Source of the DNA: Triglochin maritima
Lineage: Eukaryota; Streptophyta; Magnoliopsida; Alismatales; Juncaginaceae
DNA: 64,000 nt
Direction of reading: 5' to 3'
Assembly (NCBI GenBank): GCA_963682175.1
Contig: OY821784.1
Location: 26,641,621-26,705,620 of the forward strand
Shown one piece after another: positions 1 through 64,000 of this stretch (position 1 is the first letter of the stretch; every line of letters begins with the position of its first letter). The notes beneath the pieces were generated by a model. That model did no database searches and was not told the origin of the DNA. It worked only from the letters and a program-made list of their open reading frames with translations. The position numbers and the translations under genes are program-made.

Positions 1-726
1 ACTGAATCCCTATGATTACTCGCCCCCCGAGGGAAAAATGGGTGCATCCTTACGACTCGATAAGACCTAAAGCCAGTAAACTAGATATCCTAATGCATCA
101 TGTTCAAGACAATTTTGGGAGCTTTCTTTTTACTTTGGCTCTCAACGGTTTTACACATGCCAAACATACGCAAAACCCACAAAACATTTTCTTTCGCAAA
201 CACATGATGATTTTGAAAGAAATGTGAAAATTTAAAGCACTAGGCAAGTACAAGAAGACAAGTCACCCTAGGATCATGGTAAGCAAATATACTGATATTA
301 AATGCAGCACACTAACATGATCCTAACAATACAAACAGAAGAAAGAAAAATCAAAGGAAAAGACTCGACTATGTACACACGTAAAACACCCCCCACACCT
401 ACTTCATGCATTGTCCTCAATGAATGTGAGCATAAAACTACATGGATTTATGCATGAGAAAGAAAAGATCTCACCAACGTGAAGCATAAGGAAAGCTTCA
501 TGGTCACGTTGATGGACATCACCCTGAATTCCACCAAAACCTGTGAGATTCTAAAGAAGGGATGCAAATACGTGAAAGAAATGGGGTCCAAGTACACAAG
601 GGTTGGGGCCCACAACAATCAATGCCACTGGTGGAGTCTTTTATTAATCGTTTTTTCTTCTTTTTTTTACAAGATATATACATCAACAAAGATATTCTCA
701 TAATCATTTGGTCAAGAAACATCAAA
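1..726 (-). other. Downstream untranslated part of an Athila/Tat-like retrotransposon
   Basis: No reverse transcriptase, RNase H or integrase motif is readable here on either strand. On the minus strand the segment follows the gag-protease remnant. A purine-rich, G-run tract near 385-420 lies beside a phrase resembling the 'ttgaggacaatg' segment common before the 3' end of plant Athila/Tat elements (recalled family feature). The absence of pol could mean a gag-protease-only non-autonomous element or a deletion; the window starts before the 3' LTR, so this cannot be settled. Short reading frames at 12-227, 479-703 and 562-807 show no recognisable domain. Confidence 0.45.
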
Positions 727-1833
727 TCAGAACATCGAGTTATGAGGACCAGAGACTTGCCGAGGTGGACAAACTTCACTGGTACTCTGAGGTGTCATGA
801 GGGGTGAAAGGTCAAAGCTGAAAGGCTCGAACCCCTCATGATATTGGTTGGGTATAGGCAGCATGAATGAGTGAAGTTGTGTTGCCTCACTAGGGTTTAG
901 TTGTTCATCAAACAAAACCCTCAAACCAATAGGTGGGTGCATCGGAATGAGTTCCTCAAGCTCATTCGATGGATGCAGCAGACCTGCATCACTAAGAATG
1001 GGGCTTCTCCCCCAAGTCATCCAACAATAGCCCTACAACACAGGGTGACAACACCTTCTGGAATGGGTATATGATGAGGTGTGTCCCCCTCACTAATGCT
1101 CTCCACTGAATCATGCAACGAACACTCCCTTTGGACATTCATGTTTGATGTCAGCTCACTCTGTTGCATTGTAAAGACATGCAATGAGTTTTCGCTGGGC
1201 CCACAAACATTCTCAACGAGTTCCGTTGGTGTTAGGGGTGTTCGTTGATTTTGTGGTGCTTTCTCTAATTGGCGGATGAGATTGAGATTTAAATGTTGGT
1301 CCATGGGCTCCTGTTGCCTACCAGAGTTGAACACATGAAACTCGACACTCATGTTACCGAATGAGAGCTTCATGAGACCATTTCTACAATTAATTAAGGC
1401 GTTGGAGGTTGCCAGAAATGGTCTTCCCAAAATCAAAGGTATTTGAGAGTGGGTGTTTGCAACAGGATTGGTATCGAGGATGACAAAATTGACTGGAAAT
1501 ATAAAATCTCCAACTTTGATAAGCATGTCCTCAATAATCCCCTTTGGAATACGAATGGATCTATCAGCCAATTGGAGGGTGATCTTAGTTGGTTTCAATT
1601 CTCCCAAGTTCAACTGTTGATAAAAAAAAAGGGAGGAGGTTGACCGTCGATCCTAAATCAAGCAATACATTACTCATGCTAGTGTCCCCTATCGTACACT
1701 GAATAATAGGACACCCAGAGTCCTTGTATTTTGTGTAGGTGGGATTGGACAAAAGTGAGCTTACATTTGCAGTCAAGAATGCTTTCTTAGGAACATTGGT
1801 CTTCCTCTTAGTTGTGCAGTGATCCTTCAACAC
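727..1833 (-). pseudogene. Athila/Tat-type retropepsin region, frameshifted
   Basis: Minus-strand frames at 1585-1833 and 1017-1613 together read as the aspartic-protease region of a Ty3/gypsy element of Athila/Tat type. The first contains GCPIIQCTIGD and the active-site block LLDLGSTVNLLP, where the usual D-[TS]-G is DLG, as often in this lineage. The second continues with LGELKPTKITLQLADRS and the LILGRPFLATS block. The two are in different frames, so the gene is broken. A further frame at 727-1020 follows without a recognisable domain. The protease would cleave the Gag-Pol polyprotein inside virus-like particles. Family assignment is good; exact limits are approximate. Confidence 0.75.
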
Positions 1834-4100
1834 TTTGGCCTATTGAGGTTTTGTTGGATGACATCCAACAAGGGGATGTTAACCTTCACTTGCTTAAACA
1901 CCTCTAATATCTTATCCATGGTGTCACTCTGCTTTTTGGTTAACCTACTGGGATAGGGAGCTTTTAGCAGGTAGGTTTTCTGAGGTGCCTGAGAAGGAGG
2001 CGTTGGTGTATTACCTTCACCCTCAGCCTCTTCTTCACTACCATTCCCACTGAGGGGCTGCATAGATGGTGGTGGGTGTGGCAAGGAAATGTGATTGTCA
2101 ACCTATTTTCCATTCCTTAGGGTTACAATGGAATTGACATGGTGATCAGGTTCCTCGACATGGTTCACTTTCCGCCCCAAGGTACCACATTCTCATTTTG
2201 CATGTGTTGTTGCTGGTACATGCGGGGATTAGCCTCAGGCTGGCTAGGCAGAGACCCTCTCTCTCTTTCATGTACAGATTGAGCCAATTGGCCCATCTAA
2301 AGCTCTAGAAATTTGATGGTCTGCTGATTTGAAGTGAGAACTTGACTTGTGGATGGCATATAGTTTTTCATTGAGTTATCAAGTCTATGAGTCAAGTTCT
2401 CAAGCAAATTCAACTGGGTTTCCATGTTGTTGGAATTTGGGAAACCCTGTGGGTTGGTGATCTGGGCTTGGGTGGCTGAAAAGATTGTGAATGCATGGGA
2501 GGTTGGTGTGGTCTATTAGGTGGTCGAGAGGAGTTTGAAGGACCACCCAGGGCATTATTTTGGTTCCATGAAAAATTGGGGTGGTTCCTCCATCCGGGAT
2601 TATAAGATGATGAGTATGGGTCATTCCTAGCCCTATCATAGATGGCATTGACATGTTCCATCTCAGGAGAAATGGACGCACAGTCGCTTCCCACATGACA
2701 TATCCTATCACATGAATGAGAGGGAACTGGACCAGATGTGGACATGTGAGGTGCACCTTGTTGGTTTTGGAGCTCAATCGAATCCATACGGCGCATTAAG
2801 GCCGCAATGCGCGCCTCGGTGGCCGTAGTGGTATCGATAGCAAATGCGGTACCCGATCTAGTCGAGTTTGCATTTGCGATCCTCACTCCTATGCTAGATG
2901 AGGCTGGTGGTTCCCTCACACTCTCCCACTACATGGTTTTCTCAGCGAGGTCTTCTAGGAAAGCACATGCCTCCCTTTCATCCTTTCCTTAGAACTCTCA
3001 TTGACACATGGACTCAAGGAGAGTTCAGGACAGGATGTGAAGACCCTCGTAGACAATCTGACAAAGGTGCCACAACTCGATGCCATGGTGAGGGCATGAG
3101 GATAGTAGCTCCTTGAATCTCTCTAAATATGCATGACATGTTTCAGTCTCAAGTTAATAGAACGAATTGATTTCGTTCCTCAATTTTTGAGTCTGATGAT
3201 TTGGAAAGTACTTTTTGAGAAATGTAGATTGAAATTCATCTCAAATCCTAAAGGAATTCGCATGGTTGTTGTACAACCACTTCTTGGCATCATCCTTTAG
3301 TGCAAAGGGGACAAGCCTAAGATGAATGGAGTCTGTGCTAAGTTGTTGCAGCTTGAACATAGCACAGACCGCCTCAAATTCCAGAGAAAGATATAGGGGT
3401 CACCTTTCCCAGTGAAGTGAGAGAGCATGGAAATAAACTGAGGCTTAACCTCAAAGTGGTTCCTATTTGCCTCTGGAAATACGATGCATGAGGGTAGAGC
3501 GGTATGGCTCGGGTAGCATCGATCACGGAGAGGTATGGGAGCGACAACAGGAAGAACATGTGGGATAGGTGAGACAGGTAGGTCCAGCAAATGCTCCACC
3601 TCGCGGTAATGAGCAGCCATTGAACCCGAACTATGTACGACACGAGAAGAGGGAGGCGTCGAGAAATCGACTACCGAAGCAGGGTTGACGACACACCTCA
3701 TCAAACAACTGCTCTCGTCTCGTGCCCACACAAGCATGCACAAAGGTGCACACAAACCAAAACTCTCTTTTAACAAAGAATGTGCGTAGAGGAGAAGACG
3801 GAGGGACACAGAAGAGAGAGAATGACTCAGAAGAGAAGGGAAGAAGTCCTTATGCTACGACGGGTGGGTACAGGTAGAAGCACACAAGCAAACAAGGCTC
3901 AAACAATCCTAAGGTCACTATAGGTCCTTACAGCTAGACGACGCCCAACTGCGAGGTCACATGGCCTCAACACGTCTTACCTCCCAACGACGAGGACCAC
4001 AAAGCCCAGCAAGTGAGTCAAGATCCGGCATCTCATCTCTCCTACTATCGACAGAGTGGGTGACGCCAATCAGGCCATGACGGTCGAGACCGGATCACTC
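1827..4100 (-). pseudogene. Athila/Tat-type gag, broken into several frames
   Basis: The frame at 2410-2919 contains YNPGWRNHPNFSW, a phrase I associate with the C-terminal half of Athila/Tat Gag, and a degraded cysteine-histidine stretch just before it. The frame at 3297-3809 carries the N-terminal part, including an FISMLSHFTGKGDPY block matching the start of the retrotransposon gag core; 1827-2084 is a proline-rich linker towards the protease. Gag is the structural particle protein. The pieces are in different frames, separated by stops, so no full protein can be made. Orientation agrees with the PBS and 5' LTR to the right. Confidence 0.7.
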
Positions 4101-4801
4101 TCCTAATGTGCTGAAATGCTTAGGGTCAATGTTTACTTGATTTTAGAATTAGGCTCTTGATTAGTGTGGTTTTTGGGGTGAAGGAAAGGGTGATGAAATC
4201 CCCCACATTATCTTATATGGGACAACTCCTCTTAGTAGTGTTTTGGAGTCTTAATCTAGCAATCAACTCTCCAAACAAACGCTCAACTCACACTTGTTGC
4301 AATGCAATTCCTACTAACTAATGCATGTTCATACGAAATGCATGAATGAGAATAGGAAATGCGTACCTCACGCCAGCACTCAGCAACTGAAAGTAAAGCT
4401 AAAAGAAAAGACAATCTACGTGCCTAAGTCGAGTACATGATGCATGACCTAAACAAGAAAGAATGCCTAATCTTTTGCTTTGGGTTTTATGGTCCAAGTT
4501 GCTTAAAGGGAGATTGATTATTGATCTGGGAACAAACTATAAGTCATAACATGCCAAATCGAGTCCCAGATTACTATACCCGATAATACAACAAGCAAAA
4601 GAAAAAACGAAGGAAACAAAGCTCACCAAACCGCTAGTTGGCGGTCTCAGGACGCTGATTGGTGGTCCAAGCTTCTTTGTTCCGCTCCAAATTTGTCCTG
4701 GTGCTTTCCCTTTAGCCTCAGAGTCTCCTGAAACAAAGAAAACTACAAAACACAAATTAAATCCACTCAAATCGTCCAAACCAGAGTCTGGACTAGCACC
4801 T

Positions 4802-4818
4802 CCCCGGCAATGGTGCCA
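4802..4818 (-). other. Primer-binding site, tRNA-Asp type
   Basis: On the plus strand this reads ccccggcaatggtgcca, which matches the 3' end of plant tRNA-Asp (…ccccggcaacggcgcca) with two transitions. On the minus strand it lies just after the LTR end, where minus-strand DNA synthesis of the gypsy element would be primed. tRNA-Asp priming is typical of Athila/Tat elements (family knowledge). Confidence 0.75.
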
Positions 4819-4824
4819 AAAACT

Positions 4825-6230
4825 TGATTGGACGTTTTAAAATAACCGCAAGTGCACGACCGCGTTGAAGCGGTGGCAAATATGGGTCGATCCATAGGGA
4901 AGTCTGTCGACACTAGTTTGTTCAGAAATCAAGTGGCAACAAAAAGGGAGGTGCGTTTGTCTATGCTAATCTACGCTACACAAAACTACTAAGAAGAAAA
5001 ATGCAAAGTAAAGCAACTAACAATTATTTCGAATCAAAACTAAAAGAATGTAAAACTAAGCTGGAATCAAGAAGAGAAAGACCCCAAAGGGTGGAGTGTG
5101 TGCACACATGTAAAAATATGGTGAAGAATGCATTTTATAGGCACAAATGTAGGTAGTGTTTTCATGCATATGAAGTGTCTAAAGGTTATGGCAAAACCTA
5201 TCCATCCATTCACTAACCTAGTTGATTAACATTCATATACACAAGCTGGTTATTTATAACCTAAGCAAGCATGAGAGGTGTCTAAGATGTGTGGCAAAAC
5301 TCAACAAGTGTAGTATTCTACTCTAACAAGCAAGCATACATTCATATTTTTCAACACAATCAAAATATAAAGCATTCATATCCATTCTTTAATGCATGTA
5401 TGAACATCATCTCCACCCCCAAAGGGGGATGGAGCTACTCACTACACATTATTCTAACGATTAAACTAAAGAAGAAAGGAAACATTCTAACTACTTTAGC
5501 ATACAATCAAAGAAATAAAACTAAGCTAAGCATGCATAAAGAAACAACATAAGAACAAAACAATGGAAACTTTATTTTATTAAATGACTCACATTACTAG
5601 TAGCATTCTTCTCCGCCTTGAGATTTTGCTCCAAGACTTACTCCAAGTAGAGAGAATGCCACCAAGCAATGGGTGAATACAAAGGAAGGTGAAGAGTTCT
5701 ATTTATAGGCATGGAAAAAGCTAATCCTGGACAATCCCCCAGTATGGGACTAAACCAATACCAGAAATAGACTAAATACACACTAATACACGCCCCGCAT
5801 AAATCTTAGCGGATCCTGACCAAAAGAGACCGCTAATTAGCGGTCTTGGACCGCCAATTGGTGGTCTATAGTGTTTGGATCGCTCTGGATGTTCTTCTGG
5901 GCTTTTCTGAATGGCTTGGTTTGTCTTAGATGCATCTACTTTTCTTGTTGGAGCTCCGACCCAAATAGAATCGCCAAAATACTCCCCATGATGGTGTGAA
6001 GTATTCGTGTTTGCTCATTGGTCCTTCGATCTTACATTCAGGTCCTTCGATCTTGCATCTTAGTCATTGAGTCTCTCAACTCAGTAATTTTTCATGCTTT
6101 TAGGTACTTTTATGCCTCTTCTCTTCAAACCTATTTATTTCTGAAATTCAAACATAAAACTCGTCACGTAGTATTGGTTAGGTGAAAGATAATGGATATA
6201 TGATACAAATATAAGCATGAAATGATGTCA
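4825..6230 (-). repeat. 5' LTR of the Athila/Tat-like element
   Basis: Its limits were set by comparison with the plus-strand LTR at 13631-14998. Both begin TGACATCAT, share the 'cacacca-atgrtg-ggagtattttggc' block (here around 5965-6000 on the opposite strand) and the block ending in 'gtgcacttg'. The copies are clearly diverged, so they are old and from different insertions. Length is about 1.4 kb. A TATA-like stretch lies near 5695-5705 (plus reading 'ctatttataggc'). The PBS lies immediately beyond the low-coordinate end. Confidence 0.75.
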
Positions 6231-6500
6231 ATCAGTTAGCTATGTGTGAGTGAAATAGACCATTAGATTTTAATTCAATGGTTCATAATGATATGCTGGA
6301 TTTCGATGGTCTCTAATCTAATCTCTAAAAAACCATATCTTGTCTTTTGTTTGGCTTCTCATAAAAGTAATCTAGTATTAAATGAGGGTGAAATTGATAT
6401 TTATTTTATATGTAAATCACTTTGATGGCACTATTAATCTCATTCGTCTTCTAAATGACAACAAAATGAGTTCGTTCAAGTAAATGAAGCAGAAAACAAA
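6231..6500. other. Non-coding stretch, nothing recognised
   Basis: AT-rich sequence flanking the 5' LTR. I see no ORF with domain content, no tRNA and no clear terminal repeats. Confidence 0.4.
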
Positions 6501-7870
6501 CAAAGTGCGAGAACAAGCAAACCACAAGAAGACTGAAAACTTTTATAGAGGCTTGGCACCATTAATACCCTCTTGTAAGCCCCGCTAGATCACCATGAGC
6601 CCCTCTCATGACTTTGTTATTCCGATCTCCGTTCCAGGATGAGATCAAGCATTGTGTAATCCAAGCTCACGAACAACCTCGCCGAACTCGATTCTTACTC
6701 TCACTATCCGAGAAGGGCGCTTCCTCCAGAAGTGATACAACTTTTGTGATTCAAGAAAATGGAATGAGAATCACTGATCAACACTTTACACTTGAGCACA
6801 CTTGAGTAGAATAGGATTTAGGAGTCCGGATGAAACTTCTTCACTTGTTTTGGAGTCATGACAGTTTAGGCATTGAAGGGATAAAAAGAAAAGAAAACTC
6901 AAAAACGAGGGATAGGAAAACCCAAGGAGAACTAGTGTGCGTTCCTTAGTTCTCCCCAAAAACCAACCGACTCGGATGAGGGTGGAGAACATAGGTTAGG
7001 TGTAACTTTATAATAAGGTATCCCGGTATGGCCAGGTCCGCGAACCTAACTATGAGATCAATTTGTTCCTCTTCGGTCAACCTATTCTTTAGTTGAGTGG
7101 CTACGGCTCTCCATCTACCAACAAAAGTCATGAAGGACTCGTTAGGTTCTTGAGTGAGAGACTCGAGTCACGTGTAGGCTCCGAATTCAGGTTGTAAAAT
7201 GGTTAAGGAACAAGCGCGACACTTCCTCCCATGATGTGAGAGAGGAGGGATTAAACAACTCTCTCCAACAAAGAGCGGGACCCGGTGAGACTCTTTTGGA
7301 ACAATCGAAGGAGGAGCTTTTCGTTGGTAGCAAGTTGGGGAATGTCCCCACGATGAGTAATCGGACAACCGGTTCCGTCTCACGTTTCCAACTTCAACAT
7401 ACTTGTTGGAAATGTTATGAACATCTATCTTTCAACAATGGGAAGTCATTGAGGATAGGACTGGGGAATCGGATGCACTCGCCCAACGAAAAAGGTCTTG
7501 CCCCAAAAATGGTGAAGTTTAAGCTTCAGTGTGTGTAGTTGGTGTTTTAAGTTCGGGAAGGTTTTCTCTCACGAAATGGATCAATATGAGGTGTAAGAGA
7601 TGTGTTGAACCATGGTTTAAACACCTATGTATAACCTCTAAGATCCATAGTCGTTGGGGCTAAAGACAAAAATAAATTAAAGGAAACCTATCAAAATGTG
7701 TAAAATTGAAGTTATGTCATTGTCAAAAACAATAAACCGTTGTATAAATATGTCTGACCGTTCACTTAGGTTCTTGAGCTAACGATCCAACAAATGCAAC
7801 AAACGCTCGAACCAACACGGTGTAAATTGGGTTTTTGACAAAAGAAATCTGAACATATTCAAGAAAAGTG
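6500..7870 (-). repeat. Ancient LTR of the main copia family with a gypsy gag fragment inside
   Basis: 6500-6830 aligns by eye with the R/U5 part of the minus LTRs at 35640-36020 and 17220-17520: the 'tttttatagaggc' block, 'ctcttg-aagc-ccgct', the 'ccgttccagg' block, and the 'cttgagcacacttgagtagaat' end. 7590-7680 matches their promoter-proximal block ('acacctat-tataa-ctctaag…gttggg'). Between them the minus frame at 6946-7131 contains TFVGRWRAVATQLKNR and LTEEEQIDLIVR, which look like a Ty3/gypsy gag core. So an old copia LTR seems interrupted by a gypsy fragment. It is too diverged to set boundaries. Confidence 0.5.
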
Positions 7871-8054
7871 TTTGTTTAGTTTTGGGTCTGATTTAGTCAA
7901 GATTAAGGCCTAAAAGTCAACATGGTTCACATTTAACTATAGTAAAAATGTGTTTGTACATGAACCTTTTAAAATTTAAAGTGCAAATTTTAGATATACC
8001 CCCACGTTTTCGTTTCCTCTTGTCATCTCTTGTTCGAATTTTTTTTAAAAAATT

Positions 8055-8968
8055 TAAATTTTTAGGAAAAAAAGTTTCGAAAATTATTCCCCACGGGACT
8101 CCCAGTCCGTGGGGGTGACTTTTTAATTTTTTATGTTTCGGTTTTTTAAATTATTTTTAAACTGCTTTTAAATACATTTTAAAAAAATATGTTTCCAATT
8201 GTCTTATTTTTAAATAATTTTTTTTAATTTTAGTGTTTTCAGATCGACCTTCAATTCATGCGGAGATGAGAATGTGTTGAAAAGTTGAGTTATTTTATGG
8301 AATGAAAAAACTAATTCTCTTCCTCTATCGTAATAAATTATTTACAACAAAATTAATTTATTCAGTAAACAGAATTGATTTTTTATTAGATAAAATAACC
8401 TAACTTTTTAACACGCTCTTTCCGCCACTTAATTTATGGGTCCATCATGGGAAAAATGATAAAAATTTAAAAAACAAAAACAATTAGAAAAATATATTTA
8501 AAAACAGATTAATTTTAAAAATTGTAAAATATGTTTTTTTAATTGTTTTTGTTTTTTTCACAAAAAATCATTTTTTACAGGATCGACCCAATGAAGTTGG
8601 GAAGAAGCGTGTGGAAAAGTTGGGTTATTTTATCTAATAAAAAACTAATTTATTGATTGGACAAAATAATTTATTACAATTTAGCTTTTTTATTCTATAA
8701 AATAACTAATTTTCAACATGTTTTTCTATCCACGTCATTTCGAGATCGATCCTGAAAAAACTAAAAAAAAATTATTTAAAAAAAATAAAGACAATTAGAA
8801 AACATATTTTTTTAAAAGATTTAAAAAAAGTTTAAAAGTAATTAAAAAAACAAAAACCAAAAAAAATTAAAAAATTAAAAGCCCACCCCCACGGGACTCG
8901 GAGTTCCCCGTGGGGTGGGTTAATTTTCAAAAAAAAAAAATAGTTTTCCCTAAAATTTTCAATTTTGT
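8055..8968. mobile_element. AT-rich fold-back (MITE-like) element with long inverted repeats
   Basis: The left roughly 220 bp (8055-8280) and the reverse complement of the right roughly 220 bp (8740-8968) share the same order of blocks: 'aaattttagg-aaaa', a GC-rich hairpin head, T-rich tract, 'tttaaaaaaatatgtt-c-aattgtctt', 'ttagttttt/ttcaggatcga', and 'gttgaaaa-tt-agttatttta'. Each arm carries its own hairpin: 8089-8114 and 8882-8919, both built on ccccacggga. Similar AT-rich units recur in the middle (8380-8460, 8500-8640). There is no coding capacity. This is a non-autonomous DNA-transposon-like or fold-back structure; I could not define a TSD. Confidence 0.6.
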
Positions 8969-10750
8969 ATTACTTTTTATTATTGAAAATCTTTCGGTCT
9001 CTTGTCCCAATTTCAAACCTTAAAACATCACAAAAATCACTCAACTATTACTATCAAGTATCAACCAGCAACAACTGTTTCAAGTAGAGGCAGTCTAAAT
9101 CAATCAATCGATCGATCTTAACAAGACAACACTAAATAGGTATTTGGTCGTGTAAAATGTTTAACTCAAAGTATGATTAGTTGTGTTCAAATGTTGTAAA
9201 ACCTTAGACGAAAAGGTCTAGAAACTCGATTCTTTCCGATAACAATTTGTTAAGGTCTATATTAACTATTTTATCAATTTTTTACCACTTTTATTGTTAG
9301 CATACATCTATGTTATAATAGTAATAAAACATTTTTATTTTCTCAATCATTCAAACAAGAATCACGTGGTGCCACATATTTTCATACAAAAATAAATAAA
9401 TTGAAATTTACGTCGAATGTAGCCCGGCTTGTTCAACCTAAGTTGACTAATTTGGTATAGTCTGGTCCCTTTTTTTTTGCAAAGCAAAATGAAGACTTGA
9501 CCTCAAAATTTATTGATTTGCGTAAATCAATTTACATACAAATCAACCCAAACTACTACACACTTATGCCCTCGGAACTTACTGAAGCACAAGCTCAGAT
9601 CCTCACATATTACATCCACTATCACAAGTCCCACCTCTACTCAACCATATGCCCGAGTCCCGTGAGCAACGCTCCAACGGCCACTCGCAACAACGTGGCC
9701 AACAAATCGGTTCATTGAACCTCTCACAATCTCACAGTCTCACAAGGCAAGGGGTAAATGCAATTCACCCCCGAAAGCACGGGTCAATAACCCCAACACG
9801 ATATAGAACGAAACGAATAAATGATACTATAAAATCATAAGGGCAGCGTAAAGAAATTGTAGCTTAAAAACCTACAATCGAAACTATAAGGGTATACGTG
9901 TAATTTACCAAACTTTCAATACCAAAATTTAATTCTCATAAGTTTAGGAGAGGAACAGCAAATTTCCCAATTTATAGAATTTGCTACAATTATATATGAA
10001 TTCTAGGGTGAAGATGGCAATTTTACCTGAATTAAAACATTTTTCACAATTAAAGAAAGTCCAAGGTTTATTAAGCAATTAATCCAATTATTTATTATTT
10101 ATTCAATCATAAATAATTCCAGGGTTTTTCCAGCAGCTAATCTAATTATTAAACCATTAACCAATATAATCAGATTACAGGGTTTCTAATGCAATTAATT
10201 TATTAATTTATTCCACAAGTACTCATTCAATCCCGGTTTATTCCGCAATTAACCCAACTATTTAATAATAAAACAAATACAATTAAATTCCAAATTTAGT
10301 ATGCAATTATTCCAATTACTTACTCTTAACTCAAACTAAATAAAACCAAGGTTTAAACACAATTAACCCAAACACTAAACACAACACACACCAAACCCTA
10401 GCCACCGCCGGCGTCGCTACGTCGCCCATCCGTCAGACGGCCTGCCCAGCCCAGGCCAGACCCAAGTCACCGCCACCAGCGCGGTGGCGTGGTTCCTCTA
10501 GACCACGCATGGCATCACGTTGTCGGCGTCATCCGACCCTAGCCGGCCTCCCTCTGACCACCTTCTCCGACACGTCAACTACCCCAAAAATCCCGGACCC
10601 AAACCTAATGGGTGGATGGCATACTTAAGTGAGAAGAAAACCAGAGAAGATGACGATTCCCCTCGGTGCCTACGCATGGTCGCCGGAGCTGCTGCGAGGA
10701 TGGCAAGATGGTGAGGGAGCGATGTGTTGAGGTTGGGGTTATGGAATAGA
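8969..10750. other. Non-coding stretch; GC-rich leader-like part at 10380-10740
   Basis: 8969-10380 is AT-rich with scattered 'ccaaggtttattaagcaattaatcc'-like phrases repeated at irregular intervals (10020-10370). 10380-10740 is markedly GC-rich; on the minus strand it follows a TATA-like 'gattataaaacc' at about 10755-10770, just downstream of the chromodomain stop. It may be a degraded LTR leader of the adjacent chromovirus (inference). The frames at 9497-9718 and 10520-10714 show no known domain. Confidence 0.35.
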
Positions 10751-10799
10751 GGTGGGGGAGAGAGGTTTTATAATCACCCCATCAAAAAGGAATTCCGTC

Positions 10800-11250
10800 C
10801 ACGAAATCAAGATAAGTTACACACCGAAAAACTCTAGGTACATCTCCCGTACATCTGCCTCGATCTCCCACGTAGCCTCTCACGGTGTGTGGTACTGCCA
10901 TCAGACTTTTACCATCGGGATGACCCTCTTATGCAATTGGTACTCCATCCGATCAAGTGTCTCCACTGGTCGCTCCTCCAACAACAAATCCGGTTGCACC
11001 CAGGCATATCCGCCTCCAACACGTGTGAAGGATCAGCATCGTACTTCCTCAGCATCGAAACATAGAATACATTATGCAGTCCCAAAATCTGAGGTGGCAA
11101 GGCAATCCGATAAGCAACGACACCAACTCGGTCCAGAATCTCGAACGACCCTATGTATCTCGGGCTCAACTTCCCTCTGTGCCCAAACCTCATGACTCCC
11201 TTAGCGGGAGAGATCCTCAGGAACACGTTATCCCCCACTGCAAAAGCCAA
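10800..11250 (-). pseudogene. Chromovirus integrase C-terminus and chromodomain
   Basis: The minus frame 10909-11250 carries the integrase C-terminal block: GDNVFLRISPAKGVMRFG, then KLSPRYIGSFEILDRVG and LHNVFYVSMLRKY. In another frame over about 10820-10905 I read WQYHTVREATWEIEADV, the core of a plant chromodomain, followed by a stop. The chromodomain at the pol end defines chromoviruses (Tekay/CRM/Reina/Galadriel); the phrase set fits Tekay-like elements best. The frameshift makes it non-functional. Confidence 0.8.
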
Positions 11251-11337
11251 CTCTCGCCGACGCTGGTCTACAAAACTCTTCTGCCTACCTTACGCTGTGG
11301 CCAATCTCTGCCGGATGACATCCACCTTCTCTGCACA

Positions 11338-12327
11338 CTACTGGACAATCTCTGGTCCGACTAGTTGTCTCTTGCCCACCTCGCCCCAACAAGAAGGTGA
11401 TCTACACGGTCGTCCGTACAACAACTCATAGGATGTCATCCCTATACTTGCATGAAAATTGTTGTTGTATGAGAACTCAATCAGCGGTAGATGTTCATCC
11501 CAACTGCCTGCCCAGTCCAAAGCACACTCTGTCAACATGTCCTCAAGCGTTTGTATGGTCCTCTCTGACTAACCATCAGTTTGAGGGTGAAAAACCGTAC
11601 TGAACTTTAGTTTCGTCCCCAATGCCCTCTGAAGCGACCCCCAAAAACCTGACGTGAACCGCATGTCTCGGTCTGAGATGATGGAAACTGGCACTCTGTG
11701 CAACCTGACTATCTCATCTATGTATAATTGCGCCAACCTGCTCTGTAGTGACATCATCTATATCGCCAGAAAGTGCACCGACTTTGTCAATCGGTCCACA
11801 ATCACCCTTATCGCGTCGTGGAAACGCCTCGTCTTCGGTAGTCCTGTGACGAAGTCCATGGTCACGTGCTCTCATTTCCACTTTGGAAGCTCAATCCTCT
11901 ACAACATTCCTGCATGCCTGTGGTGCTCGATCTTCACCTACTGACAGACCATACACCGTGACAAAAACTCCGCGATATCCATCTTCATGCCCCGCCACCA
12001 GTAATGTCTCTGTAGATCCCTATACATCATCGTGCTCCCAGGATGGATCGTGTATCGAGCATGATGAGATTCCTCTATGACCTCTCTCCGCAGGTCAGCT
12101 GTCACCGGCACCCACAGTCTACTCCTGAACTTGATGCCTCCATCCGGAGGAACCCTGAACTCTGACCGCTCAGTTTGTACTGACTGCATCAAGGCGGCCA
12201 TTTTTGGATCCTCTGCCTGGGCGTGGATAATGCGCTCCACTATGTCCGACTCAACCCATTCTTTGGCAAGCATAGCTCCATTGTGTGCGGCTGAAAACGG
12301 CCTCCACTGAACCAGATCCTCCAACAA
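11338..12327 (-). pseudogene. Chromovirus integrase (zinc-binding and catalytic core)
   Basis: 11938-12327 holds the H-H-C-C zinc domain (HPGSTMMYRDLQRHYWW, then SRCMVC). 11569-11757 holds part of the catalytic core with [13 protein letters not shown] and [10 protein letters not shown]. 11338-11538 continues with [16 protein letters not shown] and [10 protein letters not shown]. After HPQTDG the expected glutamine codon is TAG, consistent with a C-to-T change, so the last two pieces are in one frame separated by a stop. The first Asp region lies in the damaged gap between 11757 and 11938. Confidence 0.85.
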
Positions 12328-12449
12328 TCTCCACTCACAGACTAGCCATTGAACTCTCCCACTTCTAACTCAGAGTGTCGGCTTTGGTGTTTGCCTTTCC
12401 CGGGTGGTAGGCGATCGTGGATCGTGAGTGTCGGCTACGGTGTTTGCCT

Positions 12450-12940
12450 TTACCAACGTCGCTGCCTCATGTTCAGCTCCTTCTGCGAGAACAAGTTCTT
12501 CATACTCTGGTGGTCTATGAACACCTCGAACCGCTCGCCGAACAAGTAGTGCCTCCAGATCTTCAGTGCATACACCACTGCTGCTAACTCCAAATCATGA
12601 GTGGGATAATTCTGCTTGTAGACCTTCAACTCCCTCGACGCGTATGCTACCACTTTCCCATGTTGCATCAGTACGCACCCCAGACCCGTACCGGATGCAT
12701 CACTGTAGATCACGAAATGCCACTACCACTAGGAAGGGTCAGGACGGGCGCGGTCATCAACCGCCTCTTCAACTCCTGGAAGCTGTCCTCGCACTTCTGA
12801 GACCAGACAAACCTCACACCCTTCCTCGTCAACGTTGTCAAAGGAGAAGTAATCTTCGAGAAGTCCTGAATAAAGTGCCTGTAATAACCTGCCAGTCCTA
12901 CAAAGCTTCTGACCTCTGTCATAATGTGGGTACCCGCCAC
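12450..12940 (-). pseudogene. Chromovirus RNase H region
   Basis: 12710-12940 contains SFVGLAGYYRHFIQDFSKI, the connection between the RT thumb and RNase H. 12450-12713 contains [38 protein letters not shown] and [16 protein letters not shown]. These are the acidic residues and blocks of the gypsy RNase H that degrades the RNA strand during cDNA synthesis. The two frames overlap by four bases with a frame change. Confidence 0.85.
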
Positions 12941-13024
12941 TGCGTCACTGCCTCAATCTTTGCTTGATCCACTGAAATACCATCCATTGACGCGATGAGT
13001 ATTTGGCATACAATTAATGCTCCC

Positions 13025-13623
13025 TCAGAACCTGCAATACGGTCCGCAAATTCTCTCTATGGGTCTCGTGATCTGGAAATATATCAGTATATCATACACG
13101 AACACGATCACGAACTGATCCAAGAACAGCTTAAAAGCCTTGTTCATCAAATCCATGAACGCCACAAGTGTGTTTGTCAGTCCGAACGACATCACCAGAA
13201 ACTCATAAGGTCCATATCTCGTGCGAAAAGTTGTCTTCGGCACATCCTCATATCTGATCCTCAACTGATGGTACCCAGATCTCAAGTCAATCTTTGAGAA
13301 GACCTTTGCAGTCTTCAGCTGATCAAAAAGGTTATCAATCTTTGGAAGCAAGTAACGGTTCCTGACAGTCACCTTGTTCAACATCAGGTAGTCGACACAC
13401 ATCCTCATCGAGTCGTTCTTCTTCTTCACGAACAAAACAGGGGCTCCCCACGGTGACACACTCGGCCAAATGGACCCTTGTCCAACAACTCTTTCAACTG
13501 AATCTTCTGCTCGAACAACTCTCGATGCGGAGGCAATCTTGGCAGGTCCTCTGGAAACACATTGGAAAAATCCCAGACCGTCTCCACCTCTTCAAAAAAG
13601 GGTCCCTCACTCTCTGTCAACAC
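13025..13623 (-). pseudogene. Chromovirus reverse transcriptase with damaged catalytic motif
   Basis: The frame 13025-13459 reads as RT fingers and palm: [19 protein letters not shown], then [16 protein letters not shown] and [12 protein letters not shown]. The catalytic F-x-D-D box is VFVYDILIY, so the first aspartate is Tyr. The upstream frame 13426-13623 has [18 protein letters not shown] and KELLDKG, with roughly 20 residues missing before the palm. The gene is cut at its upstream side by the plus-strand LTR at 13631-14998. Confidence 0.85.
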
Positions 13624-13630
13624 TGCTAAT

Positions 13631-14998
13631 TGACATCATATCATGCATATATTTGTGTCATATATCCTTTATTTTTAGCCTAAGGAATGCTATGTAACGA
13701 GTTTTATGGTTATGTTTCAGGAATAAACAGGTTTGAGAAGAAGAGACTTAGAAAAGACTTAAAAGAAAGGAAAATGACTAAGTTGCAAGACTTATGGACT
13801 GACATGCAAGAGAGAATGATCCGGATGTAAACCAAAAGGACCAATAAGCAAATCAAGAAATTTCACACCATGATGAGGAGTATTTTGGCAATTAGATCCG
13901 GGCCTAAACTCCAATAACCGATCTGGGTGCATCAGATATGAAGAAATCAAATCATACAACCACACTCCAAATCCAGACCCAATCCAGAGTATATGACCGC
14001 CAAGATCCGATAAGATTTAGGCGGGTCATGTATTAGAGTGTTTTATGTCTATTTTTAGTAGTGCATTAGTCCCATAACGGGGGATTGTCCCTGGTTACCT
14101 TTTTCTATGACTATAAATAAAACTCTTCCTCCTCATTTGTATTTACTCATTGCTTGATAGCATTCTCTGTACTTGGAGCAAGCCTTGGAGCAAAATTCAA
14201 GGTGGAGAAGAATGCTAGTTATAATGTAAGTCATGTAAATAAAATAATTCTTCATAGTTTGTATTAATGTTGTCTTTGTTTTAATGCTTGCTTGTTTTCT
14301 TTGTTTTGTTTTCTTTATCATAGTATAATTAGAATGTCTTCTTTTCTTAATGTAGTTTATACTTTATAGTTTAATGAGTAGTGAGTAGTTTCATTCCCCT
14401 TTGGGGGGTGGAGTTGATGTTTGTACATTCAATAAAGAATGGAAATGAATGCTTTATTTTGAAATGTGTTGATAAATGTGAATGTATGATTGCTTGTTTA
14501 GGGTAGAACACTTCACTTGATGAATTTTGCCACAACTATTAGATACCTCCCATGCTTGTTTAGATTCTGAAATAACCAACTTGTGTATGTGAATGTTAAT
14601 CAACTAGGTTAGTGATTGGATTGATAGGTTTTGCCACAACTATTAGACATTTCCTATGCATGAAAACACAACCTACATTTGTGCCCATTGAATGCATTCT
14701 TCACCATCTTATTGCATGTGTACACACACTCCACCCTTTAGGGGTTTCCATTCCTGATTTCCAAGCTTTCTTGTATTAGTCACTTAGTTTAATTTTATCT
14801 CGTCTCATGCTTTCATCTTCTTTGTTTGTTTCGTGCATGTTTAACATAGTTAGTTTAGTGTAGTCACAACTTCTTCCCATGTTTTCCCACTTGCCTTCGA
14901 ACAAACCAGAGTCGACACACCTCCCTGTGGATCGACCCGTATTTGTCACGTCTTCACCGACGTCGTGCACTTGTGGTCTAAACTTAATCGATTAAACA
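13631..14998 (+). repeat. LTR of the Athila/Tat-like family inserted in the chromovirus (apparent solo LTR)
   Basis: It begins TGACATCATATC, like the reverse complement of the LTR ending at 6230, and shares its internal blocks (including 'cacaccatgatgaggagtattttggc' around 13864 and 'gtggatcgacccgtatttg' near 14927). A TATA-like 'ctataaataaaac' lies near 14111. No PBS follows it and no gag or pol flanks it: the chromovirus protease resumes at about 15050 and its RT ends at 13623. I could not find a clean 5-bp TSD, so the exact right end is uncertain by a few bases. Confidence 0.75.
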
Positions 14999-15049
14999 AC
15001 TTCACTCGTCAGAAAAGCTGCACACCCCTGGCTCAAGAGCTTCTACGCC

Positions 15050-15450
15050 TTCAGTGCATAAACAAAAATGAGACCCTCTCTTACGCGCACTCCACAGATA
15101 ACCAGATACTGACCTAGTTCCTCAGAATCAAAGTCTTCCGCTCGCGGCAATGAACTTGCACGTCATAACGGGACAACCAGTCCATACCAAGTATCACGTC
15201 AAAGTCCACCATCTGTAACAACACTAGGTCAACGGGGAAGCTCTCGTCGCCCGACACGATCGGTACGCCAACTAGAAACTTCCCAAGCACAAGCCTCTCT
15301 TATAGGAGTGCTGACCTCGAGACGGGAGGTTAGACTCAGGGGCTAAGGTCCAGTAAGGTCATAAATCTCTCAGAGATAAAAGAATGTGTAGTCCCGCTAT
15401 CAAATAAAATCCTAACCACATGACTAGCAACAACGAGCGTACCTTCTACC
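15050..15450 (-). pseudogene. Chromovirus aspartic protease
   Basis: On the minus strand I read VRILFDSGTT (active-site D-S-G, around 15385-15415), then after damage VPIVSGDESFPVDLVLL and DVILGMDWLSRY (around 15160-15200), the hallmark of the gypsy retropepsin that precedes RT. Stops interrupt the frame, for example soon after the active site. It lies between the gag knuckle region (right) and the LTR-split RT (left), the normal gag-pro-RT order. Confidence 0.75.
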
Positions 15451-15453
15451 ACG

Positions 15454-15995
15454 TCAGCTGACGCAGCTGCAGAATCCTACAAGCGTGCAACAAAAGCACG
15501 TCAGCAGTAGACTTCGTACCCCTGGTACATGGTCTTTATGCCCTGCAGTCATGTTCAAAATGTCCCAGCTTGCCACAATTGAAAGATGACCCGCTGCTCC
15601 GCCACGACCAATGCCGCCACTACCACCGGTTATTCCCCTATGCCCAGGGCAGTCATCTGCCCTGTGACCCAGCTGAAAACACTCCAGGGACCCACCAGTC
15701 ACCATGCCAAACTCACGACCCGGGTGTGAACGACGACAGCGTCCACAGACATCATTGCCACTACCCTCATATGACCTCTGCTTCTTCTCAAGATGACCCC
15801 CCGAATCTACTACTAGGTTGGATCCTATCACGGAGACTACCGCCTCCGTTATTACCAAATCGATCTGTACTGCCGCCAAACCCCTTGCTCTCCTGGGTGT
15901 GACTCGGGCACTCAACATCTAAGGTCATCGCACTACGATGTGCGTCCTCTAGTGTCCGAAGCATACTGGTAAGCACCTCTCGCCGAAGAGGTTGT
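15454..15995 (-). pseudogene. Chromovirus gag C-terminus with degenerate zinc knuckle (5'-truncated)
   Basis: Minus frames include LRTLEDAHRSAMTLDVECP (15788-15976) and, in the frame 15454-15918, CGRCRRSHPGREFG followed by LECFQLGHRADDCPGH. The last is a damaged CCHC knuckle in which the second cysteine is not in place. The N-terminal half of Gag and any 5' LTR are absent to the right of about 15995, so the element is truncated. Confidence 0.7.
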
Positions 15996-17144
15996 CTTAA
16001 ATGACAATTCTATGATACAAAAAATAAGTATACTACAATGCTAAACATCTCTTTCAGATAAGTATTCAAAATTTTGTTATACAACATGTCAATCGTGTAA
16101 GTATGTTTCATGTTATGTAATCGTGAAATTTCATAACTAGACTAATACTTAAAAAATATTTTGCCTTTTTCATTTCGTGTTGTGTAAAATGATGTTATCA
16201 TGTCGTGTTTAAAATCGACAAGTCTATCTAAAATACCTCCAAATAAAATAACATATTATACAAACATTGACATTTTAATAATACGTTGCAATCATTTTCT
16301 TTCTTCTTCTCTCCTACCTTGTACCTTGTATGTATAAAAAAAAGACATCCACTTTTTCTCCTCCCTCTCCATTTCTCTTCTTTTCTTTTCTTTCCTTGTC
16401 TCATTGTCATCCAAACACGCCATTAGGTTGCATTAATATGAAATTTCACTTCAATATGGAATTTTAAAGTACCACATTTACATTTACCACGTTTGGTTGA
16501 AATTGTGCTGGAATTTCAAAATGTTAGAAGGATTTGTATATTCTATGTTTTATGCATTTTGAAATCCTTCATAGTATTTTGAAATTCCATGTGTGTACAG
16601 AAATTGTCAAAACCCAATTCTATGCTAAGAAGTGAATTTCAAAATTTCACACAATTTTTTTTATCTTTAGTTATTAAAATTAATAGATTGACACTTTAAT
16701 TCCACTCGACACTTTTAGACAACATTGTTAGTTTTCACATTTTTGGACCAATTTTGAAAATTTATTCCCAAGCTTCCTTACACTTCCCATAGTTTATCTT
16801 GACTTGCATAAACATAACATGATGTTAAATTTGCTGCTTTTAAAAAACACTCTCGTCTTGTAAAATTAAAGTAGAAAAGTGTAAAAAAGTTTACAGATCT
16901 TATCATTCCTAGAAAATCAACTTCTAACCCAAAATCTTTTTCCTCACATCAAATGACAACATTTAACGTCTTATCATGGGGTGATCGACGTCGGAGGTAA
17001 AATGACAATGATCAAAATGTAGGATATGTGAATTCCATTTTTTTTATTTTTTTGTAAAATCAATAGTTTTTACATTAAAATTTATGTTTTTTTAAAGTAA
17101 ATCTATGGACTAGCTTTTCTGGCAAGTATTGGTTAGACATTTCG
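15996..17144. other. Non-coding stretch with one MITE-like hairpin
   Basis: AT-rich sequence with no domain-bearing ORF. Around 16310-16395 there is a pyrimidine-rich tract (purine-rich on the minus strand). The only structured part is the inverted repeat at 16510-16588. Confidence 0.5.
16510..16588. repeat. Imperfect inverted repeat (small hairpin element)
   Basis: The left arm ggaatttcaaaatgttagaa continues to 'ggattt', and its reverse complement reappears with a few mismatches as 'aaatccttc-tag-attttgaaattcc' ending at 16588. The stem is about 26 bp with a loop of about 27. It is preceded by 'acgtttggt', a phrase common at ends of plant MITEs. No TSD defined. Confidence 0.55.
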
Positions 17145-18629
17145 GTAGAATCGTAAGAGTCTCTAATTCTAATCATTTTTAAACTAATTACCTACTTACT
17201 AAATCAATCAAATAATGCACAGCGGAATTTAAATAAATACAAGCAAGTAAAGCAAACCACAATGATGACACCATATTTTTATAGAGGTTGAGCCTCCCGC
17301 CTACTTCTTGTCTTGCAAGCTCCGCTCACGTCTTCACTATCAACCTCGTTTTGGGTCGAGATTAAGCCTTTTACAAAACAAGCTCCACGAACACACTCGT
17401 GAGTTTTACTTTCGTCTCTCACAATCCGAGAGGAACACTTCAGGCTTTCACTGAAGTCCTTGCTTCTTTACAACAGAGATGTTGAGTGGAACACACTCTC
17501 TAACTTGAGAACACTTAGCTTAGGATGTGGAATTAATACTAAAATGTGGAAGTTTATGCTTGGAGAGTAGAATTGAGGATTGGGAGACTTGTGAGTTTCT
17601 CTTAGGTGCATATGACAATAGGAAGTGTAAGAGTTGTGTAATTGTGTCATAGGAACACCTATTTATAAGCTCTAAGTGAGTTATAGCCGTTGGGACAAGT
17701 TTGGTAAGTGTTTGTTGAAGAAACACAAAACAGCAAATTGTATGACCCAAAACTGAATGAGTTAAGTCGACTGGATCGGGTAGAACGGTCAACCGATAGG
17801 CAATTTTGAACTTGGTTCGGTGGACGGATAAAGGTTTGGTCGACCAATAAGGCTATAACTTAGGTACACTTAAGTTATCGGTCGAACACCGAATAGGTTT
17901 CGGTCGACGGAAAACTAACAGGTTCTACGGGGTTGACAAACATGAACAAATTCGGTCAACCGAAACAAGGTCTACGGTCGACCGAAAACCAACAAGCAGT
18001 TTGGGTTTGTCGAGACATCTTAAGTCCGTTCGACCGAACAAGGTCCTCGGTCGAAGATAGGAAAAAGTATTTTGGGGTATTTGTAAATAATACGAATACG
18101 ACTGTTGGTATAATACGACAATTCTAACGGTCGGAAATTTGTGTTGACTCAGACGACTGAAAAGGTCTGGATGGTCGACCGAAACCGAGCAGTAAAACAC
18201 TAACAGGATAATTGATCACTCGGTCAACCGAACGGTATGTTTCAGTCGACCGAACATGGGCAGGCAGTTCTGGTTTTTGTTTTGTGTTTTCCGGTCTAAG
18301 TTTGGATGATCTATTGAAGTCCAAACGATATGAAATTTTGTGTGTGACTTCTATAATGAACGTAGTGTGTGTTTGAGTAGTTTTTAGCTCAAGTATACTC
18401 AATTACACAAAGTTCCTAAGACCCAAAGAAATGCAAATTAGATGTCTTCAAATGAGCTTGATTACATGTCTTGACTTGATTTCATTTCTTCATTGTGTCT
18501 TGATCACTTGTACAAGTTATCGCAAAACAATATATATGCAATGCAATATGTGTGCTACTCTACATTGATTATAATTAAGATTATGTTGATTAAATTATCA
18601 AAACATAAATTAAGTCCAAAATGCCAACA
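17145..18629 (-). repeat. Solo LTR of the gag-only copia family (minus strand)
   Basis: On the minus strand it starts TGTTGGCATTTTGGAC (18629 downwards) and ends near 17145 in a degraded 'cgattctacc'. It matches the LTRs at 19079 and 37136 block by block. There is no PBS (ggtatcaga) at its left and no purine tract at its right, so it is a solo LTR. Possible degraded TSD: acatt (left) and acatc (right). The TATA-like 'ctatttataagc' is at 17659-17670. Its U3 carries seven paired CGGTNNACCG-like sites, starting at 17764/17786, 17818/17837, 17879/17901, 17953/17975, 18028/18049, 18150/18172 and 18221/18243. Confidence 0.8.
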
Positions 18630-19078
18630 ACATCATTATGACATATTAAAAAATATAATTTCAAGTGAATTTGACTTTTTTGGAAGGGTTAAGTTTGTAG
18701 AGTTTTTTTTACGAGAAGTACTGTAAATTTTACATTACGTTCTGATTCTGCAAAAAAAATAATTTAATGTCATACTCAAAATTGGTCCAAAAGTGGAAAA
18801 ACCCATAATGTGACCTAAAATTTTCAAATATCAACATGAGTGGATTAAATTGTCAATTAACAAATTAATATAAAACATTATGTTATATTCCAAATATGAT
18901 TTTATTCCGAATTGTAAAACTATTAAAATACAATATAAAATTTTGCTTTTATTTTCAAATAACGTGCTTCTCCAAACAAACTATATGCAAATCACGTCAT
19001 TTATATATTGTCAATTTTACATTGCATTCTCTGTTCTGCAAAACAAGATAACATAAGAATGTTAGGATGGGTTATATA
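18630..19078. other. Spacer between two inverted solo LTRs; part of a dispersed repeat
   Basis: No coding features. About 18725-18915 resembles 20755-20885: 'ggtccaaaa-tggaaaaacc', 'aacatgagt', 'ttaaattgtcaatta-caaattaata' and 'aatatgatttta' occur in the same order on the same strand. This suggests two copies of an unclassified AT-rich repeat. Confidence 0.5.
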
Positions 19079-20602
19079 TGTTGGTTTTTTGGCCTTAATC
19101 TATGTTTTGATGATTTAATCAACCTAATCTTAATTGTGATCATGTAGAGTAGCACACATGTTGCATTGCATATATATTGCTTTGTGCTAACTTCTACAGG
19201 TGATCAAGACTCAAGGAAGAAAGGAAATCAAGTCAAGACATGTAATCAAGCTCAATTGAAGACATGTATTTTGTATTTTTTGAGTCTTAGGAACTTGTGT
19301 AAATTGAGCATACTTGAGCTAAAATCAACTTAAACACACACTAGGTTCCTTAGAGAAGTCACACACGAAATTTCATATAATTTGGACTTCAATAGACCAC
19401 CCAAACTTAGACCGGAAAACACCAAACTATTAACCAGAATTGTCTGCCCAGATTCGGTCGACCAAAACAGACCGTTCGGTCGACCGAGTGATCATATATC
19501 CTGTTAGTGTTTAACTGCCTAAGTTAGGTCGACCATCCAGACCTTTTCGGTCGACTGAGTCTCAACATTTTTCCGACCGTTAGTTTTGTCGTATACCCAA
19601 CGGTCGTATTCGTATTATCTAAAATATACCCCAAATACATTTTGTGTATCGGTCGACCGAGGACCTTGTTCGATCGACTGAACTTATGTCTCTTGACAAA
19701 CCCAAACCTCCTGCTGGAAATCGGTCGACCGTGGACCTTGTTTCGGTCAACCGAATATAGCCTTGTTTGTCAACCCCAAAGTGTCTGGTGTGAATCGGTC
19801 GACCGAACCTTATTCGGTGTTCGACTGATCACTTAAGTGTACTCCATACATAGCGTTGGGCGGTCGACCGTTCCTTGACCGGTCGACCAAACTGAGTTCA
19901 AAATTGTCAAACGATCGACCGGACAGCCCGATCCGGTCGACCGAATTCACTCAGAATTGGGTCCTGCTTGTTTTCTGTTTTGTATATCTTACGCCAACTC
20001 TTACCCAATTAATCCCCGACTATATTCTCTCTGATGTTTATCTATAGAGTTGTAAAACACATTTTAACACAACTCTCCCACTACTATTTGTCCAATACAT
20101 TAAAGAGAAACTCAAATGACTCAAAGCCTCAAACCTTCCACACTTTAGTCTTAAATCCTATTCTTACTCAAGTGTGCTCAAGATTAGAGATTGTTGTTCC
20201 ACTCCTTTGTTGTGAAAAAAGCAAGGGTCTTGGTGAAAGCCCAAGACAAAGAGTAAAGACTTCGGTGAGAGCCCGAAGTGTACCTCTTGGATTGTGAGAG
20301 GAGTCAAGTTCGGCGAGGGTTGTTCACGAGTTTGAAGATTGTAAATACGTTCTCTCCCGACCCGGAACGGAGAGTGGTTAGTGATGTCGTGAGCGGAGCT
20401 CGAAGTGTCGAACGAAGCTTACAAGAGAGGACGTAGGCGGGTGGTCGAACCTCTGTAAAAATCTCTCGTCTCCATTGTGGTTTGCATTATCTTCCTAACT
20501 TGCTTGTTTGTTTTTAAATTCCACTGTGCATATCTTTGATCATCAAACAAGTTGATAATTAGCTTAAAAGTTATTAGAATTGTACACCCTCACGATCCAA
20601 CA
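19079..20602 (+). repeat. Solo LTR of the gag-only copia family with perfect TSD
   Basis: It runs from TGTTGGTTTTTTGGCC to CACGATCCAACA (1,524 bp). The 5 bp to the left (19074-19078) and right (20603-20607) are both ATATA, a perfect target-site duplication. There is no internal region, so it formed by LTR-LTR recombination of a complete insertion. U3 carries seven site pairs, starting at 19455/19477, 19526/19548, 19650/19671, 19722/19744, 19796/19818, 19861/19880 and 19912/19934; start-to-start spacing is 22, 22, 21, 22, 22, 19 and 22. Confidence 0.9.
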
Positions 20603-21841
20603 ATATAGACATAAGTTTACTATCATAACATCAACCAACTTAACCTTTGTAGCAATAAGTGAGTGTTGTGGTACAGTGGACTCGTGGGTGAAAGAACATA
20701 CTTAGATTCTATGCGGGTCGGGGACATTACATGCACACATTGTATGCAACATTCACAAATGGGTCCAAAAATGGAAAAACCAACAATGTGGCTTAAAGTG
20801 TCAAATAACAACATGAGTATAATTAAATTGTCAATTACCAAATTAATACAAATATTAATCTTATGTTCCGAATATGATTTTATCGACTGGTTTTAATGAT
20901 TTCAATATGATATAGGATAACCGTGGGATTTAAATTCCGTAGAATTTGCAAATAACATATTCAAACCTAACCTTAGTCTCCATTTGTGTAACTAAAGGTT
21001 CTGAATCTTTGATTCAAAAATGTATTTTCAAGTTGATCATTAATTCAAATAATATGTTTTGAAAATACATTACCATAGGTAATAATTAATAATGCATTAG
21101 TCTAGAAAATATATTTTTCATAAAATCAAATGTTTCGTAACAAACAAATAAGGAAAAACAGAAACAAGATGTTTGAGACAAGAGATACCACATTTCTTTT
21201 CAAAAAACACATTCTCAGCGTAAAAAACATATTTATAATATATTATTGGGATGATCCTAACAAAACTGTATTTTTCTGAATAATCACCCTCAAAAAACAT
21301 GGTATTTTGGCTATACAAGTAAACCCTTACGGTTTCTTAGATATTGACAATTTACTAGCATATTTATATGCCACAACATTTGCAATATGCTGCTTACGAA
21401 AAAACGAAATGGTCCTCGAAGGCCCGAACGATGATTCGTCAAATTTCACAGCTGTCAAAAAGACGTTGCTGAAAATGACATGCATTAATGTCTCACAAGT
21501 TACATAAAACGACGATCGAGTGCAAATACAATCTTCCACGTCCGGATAACATATCTGGAGGACAGGATCCCTGCTACCTATAATTATCACAGATTATCTG
21601 AGGCAAAGAAAGATTAATAGACAAACAATAAACACTGATGCCATCATGCCACTAGTAAATGTTGTTCAAGTCTTCAAAACCCTCCTTAAATCTGCCTGAT
21701 TTGTAACAGAGTGATCATCATTTCCATTAATTGCTGGATTTTCACAAGATGATGTTCCTTCAAACCATGTTCCTTCAAACAAAACTTGGGCACGGGCACC
21801 GAAGGAGAAAACCATAGCCTCGTTTAAGTTCACAGCGGACT
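20603..21841. other. Region downstream of DDL; small hairpin near 21026-21072
   Basis: This is the 3' flank of DDL. It includes the second copy of the dispersed repeat (about 20755-20885) and a hairpin whose arms are aatgtattttcaa and ttgaaaatacatt (13 bp, perfect). Short frames at 21307-21507 and 21327-21590 show no domain. The DDL 3' UTR and polyadenylation region should lie just below 21842, but I cannot fix its end. Confidence 0.45.
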
Positions 21842-24800
21842 CTATTGGGCAGAATTTTCATGTAGTAAAACATATTCTCGGCTGCAGCCGAAAGATGATT
21901 AGGAGTGCGTAGAAATGAAACAAAGTGCACACAAACGACATGATAATAGTATAACCAGCAAAACTGTACCTGCTATTACCGAATTTGATAGTGTCTTTCT
22001 CGAAAAGCTCATAATATCGTTGAGGTTCAAGGAGATTATCCTGCATCAGGAAGAAAAAAATATTAAAAATGTGTTCAACATAACAATTTTCTTCTCGAGG
22101 AATCAATAACCCTCCATTTTAAATTTGTAAGCCAACTCGTGTGTGGTCTACAAACATTACTATCAGTTTCTCAAGTGAAAATATGATCAGCATTTGATCA
22201 TCTTCTAGCGAAGGTACATGAGACAACCACCCAGTTTCCCGAAAATTCAAATTTGCCAAATCTAATCCTATTGCATGCCCAGCTTCTTAGGTAACATATT
22301 TGGCCATCTGATATTTAACACCCAGTGAGGAATAACACTATCAGGACTCAGAACTCCTCTTCTTAAATTTACCCATTTAACAAAAGATGATACGATAATT
22401 TCACCATGGCTTCCGATTGGACTAAGTGAAAATCCGAGACATTATTATAAGATGATACATATTATAAGATGATACAGATATCCACGATGTAAAAGGGCAA
22501 GAATTGCCAAACCATTATTATGTGAACAAGGTTCATTACATGACTGATGTAGGTTCATGTCAACACCAACTAGACTTCCTAAGGGGAATCTTTTTCATGT
22601 ACCTTGTCAACAAACACAAGGATCGAAGACTAAAAGCAGCACATATTCTATCCTAGTACCAGTGTCATGTGCCGGTTGAAATTTGAAGCTTCTGATATCA
22701 AAGAAAATAGGGAGGCAGTAATGTGGCAAACATGGTCACAACTAAGACGTTGTATTTCTTTTCTCAAACTAGTACTGCAAGAAATTATGTGGCAACTTGA
22801 ACCTAAGATACCTAGATTAGAACAGCATATTAGTATGTTTTCTTTCTGAATTCTAGATTCTTCACATAAATATGTATCTTCGAACCTCAGAGGCTCTAGT
22901 CTGAGTCTGAGATCTAACTCCCGTTGGTCTTTCATGGAGAAAAACTATTTATGATAGATACATAACTCCTAAAGGATTTTAAAGGGCGCCATGAAAAACA
23001 CCTGGGTGTAAGCGGGAAAACGACGCAAAAGTCACATACATTTTAGTTAAGGCTTGACAAGGCAAAAAATTCCTACATTTTAGTCAAGTCTTGAGAAGGC
23101 AAAAGTCTACTGAGGAACAGTTGCTAACACTTGCATCTGGCTCCAAGACATCATAGTCACAACTAAATATGCATAAGGTATTCTGATCTGTGATATGCAG
23201 GAGCAATTTTTTTTTGCAATTTCAGCCTTCAGAAAGGAGAGAACTGGCCTAGATCAACTTAAAATACTAACACAGATCATCAGAAATAACATTTTAAAAC
23301 AAGCATTCAAATGAAAAAACCAAAGTTTGTAATGGACTAATAAATGCAACTACAAAGAATGATAATTGGTAACTCTGAATATCATGGTAAGTGAAAAAAA
23401 TGGTTTCTTAGAACTTCTAATGAGCATGTCAAGGACATGAAGAAATTTCGAAAGCCAATCGAGGCTCATATCAAGCAAGCACGAAAAATTAAATTGGTGA
23501 TATGGTGATAACATACATTGAGAAAAGTCCCGTTTGTACTTCCAAGATCCATCAAGTATGGCCTGATCAAAATAGAAAAATAATGATGGTCATCACAATT
23601 AAATTCAGAACAATAACGGAATAGCCTAATAAACTTAAAGATATAAGGCCACTGAAGAGAGGGAATTTGGAAATAAGACCTTAATTACCTGACTTGCTTT
23701 TTCATCATGCCATCTGGTTGTTCCTTCTCTACAACCCTGAAATGTAGACCAATTAGTCAAACTTTATTATCTATATTAACCTCAACTTTAAAATAATAAC
23801 ATCAATATACCTATACTGAATGATAGCATGTTGTTTACTGCAAGAAGGGTGATCTGTTGGAATGTCAGCAACCCTTCTTTCTCTTCCAAAAAGATAACAG
23901 CTCTGGCGATGTACATAGAGGGGGTCTGTATTTTTTATATTCAAAATAAAAAATAAAAATTGGAGACCTTAGCCATATGGTACATATCACGTAAGGTAAT
24001 TAACGAAGGCAACCAAAAGAATTGCAAGGTAAAAAGAGGTGCTGATTAAGGTCAAAAAATCAAAAATAGACAAATCTATATATGAACCATCTCCTTTTTA
24101 CAGAGCAATTGAATTTTTACAACTAAAACGAAAAAAAAAACAAAGTTTACAAATCGACGGACTATTACTTTTCCACCAGAAATTCACAGGATTGAAAACG
24201 TAAAGGCATACTCAATACCATTCAGTACTTCACCGGCCTTGAACACATACAAACGCCATCTTATATCTGGCTTGCGAGCATCTGCGGGCTCGGTAAATAA
24301 CAATGTCACACCTGAAAGATAGATATCGTCAAAATTCAAAAATAATTTTGAAGAGAACTGTCAAGCAACTTTGACTTTATATTCAAGCATATGCAAGATC
24401 ATGTGAACAATGGATAGCAGCATTACATCTAGAACTTTGTAGGATTTTTCTACCCAAAAAGTAGACAGAAAAAAAAGATAAGTAACATTTTATCTTGATC
24501 AAAGTCATTGCACCATGGAATACTATGTCGTTCAAAAGATAAAAGCCTCAACTGCAAACAACTTACAAAAACATAACTAGTTAAACTGTTCATGGGATTA
24601 TGAAAAGGGCATTGATTCAGACACCTGGAAAATTTATGAGTTAACTGAAAAATGTCTTGAAAATCCAGAAGTGCTCAATTAGTTAATCTTACAGATGATC
24701 TAAACCCAAGTGAGATCTCATTGGGGCGTTTCAGAAGCTTACTTCGCTAGAAGGTAGTTAGGTTGTTTGGAAAACAGGTCCTAAATATAAATTTCGGGGA

Positions 24801-27103
24801 AAGACATTCAGGTCAAGAATGGAAAAAATAGCTAATTACAAACATTATTAAACAGTTTATACCGGCGGTTGCAGGTAAATATTCCTGCATTAAGCCTTAA
24901 TACGTTTTCCCATGATAAGTCAATAGATACTTTAAACTACTGAAAAAACACAATAGGATCAGGCAAAGTGAAAGAAACAAAATGTGCTGCAAGTATGCAA
25001 GTGCCGAAGAATGTGTTAAACAATGTTCACTTACATATGTGTTTAGTTTCTTACTCATACAAGTCAATTGTAAGAACTTAAAAAATGTTACTTTTGGAAA
25101 CTAGCAATTTCTTTTGTGAATCTTCATCTAGTAAGAGCTGCAAGGCCAAGGGCCTAGCAAATCAAAGACATGTACCCAAGATAACACGAGAATCAGTGGA
25201 AAGTGAAAATAAATTGTAAAGAATCTATAGTGTACATAAACATATTACTGGGTCATAAAATCAGATATCTATAGCAAGGTCATCAAATTACTTTGACAGG
25301 TTTGTGGCAAATAAGACTTTCTTACCCCGAAAGCGATTTGTCTCTTCAGCAAGCTTTCCAGAGAGCTCGAAAGAGGGTTTTTCCTATAAAATTACTGAGC
25401 TTAAATAAGGAGGCAAAATATGCATCACTTGGCAAACTTTAGAATGACAAACAAGAATCATAGAAACAGAAGCACAAACACAATTTCTGTGAAGCATTAA
25501 AAGAAAGTTTTAGCATCACAGAAAAAAACCTTGCTGAGATATGCATGATGTAACTAATGAATACTGTAACTAGTATACAATGTACAAGAATTGTCTTTTT
25601 CGTCTAGATATGCATGATGACAACAAATAACTATAACATACTAATATACAGTTCAAAAAATTTAATAATCAAGATTTACCTTCTGTTTAGCAGTCAAAGC
25701 TTCTTCGGCAGCTTTCATTTTAGCAAGAGAATCTTGTTCACTGTCCTTGAAAAGATGCAAATGACTTTAAACGTTGAATCTAAAGCAAGTTAACATTATA
25801 TGCCAGGTATCTTCACTAAAAAGTTATGATTGCAATTGCTTCATTGAAGAGGTCATTTCACTGAAATTTTAATGAATAAAGATCCATGGTCATTTGTAGC
25901 GATGCTCTTTAGATGAAAAAAAATGATATTTTGATTTCTTCAAGAAATGTTTAACTTTCAGAATGAGCCGTAGATGAACTGCCAGGAATAGGATTGTCAC
26001 AAGAAAAAAATAACAAAGCTAGAAGCTCAAGGGTTATGAAATGTTGCTAGAATGCATCAAATTGCCGAGATTTTAAATTAACATTAAGAAAAACAAATAC
26101 ATTTGATGAACAATATAGTAACACAGACGGGCACATTTCCGGAGAGAAACTGTTAGCTTATAAGGAAAATTGTTGGAAAAGAACTAAAGAAAATCTATTT
26201 GATTGCTTGTAAAACAGCAGTCTTACCCAGGATGATCAGCTTCACTTCCATTTCTTCCCTGAAACGGAGAGTTGACTGTCAGTTATGAGATGTTAACCTG
26301 AGACAAGCTCTCTTTTTAAACAAGAGACGAGGATGGGCAGGAAGCAAAAACTAATACTGGCAAATCTTATCGTGCTAAATATTTTGGTTAACAGATCAAA
26401 CTAATAATAGCTAATACTAGCGAATTGTCAAAACCATCATAAGTTTACTCTATGAAATAAGTTCAGACACAACGGAAGGAAACAAATCATCACAAATTCA
26501 TCTATGAAATAAGCTTGTAGACATCGGAAGGAAACAAATCATCACAAGTTTACTCTAAGAATTAAGCTCGGACACATCAGAAGTAAACAAATCATCATAA
26601 CACACCAGAAGGAAAAATTATCATAAGTTTACTTTATGAAATAAGCTCATATAAAGAGATCACCGTGCCTTCTCCCACCACGAAGGGGACACCGAATGCT
26701 GCCTTCGCCTCCTCTCTCGCTCCACGGGTGACCCCGAACTCCGCCTTCCCCTCCTCGCCCTCTCAACCGGCGATCCCGACCTGTCTCTCCGCCTCCGCTC
26801 CACCGGCGACCCCGACTTATCCCTACGCCTCTGCTCTACCGGAGACCCCGATCGCTCCTTTCTCACTGCCCTGGAAGACCTATACTCGTCTTTCTCCCCC
26901 ACGGCGAGCCTCAACCGCTTCGTGCGAGGGGAAGGCGACTTAGACGCCTCACCACGGTCACTTGACCTAGCGGTGCCCTTCCTTTCGGTTCTCCGCGGCG
27001 ACCGCGACCAGGATGCCTCGTCCCGACGGGGCCGTGTTCGGGAATCGGAAACGTGGTGGGAGTGCCGCGGCGGCGGGGACCGGTGGTGGACTGCCGGGGC
27101 CAT
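21842..27103 (-). CDS. DDL: FHA-domain protein DAWDLE (DDL/SNIP1 family), ten exons, 324 aa
   Basis: DAWDLE is a nuclear RNA-binding protein that supports DCL1-dependent miRNA/siRNA biogenesis in plants and is related to animal SNIP1 (family knowledge). Exons on the minus strand are 27103-26693, 26258-26227, 25740-25680, 25383-25326, 24311-24219, 23925-23811, 23736-23689, 23562-23517, 22040-21970 and 21881-21842. All junctions are GT-AG and the phases join without a stop. Residues 1-137 are Arg/Ser-rich with four SGSPVE[RQ] repeats (85-134) and a basic PRTKRLRL. Residues 149-188 contain DSLAKMKAAEEAL and KPSFELSGKLAEETNRFRG, typical of DDL. The FHA domain (about 205-320) has G232-R233, S248-x-x-H251 and N283-G284 phosphothreonine-pocket residues. 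The end is SREYVLLHENSAQ. The start ATG has an in-frame TAG directly before it. The least certain point is the exon 1 donor (26693): it is the only GT donor in this stretch that keeps phase. Length is close to the roughly 314 aa I recall for Arabidopsis. Confidence 0.92.
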
Positions 27104-27268
27104 CTAGACCGGCATCTGAACTGCAAAGCCAATCGTGGATGCCAATTAAAAACCGTCGAACACTAAGGCCATCCCTTAACGCACAAAAAACACGGTCGTG
27201 ATGAGGTCGGTCATCTTCGACCGAATTTTTTTTTTTTTAACGCTGAAAAACAGCGGTTGAAGATGCCT

Positions 27269-27310
27269 GGGTCATCGACCTGGGCGTTTCAACGCCCGGG
27301 TCGACGACCC
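27269..27310. repeat. 42-bp hairpin in the MITE
   Basis: The left arm 27269-27288 (gggtcatcgacctgggcgtt) pairs with 27291-27310 with two mismatches and a 2-base loop. Smaller hairpins precede it: cggtc/gaccg around 27212-27229, and aacgctg/cagcggtt at 27239-27258. Confidence 0.8.
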
Positions 27311-27326
27311 GGTTTCGTAGGTTAGC

Positions 27327-27360
27327 CAACCCGGACGCGCCACGTGGCGCGTCCGGGTTG
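27327..27360. repeat. Perfect 34-bp palindrome centred on CACGTG
   Basis: Every base from 27327 to 27343 is the complement of the mirrored base from 27360 to 27344. The centre is CACGTG at 27341-27346, a G-box core bound by plant bHLH and bZIP factors (established). The outer part is caacccggacgcg and its complement. It sits about 225 bp upstream of the DDL start codon. Confidence 0.9.
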
Positions 27361-27721
27361 AATTTTATTTTTTTTTTTATTTTTTTTTTGTTTTGATTTT
27401 TGTTTTGATTTTTTTTAATTTTTTTGTTTGAGTTTTTTTATAAATTTTTTTTTTGAAAATTCGTTTTATAATTGTTTTGATTTTTTAGAAATTTTTTAAA
27501 TTTTTTTAAAATTTTAACCAAGATGGACCCCGAAATGATGTGGAGGAGAGATGTTGGTTGTTGTGGGTTGTGTTGGGTTGTGGTTAAGAGATGAATAGTG
27601 TAGGAAAGAGAAGAAGGTGGGTTGAGGAAAGAGAAAGCTGATGTGGAAGAGTGAGAAAGCTGATTTTGAAGAGAGAGAGCTGATGACCGGGTCGTCCAGG
27701 TCATGGTTAGTGATGGCCTAA

Positions 27722-27974
27722 CAAAAGAGTGGATAGTGTGTGGAAGTATGTTCACGCTTTGGAGATTCGGAACTGAAGATTGGGAATGGCGAGAAGAATA
27801 AGGATGTTTTATAAAAGGGCCATGCTTTATGGTCGGGATTAGGATTTAGAGGAGAAGAATGACGTTCATTTGGATTTTAGGGCGGTTAACGAGATACAAT
27901 CTCAAATTGAATCTATCATGAATGAGAAGAATGACACTCACTTGGATGAATAGGGTTGTTAACGAGCTAATTGG
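27722..27974 (+). other. Junction of the MITE flank and a truncated copia internal region, with small tandem repeats
   Basis: About 27830-27960 repeats phrases of the following gag region: 'caaattgaatctatcatgaatgagaa-aatga' occurs at about 27902 and again at about 28039. 'gagaagaatgac-ttca-ttgga' plus 'gttaacgag' occurs twice about 72 bp apart. A TATA-like 'gttttataaaag' is at about 27807. This is the truncated 5' side of the copia element. Confidence 0.5.
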
Positions 27975-28472
27975 ATGGGTTTAAAAGGATGTCAAAAGAA
28001 TAAACTAGCAAGAAAGAAAATTAATGAGCTGCAATATCAAATTGAATCTATCATGAATGAGAAAAATGAATTGCTTGCTAGTCATGATAAAATTGCATTA
28101 GAGAATACTAAATTGATTGATGAAATTACAACTCTAAATGCAAAATCTTCATGTAGTGACAATATTCAAGATCAAATTGCTAAAAATGTTCAATTACGAA
28201 AGGATCTTGAAAAATTCACAAGAGGAAAGAAAATGCTTGATATTCTTATTGGTAGTCAAAGACAATCTTTAGATAAGCATTGTATAGGCTATTATGTTAA
28301 CAACTACAAAAACCATGTAATTCACACTACTATGAATGGAAAGCATTTCTTTGTGAATAAAAGTTCCTCAAGTGTTTGGGCACCTAAGACCAAAATGGTT
28401 TGGGTACCAAAGATTAATGTCAAAGGACCTAAAATTGTTTGGGTACCAAAATCTTCACTTGTAGGTACTTAG
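27975..28472 (+). pseudogene. Gag C-terminal part of a truncated gag-only copia element
   Basis: A 165-aa frame: coiled-coil-like Asn/Lys/Glu-rich segment, LEKFTRGKKMLDILIGSQR, then three W[VA]P-K linker repeats (SSVWAPKTKMVWVPK, GPKIVWVPKSSLVG). In complete elements of the Angela/SIRE/Tork group this linker leads to the protease (family knowledge), but here a stop follows and no protease, integrase or RT exists before the 3' LTR. The N-terminal gag domain is missing through 5' truncation. Confidence 0.75.
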
Positions 28473-28719
28473 AAGGAAAGTCGATAGTGATCGGCTCAAA
28501 CTACAAAAGATCGATTCCAAGCTTCAAGGAAATCATTTGGATCGAATTCATAAAGTCGTCGTCGCTATCGAAAGGAGATTGGAACCAATACAAAATCGAG
28601 GATCAAAAGTTGGGTAATATTTTCAATCCTCTCAATTGTGACTATTTTAACATTTGGTTCTAAATCTAGGGATATTACATGATTAATTGATATCATACAT
28701 CATTGCTTTTAGGCCTTAG

Positions 28720-29007
28720 TGATAGGGGGAGCATATAATGTTATATCATATAATTAAGGGGGAGAATTATCTAATCCTATACCTTTACATCATATGCTTG
28801 TATTGTTTCCATTTGATTGATGTCAAAGGGGGAGATTGATAAGGATTGAGCTTCAATTGACTAATACTATGCACATTGTTAGGGGGAGCATCTTATACAT
28901 GCATAGTTTACATATATGAAGGGGGAGCAATCATATAGAAAAGGGGAGAACTTAAATTGAAACTCAAGCATTAAGATATAGATTTGTCATCATCAAAAAG
29001 GGGAGAT
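28720..29007 (+). other. Reiterated polypurine-tract-like motifs ending in the 3' PPT
   Basis: Seven G-rich purine tracts of the form (A/T)AGGGGGAG or AAGGGGAGA lie within 290 bp, at about 28724, 28756, 28828, 28880, 28921, 28940 and 28995. The last abuts the LTR start at 29008 and should be the working polypurine tract. The same reiteration occurs at 40171-40453, 55488-55770 and on the minus strand at 57243-57305. Confidence 0.75.
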
Positions 29008-30525
29008 TGTTGGCTTTTTGGCCTTAATCTATATTAATTTTGATGATTAATTAAACTAATCTTAATCAATCAACCTAGTCAATCAAAGTAAGCAAACACG
29101 ATTACATGCATTGCATATATGTTTGTATACTTGCAATTATCTTAATAGGTTGATCAAGACAATCAAGGAAATGAGCATTGGGACAAGGACATCAAGACTC
29201 AAGACTTGTAATCAAAGCTTTGGACAAAGACATGAAACTTTATATTTATTGAGTCCATAGGATTTTATGTAAACTTGAGCACTAGGATTCTGTCCCGTCA
29301 TTTCTCGGTAAACCGAACTTATTTCGGTTAACCGAACTCTACCTAGTTCGGTCCACCGAACACCTGTGAGATAACCGAATACTTCCCAACAGTGAAACTT
29401 AGGTGTTCTCTGGAATTGCCCCAACGGAAGACCGAAACACCTTCGGTCGACCGAATTAGCCTGGACCGGTTTTGGACTTTGCTCCAACGGTCGTATTTAA
29501 ATCTTGACCTAAAGCCAAATTGACTTATCCATATTCGGTACACCGAACTTCATTCGGTCAACCGAATCATATTGCTTTAGGAGCCCAACGGCTTTTTAAC
29601 TTGACCGTTATTGGTAAAACAATTTCCCACACATTGTCAGCGTAAAACCCGCGCTAACTTCGGTCTACCGAAGTATAGACAGTCAACCAAACTAGACATG
29701 AACAGAGCCCAATCAATTCTACTGTCCACCTCGGAACGGTGAACCGAATGGACTTCGGTGAACCGAACTTAATTAGGGCTAAATAGATAAAAGCTACTAG
29801 AGGTTGGTGAACGGTAATCCGATACTTAATCGGTCAACCGAGTTCATAGTTCAGACCAATGTTTCGGACTACCGTGTGGATAACGGTCGACCGAATCTGT
29901 CTCGATTTCTGGACGAACTTAAGTCACATCTTGCTTTCTCATTGGTCCATTCACCACCAACTCCCAAACGGCTATATGAGCTTGAAGGCTTATAAATATG
30001 ACCTCATTTGGTTGCTTTGGTTTTTCTTGAACACTTCCTATCTATCCAATACTCAAAGCCAAATCCTCTCCATCTTCAAGCTCTCAATCCACAACACTCA
30101 AGCCTAAAGTTCACCACTTGCATATCCAATCCAATATCATATCCAAGTGTGCTCAAGTATAGAGTGTTAGTTAGAGTGTGATTCAACTTCCATTTCAAAG
30201 AATCAAAGAGTTGTAAAAGCTTCGAGGAAGCTCCCTCTCGGGTTGTGAGAGTAGACACGAGCGAGGCAAGGTTGTTCGCGAGGCTCGGTGTTGTAAACGG
30301 CGTTGGTCTCGACCCGGAACGGAGATCGGTTAGTGGAACCGTAAGCGAGGCTCGGGGGATCGAGCGAGGCTTGCGAGGAGGACTAGGACCCGGGTGTGGG
30401 TGTCGAACCTCTCTAAACTTCGGTGTCGACGATTTGTGGTTTGCATTGTCTCTACTCCTTAATCCTTCGCTTAATATTTTAATTCCGTATTTTTCTAAGC
30501 GATTAGAGGGCCATAGATCCTAACA
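29008..30525 (+). repeat. 3' LTR of the truncated gag-only copia element, 19-bp paired-site subfamily
   Basis: It begins TGTTGGCTTTTTGGCC directly after the PPT and ends in 'gatcctaaca'. The TATA box TATAAATA is at 29991-29998. U3 contains eight pairs of CGGTNNACCG-like sites, starting at 29306/29325, 29349/29368, 29425/29444, 29536/29555, 29661/29680, 29737/29756, 29812/29831 and 29865/29884. Every pair is spaced exactly 19 bp start to start, with 9 bp between sites. The central two bases vary widely. The last 85 bp (from 30441) belong to the duplicated unit. Confidence 0.85.
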
Positions 30526-33500
30526 CAATTAAACGAAACGCAGCAACACCATGCATTACAATCATGATAAGTTTGCTGGCAGGGCTAGACCATCGACTTT
30601 TATCCCTCCCTTGGTCTTGGTTTGTCTCTAGTTGACCCGATTCATTACGGTCGACCAGAAATTCGACGTCCGGAAGAAGAGTTGCATAGTGATGAAGATG
30701 ATGACTGATGCATTGCATACATTGCATCATATGTCTTTCATTTAGATTAATTTTATATCAATAAATGCTACTAAGGTATGTGTTTAGTCTTATTTACAGA
30801 ATACATGGACCTGAATGCAAATTACCCATATCCCGAGCATAAACGCGTGCAAGAGACTCATTTCTATCATAAAGACCAAGTTCAAGATTATCTGGATTCA
30901 AATTGAAGTCCATCCAAACATAAAAGCATTCAAAGTCCTAATTACAAAAAGGCCAAGGACTTAAACACAAAAGTAGTCAGGGACTTAATTACAAAAAGCC
31001 GAGGACCCGACTGCAAATTACGAGTACCAAAATATTATTTTGGAGAAATTCTAAAGAAAAATCAATTTGGATCTCCAAATATATGAAGAAATAAATTTGG
31101 AACTTCCCGATATCTTACACGATGACAATTGGGTAGAGAACTCCATCATTGAACATAGATTCTTCGATGCAGCGAACAATCTGTTACGAAGTGATTGGCG
31201 GATGGAAGTTAGTCGTTCTTTCTGGGATAAACGAATTTTCCCGACCAAAGATGAGTTGGTTCATACTCTGTAGTCGTGACACATTAAAAAATATGTTCAG
31301 TATTCAGTTGTGGTTTCTTCAACAAAATGTTACATTGTTCATTGTTTTCGTCATGATGAGGATAATTGTAAATGACGTCTACATACGTTTGTCCTAAAAG
31401 GTTGTATATATATTTTAAAGTTAAAACGTACGACGCCGAACACAATTGTTCCAATCCAATGTTGCTGAATGACAACAAACAATGCAGTGTCAGTGCCGAG
31501 TTCTGTTAAATAGAACAGATCTTGGTGTTGCCGAGTTCAAATTAGACTCTAATCTCGAAATTTTACCAAGTGTTCCCCTATGAACAACTCGACGTTCTCA
31601 ACGTCGAGTTCTTCAAAGAAATTTTCCTAAAAAACAAAGTTGAGTTCTTTAAATACTAAAAAAAGACCCACCGTCATCACGTGTTGTCACGTGATCGTAG
31701 CGGGTCTAGTATGAAAAATATTTTTGGGAGAGTTTTACTTTAAAATTTTAAAAAAAATATCTCGAAAAAATTCCTTCTTTTTTATCTTAATACTCAACCG
31801 GGCGACCGGTACGTTACTATAATTAAATAGTCAAATTTCATTCTTTAATTTTTTTGTGTTTAAGAAACCTTTTGTTTTCTATCCAAGTCTATACAGTCGG
31901 TCTACAATTTTGTCTTCCAACTTCAAAATACATATGCTTACAGCCCATCAATATTTGTTTTTTAAAATTATTGCAAGTAACTTCTATGTCACAAAACGAT
32001 GCTATTAAATATGATTTGGAAGATAGACATCTTTACATTTCAAAAATCTTTCTCTTGCAATTATTTTACTTAAAGACTTTTATATTTGCTTCAAATTAGA
32101 CTACTCAATCAATATTACTAAAAATTGTTTATACACCAAGCAAAAAAAATATGGTATTCTAGTAGGTAATCATTATCGAAGTGGGTTTGCAGAATATTGT
32201 TTCTAAATATTTGCTAAATCCTAACCCTAATATACTTTCGCAAATCAAGCATCCCTTCATTCACGTTAGTTGTAAAAGATTCAAGGAATTTGCAAGAGAT
32301 CCAATGGTTGATATCATCTAATGGTGATAACAGGGCTCTTCAGTGAAGGCTAAGATTAATTAGAAGCTGGAATATAACAGTTCTTGTGTATCAGAAAAAA
32401 AGGGCCAAGAAAATCTACTTTTAGGAGGACATGTGTAACAACATAATTGGGTAGAGGGACCAAAATTATTTACTATACTATTTAGATTTAGGATTGTGAT
32501 GATCGAAGAAACTTATACAATTATTTTCCTGGAAATTATGTAGAGGTCCAGGTCACCCACTTATGTGTTATTGATTAAACAATATTACAAAGCTTGTGAA
32601 GGGTCTCAACCAAATTCCACTAAGACACTAGAATGACAAAGTAAATGGTCAACATGACATATATGAACAAATTTAAGCATGCATGTCAATTTCTTTCTGG
32701 TGTGCATTTAATATTTTTGGGGTTTGTCTTATGTAGTCTTTGACAAAGAATTGTTTAGAAGGGAAATTCATTTTTGTTCTAGCGGTTACTAATTTTATAG
32801 GTATAAAAGACCACATTCGTAACTTTGAAAGACTTTTTCTTTTTGCCTTATGTAACTACCATCTCTCCAGTTGGAGTGCCCCGTCGTTGACGTTGCAATC
32901 GTTCTATTTTGGGAGAAAATGCCTGCACCCAATGCACCAATACGTGGGGGCGTAATTTATTTAAGGGGAGTTTATCAATGATGACTTGGTCGAAGTGTTC
33001 CCTTTCCTAACCTCGTTTGCTTTTATTGTTAATTTTGTCCTCGTGAATTTGTTCGTTAGCTTTGAAGGGATTGAACTTTCTATGCTTCTCGACAAATGAA
33101 TCTCATTGTTTGGCATGCTTCTATTTATATTAAGAAACATATGACCAATCTAAAGGGGTGAATAAATGCAAACTAAATGTGCTACGATTCAACAAAAAGA
33201 GCTAGAGAAAGAAGTGAACTACACAAATGAAGACCGGGTAATGTATATAGGTCGGGTCGCCAATCGAGACCTACTCCTATCCTTGTCTCTGTAAGCCACA
33301 TTCAAGAACTACACTAAACCAATCTATGTTCGTAGTCCAAGATTGCATCGCATACAACCCTCACAAACTTAATCTCCCTCTCACACCCCAAAAAGTGACT
33401 CCCACGGTCAAGGTCAAGTACAACCTAATGGTAAATGATTCAAACTCTAACTTAAGCATTTGAAGTGGATGAACAATTAGGAGCAGAAGCGGTGGAAAGT

Positions 33501-33903
33501 TACAGTGTAAGCTTTCTCACAGAGAATGTGATTGATACCTAGAATAATCGATATTTTAAAGTAACCGGTTGGGAAACATAGGAGTGGCTACAAAGCAAAC
33601 ATGAGTTAAAAAGAGTGAAAACTTCGATTTTGGATGTCACAATAGTCAAACTAAGGGTCGTCAAGTTCGACCATGCAAAGCATAATTGTAAGTCAATGTC
33701 GAATAAAGTCGTGTCATTTGAGCCTTGGAGCCATACTAGGAAGTTCAACTTCTAAGCTTGGCTCTCAATTATTGAACCGAGTAGATTAATTTGTGACTTT
33801 AGTAAGACCATTTGTAACTATGACATCCACATCAGTTTTCTTTCTCATTCACATTAGTTTTCTCTATTCCCAACTCATTTCCCTATCTTTCCTACACTAT
33901 TCA
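30526..33903. other. Non-coding duplicated region with fold-back sequences and LTR relics
   Basis: No domain-bearing ORF; frames at 30503-30730, 31067-31273 and 32740-32955 are unrecognised. 30930-31040 has phrases like 'taattacaaaaag-c-aggac' repeated three times. Hairpins lie at 31586-31610 (arms aactcgacgtt/aacgtcgagtt, 3-base loop) and 31666-31706 (atcacgtg/cacgtgat inside gaccc/gggtc). 33170-33480 resembles a very diverged minus-strand copia LTR R/U5 segment ('aagaccgggtaatgtatatagg…cctactcct'). Copy 2 lies at 40546-43188 and 48479-49219. Confidence 0.5.
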
Positions 33904-35567
33904 TGTTATGTCCCTAAACCCATTTCGGGTGCTAATGAGAGGTTAGGAGGAGAGAGGAGGCTTTGCATGGGGAAGGGAAGAGGGGGCGTGCACTGTTGAT
34001 GGGTGAGAGGTGATGGGTTGGATGAGCAGGTTACTGTTGAGCTGAGTTTTGGTTTTATAACCCAAAACGTTTTCTTTCATTCTTCTTCTTCCTCTCCATT
34101 CCAGCACTCATTCCTCCGTTCTTCTTCTTTTTTTTCGGGTGTTCCAGAGGTGGTGGAGGCGGCATCGGAGCGGGTTGTGCGAGGCGCGACTTGATCGTGG
34201 AGCGATTCTCCGGTGTGCTCCATCTCGTGTTGAGGTATGCCGGCTTCTAGTGTGTTTTGGTTGCTCGCCCTCGTGGGAGGGTTGTGTTGGTCGGTCGGAG
34301 GAGGTCCCTTCGGGCGGTCGACCGAATGTAGTGTATTTTGCCGATTTTAACCTTCACCGGTCGAACGATGCCTTGTGGCGGTCGACCGGTCGTGCATTTT
34401 GCTGGTGGATCGGATTGCCTGTTTGTTTTCGGTCGACCAGTTCCTTATGGTCGTTCGACCGGAACTTAAGTGTACTAAGTAGAAATGCATGTTAGTTCGA
34501 CCGATTGTTTATATACGTTCGACTGTTATATGACTTAGAATTACTAGGATGCCCGGGTAGTTTTCGGTTGACCGGGACCCCTGAGTCGGTCGACCGATAG
34601 TTTTGAATTGATGTTGACCAGACTCTGGATTTTGACCTCGTATCGGTCAACCGGTTTTGGATCTCCGTTCGACCGTTTGGGACTTAGGTTTTGCGCAGTG
34701 AGTTCGACCGACGCAGACTTTCGGTCGACCGATTTCCTTGTGAAAGCGGTCGACCGGGTTGCCTCTTTCAGTCGACCGTTTCTGCACATAACTGAATTCC
34801 TGGTCCCTTTTGAATGCCAACTCTGTCCACGGAAACCCGTGTCCTCGCCTTGTGCGTGAGCCGGGAGGTGTCGGTGGGCGCGTACGTGTGCCTGCCCAGG
34901 GACCGCCGTGAGGAAGAGTGTGGGTGTTCGGGACGTGTCACCTCCATGTATGGATCGTGACTAATATGATGGATTGACTGGAATCATTGTAGAGTAGCAG
35001 GCCTGAAGGATCACAGATCCCAATGTATGATGATGTGCAGGCACACAACTGTCATTGGGTGAGGTGACTACGGGGCTACGGAGGTCGCTGCCCTGCTTTT
35101 ATAGCGGCGCGGTTGGTGTTTACGGCTCGTGGAGCCTGATGACCTGGCAGACTTCGGTCTGGACCCGTCCGATGATGTGCCGGACGTATTGATGGACCAC
35201 CGTTGCAGCGCCGGTGATGCCGCGGATGTTGTTCCGGCGATGATGATTGATGGGCCGATGATGTTGTTCCGGCTATGTTCCTCAGATGGGCACCTACTGA
35301 GATGATGATTGATGGACCAACCGAGCGATGGCTCCATTGGTGTGGTTTCGACCACGAAGTTACAGATATGTTTCTTATGGAGCAGACTTGGCGGATGCTC
35401 CCTGCCGAACCCCATGATTAATGTAGCCGCGTGTGGGGAGTGTCATGTCATGTTCCGTTAGACCGTATGTGCCTACGGTAGGTCTCCTTGGGAGACCCGA
35501 TGATGATTGTCGAACGGATGTCCCGTGTTACCCTTCGGGGGGAAATGTTTCTTACTGTTGATGATAT
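33904..35567 (+). repeat. Left part of a chromovirus-type solo LTR (copy 1)
   Basis: It starts TGTTATGTCCC; the 5 bases before it are ATTCA. In copy 2 the same sequence (49220-50883) is followed, after nested insertions, by its right part ending ATGTTACA and the same ATTCA. So the complete LTR is about 2.0 kb with a 5-bp TSD and no internal region. 'gttttataaccc' near 34050 looks like its TATA box. Eight pairs of CGGTCGACCG-like sites lie at 34292/34315, 34358/34379, 34430/34452, 34494/34516, 34565/34587, 34644/34666, 34701/34722 and 34747/34769. Frames inside it (such as 34139-34495) have no known domain. Confidence 0.8.
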
Positions 35568-36893
35568 TGTAGGATCGTGTGAGTAATGGGTGCACAATAC
35601 TAATCACTTTTATCCCTAATTACCTACTTGTTTGATCTATCAAAGATATGCAGCGGAATTAAGACAAAACAAGCAAGTAGGGAAGGAATATGCAAACCAC
35701 AATTGACACGGGGGATTTTTATAGAGGTTCGGCACCCCACCCGGGTCCTACTCCTCTCTTGCAAGCTCCGCTCGGATCACCGAGCTCCGCCCACAACTTC
35801 ACTAACCACTCCCCGTTCCAGGCCGGGAGAGAACGCCTTTACAATCTTCAAGCTCGCGAACAACCCTCGCCGAGCTTGGCTCCACCTCTCACAATCCGAG
35901 AGGGACACTTCGGGCTCTCACCGAAGTCTATAGTTGTGTCTTGGGCTTTCACCAAGACCGTTGCTTCTTGCACAATGATTGAGTGGAACAACACTCTCTA
36001 AACTTGAGCACACTTGAGTAGAATATGAATTAAGACTAAAGTGTGGAAGGTTTTGAGGTTTTGAGTGTTTGGATCTTCTCTCTAATGTTGGGGACAAATA
36101 TGTGTGAGAGAGTTGTGTTAAAATGTATTTTACAACTCTATTTATAAGCCTTAGAGAGAATAGAGTTGTTGGGGTTGATTGGGTGTGAGTTGATGTGTGA
36201 TACACAAAACAGAAATCCGTTGGACCCAATTCTGCCAAAAAACGGTCGACCGAATTAGGTAATCCATTCGATCGTTTGGTCAAATTTCAGCTATGACTTA
36301 AGTTAACGGTCGAACGGGCTCAGGGGATTGGTCGACCGAATTAGGAAAGTTTTGTTGGTTCGGTCGACCGTTAGGAAAGTTTCGGTCGACCGGATGTTTG
36401 GAAATTTGGGGTATTTGGGAATAATACGAATACGACCGTTGGGTATAATACGACAAAACAAATGGTTTGAAAATATGTGTAAACGGTCGAACGGAAAGGT
36501 TTCAACGGTCGACCGTTTTGGTCCAGGCAGTTCAAGTTTTGTTTAGGTGTTTTCCGGTTTTAGTTTGGATGATCTATTGAAGTCCAAATTATGTGAAATT
36601 TTGTGTGTGACTTCTATAGGGAACCTAGTGTGTGGTTGAGTAGTTTTTAGCTCAAGTATGCTCAATTACACAAGGTTCCTAAAGACTCAAAGAAATGCAA
36701 AATACATGTCTTCAAATGAGCTTGATTACATGTCTTGACTTGATTTTCCTTTCTTCATTGAGTCTTGATCACCTGTAGAGGTTAGCACAAAAAAATATAT
36801 GTGCAATGCAATATGTGTGCTACTCTACATGATCATAATTAAGATTAGGTTGATTAAATCGTCAAAACATAGATTAAGGCCAAAAAGCCTACA
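35568..36893 (-). repeat. 3' LTR of the minus-strand gag-only copia element (copy 1)
   Basis: On the minus strand it starts TGTAGGCTTTTTGGCC at 36893, directly after the purine tract whose complement is 'atctccccc' (36894-36902), and ends CGATCCTACA at 35568. The bases before it (35563-35567) are GATAT, near-matching GACAT at 60892-60896. TATA complement is at 36139-36146. Four site pairs, starting at 36243/36265, 36307/36329, 36361/36383 and 36484/36506, are all spaced 22 bp. Confidence 0.88.
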
Positions 36894-37135
36894 ATCTCCC
36901 CCTTTTTGATGATGGCAACCTATATCTTAACTATATCTTAATACATTGAATTCTTATATGTAAACTATGCATATTAATGCTCCCCCTAAGGATGTGCATA
37001 GTTTTTGTTTATTTTGGAATCAAATTTCAAGTTACCCCCTTAATTATCTCTCCCCTTTGACAGTCATCAAAAATGATATTTATAACACAAATTATACGTT
37101 TTAAGTTCAATGTGTATGTCTTGTAATGAAGTTAT
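36894..37135 (-). other. 3' untranslated internal segment of the minus-strand copia element (copy 1)
   Basis: The complement of several GGGGAG tracts is visible (tctccccc, gctccccct, accccctt, ctctcccct), matching the region before the 3' LTR in the plus elements. It is interrupted at 37135/37136 by the nested plus element; in copy 2 the rest resumes at 57241. Confidence 0.75.
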
Positions 37136-38615
37136 TGTTGGCTTTTTGGCCTTAATCCTTGTTTTTATGATTTAATCAACCTAATCTTAATCATAAGTAA
37201 TGTAGAGTAGCACACATATTGCATTGCATATATATTGCATGTGCTAACCTCTACAGGTGATTAAGATTCATGGAAGGAACAAAATCAAGTCAAGATTTGT
37301 AATAAAGCTATATGAAGACTTGTAATCTTGATTTTAGTTTGAGTCTTAGGACCATGTGTAAATTGAGCATACAAGAGTTAAAAACCAATCACTTACACAC
37401 TAGGTTCCTTATAGAAGTCACAAACGAAATTTCACATAATTTGGACTTCAATAGATTACCCAAACTTAGACCGGAAAACACTAAACCTGAACCTTAACTG
37501 TCTGCCCACATTCGGTCGACCGCAATAGGCCGTTCGGTCGACCGGATGATCATAGTATTATGTTTTGTGTTTCCCTGTCTAGTTTCGGTCGACCGCACCA
37601 TCTCTTTCGGTCGACCATTTGAACTCACTTTTCCGACCGTTATTTTTGTCGTATATACCCAACGGTCGTATTCGTATTAAAACAAAATATACCCCATATA
37701 CTTTTCCAACGGTCGAACCATCTACCCTGTCCGGTCGACCGTTTTATCTTGTCAAAATTCCCTGCTATCGGTCGATACTATTTCGTTCAACCGATCCAAA
37801 TTTCCCTTTACCGAAACGTAAGTTCGGTCGTCCGGTAACCCTGTTCGGTCGACCGTTTATTTAATAGACTTAAGTGTTCAGTCGACCATTCCATATTTCG
37901 GTCGACCGTGTCTTTAACGAACCTAAGAGTTCGGTCGACCGTTGCACCTTTCGGTCGACCGTTTCTGGACAGTTTTGCAGCCCGATTTTCTGCTTTGTGT
38001 GCTTTGCACAAAACCCAATCAAATCTTGTTCAAACGGCTAGAAATCTTTAGGAGCTTATAAATAGAGGATCAAGACTTGTTGTTAACACAACTCTCCAAC
38101 TCCAATTGTCCCAATTCATTAGAGAGAAAACTCCAATCCTCCACGCTCCAAATTAGCTACCGAAAGCCTAATTTCCACATCATTCATCACTCACACATCT
38201 AGCAATTGTTGTGCTCAATTAGAGAGTGAATCCCACTCAGTTACTTTTGTTGTCAAGAGAGTAAAGGCTCCGGTGAAAGCCCGAAGCATCCTTCTCGGAT
38301 TGTGAGAAGATGATTCCAAGCTCGGCGAGGGTTGTTCGCGAGTTTGACGGTTGTAAGGCTTTGTCTCCCGGCTCGGAACGGGGAGCGGATAGTGAAGTCG
38401 TAGGCGGAGATCGATGATCCGAGCGGAGCTTGCAAGAGAGGACTAGGACCCGGGTGGGGTGTCGAACTTCTATAAATCCCCCGTGTGCTTGTGGTTTGCA
38501 TTTTCTATTCCCTACTTGTGTATTTGTTTATTCCGCTGCGCATTTGATTGCTTAATCGAGTAGAGAATTAAGATTAGCCATCAATTGTGGACCCATAGAC
38601 CCACACGATCCTACA
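37136..38615 (+). repeat. 5' LTR of the nested plus-strand gag-only copia element (copy 1)
   Basis: It runs from TGTTGGCTTTTTGGCC to ACGATCCTACA, followed by TTTGGTATCAGAG. The TATA box TATAAATA is at 38057-38064. Paired sites start at 37513/37535, 37586/37608, 37710/37732, 37769/37784, 37825/37846, 37879/37899 and 37932/37952; spacings are 22, 22, 22, 15, 21, 20 and 20. Inverted relative to the LTR at 35568-36893, only 242 bp away. Confidence 0.9.
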
Positions 38616-38617
38616 TT

Positions 38618-38629
38618 TGGTATCAGAGT
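38618..38629 (+). other. Primer-binding site, tRNA-iMet type
   Basis: TGGTATCAGAGT follows the LTR after two bases. It matches the complement of the plant initiator tRNA-Met 3' end (TGGTATCAGAGC) except for the last base. This is the usual copia primer. Confidence 0.9.
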
Positions 38630-38666
38630 TTCGTTCGTTAATTTTGTTCTTAACCAATAAATTAAC

Positions 38667-39831
38667 ATGACTCTTAATGCATCCACACCTAGTGAATCAT
38701 GTAAACCACCATATTTTGATGGAAATAATTTTGTTTCAAGGAAAAGTAAAATGATGTCATTTATTAAATCCATGAACATTAACATGTGGTTTATGATTCA
38801 AACTCCATATGAATCACCTAGATGTCATATTAGTAAATGGAGTTTAGAAGATGAGAAAAATGCATCCCTAAATGCTAAGACTATGAATGTCATATTTTGT
38901 GCATTAGGAGATGAACTTTTTAATCTTGTTTGCTCATGTGATAGTGCTCATTCTATATGGCAAACATTAGAAAAGAATTTTGGTGAAGGAGATTCACCAA
39001 CCGGGAAGAAGGGAGAAGCAAATCCGAAGGATGTAGCTCAAGCAAAGAAAATGGAGATTAACATCTTCATCATCATCAAGCTCATCCGATGGAGAAAGTG
39101 AAGATGAGGTATCTTCTAGCTCTTGTTCAAGTAGTAGTTCAAAAGATAATGCCCATGATTTTAATGAACTACAAAATGCATTTCAAAGATTATTTGAAAA
39201 ATATAAAGAACTTCACAAGACTAATCAAGTAGCAAATGAGCAAATCCATGATCTTAAATGTCAAAATGCATCTATCTTAGATGATAAAGTTGATTTGCTT
39301 GCTAAAATTGAAGTTCTAACTTTAGACAATGCTTGCTTGAAGGAAGAAAATGTAAATGTTAAAAATACCTCATCTCATGAAATTGATAGTCATATGCTAG
39401 AAATTGATACTAATGACTTGCTTTTTAAACTTGTTAAATCTCATTTAGAAAGCAAGCAATTATTACATGACTTGAATTGCATGAATGAAAAGGTTGCAAA
39501 TTTAGAGATTCACATGCTTAACATGAATGCAAAGCATACATTTATGATTAAAAATCTAAATTGCTTAAATGAATCTCTAGCAACTAAAAACAGTGAACTT
39601 AATGCCTTAAATGAAAATTTGTCAAATAAATTGCATAAGTTCACACATGGCAATAAAAACAATTTTTATGTTAAAAAATTTCCTATTCTAATTAATGTTA
39701 AACATAATTTTGCCATGAAAAAGAAAGTAAGTGTAGAGGTACCAAAATCAATTTGGATTTGGGTATCAAAAGCTATACTTAATGGACCCAAGCAAAAATG
39801 GGTACCAAAGTCTACACTTGTAGGAGCTTGA
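38667..39831 (+). pseudogene. Gag of the gag-only copia element, one frameshift (copy 1)
   Basis: The first frame (38667-39101) begins near the PBS and has the copia Gag (UBN2-like) core: PPYFDGNNFVSRKSKM, LGDELFNLVCSCDSAHSIW and QTLEKNFGEG. Around 39055-39065 the frame shifts; the continuing frame reads a serine-rich stretch, FNELQNAFQRLFEKYKEL and on to 39295-39831, a coiled-coil-like segment ending in the linker KQKWVPKSTLVGA. No zinc knuckle is readable and no protease, integrase, RT or RNase H follows. This organisation fits the TR-GAG class of non-autonomous plant elements, which would depend on an autonomous relative's Pol. Confidence 0.8.
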
Positions 39832-40460
39832 AGAGGAGATTGGTGGTGACCGGACGAGCCAAAGTGTCCAATTCGAATCCGGTTGCATCACCAAGTCAAG
39901 ATTGGAGCTAATCAATATTCAAGTTTGGTATAAAATTTCTATCATTAAATTTTCTGAAAAATTAGCTCTAATCTAGTCTATATGCTTAATTGTCATATCC
40001 TTAGAGTTTAATTCATTGCAAATCATTAACCCTATTCATTGCAAATCATTTATCACATCTATTGATTATAAATGCCAAATTTTGAATGGATGTTAGAATA
40101 AGGCTTGAGTAGAAACTTAAATGAACTTAACTTGAATCATACTCTTAGTTTCCATATAGCCTTATTGATAGGGGGAGCTTAAATGTTATATCTTTTATTA
40201 AAGTAACGAAGTGCAAAATTTAGGGGAAGCAACTTCATTACAAGACATCCAAATTCTATGCTTAAAGTCATAATTATTTTCGTTTTTGATGGATGTCAAA
40301 GGGGGAGAGATAATTAAAGGGGATTTACTTGAAAATTGGTTAATATTGAACAAAAACTATGCACATCCATAGGGGGAGCATTTATATGCAAAGTTTGCAC
40401 CTAAAATTTTCATGTATTAAGATATAGGTTGCCATCGTAAAAAAAGGGAAGATTGTTGGC
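39832..40460 (+). other. 3' untranslated region with reiterated PPT-like tracts, ending at the duplication junction
   Basis: G-rich purine tracts occur at about 40171, 40223, 40300, 40316, 40371 and 40445; the last precedes TGTTGGC (40454-40460), the first seven bases of the missing 3' LTR. The next base starts the second duplication unit, so this copy lost its 3' LTR. Confidence 0.85.
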
Positions 40461-40545
40461 TTGCATTGTCTCTACTCCTTAATCCTTCGCTTAATATTTT
40501 AATTCCGTATTTTTCTAAGCGATTAGAGGGCCATAGATCCTAACA

Positions 40546-43188
40546 CAATTAAACGAAACGCAGCAACACCATGCATTACAATCATGATAAGTTTGCTGGC
40601 AGGGCTAGACCATCGACTTTTATCCCTCCCTTGGTCTTGGTTTGTCTCTAGTTGACCCGATTCATTACGGTCGACCAGAAATTCGACGTCCGGAAGAAGA
40701 GTTGCATAGTGATGAAGATGATGACTGATGCATTGCATACATTGCATCATATGTCTTTCATTTAGATTAATTTTATATCAATAAATGCTACTAAGGTATG
40801 TGTTTAGTCTTATTTACAGAATACATGGACCTGAATGCAAATTACCCATATCCCGAGCATAAACACGTGCAAGAGACTCATTTCTATCATAAAGACCAAG
40901 TTCAAGATTATCTGGATTCAAATTGAAGTCCATCCAAACATAAAAGCATTCAAAGACCTAATTACAAAAAGGCCAAGGACTTAAACACAAAAGTAGTCAG
41001 AGACTTAATTACAAAAAGCCGAGGACCCGACTGCAAATTACGAGTGCCAAAATATTATTTTGGAGAAATTCTAAAGAAAAATCAATTTGGATCTCCAAAT
41101 ATATGAAGAAATAAATTTGGAACTTCCCGATATCTTACACGATGACAATTGGGTAGAGAACTCCATCATTGAACATAGATTCTTCGATGCAGCGAACAAT
41201 CTGTTACGAAGTGATTGGCGGATGGAAGTTAGTCGTTCTTTCTGGGATAAACGAATTTTCCCGACCAAAGATGAGTTGGTTCATACTCTGTAGTCGTGAC
41301 ACATTAAAAAATATGTTCAGTATTCAGTTGTGGTTTCTTCAACAAAATGTTACATTGTTCATTGTTTTCGTCATGATGAGGATAATTGTAAATGACGTCT
41401 ACATACGTTTGTCCTAAAAGGTTGTATATATATTTTAAAGTTAAAACGTACGACGCCGAACACAATTGTTCCAATCCAATGTTGCTGAATGACAACAAAC
41501 AATGCAGTGTCAGTGCCGAGTTCTGTTAAATAGAACAGATCTTGGTGTTGCCGAGTTCAAATTAGACTCTAATCTCGAAATTTTACCAAGTGTTCGCCTA
41601 TGAACAACTCGACGTTCTCAACGTCGAGTTCTTCAAAGAAATTTTCCTAAAAAACAAAGTTGAGTTCTTTAAATACTAAAAAAAGACCCACCGTCATCAC
41701 GTGTTGTCACGTGATCGTAGCGGGTCTAGTATGAAAAATATTTTTGGGAGAGTTTTACTTTAAAATTTTAAAAAAAATATCTCGAAAAAATTCCTTCTTT
41801 TTTATCTTAATACTCAACCGGGCGACCGGTACGTTACTATAATTAAATAGTCAAATTTCATTCTTTAATTTTTTTTGTGTTTAAGAAACCTTTTGTTTTC
41901 TATCCAAGTCTATACAGTCGGTCTACAATTTTGTCTTCCAACTTCAAAATACATATGCTTACAGCCCATCAATATTTGTTTTTTAAAATTATTGCAAGTA
42001 ACTTCTATGTCACAAAACGATGCTATTAAATATGATTTGGAAGATAGACATCTTTACATTTCAAAAATCTTTCTCTTGCAATTATTTTACTTAAAGACTT
42101 TTATATTTGCTTCAAATTAGACTACTCAATCAATATTACTAAAAATTGTTTATACACCAAGCAAAAAAAATATGGTATTCTAGTAGGTAATCATTATCGA
42201 AGTGGGTTTGCAGAATATTGTTTCTAAATATTTGCTAAATCCTAACCCTAATATACTTTCGCAAATCAAGCATCCCTTCATTCACGTTAGTTGTAAAAGA
42301 TTCAAGGAATTTGCAAGAGATCCAATGGTTGATATCATCTAATGGTGATAACAGGGCTCTTCAGTGAAGGCTAAGATTAATTAGAAGCTGGAATATAACA
42401 GTTCTTGTGTATCAGAAAAAAAGGGCCAAGAAAATCTACTTTTAGGAGGACATGTGTAACAACATAATTGGGTAGAGGGACCAAAATTATTTACTATACT
42501 ATTTAGATTTAGGATTGTGATGATCGAAGAAACTTATACAATTATTTTCCTGGAAATTATGTAGAGGTCCAGGTCACCCACTTATGTGTTATTGATTAAA
42601 CAATATTACAAAGCTTGTGAAGGGTCTCAACCAAATTCCACTAAGACACTAGAATGACAAAGTAAATGGTCAACATGACATATATGAACAAATTTAAGCA
42701 TGCATGTCAATTTCTTTCTGGTGTGCATTTAATATTTTTGGGGTTTGTCTTATGTAGTCTTTGACAAAGAATTGTTTAGAAGGGAAATTCATTTTTGTTC
42801 TAGCGGTTACTAATTTTATAGGTATAAAAGACCACATTCGTAACTTTGAAAGACTTTTTCTTTTTGCCTTATGTAACTACCATCTCTCCAGTTGGAGTGC
42901 CCCGTCGTTGACGTTGCAATCGTTCTATTTTGGGAGAAAATGCCTGCACCCAATGCACCAATACGTGGGGGCGTAATTTATTTAAGGGGAGTTTATCAAT
43001 GATGACTTGGTCGAAGTGTTCCCTTTCCTAACCTCGTTTGCTTTTATTGTTAATTTTGTCCTCGTGAATTTGTTCGTTAGCTTTGAAGGGATTGAACTTT
43101 CTATGCTTCTCGACAAATGAATCTCATTGTTTGGCATGCTTCTATTTATATTAAGAAACATATGACCAATCTAAAGGGGTGAATAAAT
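40546..43188. other. Non-coding part of duplication copy 2, left of the intact copia element
   Basis: Copy of 30526-33168 with the same hairpins (at about 41606-41630 and 41686-41726). Nothing coding recognised. The last five bases, TAAAT (43184-43188), are the target site of the copia insertion. Confidence 0.7.
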
Positions 43189-43613
43189 TGTTGAAGTTTA
43201 CCAATAATTTCACTATTTTTCACTCAAGTTAAACATGTAATCATAGGCTAATTGGATCTGTATAACCAATTAGCCCATGAATTCTCAAGCTGCACCAATA
43301 ATCGGGTAAACCGATTACCATGTATCAGTCCTATATAAGGACATTAGACCCAACTAAATCAATAAGAAAAAACCTTTCCCTTTCTCAAAGCTTTCCTGCA
43401 TCGTCTTCTTCCTTTCCGATCATAACAACCAAATCCGAACCACCAACTACAAAATCAATCATACAACAACCAAACCAAGATCAAGAACGATCTTCTCCCT
43501 TCCCTCGATCATCCCATCATCGTCTCCATTGTCGTGTCAGCGTCCAGCAGATTCGGGAAGATCGAGCTAAGACTTCGATCGTCCAATCATACAACCATCG
43601 TCATATTCTTACA
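43189..43613 (+). repeat. 5' LTR of the intact copia element
   Basis: Runs TGTTGAAG to CTTACA. U3 has two inverted repeats: ggctaattgg/ccaattagcc (43246-43255 with 43266-43275) and aatcgg/ccgatt (43300-43316). The TATA box 'ctatataagg' (43331-43340) is framed by gtcct/aggac. Transcription probably starts 25-35 bases downstream. Confidence 0.95.
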
Positions 43614-43625
43614 TGGTATCAGAGC
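43614..43625 (+). other. Primer-binding site, tRNA-iMet type
   Basis: TGGTATCAGAGC directly after the LTR end equals the complement of the plant initiator tRNA-Met 3' end. Confidence 0.95.
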
Positions 43626-43672
43626 CACGTCTCGACAACGTCGAAGAATCCGATCAAGAATCAAGAATCTCG

Positions 43673-46600
43673 ATGGAAAATCAGTCAACATCAGCAAACC
43701 ACATGAGCTATTCTTTGCTTCCATCTGACAACCCAGGTATCAACCTCATCTCTAAAACGCTCAACGGAGATAACTATGCGACATGGTCAAGAGCGATGAG
43801 GGTAGCCTTGCATGCTAAGGATAAATACGGATTTGTGGATGGAAGTGTTAAAGAACCCTCTAAAAAACTTGCGCCTATAGAACATTCTAAATGGAAGAGG
43901 GCAAATGACATGGTTATGTCCTGGATCATGACAACCCTAGATCAAGATATCCTAGATAGTGTCATTTATTATGACACCGCTAAGGAAATGTGGGAAGATC
44001 TTGAAGAAAGATTTGCTCAGACAAATCTACCTAGGATTTTTCAATTGAAAAGGTCTTTATATGCACTGAATCAAGAAAATTCTTCTGTCAGAGAATATTT
44101 CTCAAAACTCAAAGGATTATGGGATGAACTTTCTGCTCACACTACTATCCCTCCTTGTTCTTGTGGAGGTTGTACTTGTGGTTTCCTCAGAAAATTCAAT
44201 GAGAAATTTGAGGAAGACAAGACTATCAACTTTCTTTTAGGCTTGAATGACACTTATTCGGCTATTAGAGGCCAAATCTTGTTATCCATACCACTCCCAC
44301 CTGTCAACAAGGTCTATTCCCTCATACTGCAAGAAGAAAAACAAAGAGAGATAGGAGGGCCTAATCCCAACTTACATGATGCTTCTGCTATGGCAGTGGG
44401 TAGAAATGAGAATTACAACCTTAAGAACAACAACACAAATACACCTCAGAATAGAGGTAACAAACCACTTTGTACCAACTGCAAGAAAACAGGTCATACA
44501 GTAGACAAGTGCTACTGGATTGTTGGATTCCCACCTAGGAGCAACAATCATCAAAAGAAGAATAAATACAACCAAAATCAAAACTACCAGAGTAACCAAC
44601 AACAAATGATGGAACCAGCCAAAGCTTTCACAGCTGAGAATCAAGTTGGGGAATCCAGCATTACCTCAGATCAATACAGACAAATTATGCAAATTCTGAA
44701 CAAAGCAGAAGGCTCAGCTCAAGTAAATGCTGCAGGTATGGTCTCATGTTATTCTTCAATCACTAACACATCATGGATAATTGATAGTGGAGCTACAGAC
44801 CACATGTGCTCAAGCATATCCATAATGAGTAACATCACAAAATTACACAAAGGAATTCCAATTAAGTTGCCTAATGATAAAATTGTGACTGCACAATATA
44901 TAGGTCATGTGAGACTAAGTAATAAGCTGATTTTACATAAAGTCCTTTACATACCAGAATTTAGGCTCAATTTGATTTCAGTAGCAAAATTAGCAAAACA
45001 TTCACATAGTAGTGTGAGTTTCTACCCAACCCTTTGTATCATTCAGGACATGGTTCAGAGGAGGATGATTGGTTTGGGTAGAGAGGTTGGGAATCTCTAC
45101 ATCTACACAGGTCAACATTTCACAGAGCAAGACCATCATTCTTTTGTGTTGAATGCCAGCAAGGGCCTTCCTGACTGGCATAAGAGGTTGGGGCATTTAT
45201 CATATAGTAGAATTCAGTTGATAGCTAGTACAGATAGCAATGTTGTTGTAGAACAAGATTTACATTGTGAAACATGTCAATTAGCAAAACAGACTAGAAT
45301 TTCTTTTCCTAGAAGTCATTCAAATACTTGTATTCCTTTTGAGCTGATACATATGGACATTTGGGGTAAATACTCTACTACTTCTTTTAATGGATATCAT
45401 TACTACCTTACTATAGTTGATGATTTCAGCAGAACAACATGGACTTTTCTTATGAAAACAAAATCTGACACATATTCTGTTATTAAATCCTTTATTGTCA
45501 TGATTGAAAATCAATTTGATACCAAGATTAAAAGAGTAAGAAGTGACAATGGAAAAGAATTCTTATCTAGTTTAGTGCAAGAATTATTTGATTCTAAAGG
45601 AATTATGCATGAAAAGAGTTGCCCATATACTCCCCAACAAAATGGTCTTGTAGAGAGAAAACATAGACACCTTTTAGAAGTAGCTAGGGCACTTAGATTT
45701 CAATCCAATATTCCTATGATTTTCTGGAGTGACTGCATACTCACAGCCACACATTTGATTAACAGGATGCCCACTCCTATACTTAATAATAAAACACCTT
45801 ATGAAGTATTGTTCAAGAGAGCTCCTAATTATATACACTTAAGAGTGTTTGGTTGTTTATGTTACTCCACAAACTTACAAATTAATGACAAATTTGACAA
45901 ACGGGCCCACAAGTGTGTGTTCTTAGGCTACCCACAAGATAAGAAGGGTTATAAGCTTTTTGACATGCAAAATAGAAAAATTATTATTACTAGAGATGTT
46001 GTCTTCTATGAGCATATTTTCCCTTACCATGACATCACTAGCATAGCTATAGATGATGTGAACAATGCTGCACCTTATCCCATTATTTGGGACGAAAGGC
46101 ATAATAACCAAAACAATGAAGAAGTTCACCACCATGACGAGGACACTCAACAACAAGACCATATGACTAACAATGAAGAACCAAACAACAACATGAATAA
46201 CCAGGATGAACCGGAAATCATTGTGCCAGCAACAGATCAACCAAGGATTGATGTCAATCAACCCAGGAGATCATCAAGGACTCAGGTAAGGTCTATTATA
46301 CTCAAAAACTTTGATTGTCCTACACTAAAGGCAAATGCAACTAGCAAGGAAAATTCATCAACAGTAAACAATACACAGGAGATTGAGGTAAGACCCTCTC
46401 TAAGGAATACCACAAAGAGAGGGACCAGGTATCCACTCCAAGCCTTCTTAAGTACTAAATTTATTTCCCAGAAGTATGCATGCTATTTAGATAGTATAGA
46501 CGACATTTCTGAGCCAACCAGTTACAAGGATGCTTGCACCAACATTAAATGGGTTGAAGCAATGAACAACGAAATAGATGCATTAAGACTCAACAATACA

Positions 46601-48046
46601 TGGGACATGGTTAAATTACCTCTTAACAAAAAACCTATTGGATGCAAATGGGTGTACAAAATAAAATATAATGCTCAAGGAGAGATAGAAAGATACAAAG
46701 CTAGGCTAGTAGCTAAGGGTTTTAACCAAATTGAAGGCCTTGACTTTCATGACACTTTTGCACCTGTTACAAAGATGGTAACTATACGTATTGTACTCGC
46801 ATTAGCTGCTGTTAATAATTGGTTTTTGCATCAATTAGATGTAAATAATGCATTTTTACAAGGAGACCTTAAAGAGGATGTGTACATGACTTCTCCACCT
46901 GGTTTTGAAAAACATGGAACCAACATGGTCTGCAAATTAAATAAATCAATATATGGCCTAAAACAATCTTCCAGATGTTGGTTTGAAAAATTATCCACAT
47001 CTTTAGAACGTTTTGGCTACAAACAATCAAAAGCAGATTATTCTTTATTCACATCCACAACTAAGGACTCCTTCACTGCAATTCTTGTTTATGTCGATGA
47101 TATCTTGATTGCAGGGAATAACAATGAAATAATCACTGGACTTAAAGAAAAACTCAAGCAACATTTCCACATCAAGGACTTGGGGGACTTGAAGTACTTT
47201 CTGGGATTGGAAATCGCAAGGAACAAAAATGGCATAAATCTGAATCAACGGAAATATGCCATTCAGATTCTCAAAGACACGGGGTTGCTGGGCTCGAAAC
47301 CATCTCCAACTCCTTTAGAAGTCAATCACAAGTTGGCTGAGGAACCTGGAGATGCACTTGTAGATCCAACCCACTATAGGAGGTTGATTGGAAGGCTCTT
47401 GTACCTGACTATTACAAGGCCAGACATTACATTCCCAGTCAATTTCCTTAGTCAGTTTATGAGCAAACCAGGAAAACGACATCTACAAGCTGCCTATAGA
47501 GTTATCAAGTACATCAAGGGTGCCCCAGGACAAGGACTCCACTTCGCTGCTCAAAGCCAACCAACACTTCAAGGATTTTGTGATTCTGACTGGGCCAGCT
47601 GCCCTCTCACTAGACGATCCACCACCGGATTTGCAGTGTTTCTTGGAAGCTCTCTCATTTCTTGGAAAACAAAGAAACAAGCAACGATATCTCGATCTTC
47701 TGCTGAAGCCGAATATAGAGCTATGGCGAACACGTCTTGTGAGATAACATGGCTTATTGCCCTCTTGAAGGATCTCAACATCCAACATACTACAACAACA
47801 ACCTTGTACTGCGACAACCAGTCTGCTCTACACATCGCAGCCAACCCCGTCTTCCATGAGAGGACAAAGCACATAGAGATTGATTGCCACCTTATAAGGG
47901 AGAAGATAAAGGAAGGGTTAATCCAGACCAAGTACATCAATACCCAACAACAAGTCGCAGACATATTTACCAAAGCCTTGAGTTCAAACAGATTCAGTAC
48001 AATTGCATCCAAGTTGGGAATGTACAATATACATTCTCCATCTTGA
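43673..48046 (+). CDS. Copia Gag-Pol polyprotein, 1,457 aa, intact
   Basis: One frame encodes particle protein, protease, integrase, reverse transcriptase and RNase H in copia order. The frame is open from an ATG at 43613, but that overlaps the LTR end and PBS, so I take the ATG at 43673 (MENQSTSANHM). Residues from that start: Gag_3/UBN2-type Gag (about 20-230); CCHC knuckle CTNCKKTGHTVDKC (267-280); protease IIDSGATDHM with D371; pre-integrase WHKRLGH and CETCQLAK; integrase D562, D625 and E661, with exactly 35 residues between the last two; RT with KWVYKIKYN, QLDVNNAFLQGDL and YVDD at 1140-1143; RNase H with D1304, E1345 and D1381 (copia GFCDSDWA, SSAEAEYRA and YCDNQSA boxes). No motif is damaged. 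Copia is certain; the lineage (Ale-, Ivana- or Tork-like) needs a tree. Confidence 0.96.
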   Translation: MENQSTSANHMSYSLLPSDNPGINLISKTLNGDNYATWSRAMRVALHAKDKYGFVDGSVKEPSKKLAPIEHSKWKRANDMVMSWIMTTLDQDILDSVIYYDTAKEMWEDLEERFAQTNLPRIFQLKRSLYALNQENSSVREYFSKLKGLWDELSAHTTIPPCSCGGCTCGFLRKFNEKFEEDKTINFLLGLNDTYSAIRGQILLSIPLPPVNKVYSLILQEEKQREIGGPNPNLHDASAMAVGRNENYNLKNNNTNTPQNRGNKPLCTNCKKTGHTVDKCYWIVGFPPRSNNHQKKNKYNQNQNYQSNQQQMMEPAKAFTAENQVGESSITSDQYRQIMQILNKAEGSAQVNAAGMVSCYSSITNTSWIIDSGATDHMCSSISIMSNITKLHKGIPIKLPNDKIVTAQYIGHVRLSNKLILHKVLYIPEFRLNLISVAKLAKHSHSSVSFYPTLCIIQDMVQRRMIGLGREVGNLYIYTGQHFTEQDHHSFVLNASKGLPDWHKRLGHLSYSRIQLIASTDSNVVVEQDLHCETCQLAKQTRISFPRSHSNTCIPFELIHMDIWGKYSTTSFNGYHYYLTIVDDFSRTTWTFLMKTKSDTYSVIKSFIVMIENQFDTKIKRVRSDNGKEFLSSLVQELFDSKGIMHEKSCPYTPQQNGLVERKHRHLLEVARALRFQSNIPMIFWSDCILTATHLINRMPTPILNNKTPYEVLFKRAPNYIHLRVFGCLCYSTNLQINDKFDKRAHKCVFLGYPQDKKGYKLFDMQNRKIIITRDVVFYEHIFPYHDITSIAIDDVNNAAPYPIIWDERHNNQNNEEVHHHDEDTQQQDHMTNNEEPNNNMNNQDEPEIIVPATDQPRIDVNQPRRSSRTQVRSIILKNFDCPTLKANATSKENSSTVNNTQEIEVRPSLRNTTKRGTRYPLQAFLSTKFISQKYACYLDSIDDISEPTSYKDACTNIKWVEAMNNEIDALRLNNTWDMVKLPLNKKPIGCKWVYKIKYNAQGEIERYKARLVAKGFNQIEGLDFHDTFAPVTKMVTIRIVLALAAVNNWFLHQLDVNNAFLQGDLKEDVYMTSPPGFEKHGTNMVCKLNKSIYGLKQSSRCWFEKLSTSLERFGYKQSKADYSLFTSTTKDSFTAILVYVDDILIAGNNNEIITGLKEKLKQHFHIKDLGDLKYFLGLEIARNKNGINLNQRKYAIQILKDTGLLGSKPSPTPLEVNHKLAEEPGDALVDPTHYRRLIGRLLYLTITRPDITFPVNFLSQFMSKPGKRHLQAAYRVIKYIKGAPGQGLHFAAQSQPTLQGFCDSDWASCPLTRRSTTGFAVFLGSSLISWKTKKQATISRSSAEAEYRAMANTSCEITWLIALLKDLNIQHTTTTTLYCDNQSALHIAANPVFHERTKHIEIDCHLIREKIKEGLIQTKYINTQQQVADIFTKALSSNRFSTIASKLGMYNIHSPS

Positions 48047-48053
48047 GGAGGGC
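48042..48053 (+). other. Polypurine tract of the intact copia element
   Basis: The sequence cttgaggagggc lies between the ORF stop region and the 3' LTR. It contains the purine run gaggaggg, the expected plus-strand primer. Confidence 0.85.
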
Positions 48054-48478
48054 TGTTGAAGTTTACCAATAATTTCACTATTTTTCACTCAAGTTAAACA
48101 TGTAATCATAGGCTAATTGGATCTGTATAACCAATTAGCCCATGAATTCTCAAGCTGCACCAATAATCGGGTAAACCGATTACCATGTATCAGTCCTATA
48201 TAAGGACATTAGACCCAACTAAATCAATAAGAAAAAACCTTTCCCTTTCTCAAAGCTTTCCTGCATCGTCTTCTTCCTTTCCGATCATAACAACCAAATC
48301 CGAACCACCAACTACAAAATCAATCATACAACAACCAAACCAAGATCAAGAACGATCTTCTCCCTTCCCTCGATCATCCCATCATCGTCTCCATTGTCGT
48401 GTCAGCGTCCAGCAGATTCGGGAAGATCGAGCTAAGACTTCGATCGTCCAATCATACAACCATCGTCATATTCTTACA
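48054..48478 (+). repeat. 3' LTR of the intact copia element
   Basis: 425 bp; I found no difference from the 5' LTR. Followed by the TSD TAAAT. Confidence 0.95.
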
Positions 48479-48483
48479 TAAAT

Positions 48484-49219
48484 GCAAACTAAATGTGCTA
48501 CGATTCAACAAAAAGAGCTAGAGAAAGAAGTGAACTACACAAATGAAGACCGGGTAATGTATATAGGTCGGGTCGCCAATCGAGACCTACTCCTATCCTT
48601 GTCTCTGTAAGCCACATTCAAGAACTACACTAAACCAATCTATGTTCGTAGTCCAAGATTGCATCGCATACAACCCTCACAAACTTAATCTCCCTCTCAC
48701 ACCCCAAAAAGTGACTCCCACGGTCAAGGTCAAGTACAACCTAATGGTAAATGATTCAAACTCTAACTTAAGCATTTGAAGTGGATGAACAATTAGGAGC
48801 AGAAGCGGTGGAAAGTTACAGTGTAAGCTTTCTCACAGAGAATGTGATTGATACCTAGAATAATCGATATTTTAAAGTAACCGGTTGGGAAACATAGGAG
48901 TGGCTACAAAGCAAACATGAGTTAAAAAGAGTGAAAACTTCGATTTTGGATGTCACAATAGTCAAACTAAGGGTCGTCAAGTTCGACCATGCAAAGCATA
49001 ATTGTAAGTCAATGTCGAATAAAGTCGTGTCATTTGAGCCTTGGAGCCATACTAGGAAGTTCAACTTCTAAGCTTGGCTCTCAATTATTGAACCGAGTAG
49101 ATTAATTTGTGACTTTAGTAAGACCATTTGTAACTATGACATCCACATCAGTTTTCTTTCTCATTCACATTAGTTTTCTCTATTCCCAACTCATTTCCCT
49201 ATCTTTCCTACACTATTCA
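48484..49219. other. Non-coding part of duplication copy 2, right of the intact copia element
   Basis: Copy of 33169-33903: a diverged LTR-like segment (48490-48800) and sequence up to the TSD ATTCA (49215-49219) of the chromovirus-type solo LTR. No gene seen. Confidence 0.7.
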
Positions 49220-50883
49220 TGTTATGTCCCTAAACCCATTTCGGGTGCTAATGAGAGGTTAGGAGGAGAGAGGAGGCTTTGCATGGGGAAGGGAAGAGGG
49301 GGCGTGCACTGTTGATGGGTGAGAGGTGATGGGTTGGATGAGCAGGTTACTGTTGAGCTGAGTTTTGGTTTTATAACCCAAAACATTTTCTTCCATTCTT
49401 CTTCTTCCTCTCCATTCCAGCACTCATTCCTCCGTTCTTCTTCTTTTTTTTCGGGTGTTCCAGAGGTGGTGGAGGCGGCATCGGAGCGGGTTGTGCGAGG
49501 CGCGACTTGATCGTGGAGCGATTCTCCGGTGTGCTCCATCTCGTGTTGAGGTATGCCGGCTTCTAGTGTGTTTTGGTTGCTCGCCCTCGTGGGAGGGTTG
49601 TGTTGGTCGGTCGGAGGAGGTCCCTTCGGGCGGTCGACCGAATGTAGTGTATTTTGCCGATTTTAACCTTCACCGGTCGAACGATGCCTTGTGGCGGTCG
49701 ACCGGTCGTGCATTTTGCTGGTGGATCGGATTGCCTGTTTGTTTTCGGTCGACCAGTTCCTTATGGTCGTTCGACCGGAACTTAAGTGTACTAAGTAGAA
49801 ATGCATGTTAGTTCGACCGATTGTTTATATACGTTCGACTGTTATATGACTTAGAATTACTAGGATGCCCGGGTAGTTTTCGGTTGACCGGGACCCCTGA
49901 GTCGGTCGACCGATAGTTTTGAATTGATGTTGACCAGACTCTGGATTTTGACCTCGTATCGGTCAACCGGTTTTGGATCTCCGTTCGACCGTTTGGGACT
50001 TAGGTTTTGCGCAGTGAGTTCGACCGACGCAGACTTTCGGTCGACCGATTTCCTTGTGAAAGCGGTCGACCGGGTTGCCTCTTTCAGTCGACCGTTTCTG
50101 CACATAACTGAATTCCTGGTCCCTTTTGAATGCTAACTCTGTCCACGGAAACCCGTGTCCTCGCCTTGTGCGTGAGCCGGGAGGTGTCGGTGGGCGCGTA
50201 CGTGTGCCTGCCCAGGGACCGCCGTGAGGAAGAGTGTGGGTGTTCGGGACGTGTCACCTCCATGTATGGATCGTGACTAATATGATGGATTGACTGGAAT
50301 CATTGTAGAGTAGCAGGCCTGAAGGATCACAGATCCCAATGTATGATGATGTGCAGGCACACAACTGTCATTGGGTGAGGTGACTACGGGGCTACGGAGG
50401 TCGCTGCCCTGCTTTTATAGCGGCGCGGTTGGTGTTTACGGCTCGTGGAGCCTGATGACCTGGCAGACTTCGGTCTGGACCCGTCCGATGATGTGCCGGA
50501 CGTATTGATGGACCACCGTTGCAGCGCCGGTGATGCCGCGGATGTTGTTCCGGCGATGATGATTGATGGGCCGATGATGTTGTTCCGGCTATGTTCCTCA
50601 GATGGGCACCTACTGAGATGATGATTGATGGACCAACCGAGCGATGGCTCCATTGGTGTGGTTTCGACCACGAAGTTACAGATATGTTTCTTATGGAGCA
50701 GACTTGGCGGATGCTCCCTGCCGAACCCCATGATTAATGTAGCCGCGTGTGGGGAGTGTCATGTCATGTTCCGTTAGACCGTATGTGCCTACGGTAGGTC
50801 TCCTTGGGAGACCCGATGATGATTGTCGAACGGATGTCCCGTGTTACCCTTCGGGGGGAAATGTTTCTTACTGTTGATGATAT
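49220..50883 (+). repeat. Left part of the chromovirus-type solo LTR (copy 2)
   Basis: Copy of 33904-35567, with the same eight site pairs (first at 49608/49631). Its right part is at 60892-61268. GATAT at 50879-50883 is the target site of the copia insertion. Confidence 0.85.
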
Positions 50884-52209
50884 TGTAGGATCGTGTGAGT
50901 AATGGGTGCACAATACTAATCACTTTTATCCCTAATTACCTACTTGTTTGATCTATCAAAGATATGCAGCGGAATTAAGACAAAACAAGCAAGTAGGGAA
51001 GGAATATGCAAACCACAATTGACACGGGGGATTTTTATAGAGGTTCGGCACCCCACCCGGGTCCTACTCCTCTCTTGCAAGCTCCGCTCGGATCACCGAG
51101 CTCCGCCCACAACTTCACTAACCACTCCCCGTTCCAGGCCGGGAGAGAACGCCTTTACAATCTTCAAGCTCGCGAACAACCCTCGCCGAGCTTGGCTCCA
51201 CCTCTCACAATCCGAGAGGGACACTTCGGGCTCTCACCGAAGTCTATAGTTGTGTCTTGGGCTTTCACCAAGACCGTTGCTTCTTGCACAATGATTGAGT
51301 GGAACAACACTCTCTAAACTTGAGCACACTTGAGTAGAATATGAATTAAGACTAAAGTGTGGAAGGTTTTGAGGTTTTGAGTGTTTGGATCTTCTCTCTA
51401 ATGTTGGGGACAAATATGTGTGAGAGAGTTGTGTTAAAATGTATTTTACAACTCTATTTATAAGCCTTAGAGAGAATAGAGTTGTTGGGGTTGATTGGGT
51501 GTGAGTTGATGTGTGATACACAAAACAGAAATCCGTTGGACCCAATTCTGCCAAAAAACGGTCGACCGAATTAGGTAATCCATTCGATCGTTTGGTCAAA
51601 TTTCAGCTATGACTTAAGTTAACGGTCGAACGGGCTCAGGGGATTGGTCGACCGAATTAGGAAAGTTTTGTTGGTTCGGTCGACCGTTAGGAAAGTTTCG
51701 GTCGACCGGATGTTTGGAAATTTGGGGTATTTGGGAATAATACGAATACGACCGTTGGGTATAATACGACAAAACAAATGGTTTGAAAATATGTGTAAAC
51801 GGTCGAACGGAAAGGTTTCAACGGTCGACCGTTTTGGTCCAGGCAGTTCAAGTTTTGTTTAGGTGTTTTCCGGTTTTAGTTTGGATGATCTATTGAAGTC
51901 CAAATTATGTGAAATTTTGTGTGTGACTTCTATAGGGAACCTAGTGTGTGGTTGAGTAGTTTTTAGCTCAAGTATGCTCAATTACACAAGGTTCCTAAAG
52001 ACTCAAAGAAATGCAAAATACATGTCTTCAAATGAGCTTGATTACATGTCTTGACTTGATTTTCCTTTCTTCATTGAGTCTTGATCACCTGTAGAGGTTA
52101 GCACAAAAAAATATATGTGCAATGCAATATGTGTGCTACTCTACATGATCATAATTAAGATTAGGTTGATTAAATCGTCAAAACATAGATTAAGGCCAAA
52201 AAGCCTACA
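50884..52209 (-). repeat. 3' LTR of the minus-strand gag-only copia element (copy 2)
   Basis: Copy of 35568-36893. Its presumed partner LTR is at 59015-60364; that one differs by several substitutions plus about 24 extra bases, including a short insertion near 59795-59825. Confidence 0.88.
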
Positions 52210-52451
52210 ATCTTCCCCTTTTTGATGATGGCAACCTATATCTTAACTATATCTTAATACATTGAATTCTTATATGTAAACTATGCATATTAATGCTCCC
52301 CCTAAGGATGTGCATAGTTTTTGTTTATTTTGGAATCAAATTTCAAGTTACCCCCTTAATTATCTCTCCCCTTTGACAGTCATCAAAAATGATATTTATA
52401 ACACAAATTATACGTTTTAAGTTCAATGTGTATGTCTTGTAATGAAGTTAT
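52210..52451 (-). other. 3' untranslated internal segment of the minus element (copy 2)
   Basis: Copy of 36894-37135. In this copy the internal region continues beyond the nested element at 57241. Confidence 0.75.
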
Positions 52452-53931
52452 TGTTGGCTTTTTGGCCTTAATCCTTGTTTTTATGATTTAATCAACCTAA
52501 TCTTAATCATAAGTAATGTAGAGTAGCACACATATTGCATTGCATATATATTGCATGTGCTAACCTCTACAGGTGATTAAGATTCATGGAAGGAACAAAA
52601 TCAAGTCAAGATTTGTAATAAAGCTATATGAAGACTTGTAATCTTGATTTTAGTTTGAGTCTTAGGACCATGTGTAAATTGAGCATACAAGAGTTAAAAA
52701 CCAATCACTTACACACTAGGTTCCTTATAGAAGTCACAAACGAAATTTCACATAATTTGGACTTCAATAGATTACCCAAACTTAGACCGGAAAACACTAA
52801 ACCTGAACCTTAACTGTCTGCCCACATTCGGTCGACCGCAATAGGCCGTTCGGTCGACCGGATGATCATAGTATTATGTTTTGTGTTTCCCTGTCTAGTT
52901 TCGGTCGACCGCACCATCTCTTTCGGTCGACCATTTGAACTCACTTTTCCGACCGTTATTTTTGTCGTATATACCCAACGGTCGTATTCGTATTAAAACA
53001 AAATATACCCCATATACTTTTCCAACGGTCGAACCATCTACCCTGTCCGGTCGACCGTTTTATCTTGTCAAAATTCCCTGCTATCGGTCGATACTATTTC
53101 GTTCAACCGATCCAAATTTCCCTTTACCGAAACGTAAGTTCGGTCGTCCGGTAACCCTGTTCGGTCGACCGTTTATTTAATAGACTTAAGTGTTCAGTCG
53201 ACCATTCCATATTTCGGTCGACCGTGTCTTTAACGAACCTAAGAGTTCGGTCGACCGTTGCACCTTTCGGTCGACCGTTTCTGGACAGTTTTGCAGCCCG
53301 ATTTTCTGCTTTGTGTGCTTTGCACAAAACCCAATCAAATCTTGTTCAAACGGCTAGAAATCTTTAGGAGCTTATAAATAGAGGATCAAGACTTGTTGTT
53401 AACACAACTCTCCAACTCCAATTGTCCCAATTCATTAGAGAGAAAACTCCAATCCTCCACGCTCCAAATTAGCTACCGAAAGCCTAATTTCCACATCATT
53501 CATCACTCACACATCTAGCAATTGTTGTGCTCAATTAGATAGTGAATCCCACTCAGTTACTTTTGTTGTCAAGAGAGTAAAGGCTCCGGTGAAAGTCCGA
53601 AGCATCCTTCTCGGATTGTGAGAAGATGATTCCAAGCTCGGCGAGGGTTGTTCGCGAGTTTGACGGTTGTAAGGCTTTGTCTCCCGGCTCGGAACGGGGA
53701 GCGGATAGTGAAGTCGTAGGCGGAGATCGATGATCCGAGCGGAGCTTGCAAGAGAGGACTAGGACCCGGGTGGGGTGTCGAACTTCTATAAATCCCCCGT
53801 GTGCTTGTGGTTTGCATTTTCTATTCCCTACTTGTGTATTTGTTTATTCCGCTGCGCATTTGATTGCTTAATCGAGTAGAGAATTAAGATTAGCCATCAA
53901 TTGTGGACCCATAGACCCACACGATCCTACA
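52452..53931 (+). repeat. 5' LTR of the nested plus-strand gag-only copia element (copy 2)
   Basis: Copy of 37136-38615, followed by the PBS TGGTATCAGAGT at 53934-53945. Confidence 0.9.
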
Positions 53932-53982
53932 TTTGGTATCAGAGTTTCGTTCGTTAATTTTGTTCTTAACCAATAAATTAAC

Positions 53983-55147
53983 ATGACTCTTAATGCATCC
54001 ACACCTAGTGAATCATGTAAACCACCATATTTTGATGGAAATAATTTTGTTTCAAGGAAAAGTAAAATGATGTCATTTATTAAATCCATGAACATTAACA
54101 TGTGGTTTATGATTCAAACTCCATATGAATCACCTAGATGTCATATTAGTAAATGGAGTTTAGAAGATGAGAAAAATGCATCCCTAAATGCTAAGACTAT
54201 GAATGTCATATTTTGTGCATTAGGAGATGAACTTTTTAATCTTGTTTGCTCATGTGATAGTGCTCATTCTATATGGCAAACATTAGAAAAGAATTTTGGT
54301 GAAGGAGATTCACCAACCGGGAAGAAGGGAGAAGCAAATCCGAAGGATGTAGCTCAAGCAAAGAAAATGGAGATTAACATCTTCATCATCATCAAGCTCA
54401 TCCGATGGAGAAAGTGAAGATGAGGTATCTTCTAGCTCTTGTTCAAGTAGTAGTTCAAAAGATAATGCCCATGATTTTAATGAACTACAAAATGCATTTC
54501 AAAGATTATTTGAAAAATATAAAGAACTTCACAAGACTAATCAAGTAGCAAATGAGCAAATCCATGATCTTAAATGTCAAAATGCATCTATCTTAGATGA
54601 TAAAGTTGATTTGCTTGCTAAAATTGAAGTTCTAACTTTAGACAATGCTTGCTTGAAGGAAGAAAATGTAAATGTTAAAAATACCTCATCTCATGAAATT
54701 GATAGTCATATGCTAGAAATTGATACTAATGACTTGCTTTTTAAACTTGTTAAATCTCATTTAGAAAGCAAGCAATTATTACATGACTTGAATTGCATGA
54801 ATGAAAAGGTTGCAAATTTAGAGATTCACATGCTTAACATGAATGCAAAGCATACATTTATGATTAAAAATCTAAATTGCTTAAATGAATCTCTAGCAAC
54901 TAAAAACAGTGAACTTAATGCCTTAAATGAAAATTTGTCAAATAAATTGCATAAGTTCACACATGGCAATAAAAACAATTTTTATGTTAAAAAATTTCCT
55001 ATTCTAATTAATGTTAAACATAATTTTGCCATGAAAAAGAAAGTAAGTGTAGAGGTACCAAAATCAATTTGGATTTGGGTATCAAAAGCTATACTTAATG
55101 GACCCAAGCAAAAATGGGTACCAAAGTCTACACTTGTAGGAGCTTGA
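53983..55147 (+). pseudogene. Gag of the nested gag-only copia element, frameshifted (copy 2)
   Basis: Copy of 38667-39831 with the same frameshift near 54375, so the break predates the duplication. Frames are 53983-54417 and 54611-55147. Confidence 0.8.
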
Positions 55148-55770
55148 AGAGGAGATTGGTGGTGACCGGACGAGCCAAAGTGTCCAATTCGAATCCGGTT
55201 GCATCACCAAGTCAAGATTGGAGCTAATCAATATTCAAGTTTGGTATAAAATTTCTATCATTAAATTTTCTGAAAAATTAGCTCTAATCTAGTCTATATG
55301 CTTAATTGTCATATCCTTAGAGTTTAATTCATTGCAAATCATTAACCCTATTCATTGCAAATCATTTATCACATCTATTGATTATAAATGCCAAATTTTG
55401 AATGGATGTTAGAATAAGGCTTGAGTAGAAACTTAAATGAACTTAACTTTGAATCATACTCTTAGTTTCCATATAGCCTTATTGATAGGGGGAGCGTAAA
55501 TGTTATATCTTTTATTAAAGTAACGAAGTGCAAAATTTAGGGGAAGCAACTTCATTACAAGACATCCAAATTCTATGCTTAAAGTCATAATTATTTTCGT
55601 TTTTGATGGATGTCAAAGGGGGAGAGATAATTAAAGGGGAGTTACTTGAAAATTGGTTAATATTGAACAAAAACTATGCACATCCATAGGGGGAGCATTT
55701 ATATGCAAAGTTTGCACCTAAAATTTTCATGTATTAAGATATAGGTTGCCATCATCAAAAAAGGGAAGAT
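55148..55770 (+). other. 3' untranslated region with reiterated PPT-like tracts (copy 2)
   Basis: Purine tracts occur at about 55488, 55540, 55617, 55634, 55689 and 55762. The last abuts the 3' LTR at 55771. Confidence 0.85.
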
Positions 55771-57240
55771 TGTTGGCTTTTTGGCCTTAATCCTTGTTTT
55801 GATGATTTAATCATCCTAATCTTAATCATAAGTAATGTAGAGTAGCACACATATTGCATTGCATATATATTGCATGTGCTAACCTCTACAGGTGATCAAG
55901 ACTCATAGAAGGAAGGAAATCAAGTCAAGATTTGTAATAAAGCTATATGAAGACTTGCAATCTTGATTTTACTTTGAGTCTTAGGAACATGTGTAAATTG
56001 ATCATACAAGAGTTAAAAACCAATCACTTACACACTAGGTTCCTTATAGAAGTCACACACGAAATTTCACATAATTTGGACTTCAATAGATCACCCAAAC
56101 TTAGACCGGAAAACACTAAACCTGAACCCTAACTGTCTGCCCACATTCGGTCGACCGCAACAGGTCGTTTGGTCGACCGGATGATCAAAGTATTCTGTTT
56201 TGTGTTTCCCTGTCTAGTTTCGGTCGACCTCACCATCTCTTTCGGTCGACCGTTTGAACTCACTTTTCCGACCGTTATTTTTGCCGTATATACCCAATGG
56301 TCGTATTCTTATTAAAACAAAATACACCCCCATATACTTTTCCAATGGTCGAACCATCTACCCTGTCCGGTCGACCATTTTATCTTGTCAAAATTCCCTG
56401 CTATCAGTCGATACTATTTCGTTCAACCGATCCAAATTTCCCTCTACCGAAACGTAAGTTCGGTCGACTGGTAACCCTGTTCGGTCGACCGTTTATTTAA
56501 TAGACTTAAGTGTTCAGTCGACCATTCCATATTTCGGTCGACCGTGTCTTTAACGAACCTAAGAGTTCGGTCGACCGTTGCACCTTTTGGTCGACCGTTT
56601 CTGGACAGTTTTGCAGCCCAATTTTCTGCTTTCACAAAACCCAATCAAATCTTGTCCAAACGGCTAGAAATCTTTAGGAGCTTATAAATAGAGGATCAAG
56701 ACTTGTTGTTAACACAACTCTCCAATTCCAATTGTCCCAATTCATTAGAGAGAAAACTCCAATCCTCCACACTCCAAATTAGCTACCGAAAGCCTAATTT
56801 CCACATCATTCATCACTCACACATCTAGCAATTGTTGTGCTCAATTAGAGAGTGAATCCCACTCAGTTACTTTTGTTGTCAAGAGAGTAAAGGCTCCGGT
56901 GAAAGCCCGAAGCATCCTTCTCGGATTGTGAGAAGATGATTCCAAGCTCGGCGAGGGTTGTTCGCGAGTTTGACGGTTGTAAGGCTTTGTCTCCCGGCTC
57001 TTTACGGGGAGCGGATAGTGAAGTCGTAGGCGTTGATCGATGATCCGAGCAGAGCTTGCAAGAGAGGACTAGGACCCGGGTGGGGTGCCGAACCTCTATA
57101 AATCCCCCGTGTGCTTGTGGTTTGCATTTTCTATTCCCTACTTGTGTATTTGTTTATTCCGCTGCGCATTTGATTGCTTAATCGAGTAGAGAATTAGAAT
57201 TAGCCATTAATTGTGGACCCATAGACCCACACGATCCTAC
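55771..57240 (+). repeat. 3' LTR of the nested plus-strand gag-only copia element
   Basis: It begins TGTTGGCTTTTTGGCC and ends ACGATCCTAC, one base short of the normal CCTACA, next to 'gattgctccccct'. It is similar to the 5' LTR at 52452 but with scattered differences (for example cggtcgaccg to cggtcgacct near 56221, and a small deletion near 56632), so it is clearly older than the intact copia. Left flank gttat and right flank gattg do not match cleanly; the TSD has probably been altered by a small deletion. Confidence 0.88.
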
Positions 57241-57660
57241 GATTGCTCCCCCTAAATTGTGCACTTCATTACTCTAAGAAAATGATATTCAATAAGCTCC
57301 CCCTATCGATATGAATATGATTTTTCAATTAAGTTCAATTCTTAATTCTCCCCTATTAACATCAAGCAAATACTACAATTTAGCATGTGATGTTTTCATT
57401 TCCCCTTTTTACATCCATTTAGATAGTTTGACTCTAAAACTATGGATGTTATTCAAACATTTAGGATTTGCAATGAATGGGTATATGATATGTCAATTAA
57501 GCATATAAAACCTAGACTAGAACCAATTGATTGAAATTTTTTGAGGATAAGTAAATTATACCAACTTGAAGCTTGAATTGGTTCCAATCTCATTTGGTGA
57601 TGCAACCGGATTTGAATTCGACTCTTAAGCTCGCCCGGTCACCATCGATTTCTTCTTCAA
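57241..57660 (-). other. 3' untranslated internal segment of the minus gag-only element, continued
   Basis: On the minus strand this lies between the gag stop and the nested element; complements of GGGGAG tracts are at 57245-57253 and 57296-57304. Confidence 0.7.
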
Positions 57661-58964
57661 GTACCTACAAGTGTAGATTTTGGTACCCATTTTTGTTTGG
57701 GTCCATTCAATTTAGCTTTTGGCACCCAAATCCAAGTTGATTTAGGTACCCAAACACTTGAGGTTCTTTTCATGGCAATATGATGCTTTCCATTTATGTT
57801 ATCTTGAACAAAATGATTTTTCATATAGACGACATTAAAGCCTAAACCATGCTTGTCTAAGGATTATCTTTGATTTCCTAAAAGCATATCAAGGTTTTTC
57901 TTGCCATTTGTGAACTTATGCAAGTCATTAATCAAGGTTTTAGTAGATGCATTTAGTTCACTATTTTTAAGCACAAGAGATTCATTCATGCATTTTAGAT
58001 TTTGAATTAAACAAGTATATTTTTCATCCATTTGATGCATGTGAATCTCTAACTCGACACATTTGTTGGTCATGCAATTCAAGTCATTTAATAATTTCTT
58101 GCTTTCAAGATACGATTTGTCAAGTTTCTTAAGGAAGTCATTTTTATCACTTTCAAGCATATGACTATCAATTGCAATAGATGGGTTGGGTTTATTTTTC
58201 AATTTCTCATTCTCATCTTTTAAACATGCATTCTATAAAATGAGCCTATCAATTTTAGCAAGTAAATCCTTTTTCTCAATCAAGGTTGATTCATTTAGAC
58301 AATGAATATCATGATTTACTTCTCTAGCTAACTTGTTCTTTTGACATAGAAGCTCATATCTTTCAAAAAGTTCATGGAATGCATTTTGTAGTTCTTTAAA
58401 AGAATATGATTCTTCATTAGAACTAGAACTTGATGAGCAAGATTTAGAAGATACCTCACTTTCTTCATCGATTGTTACAATGAGACATGTGTGAGCACCT
58501 TCTTTCTTTGATGAGCTTGATGAGGAATATGATGTGGATGTGTTCTTATCCCATCTTTCTTGAGCTTCATCCATTTGGCTTGATTCCCCCTGTTCCCCGG
58601 TTGGTGATTCTTCCTTGTCACCATACTTATCTTGAAGAACTTGCCAAATCTCATGTGCACATTCAAAAGAAGACACAATGTCAAAAAGTTCATACTTAAG
58701 TGCACAATGTAATACCTTCATAACCTTGGCATTCAAGCAAGCTAATTTCTCTTCTTCTAATCTCGATAGATTATAATCAACTTTAGGCAAGTTATATGGA
58801 GTTAAGATTATGGACCACATATCTAGATTAGTCATGGATTTCAAGTATGTTTTCATTTTACTTTTCCATGAACAAAAATTAGTTCCATCAATATATGGTG
58901 GTCTAGAAGAGCATGTAGGTGATTTTAGATCATAAGAGCTGGATGTGGATGCAATTTCGACCAT
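57661..58964 (-). pseudogene. Gag of the minus-strand gag-only copia element, two stop codons
   Basis: The frame is open from 59054, but that part covers LTR and PBS (its WYQS is the PBS), so I take the ATG at 58964 (MVEIASTSSSYD). The UBN2-like core has PPYIDGTNFCSWKSKM, MWSIILTPYNLP and SFECAHEIWQVLQDKYGD. A serine-rich segment and FKELQNAFHELFERYELL follow. A TAG at about 58230-58232 follows DRLIL, and the same frame resumes (NACLKDENEKL) to LLGNQR and a TAA at about 57861. After it the same frame reads SLDKHGLGF to WVPKSTLVGT near 57661. The two nonsense codons inactivate it; there is no pol. Confidence 0.8.
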
Positions 58965-59000
58965 ACTTACTACAATTAAGTAGATGATTGAAGCACCTAT

Positions 59001-59012
59001 GCTCTGATACCA
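59001..59012 (-). other. Primer-binding site, tRNA-iMet type (minus strand)
   Basis: Plus reading gctctgatacca, which is TGGTATCAGAGC on the minus strand, two bases from the LTR end at 59015. Confidence 0.92.
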
Positions 59013-59014
59013 AA

Positions 59015-60364
59015 TGTAGGATCGTGTGAGTAATGGGTCCACAATACTAATCACTTTTATCCCTAATTACCTACTTGTTTGATCTATCAAAGATATGCAG
59101 CGGAATTAAGACAAAACAAGCAAGTAGGGAAGGAATATGCAAACCACAATTGACACGGGGGATTTTTATAGAGGTTTGGCACCCCACCCGGGTCCTACTC
59201 CTCTCTTGCAAGCTCCGCTCGGATCACCGAGCTCCGCCCACGACTTCACTAACCACTCCCCGTTCCGGGCCGGGAGAGAACGCCTTTACAATCTTCAAGC
59301 TCGCGAACAACCCTCGCCGAGCTTGGCTCCACCTCTCACAATCCGAGAGGGACACTTCGGGCTCTCACCGAAGTCTATAGTTGTGTCTTGGGCTTTCACC
59401 AAGACCGTTGCTTCTTGCACAATGATTGAGTGGAACAACACTCTCTAAACTTGAGCACACTTGAGTAGAATATGAATTAAGACTAAAGTGTGGAAGGTTT
59501 TGAGGTTTTGAGTGTTTGGATCTTCTCTCTAATGTTGGGGACAAATATGTGTGAGAGAGTTGTCTTAAAATGTGTTTTACAACTCTATTTATAAGCCTTA
59601 GAGAGAATAGAGTTGTTGGGGTTGATTGGGTGTGAGTTGATGTGTGATACACAAAACAGAAATCCGTTGGACCCAATTCTGCCTAAAAACGGTCGACCGA
59701 ATCAGGTAATCCGTTCGATCGTTTGGTCAAATTTCAGCTATGACTTAAGTTAAGTTAACGGTCGAACGGGCTCAGGGGATTGGTCGACCGAATTAGTCTA
59801 GGCACTTCTGGGAGACCAAATTGTGTTGGTTCGGTCGACCGTTAGGAAAGTTTCGGTCGACCGGATGTTTGGAAATTTGGGGTATTTGGGAATAATACGA
59901 ATACGACCGTTGGGTATAATACGACAAAACAAACAGTTTGAAAATATGTGTAAACGGTCGAACGGAAAGGTTTCAACGGTCGACCGTTTTGGTCCAGGCA
60001 GTTCAAGTTTTGTTTAGGTGTTTTCCGGTTCTAGTTTGGATGATCTATTGAAGTCCAAATTATGTGAAATTTTGTGTGTGACTTCTATAGGGAACCTAGT
60101 GTGTGGTTGAGTAGTTTTTAGCTCAAGTATGCTCAATTACACAAGGTTCCTAAAGACTCAAAGAAATGCAAAATACATGTCTTCAAATGAGCTTGATTAC
60201 ATGTCTTGACTTGATTTTCCTTTCTTCATTGAGTCTTGATCACCTGTAGAGGTTAGCACAAAAAAATATATGTGCAATGCAATATGTGTGCTACTCTACA
60301 TGATCATAATTAAGATTAGGTTGATTAAATCGTCAAAACATAGATTAAGGCCAAAAAGCCTACA
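59015..60364 (-). repeat. 5' LTR of the minus-strand gag-only copia element
   Basis: On the minus strand it runs TGTAGGC (60364) to CGATCCTACA (59015). Site pairs recur as in 50884-52209, for example about 59691, 59760 and 59838 with partners 22 bp on. Unusually, its other side (60365-60415) is the PPT plus about 35 bases of 3' internal sequence of another copy, so one LTR is shared by two internal regions. Confidence 0.85.
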
Positions 60365-60891
60365 ATCTCCCCCTTTTTGATGATGGCAACCTATATCTTA
60401 ACTATATCTTAATACGGTCGACCGAAAAGGTCTGGACGGTCGACCGAACTTAGGCAGTTAAACACTAACAGGATATATGATCACTCGGTCGACCGAACGG
60501 TTTGTTTGGGTCGACCGAATGTGGGCAGACAATTCAGGTTAATAGTTTGGTGTTTTCCGGTCTAAGGTTGGGTGGTCTATTGAAGTCCAAATTATATGAA
60601 ATTTCGTGTGTGAGTTCTCTAAGGAACCTAGTGTGTGTTTAAGTTGATTTTAGCTCAAGTATGCTCAATTTACACAAGTTCCTAAGATTCAAAAAATACA
60701 AAATACATGTTTTCAAATGAGCTTGATTACATGTCTTGACTTGATTTTTTTTCTTCCTTGAGTCTTGATCACCTGTAGAGGTTAGCACAAAGCAATATGT
60801 GCAATGCAATATGTGTGCTACTCTACATGATCATAATTAAGATTAGGTTGATTAAATCATCAAAACATAGATTAAGGCCAAAAAGCCAACA
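60365..60891 (-). repeat. PPT fragment joined to a truncated LTR of a second subfamily
   Basis: 60365-60415 equals 36894-36944 (PPT and internal 3' end). At about 60415 it switches inside a CGGTCGACCG site to LTR sequence matching the complement of 19079-19560, which ends TGTTGGC at 60891. Pairs include 60415/60437 and 60487/60509. The next five bases, GACAT, match the GATAT at 50879-50883 with one change. Confidence 0.75.
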
Positions 60892-61268
60892 GACATGACA
60901 TGCTACTAGTATGATAGGTTAATTGTACAACTGCATGCATATAAGTGAGCTTGGCATACTGGGTTTCCTTATGGAAACTCAGGCATTGTTGTTGCATCTT
61001 TTTCAGGACCGCCGTAAGTCTAGTTGGGTGGTGATCAGCGGGCGCACGTATCTTGGGATTGGATCTTCTATTCGGACCACTGAGGTCGACATGATTACGT
61101 TTATCTCCTTTTGTTGTTCTGTTGTAATCATGTATCATTTTGACAAACTCTGATGTAATATGGTGCACCGCTTATATGTTTTATGAGAAGTAACAGTCCC
61201 GCATTTGATTATTGATCTTTATTGTCTTGATGAAAAATTTAAAATTTCCGTTGTTTCGGGATGTTACA
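60892..61268 (+). repeat. Right part of the chromovirus-type solo LTR
   Basis: It ends TTTCGGGATGTTACA, followed by ATTCA (61269-61273), which equals the bases before the left part (49215-49219). No PBS follows, so it is a solo LTR. The frame 60923-61153 has no known domain. Confidence 0.85.
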
Positions 61269-61570
61269 ATTCACATCTTATCATAACCCCCTATAACCCA
61301 TCTCTCTCCTCCACATCACTTCGAGGTCAATCTTGGAAAAAATTTAAAAAAATCTAAAAAATCAAAACAATTAGAAATCTATTTTCAAAAAAATAAGATT
61401 CAAACTATTTAAAAAAATCAAAACAAAAAAAACCAAAAAAATGTTTTAAAAACGTGTTAATGATTGACGACCTGGTCGTCCACGACCGGGACATTGTCCC
61501 CGGTGAGGGGGCGATGACCCGGATGACCCTGTCATCGGGGTCCTCCCGCCCGTTATTTTTGCTCTAAGGA
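61269..61570. mobile_element. MITE-like segment with GC-rich hairpins, related to 27167-27718
   Basis: The reverse complement resembles the T-rich part of 27360-27570, including the 'agatggaccccgaaatgatgtggaggagag' type block (here ctctcctccacatcacttcgag at 61306-61327). Three hairpins follow: 61466-61480 (gacgacc/ggtcgtc), 61485-61504 (accggg-aca/tgtccccggt) and 61512-61537 (cgatgac/gtcatcg). The ends were not resolved. Confidence 0.55.
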
Positions 61571-63603
61571 GTAGGGCTTGTGTGCGTGCATATGTGTGCC
61601 TCTGCGCTCATCAGCGTGTGTGCTCACGCGTGTGTGCATGACTTTTCCTGATGTTTTACATAATTTCATGATTTGTGAGGATCCAGTCGCAAGTTCAGAA
61701 GAATAATAAATAAGCGGTTACTGCCAGTCTGCCACATATGCTTAAGGAAGTTATGGATGTCATTAGAAATTCAAATATCATAACCTTTTTAATTAGGATA
61801 TATAAGCGAAATCATTCCTATAGGGGTGGAACTGCAACAACTAATCATCACCCTACAACTTTCAAGAAAATAATAGGTGGCGAGAATTGTCCAAGACACA
61901 TTGAAAGTTTGAACGCTATAAAAAGAACGACATACATGACTGAGGTGGGTCCAAAACAGAAAGAAAAGAAAATAATTTATCTTTAACCATACTTTTTCCA
62001 ACTATTTGTGTCTGGTTTAGGAAATAAATTTTTTTTTGCTTTATTACCCTTGGCCATCTTGTATGTATATGAAATATGAGATTGATTTTATGATGTCCTT
62101 CTCAGGAAACAAAAGGAAAAGTACAAAAAAGTTGAAAATTATGAACAACCATGTAAAAAATAAATAGTTATATAAATTACAATTTTTTTTTGACACAACT
62201 TCTAGAAAATAAAAATACACAAATTATAAGACTATTTCTTGATATTTATCTTAATATATAACAAATTTACCTTAAAAATATTATATGTTAGAAGTTACTC
62301 AAAATAATATATTGTGTACTTAACATCATGTTTTTTTGCTTGCATGTCACTTCAAAACATCAAAATTGTTGAAAACTCTTATTTGCTTTGATACCACATA
62401 GTAAAACCTTTGTTTGCTTGATTTCATTGGACCCAAAATCCATGTTTCTTTGTTGACTTTTCATTAACACCGTTACTAACAACTTTAACAATATTATTAT
62501 TTAATTTGAAATTTTAATATATCAACAATTTGCCATCTCTATTTGGACGTAAATGATACAAAATCTACTTTTATTGTTCACTTATCTTTTTTTTCTCTGT
62601 TTTTCTCTCACAACATTCATAACCCTTCTTTTCTCTTTCTTTGTCCCACATCTCTCTCTTATTCATTTTTTCTCTTAGCAAAATATTGTAATATTAAATA
62701 ATGTATTTATTAAAAATATTATTTTACATTAATTCTGGAGTGAGTTTGGGGCTTAATCTAACTATTTTAAGCCCCTACCATATCCATCTTAAATTGTAAT
62801 GTAGATTAACGACATGACGATTATGCTAATAAAATAATCTAACAGTGGATATTAACTGTAGATTAACAGTAATTAAATCTAATAGTAAGATTGTAGGGGG
62901 CTTCAATAAATAAGATGAGCACTGAATTCACTAGATCTTGACCCTATTATTTTAATAAAATATTTTCCAAAAAAATAAAAAAATAGTTTTTTTAAGAACT
63001 AGTAATAATACGAAAAACTATTTATTTAAAGTTTTTGTAACTTTTTGTTTAAATAAAATAAGTTTTTTATTAGTTTGAATTATTTACGTGCTATTAAATA
63101 ATTATGAATTGGGCAGTGTGTCAATGCCATTGAAAAATCAAGAAACTTGCTCAAGTGCCATTAGGTTTTTCCTCTATGCCATTCCGTAAGCACCACTCTG
63201 TAACCCTAATTTTTCGTCCATTAGCCACTGATCACTCCTCTAACCTTTCCCGTCAAACCCAACAAACTCCCACCATGAACAAAAACCCCATAGGTGTTCT
63301 GTGAAATGACCTTTACATTGCATTCACTTTTCCCTACCTCGTCCTCCTTCCGCCCTCCTTTGATCACCTCCCACGAAGCTAACCAAAACCTCCTTTTCCG
63401 CCCTCCTCTTTACACTGTACTCACATTTTTCCTCTCTCCTACTCATTCTTTCCATGCATTTTAGGTGTTCAATGACATGTTCCTTAGAGTTGACATATGT
63501 TTTGTTTGTTGCTGGAGTGGTTGTGGTATGTAAGGTGTTTGTTTTGGGATATAATGGCTTGTGTAATTAGAATAAGTTCCATTTCTCATTGTACGCAGAA
63601 CCT
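61571..63603. other. Non-coding stretch
   Basis: 61588-61640 is a GT/GC-rich near-repeat ('gtgtgcgtgcatatgtgtgcctctgcg'). 62570-62690 is pyrimidine-rich. A hairpin with arms ggggctta/taagcccc lies at about 62749-62777. Frames at 61738-61986 and 63497-63682 have no domain. No gene recognised. Confidence 0.45.
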
Positions 63604-64000
63604 AGGGGTGCACACAAGTCGGGTTGAACCCAAAAACCATCCCGAACCGGATTGGTCGGTCGGGTTGGGTCGGGTTGGGTAGGGGTTCAAGTCATGTTGG
63701 GTTGGTAAATCCGAAAACTGATGGTCTCAGGTCGGTTTCGGGTTGACCCAACCCAACCCGAAACCTGAAGTTTATTTTAATGTAATGCTATGGTAGTGTT
63801 GCATATTTATCATTATTCGGGTCCAACCCTATGTTATATTCATCATTATAATAAGTTTTTTAAAAATGTAAAACTACGGTAGTCTTGCTAAAAACACTTT
63901 TGGATCCTTACAATTATTATTTTTGGATCCTAATAATTTAAAATCCAATGTTATAATTATTCATCCTTAAATAATAATAAAAATTTGGGTCTAACCCGAT
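63604..64000. mobile_element. Possible hAT-like non-autonomous element, left end (runs off the window)
   Basis: It starts TAGGGGTGCACACA, followed by repeats of gggttgggtcgggttggg (63663-63680) and their complement cccaacccaacccg (63749-63762). A TAGGGGTG end with internal GGGTT/AACCC inverted tracts is typical of certain plant hAT-type MITEs (recalled). The other end is not in view. Confidence 0.45.

Follow-up and report, generated by a model that had tools for sequence, protein, structure and literature searches.

Sirevirus LTRs of Triglochin maritima carry palindromic boxes in pairs of family-specific offset, with a 10.5-bp register between pairs as a cross-family statistical regularity

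In the portions of the published accounts available to us, Sireviruses are described as plant-specific (PMC2829016), and they form a large share of some plant genomes, with 21% given for maize B73 (PMC10760457). Bousios et al. 2010 (PMC2829016) reported palindromic repeated motif (RM) boxes with a CGG-CCG core, at least eight and up to 32 per element, which start 200-400 bp into the LTR and lie in its upper half, upstream of the TATA box, in a CpG-rich region. The RM of the Vitis Sirevirus is CGGTCGACCG, and the boxes described here are of the same motif kind. However, that study handled RM boxes as single units for which a common binding factor was not identifiable, whereas here they are paired with a fixed offset; the portions of PMC2829016 available to us make no mention of a pair offset or a helical register, and there the role of the LTR palindromes was left open in 2010. 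In the maize Sireviruses Opie and Ji, the cis-regulatory LTR region likewise contains palindrome clusters (PMC10760457, PMC5311732), but the maize palindrome, CACCGGACNNNGTCCGGTG, differs from the present box (PMC10760457), and those palindromes were treated as RNA structure and as a small-RNA target (PMC10760457, PMC5311732). This leaves two candidate roles for LTR palindromes, either regulatory sites or, in the later work, RNA structures that attract silencing. None of the titles among the matches listed pointed to a paper on how boxes in Sirevirus LTRs are spaced or helically registered. The boxes reported here are the already published repeated motif of Sireviruses, and the spacing rule is, as far as these matches show, the addition of the present work. 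In auxin response factor repeats and in enhanceosomes, protein dimers bind and the spacing of their sites sets cooperative binding. The sequences in those systems are different, and arrays of the type described here have up to 16-17 boxes.

The stretch of DNA that was analysed, referred to as the window, comprises 64,000 nucleotides of T. maritima (GCA_963682175.1, contig OY821784.1, positions 26,641,621 to 26,705,620). On its plus strand an LTR of Sirevirus type and 1518 bp lies at 29008..30525 (TG...CA, with ends TGTTGG and CCTAACA), which is a 3' LTR of a Sirevirus (Ty1/copia) of an apparently non-autonomous family. Several Sirevirus traits are found around it. Five copies of the polypurine tract AGGGGGAG start at 28724, 28757, 28827, 28881 and 28920 on the plus strand (span 28724..28927), 5' of the LTR, and are followed by a terminal tract AAAAGGGGAGAT with the AT/TG attachment site at 28996..29009 on the same strand; the terminal octamer is one letter off the consensus in this copy and exact in relatives at locus L026. 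The attachment site reads GGGGAGAT/TGTTGG at 29000-29013, and an inverted repeat seen by eye surrounds the junction of tract and LTR, with TCATCATCAAAA directly 5' of the tract and TTTTGATGATTA some 30 bp into the LTR. The LTR contains 16 RM boxes with the CGG-CCG core, the first of them 298 bp into the LTR, and their span of 588 bp is slightly above the 300-500 bp given for Sireviruses in the available portions of PMC2829016. The junction of 5' LTR and primer binding site, CA/ATTGG-TATCAGAGC, was found among relatives in L026 only and is absent from the window copy, as fits a 3' LTR; no primer binding site lies 3' of the LTR at 29008-30525. The L026 relatives measure 1513 bp and have the primer binding site ATTGGTATCAGAGC as well as several polypurine tracts. 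Upstream of the window LTR (20600-29007) there is no long open reading frame, the longest open stretch having 169 codons, and in nine fetched loci at least two LTRs of this family are 3.64-4.03 kb apart. Because this distance leaves no room for a complete coding element and no long reading frame lies upstream, the family looks non-autonomous. L026 itself (C3:26729042-26739041) is a head-to-tail array of the family in the order LTR-internal-LTR-internal-LTR with a period of 3650 bp; two compared units are 99.9% identical, and listed places continue to C3:26760274.

A TATA box, TTATAAATA, is located on the plus strand at 29990..29998, 3' of the last RM box and about 95 bp past it, while the mean given in PMC2829016 is 37 bp past the CpG island. 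The start of TATAAATA is 107 bp from the start of the last box, and a distance of 107-108 bp recurs in 21 of the 39 clusters of the window-LTR family, namely those with an exact TATAAATA within 260 bp. Ten AACGG/CCGTT cores, which we take to be Myb-like, were also seen in 29423-30322 of the LTR, four of them in outer halves of boxes (29423, 29735, 29810 and 29882).

The original prediction had described sixteen CGGTNNACCG-type sites in this LTR as eight pairs with a common offset of 19 bp, and all 16 coordinates and all eight offsets proved correct. On the plus strand, pair 1 (29304..29336) has its sites at 29306 and 29325, pair 2 (29347..29379) at 29349 and 29368, pair 3 (29423..29455) at 29425 and 29444, pair 4 (29534..29566) at 29536 and 29555, pair 5 (29659..29691) at 29661 and 29680, pair 6 (29735..29767) at 29737 and 29756, pair 7 (29810..29842) at 29812 and 29831, and pair 8 (29863..29895) at 29865 and 29884, each at an offset of 19. 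Start-to-start distances between successive pairs vary as had been said (43, 76, 111, 125, 76, 75 and 53), and for pair 4 the identical 33-mer exists at many other places of the genome among the matches listed. Scored over the eight core letters CGGT/ACCG, 11 of the 16 sites are free of mismatches; one mismatch is found at each of 29425, 29812 and 29865, two at 29680 and three at 29368. The right box of pair 5 is decayed, and that of pair 2 is decayed to its right half. In the relative L010, 16 boxes with at most one core mismatch, including the right box of pair 2, form the same eight pairs, so the weak sites of the window LTR are to be read as decayed copies of real sites. The box distances in L010 are 19-24-19-47-19-93-19-105-19-57-19-56-19-34-19, an order similar to that of the window LTR. 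When 20 sites (score of at least 8 of 12) were placed at random, eight pairs at 19 bp did not occur in any of 20,000 trials, nor did five pairs among 13 sites (score of at least 9) in another 20,000. With stricter lists the 19-bp excess is weaker, the best 7, 8 and 11 sites being matched in 1,746, 146 and 23 of 20,000 trials. The match score at 19 bp from a strong box averaged 6.9-7.0 of 12, compared with 4.9 at the next best offset and 3.0 overall.

The earlier reading that geometry is constant over variable sequence was borne out in other copies of the family. Of 22 copies extracted two were identical, which left 21 distinct ones including that of the window, and the offset is 19 bp in 167 of their 168 pair instances, the sole exception being a 19-bp deletion. 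Pairwise differences among the 21 copies are lowest in the cores (0.028), followed by the rest of the LTR piece (0.060), the outer TT/AA (0.072), the stretches between pairs (0.079), the 5-bp spacer (0.130) and the centres (0.136); cores are conserved over spacers, and spacers and centres drift while the 19 bp is kept. The two-base centre is rigid in length: across the window and L007-L046, TCGGT-N2-ACCGA was counted 407 times, and none of the other spacings between N0 and N8 more than five times. Seven distinct gap runs are present in the cluster alignment. Six of them (10, 1, 4, 9, 1 and 11 columns) are located between pairs, and the seventh, of exactly 19 columns, lies within a pair unit. 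The two runs that several copies share and that shift a distance by over 1 bp comprise 10 and 11 columns, and each amounts to one helical turn. As evidence for steps of a helical turn this is only suggestive, as there are two such events only and the runs of 4 and 9 columns, each seen in a single copy, do not fit.

Offsets could also be kept without selection if tandem duplication had multiplied pair units and blocks, from which both offsets and multiples were then inherited. Duplication of pair units does occur, as spacers in L009 (family 3) are alike (0.48 vs 0.269). Spacers also look alike by eye in the contig L104 described below, where duplication may therefore contribute; a tandem repeat of period 53 lies at 37844-37964 of the window, three box clusters of the window are present again as block duplicates, and in the window LTR the right-box centres are more alike (0.48) than the left-box centres (0.25). 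However, the offset of the window LTR is exact even though flanks and spacers of its pair units are no more alike (0.21, 0.21 and 0.28) than composition predicts (0.263), so recent tandem duplication of the pair unit does not explain it, and the between-pair distances inside this LTR vary. Dissimilar pairs drawn from the genome lists have exact offsets as well, although their spacers are not alike (0.248 vs 0.255 expected for 18 pairs at offset 19; 0.264 vs 0.266 by composition for 20 pairs at offset 22), and the register described below persists with one representative per family. Duplication as the whole cause is ruled out for the window LTR by the lack of flank and spacer similarity, and a history of duplication without selection is unlikely as the general account.

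Eleven further clusters of at least four boxes, which the original prediction had missed, were found in the window, and in each of them 22 bp is the most frequent of the offsets up to 45 bp. A cluster of another LTR family with 22-bp pairs lies at 17786..18252 and a second with 22-bp pairs at 19455..19943. Pairs at 22 bp also make up the clusters at 34315..34778 (near-identical duplicate at 49631-50094) and 36243..36515 (duplicate at 51559-51831), and two clusters within 59690..60517 (59690-59986 and 60415-60517), while the cluster at 37513..37961 has pairs at 22, 21 and 20 bp, a duplicate at 52829-53277 and a relative at 56148-56597. Three of the eleven are thus block duplicates of three others, those that start at 34315, 36243 and 37513. 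The window contains large recent duplications, 30428-33167 with 40448-43188 (99.6%) and 33162-40462 with 48478-55779 (99.85% identical), and in this zone an LTR start at 40454 is apparently fused to LTR-end sequence. An intact-looking copia element at 43189-48479 has identical 426-bp LTRs and an open frame of 1491 aa with gag, integrase and RT domains; each of its LTRs has one weak box and no pair.

BLAST comparison sorted 75 clusters of at least five boxes, from 40 fetched loci and the window, into ten groups. Offsets are mostly 19 bp in the window-LTR group (39 clusters) and in groups 2, 3 and 9, mostly 22 bp in groups 1, 4 and 5, and 20-22 bp in the small groups 6-8. One caveat of this sample is that 37 of the 40 loci had been chosen at an offset-19 match, so offset 19 is enriched in it. 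Free of that bias are the eleven other clusters of the window, which favour 22 bp, the genome-wide counts given below, and 100 unselected exact boxes on C1. The latter gave offset 19 six times, 24 five times and 22 four times, while none of the remaining offsets up to 60 bp came up more than twice. Pairs were also counted in the genome (1.063 Gb, 167 contigs) as two 10-letter cores with at most one mismatch, and these repeat counts are lower bounds: at least 63,875 pairs at offset 19, 15,015 at 20, 43,035 at 21, 100,906 at 22, 8,698 at 23 and 16,746 at 24. This gives two peaks, at 19 and at 21-22, with fewer pairs at 20, 23 and 24. Reversed-pattern controls at offsets 19 to 24 gave 9, 52, 10,493, 13, 6 and 8 matches; the 10,493 at offset 21 presumably represent some other repeat, which may carry GCCANNTGGC pairs. 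Exact 12-letter single boxes number 137,532 genome-wide, compared with 3,261 in the control. The proposed 19-bp rule therefore persists as a genome-wide peak, but only some families follow it, and others have 21-22 bp.

The wider regularity lies between the pairs. It was noticed by eye first, when neighbouring-pair distances in the 22-bp groups were seen to resemble multiples of the helical turn. For the test, boxes up to 26 bp apart were kept as a rigid unit, the units were jittered within 10 bp either way, a range of two whole periods (an earlier phase test with jitter of 8 bp either way was superseded by this version), and the mean cosine of between-unit distances was taken at 25 trial periods from 8 to 14 bp. 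Ten group representatives gave a mean cosine of 0.202 at 10.5 bp (498 box pairs, p 0.0003, z 4.2-4.3), followed by 13.0 bp as the next best period (z 2.2), and 200 random choices of representative gave z of 3.5-5.5 (central 90%). Taken singly, groups 5 (p 0.004) and 8 (p 0.006) are significantly phased, and groups 1-4, 6, 7 and 9 are not (p 0.06-0.44); in group 1, the main 22-bp group, 5 of 12 members have p of at most 0.05, two of which are duplicates of each other. The window-LTR group alone is not significantly phased (p 0.16), and the 10.5-bp register is a statistical regularity across families.

The same register was found at fresh places on C1. Three genome-wide lists provided 239 boxes between 42 and 802 kb, which fall into 36 clusters of at least three boxes. 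After removal of look-alikes, 24 clusters gave a mean cosine of 0.35 (p 0.0001); without one stretch that had been fetched earlier the value was 0.38 (p <0.0001), and for the unselected boxes alone it was 0.323 (21 clusters, p <0.001). When two lists were added and C1 was covered up to 3.37 Mb, z rose to 7.5 with 54 clusters, and 19 strictly deduplicated C1 clusters gave 0.246 (p 0.0005). It should be noted that families of the first set are also represented at the C1 places; this is therefore a replication of places and not of fully independent lineages. C1 and the representatives, pooled and deduplicated again (19 clusters), gave 0.216 (p 0.0007) with a best period of 10.50 bp (bootstrap 10.46-11.18). 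When 240 pooled distances up to 250 bp were folded on one turn, the seven bins held 60, 32, 31, 18, 20, 29 and 50.

Other measures gave mixed values. Across the 75 clusters, 385 neighbour gaps of 27-130 bp, among which the window-LTR family dominates, had a mean cosine of 0.06 for a period of 10.5 bp and 0.34 for one of 11.5 bp, while their 53 distinct values had 0.32 and 0.04; 37 pooled deduplicated neighbour gaps had 0.15 and 0.19, and their 29 distinct values 0.26 and 0.14. Neighbour gaps alone are thus not clear as evidence for the register. Phasing of exact pairs on C1 among themselves was weak: exact 19-bp pairs gave z 1.2 for distances up to 130 bp and z 2.8 up to 260 bp, where 11.4 bp did better (3.3), and exact offset-22 starts on C1 gave z 2.8 at 10.5 bp (n=21, up to 130 bp), with 7.3 bp at the top when all longer distances were counted. 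Changes of interval between related clusters had a mean cosine of 0.02 in the window-LTR family (22 values) and 0.26 in the others (98 values), but are confounded by gains and losses of boxes and were set aside as a register test.

A periodicity of this kind might also arise from chromatin, if GC-rich boxes at helical intervals set the rotation of nucleosomes or marked an array for methylation readers, with no specific dimer involved. The box cluster of the window LTR does have a CpG observed/expected ratio of 1.34, compared with 0.26 upstream, at a GC content of only 0.449, and 31 of its 40 CpGs fall inside boxes. The register is likewise local: the mean cosine is 0.26-0.38 for separations of 50-249 bp, -0.10 for those under 50 bp (n=12), and -0.01 to 0.19 for longer ones, where the register is weak or absent. 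However, a nucleosome code calls for neither a palindrome of 14 bp whose centre is exactly 2 bp, as seen in the 407 occurrences against at most five, nor a single exact pair offset. Nucleosomal DNA has a period of about 10.2 bp, and the best period of 10.50 is closer to that of free DNA, though the bootstrap range extends from 10.46 to 11.18. We regard an origin in chromatin as very improbable.

The other alternative is an RNA or small-RNA constraint, with structures of the kind proposed as small-RNA seeds for maize Sirevirus palindromes: the pairs would form hairpins in the transcript, inner half to inner half with a loop of 5 or 8 nt, and the spacing would be the loop length. The 611-nt cluster has a predicted fold of -187.1 kcal/mol compared with a mean of -147.7 for 20 shuffles (z -7.3), several of the predicted stems connect both boxes of one pair, and in the available portions of PMC10760457 a small-RNA excess is reported at maize regions with palindrome clusters. 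Like palindromes in any pair would fold in this way without selection, though. The inner flanks of 19-bp pairs are complementary at 18 of 36 positions (13.2 when shuffled, P 0.058), but those of 22-bp pairs at only 9 of 40 (10.6 expected). Box-to-box complementarity of the offset-19 centres is 13 of 36 (10.2 when shuffled, P 0.17), which is no significant covariation, and in the window LTR 3 of 16 centre letters pair as an RNA stem would, in agreement with the original prediction that the centres of a pair do not covary. A rule of loop length is also silent on the distances between pairs, and at a period of 11 bp z was -3.3 in the 54 clusters and -1.3 after deduplication, so the 10.5-bp register fits B-DNA and not A-form RNA. 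An RNA or small-RNA constraint as the cause of the spacing is accordingly quite unlikely, while a role of RNA in addition is possible given the strong predicted fold. A register of this kind is a signature at the level of the DNA and is not predicted by RNA folding; it therefore tips the question of DNA or RNA and makes it testable.

The box cluster is probably a U3 enhancer on which a dimeric DNA-binding protein assembles pairwise and for the most part on a single face of the helix. In this model each 14-bp palindrome, TTCGGT-NN-ACCGAA, in the U3 of a plant Sirevirus LTR would be bound by one symmetric protein dimer, as the rigid 2-bp centre with its dyad symmetry suggests. In the 18 dissimilar 19-bp pairs the within-box dyad reaches the variable centre (22 of 36 vs 12.5 expected, P 0.0002); the centres of the 20 dissimilar 22-bp pairs are mostly CG and hence uninformative. 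Two dimers would bind jointly as a pair, with centres 19 bp apart in the window-LTR family and 21-22 bp apart in other families, which is about two helical turns, and contact between them is suggested by offsets that stay exact while the spacers drift. As 19 bp corresponds to 1.81 turns, boxes paired at this offset do not share exactly one face. Pairs 50-250 bp apart tend to the same 10.5-bp register, which points to B-DNA, so that the bound proteins may sit mostly on one side of the DNA, where they could make contact with one another and with the TATA complex, which lies about 100 bp downstream. Of the 'dimer of dimers' enhancer that had been proposed earlier, the part that stands is a geometry kept while the sequence between sites drifts; joint binding by dimers, cooperativity, activation of transcription and a host origin of the protein are suggested by sequence patterns. 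On balance we lean towards a wider reading, namely that Sirevirus LTRs carry a helically registered scaffold in which pairs about two turns apart share a 10.5-bp register over about 250 bp while the intervening sequence drifts. This would be the footprint of a putative plant dimeric DNA-binding protein on one face of the helix at about a hundred thousand sites in one genome, with an offset of 19, 21 or 22 fixed per family. To our knowledge, none of the heat-shock, W-box, MYB or LBD sites seems to match the box, and the combination of palindrome, offset and register provides a search image for finding the protein.

Boxes were also sought in other collections, with two stretches in viral contigs and 90 in GTDB contigs (80 of the 90 listed). 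A cluster of at least four boxes was present in 12 of the 82 loci examined there, mostly as even tandem repeats of 20-23 bp. One of these 12, L104, is a 3.2-kb contig filed under an Acidobacteriota MAG, with GC 0.44 and a longest open stretch of 124 codons, and no Sirevirus polypurine tract or primer binding site motifs were found in it. Its box distances of 21, 53, 94 and 21 (offset-21 pairs, 2479-2680) are all near multiples of 10.5. Our guess is that L104 is plant DNA, possibly of a second species. L049, L052, L063 and other rumen Bacteroidales contigs have TCGGTNNACCGA pairs at offset 23 in short inverted or tandem repeats, and these pairs are spread over many contigs of few MAGs.
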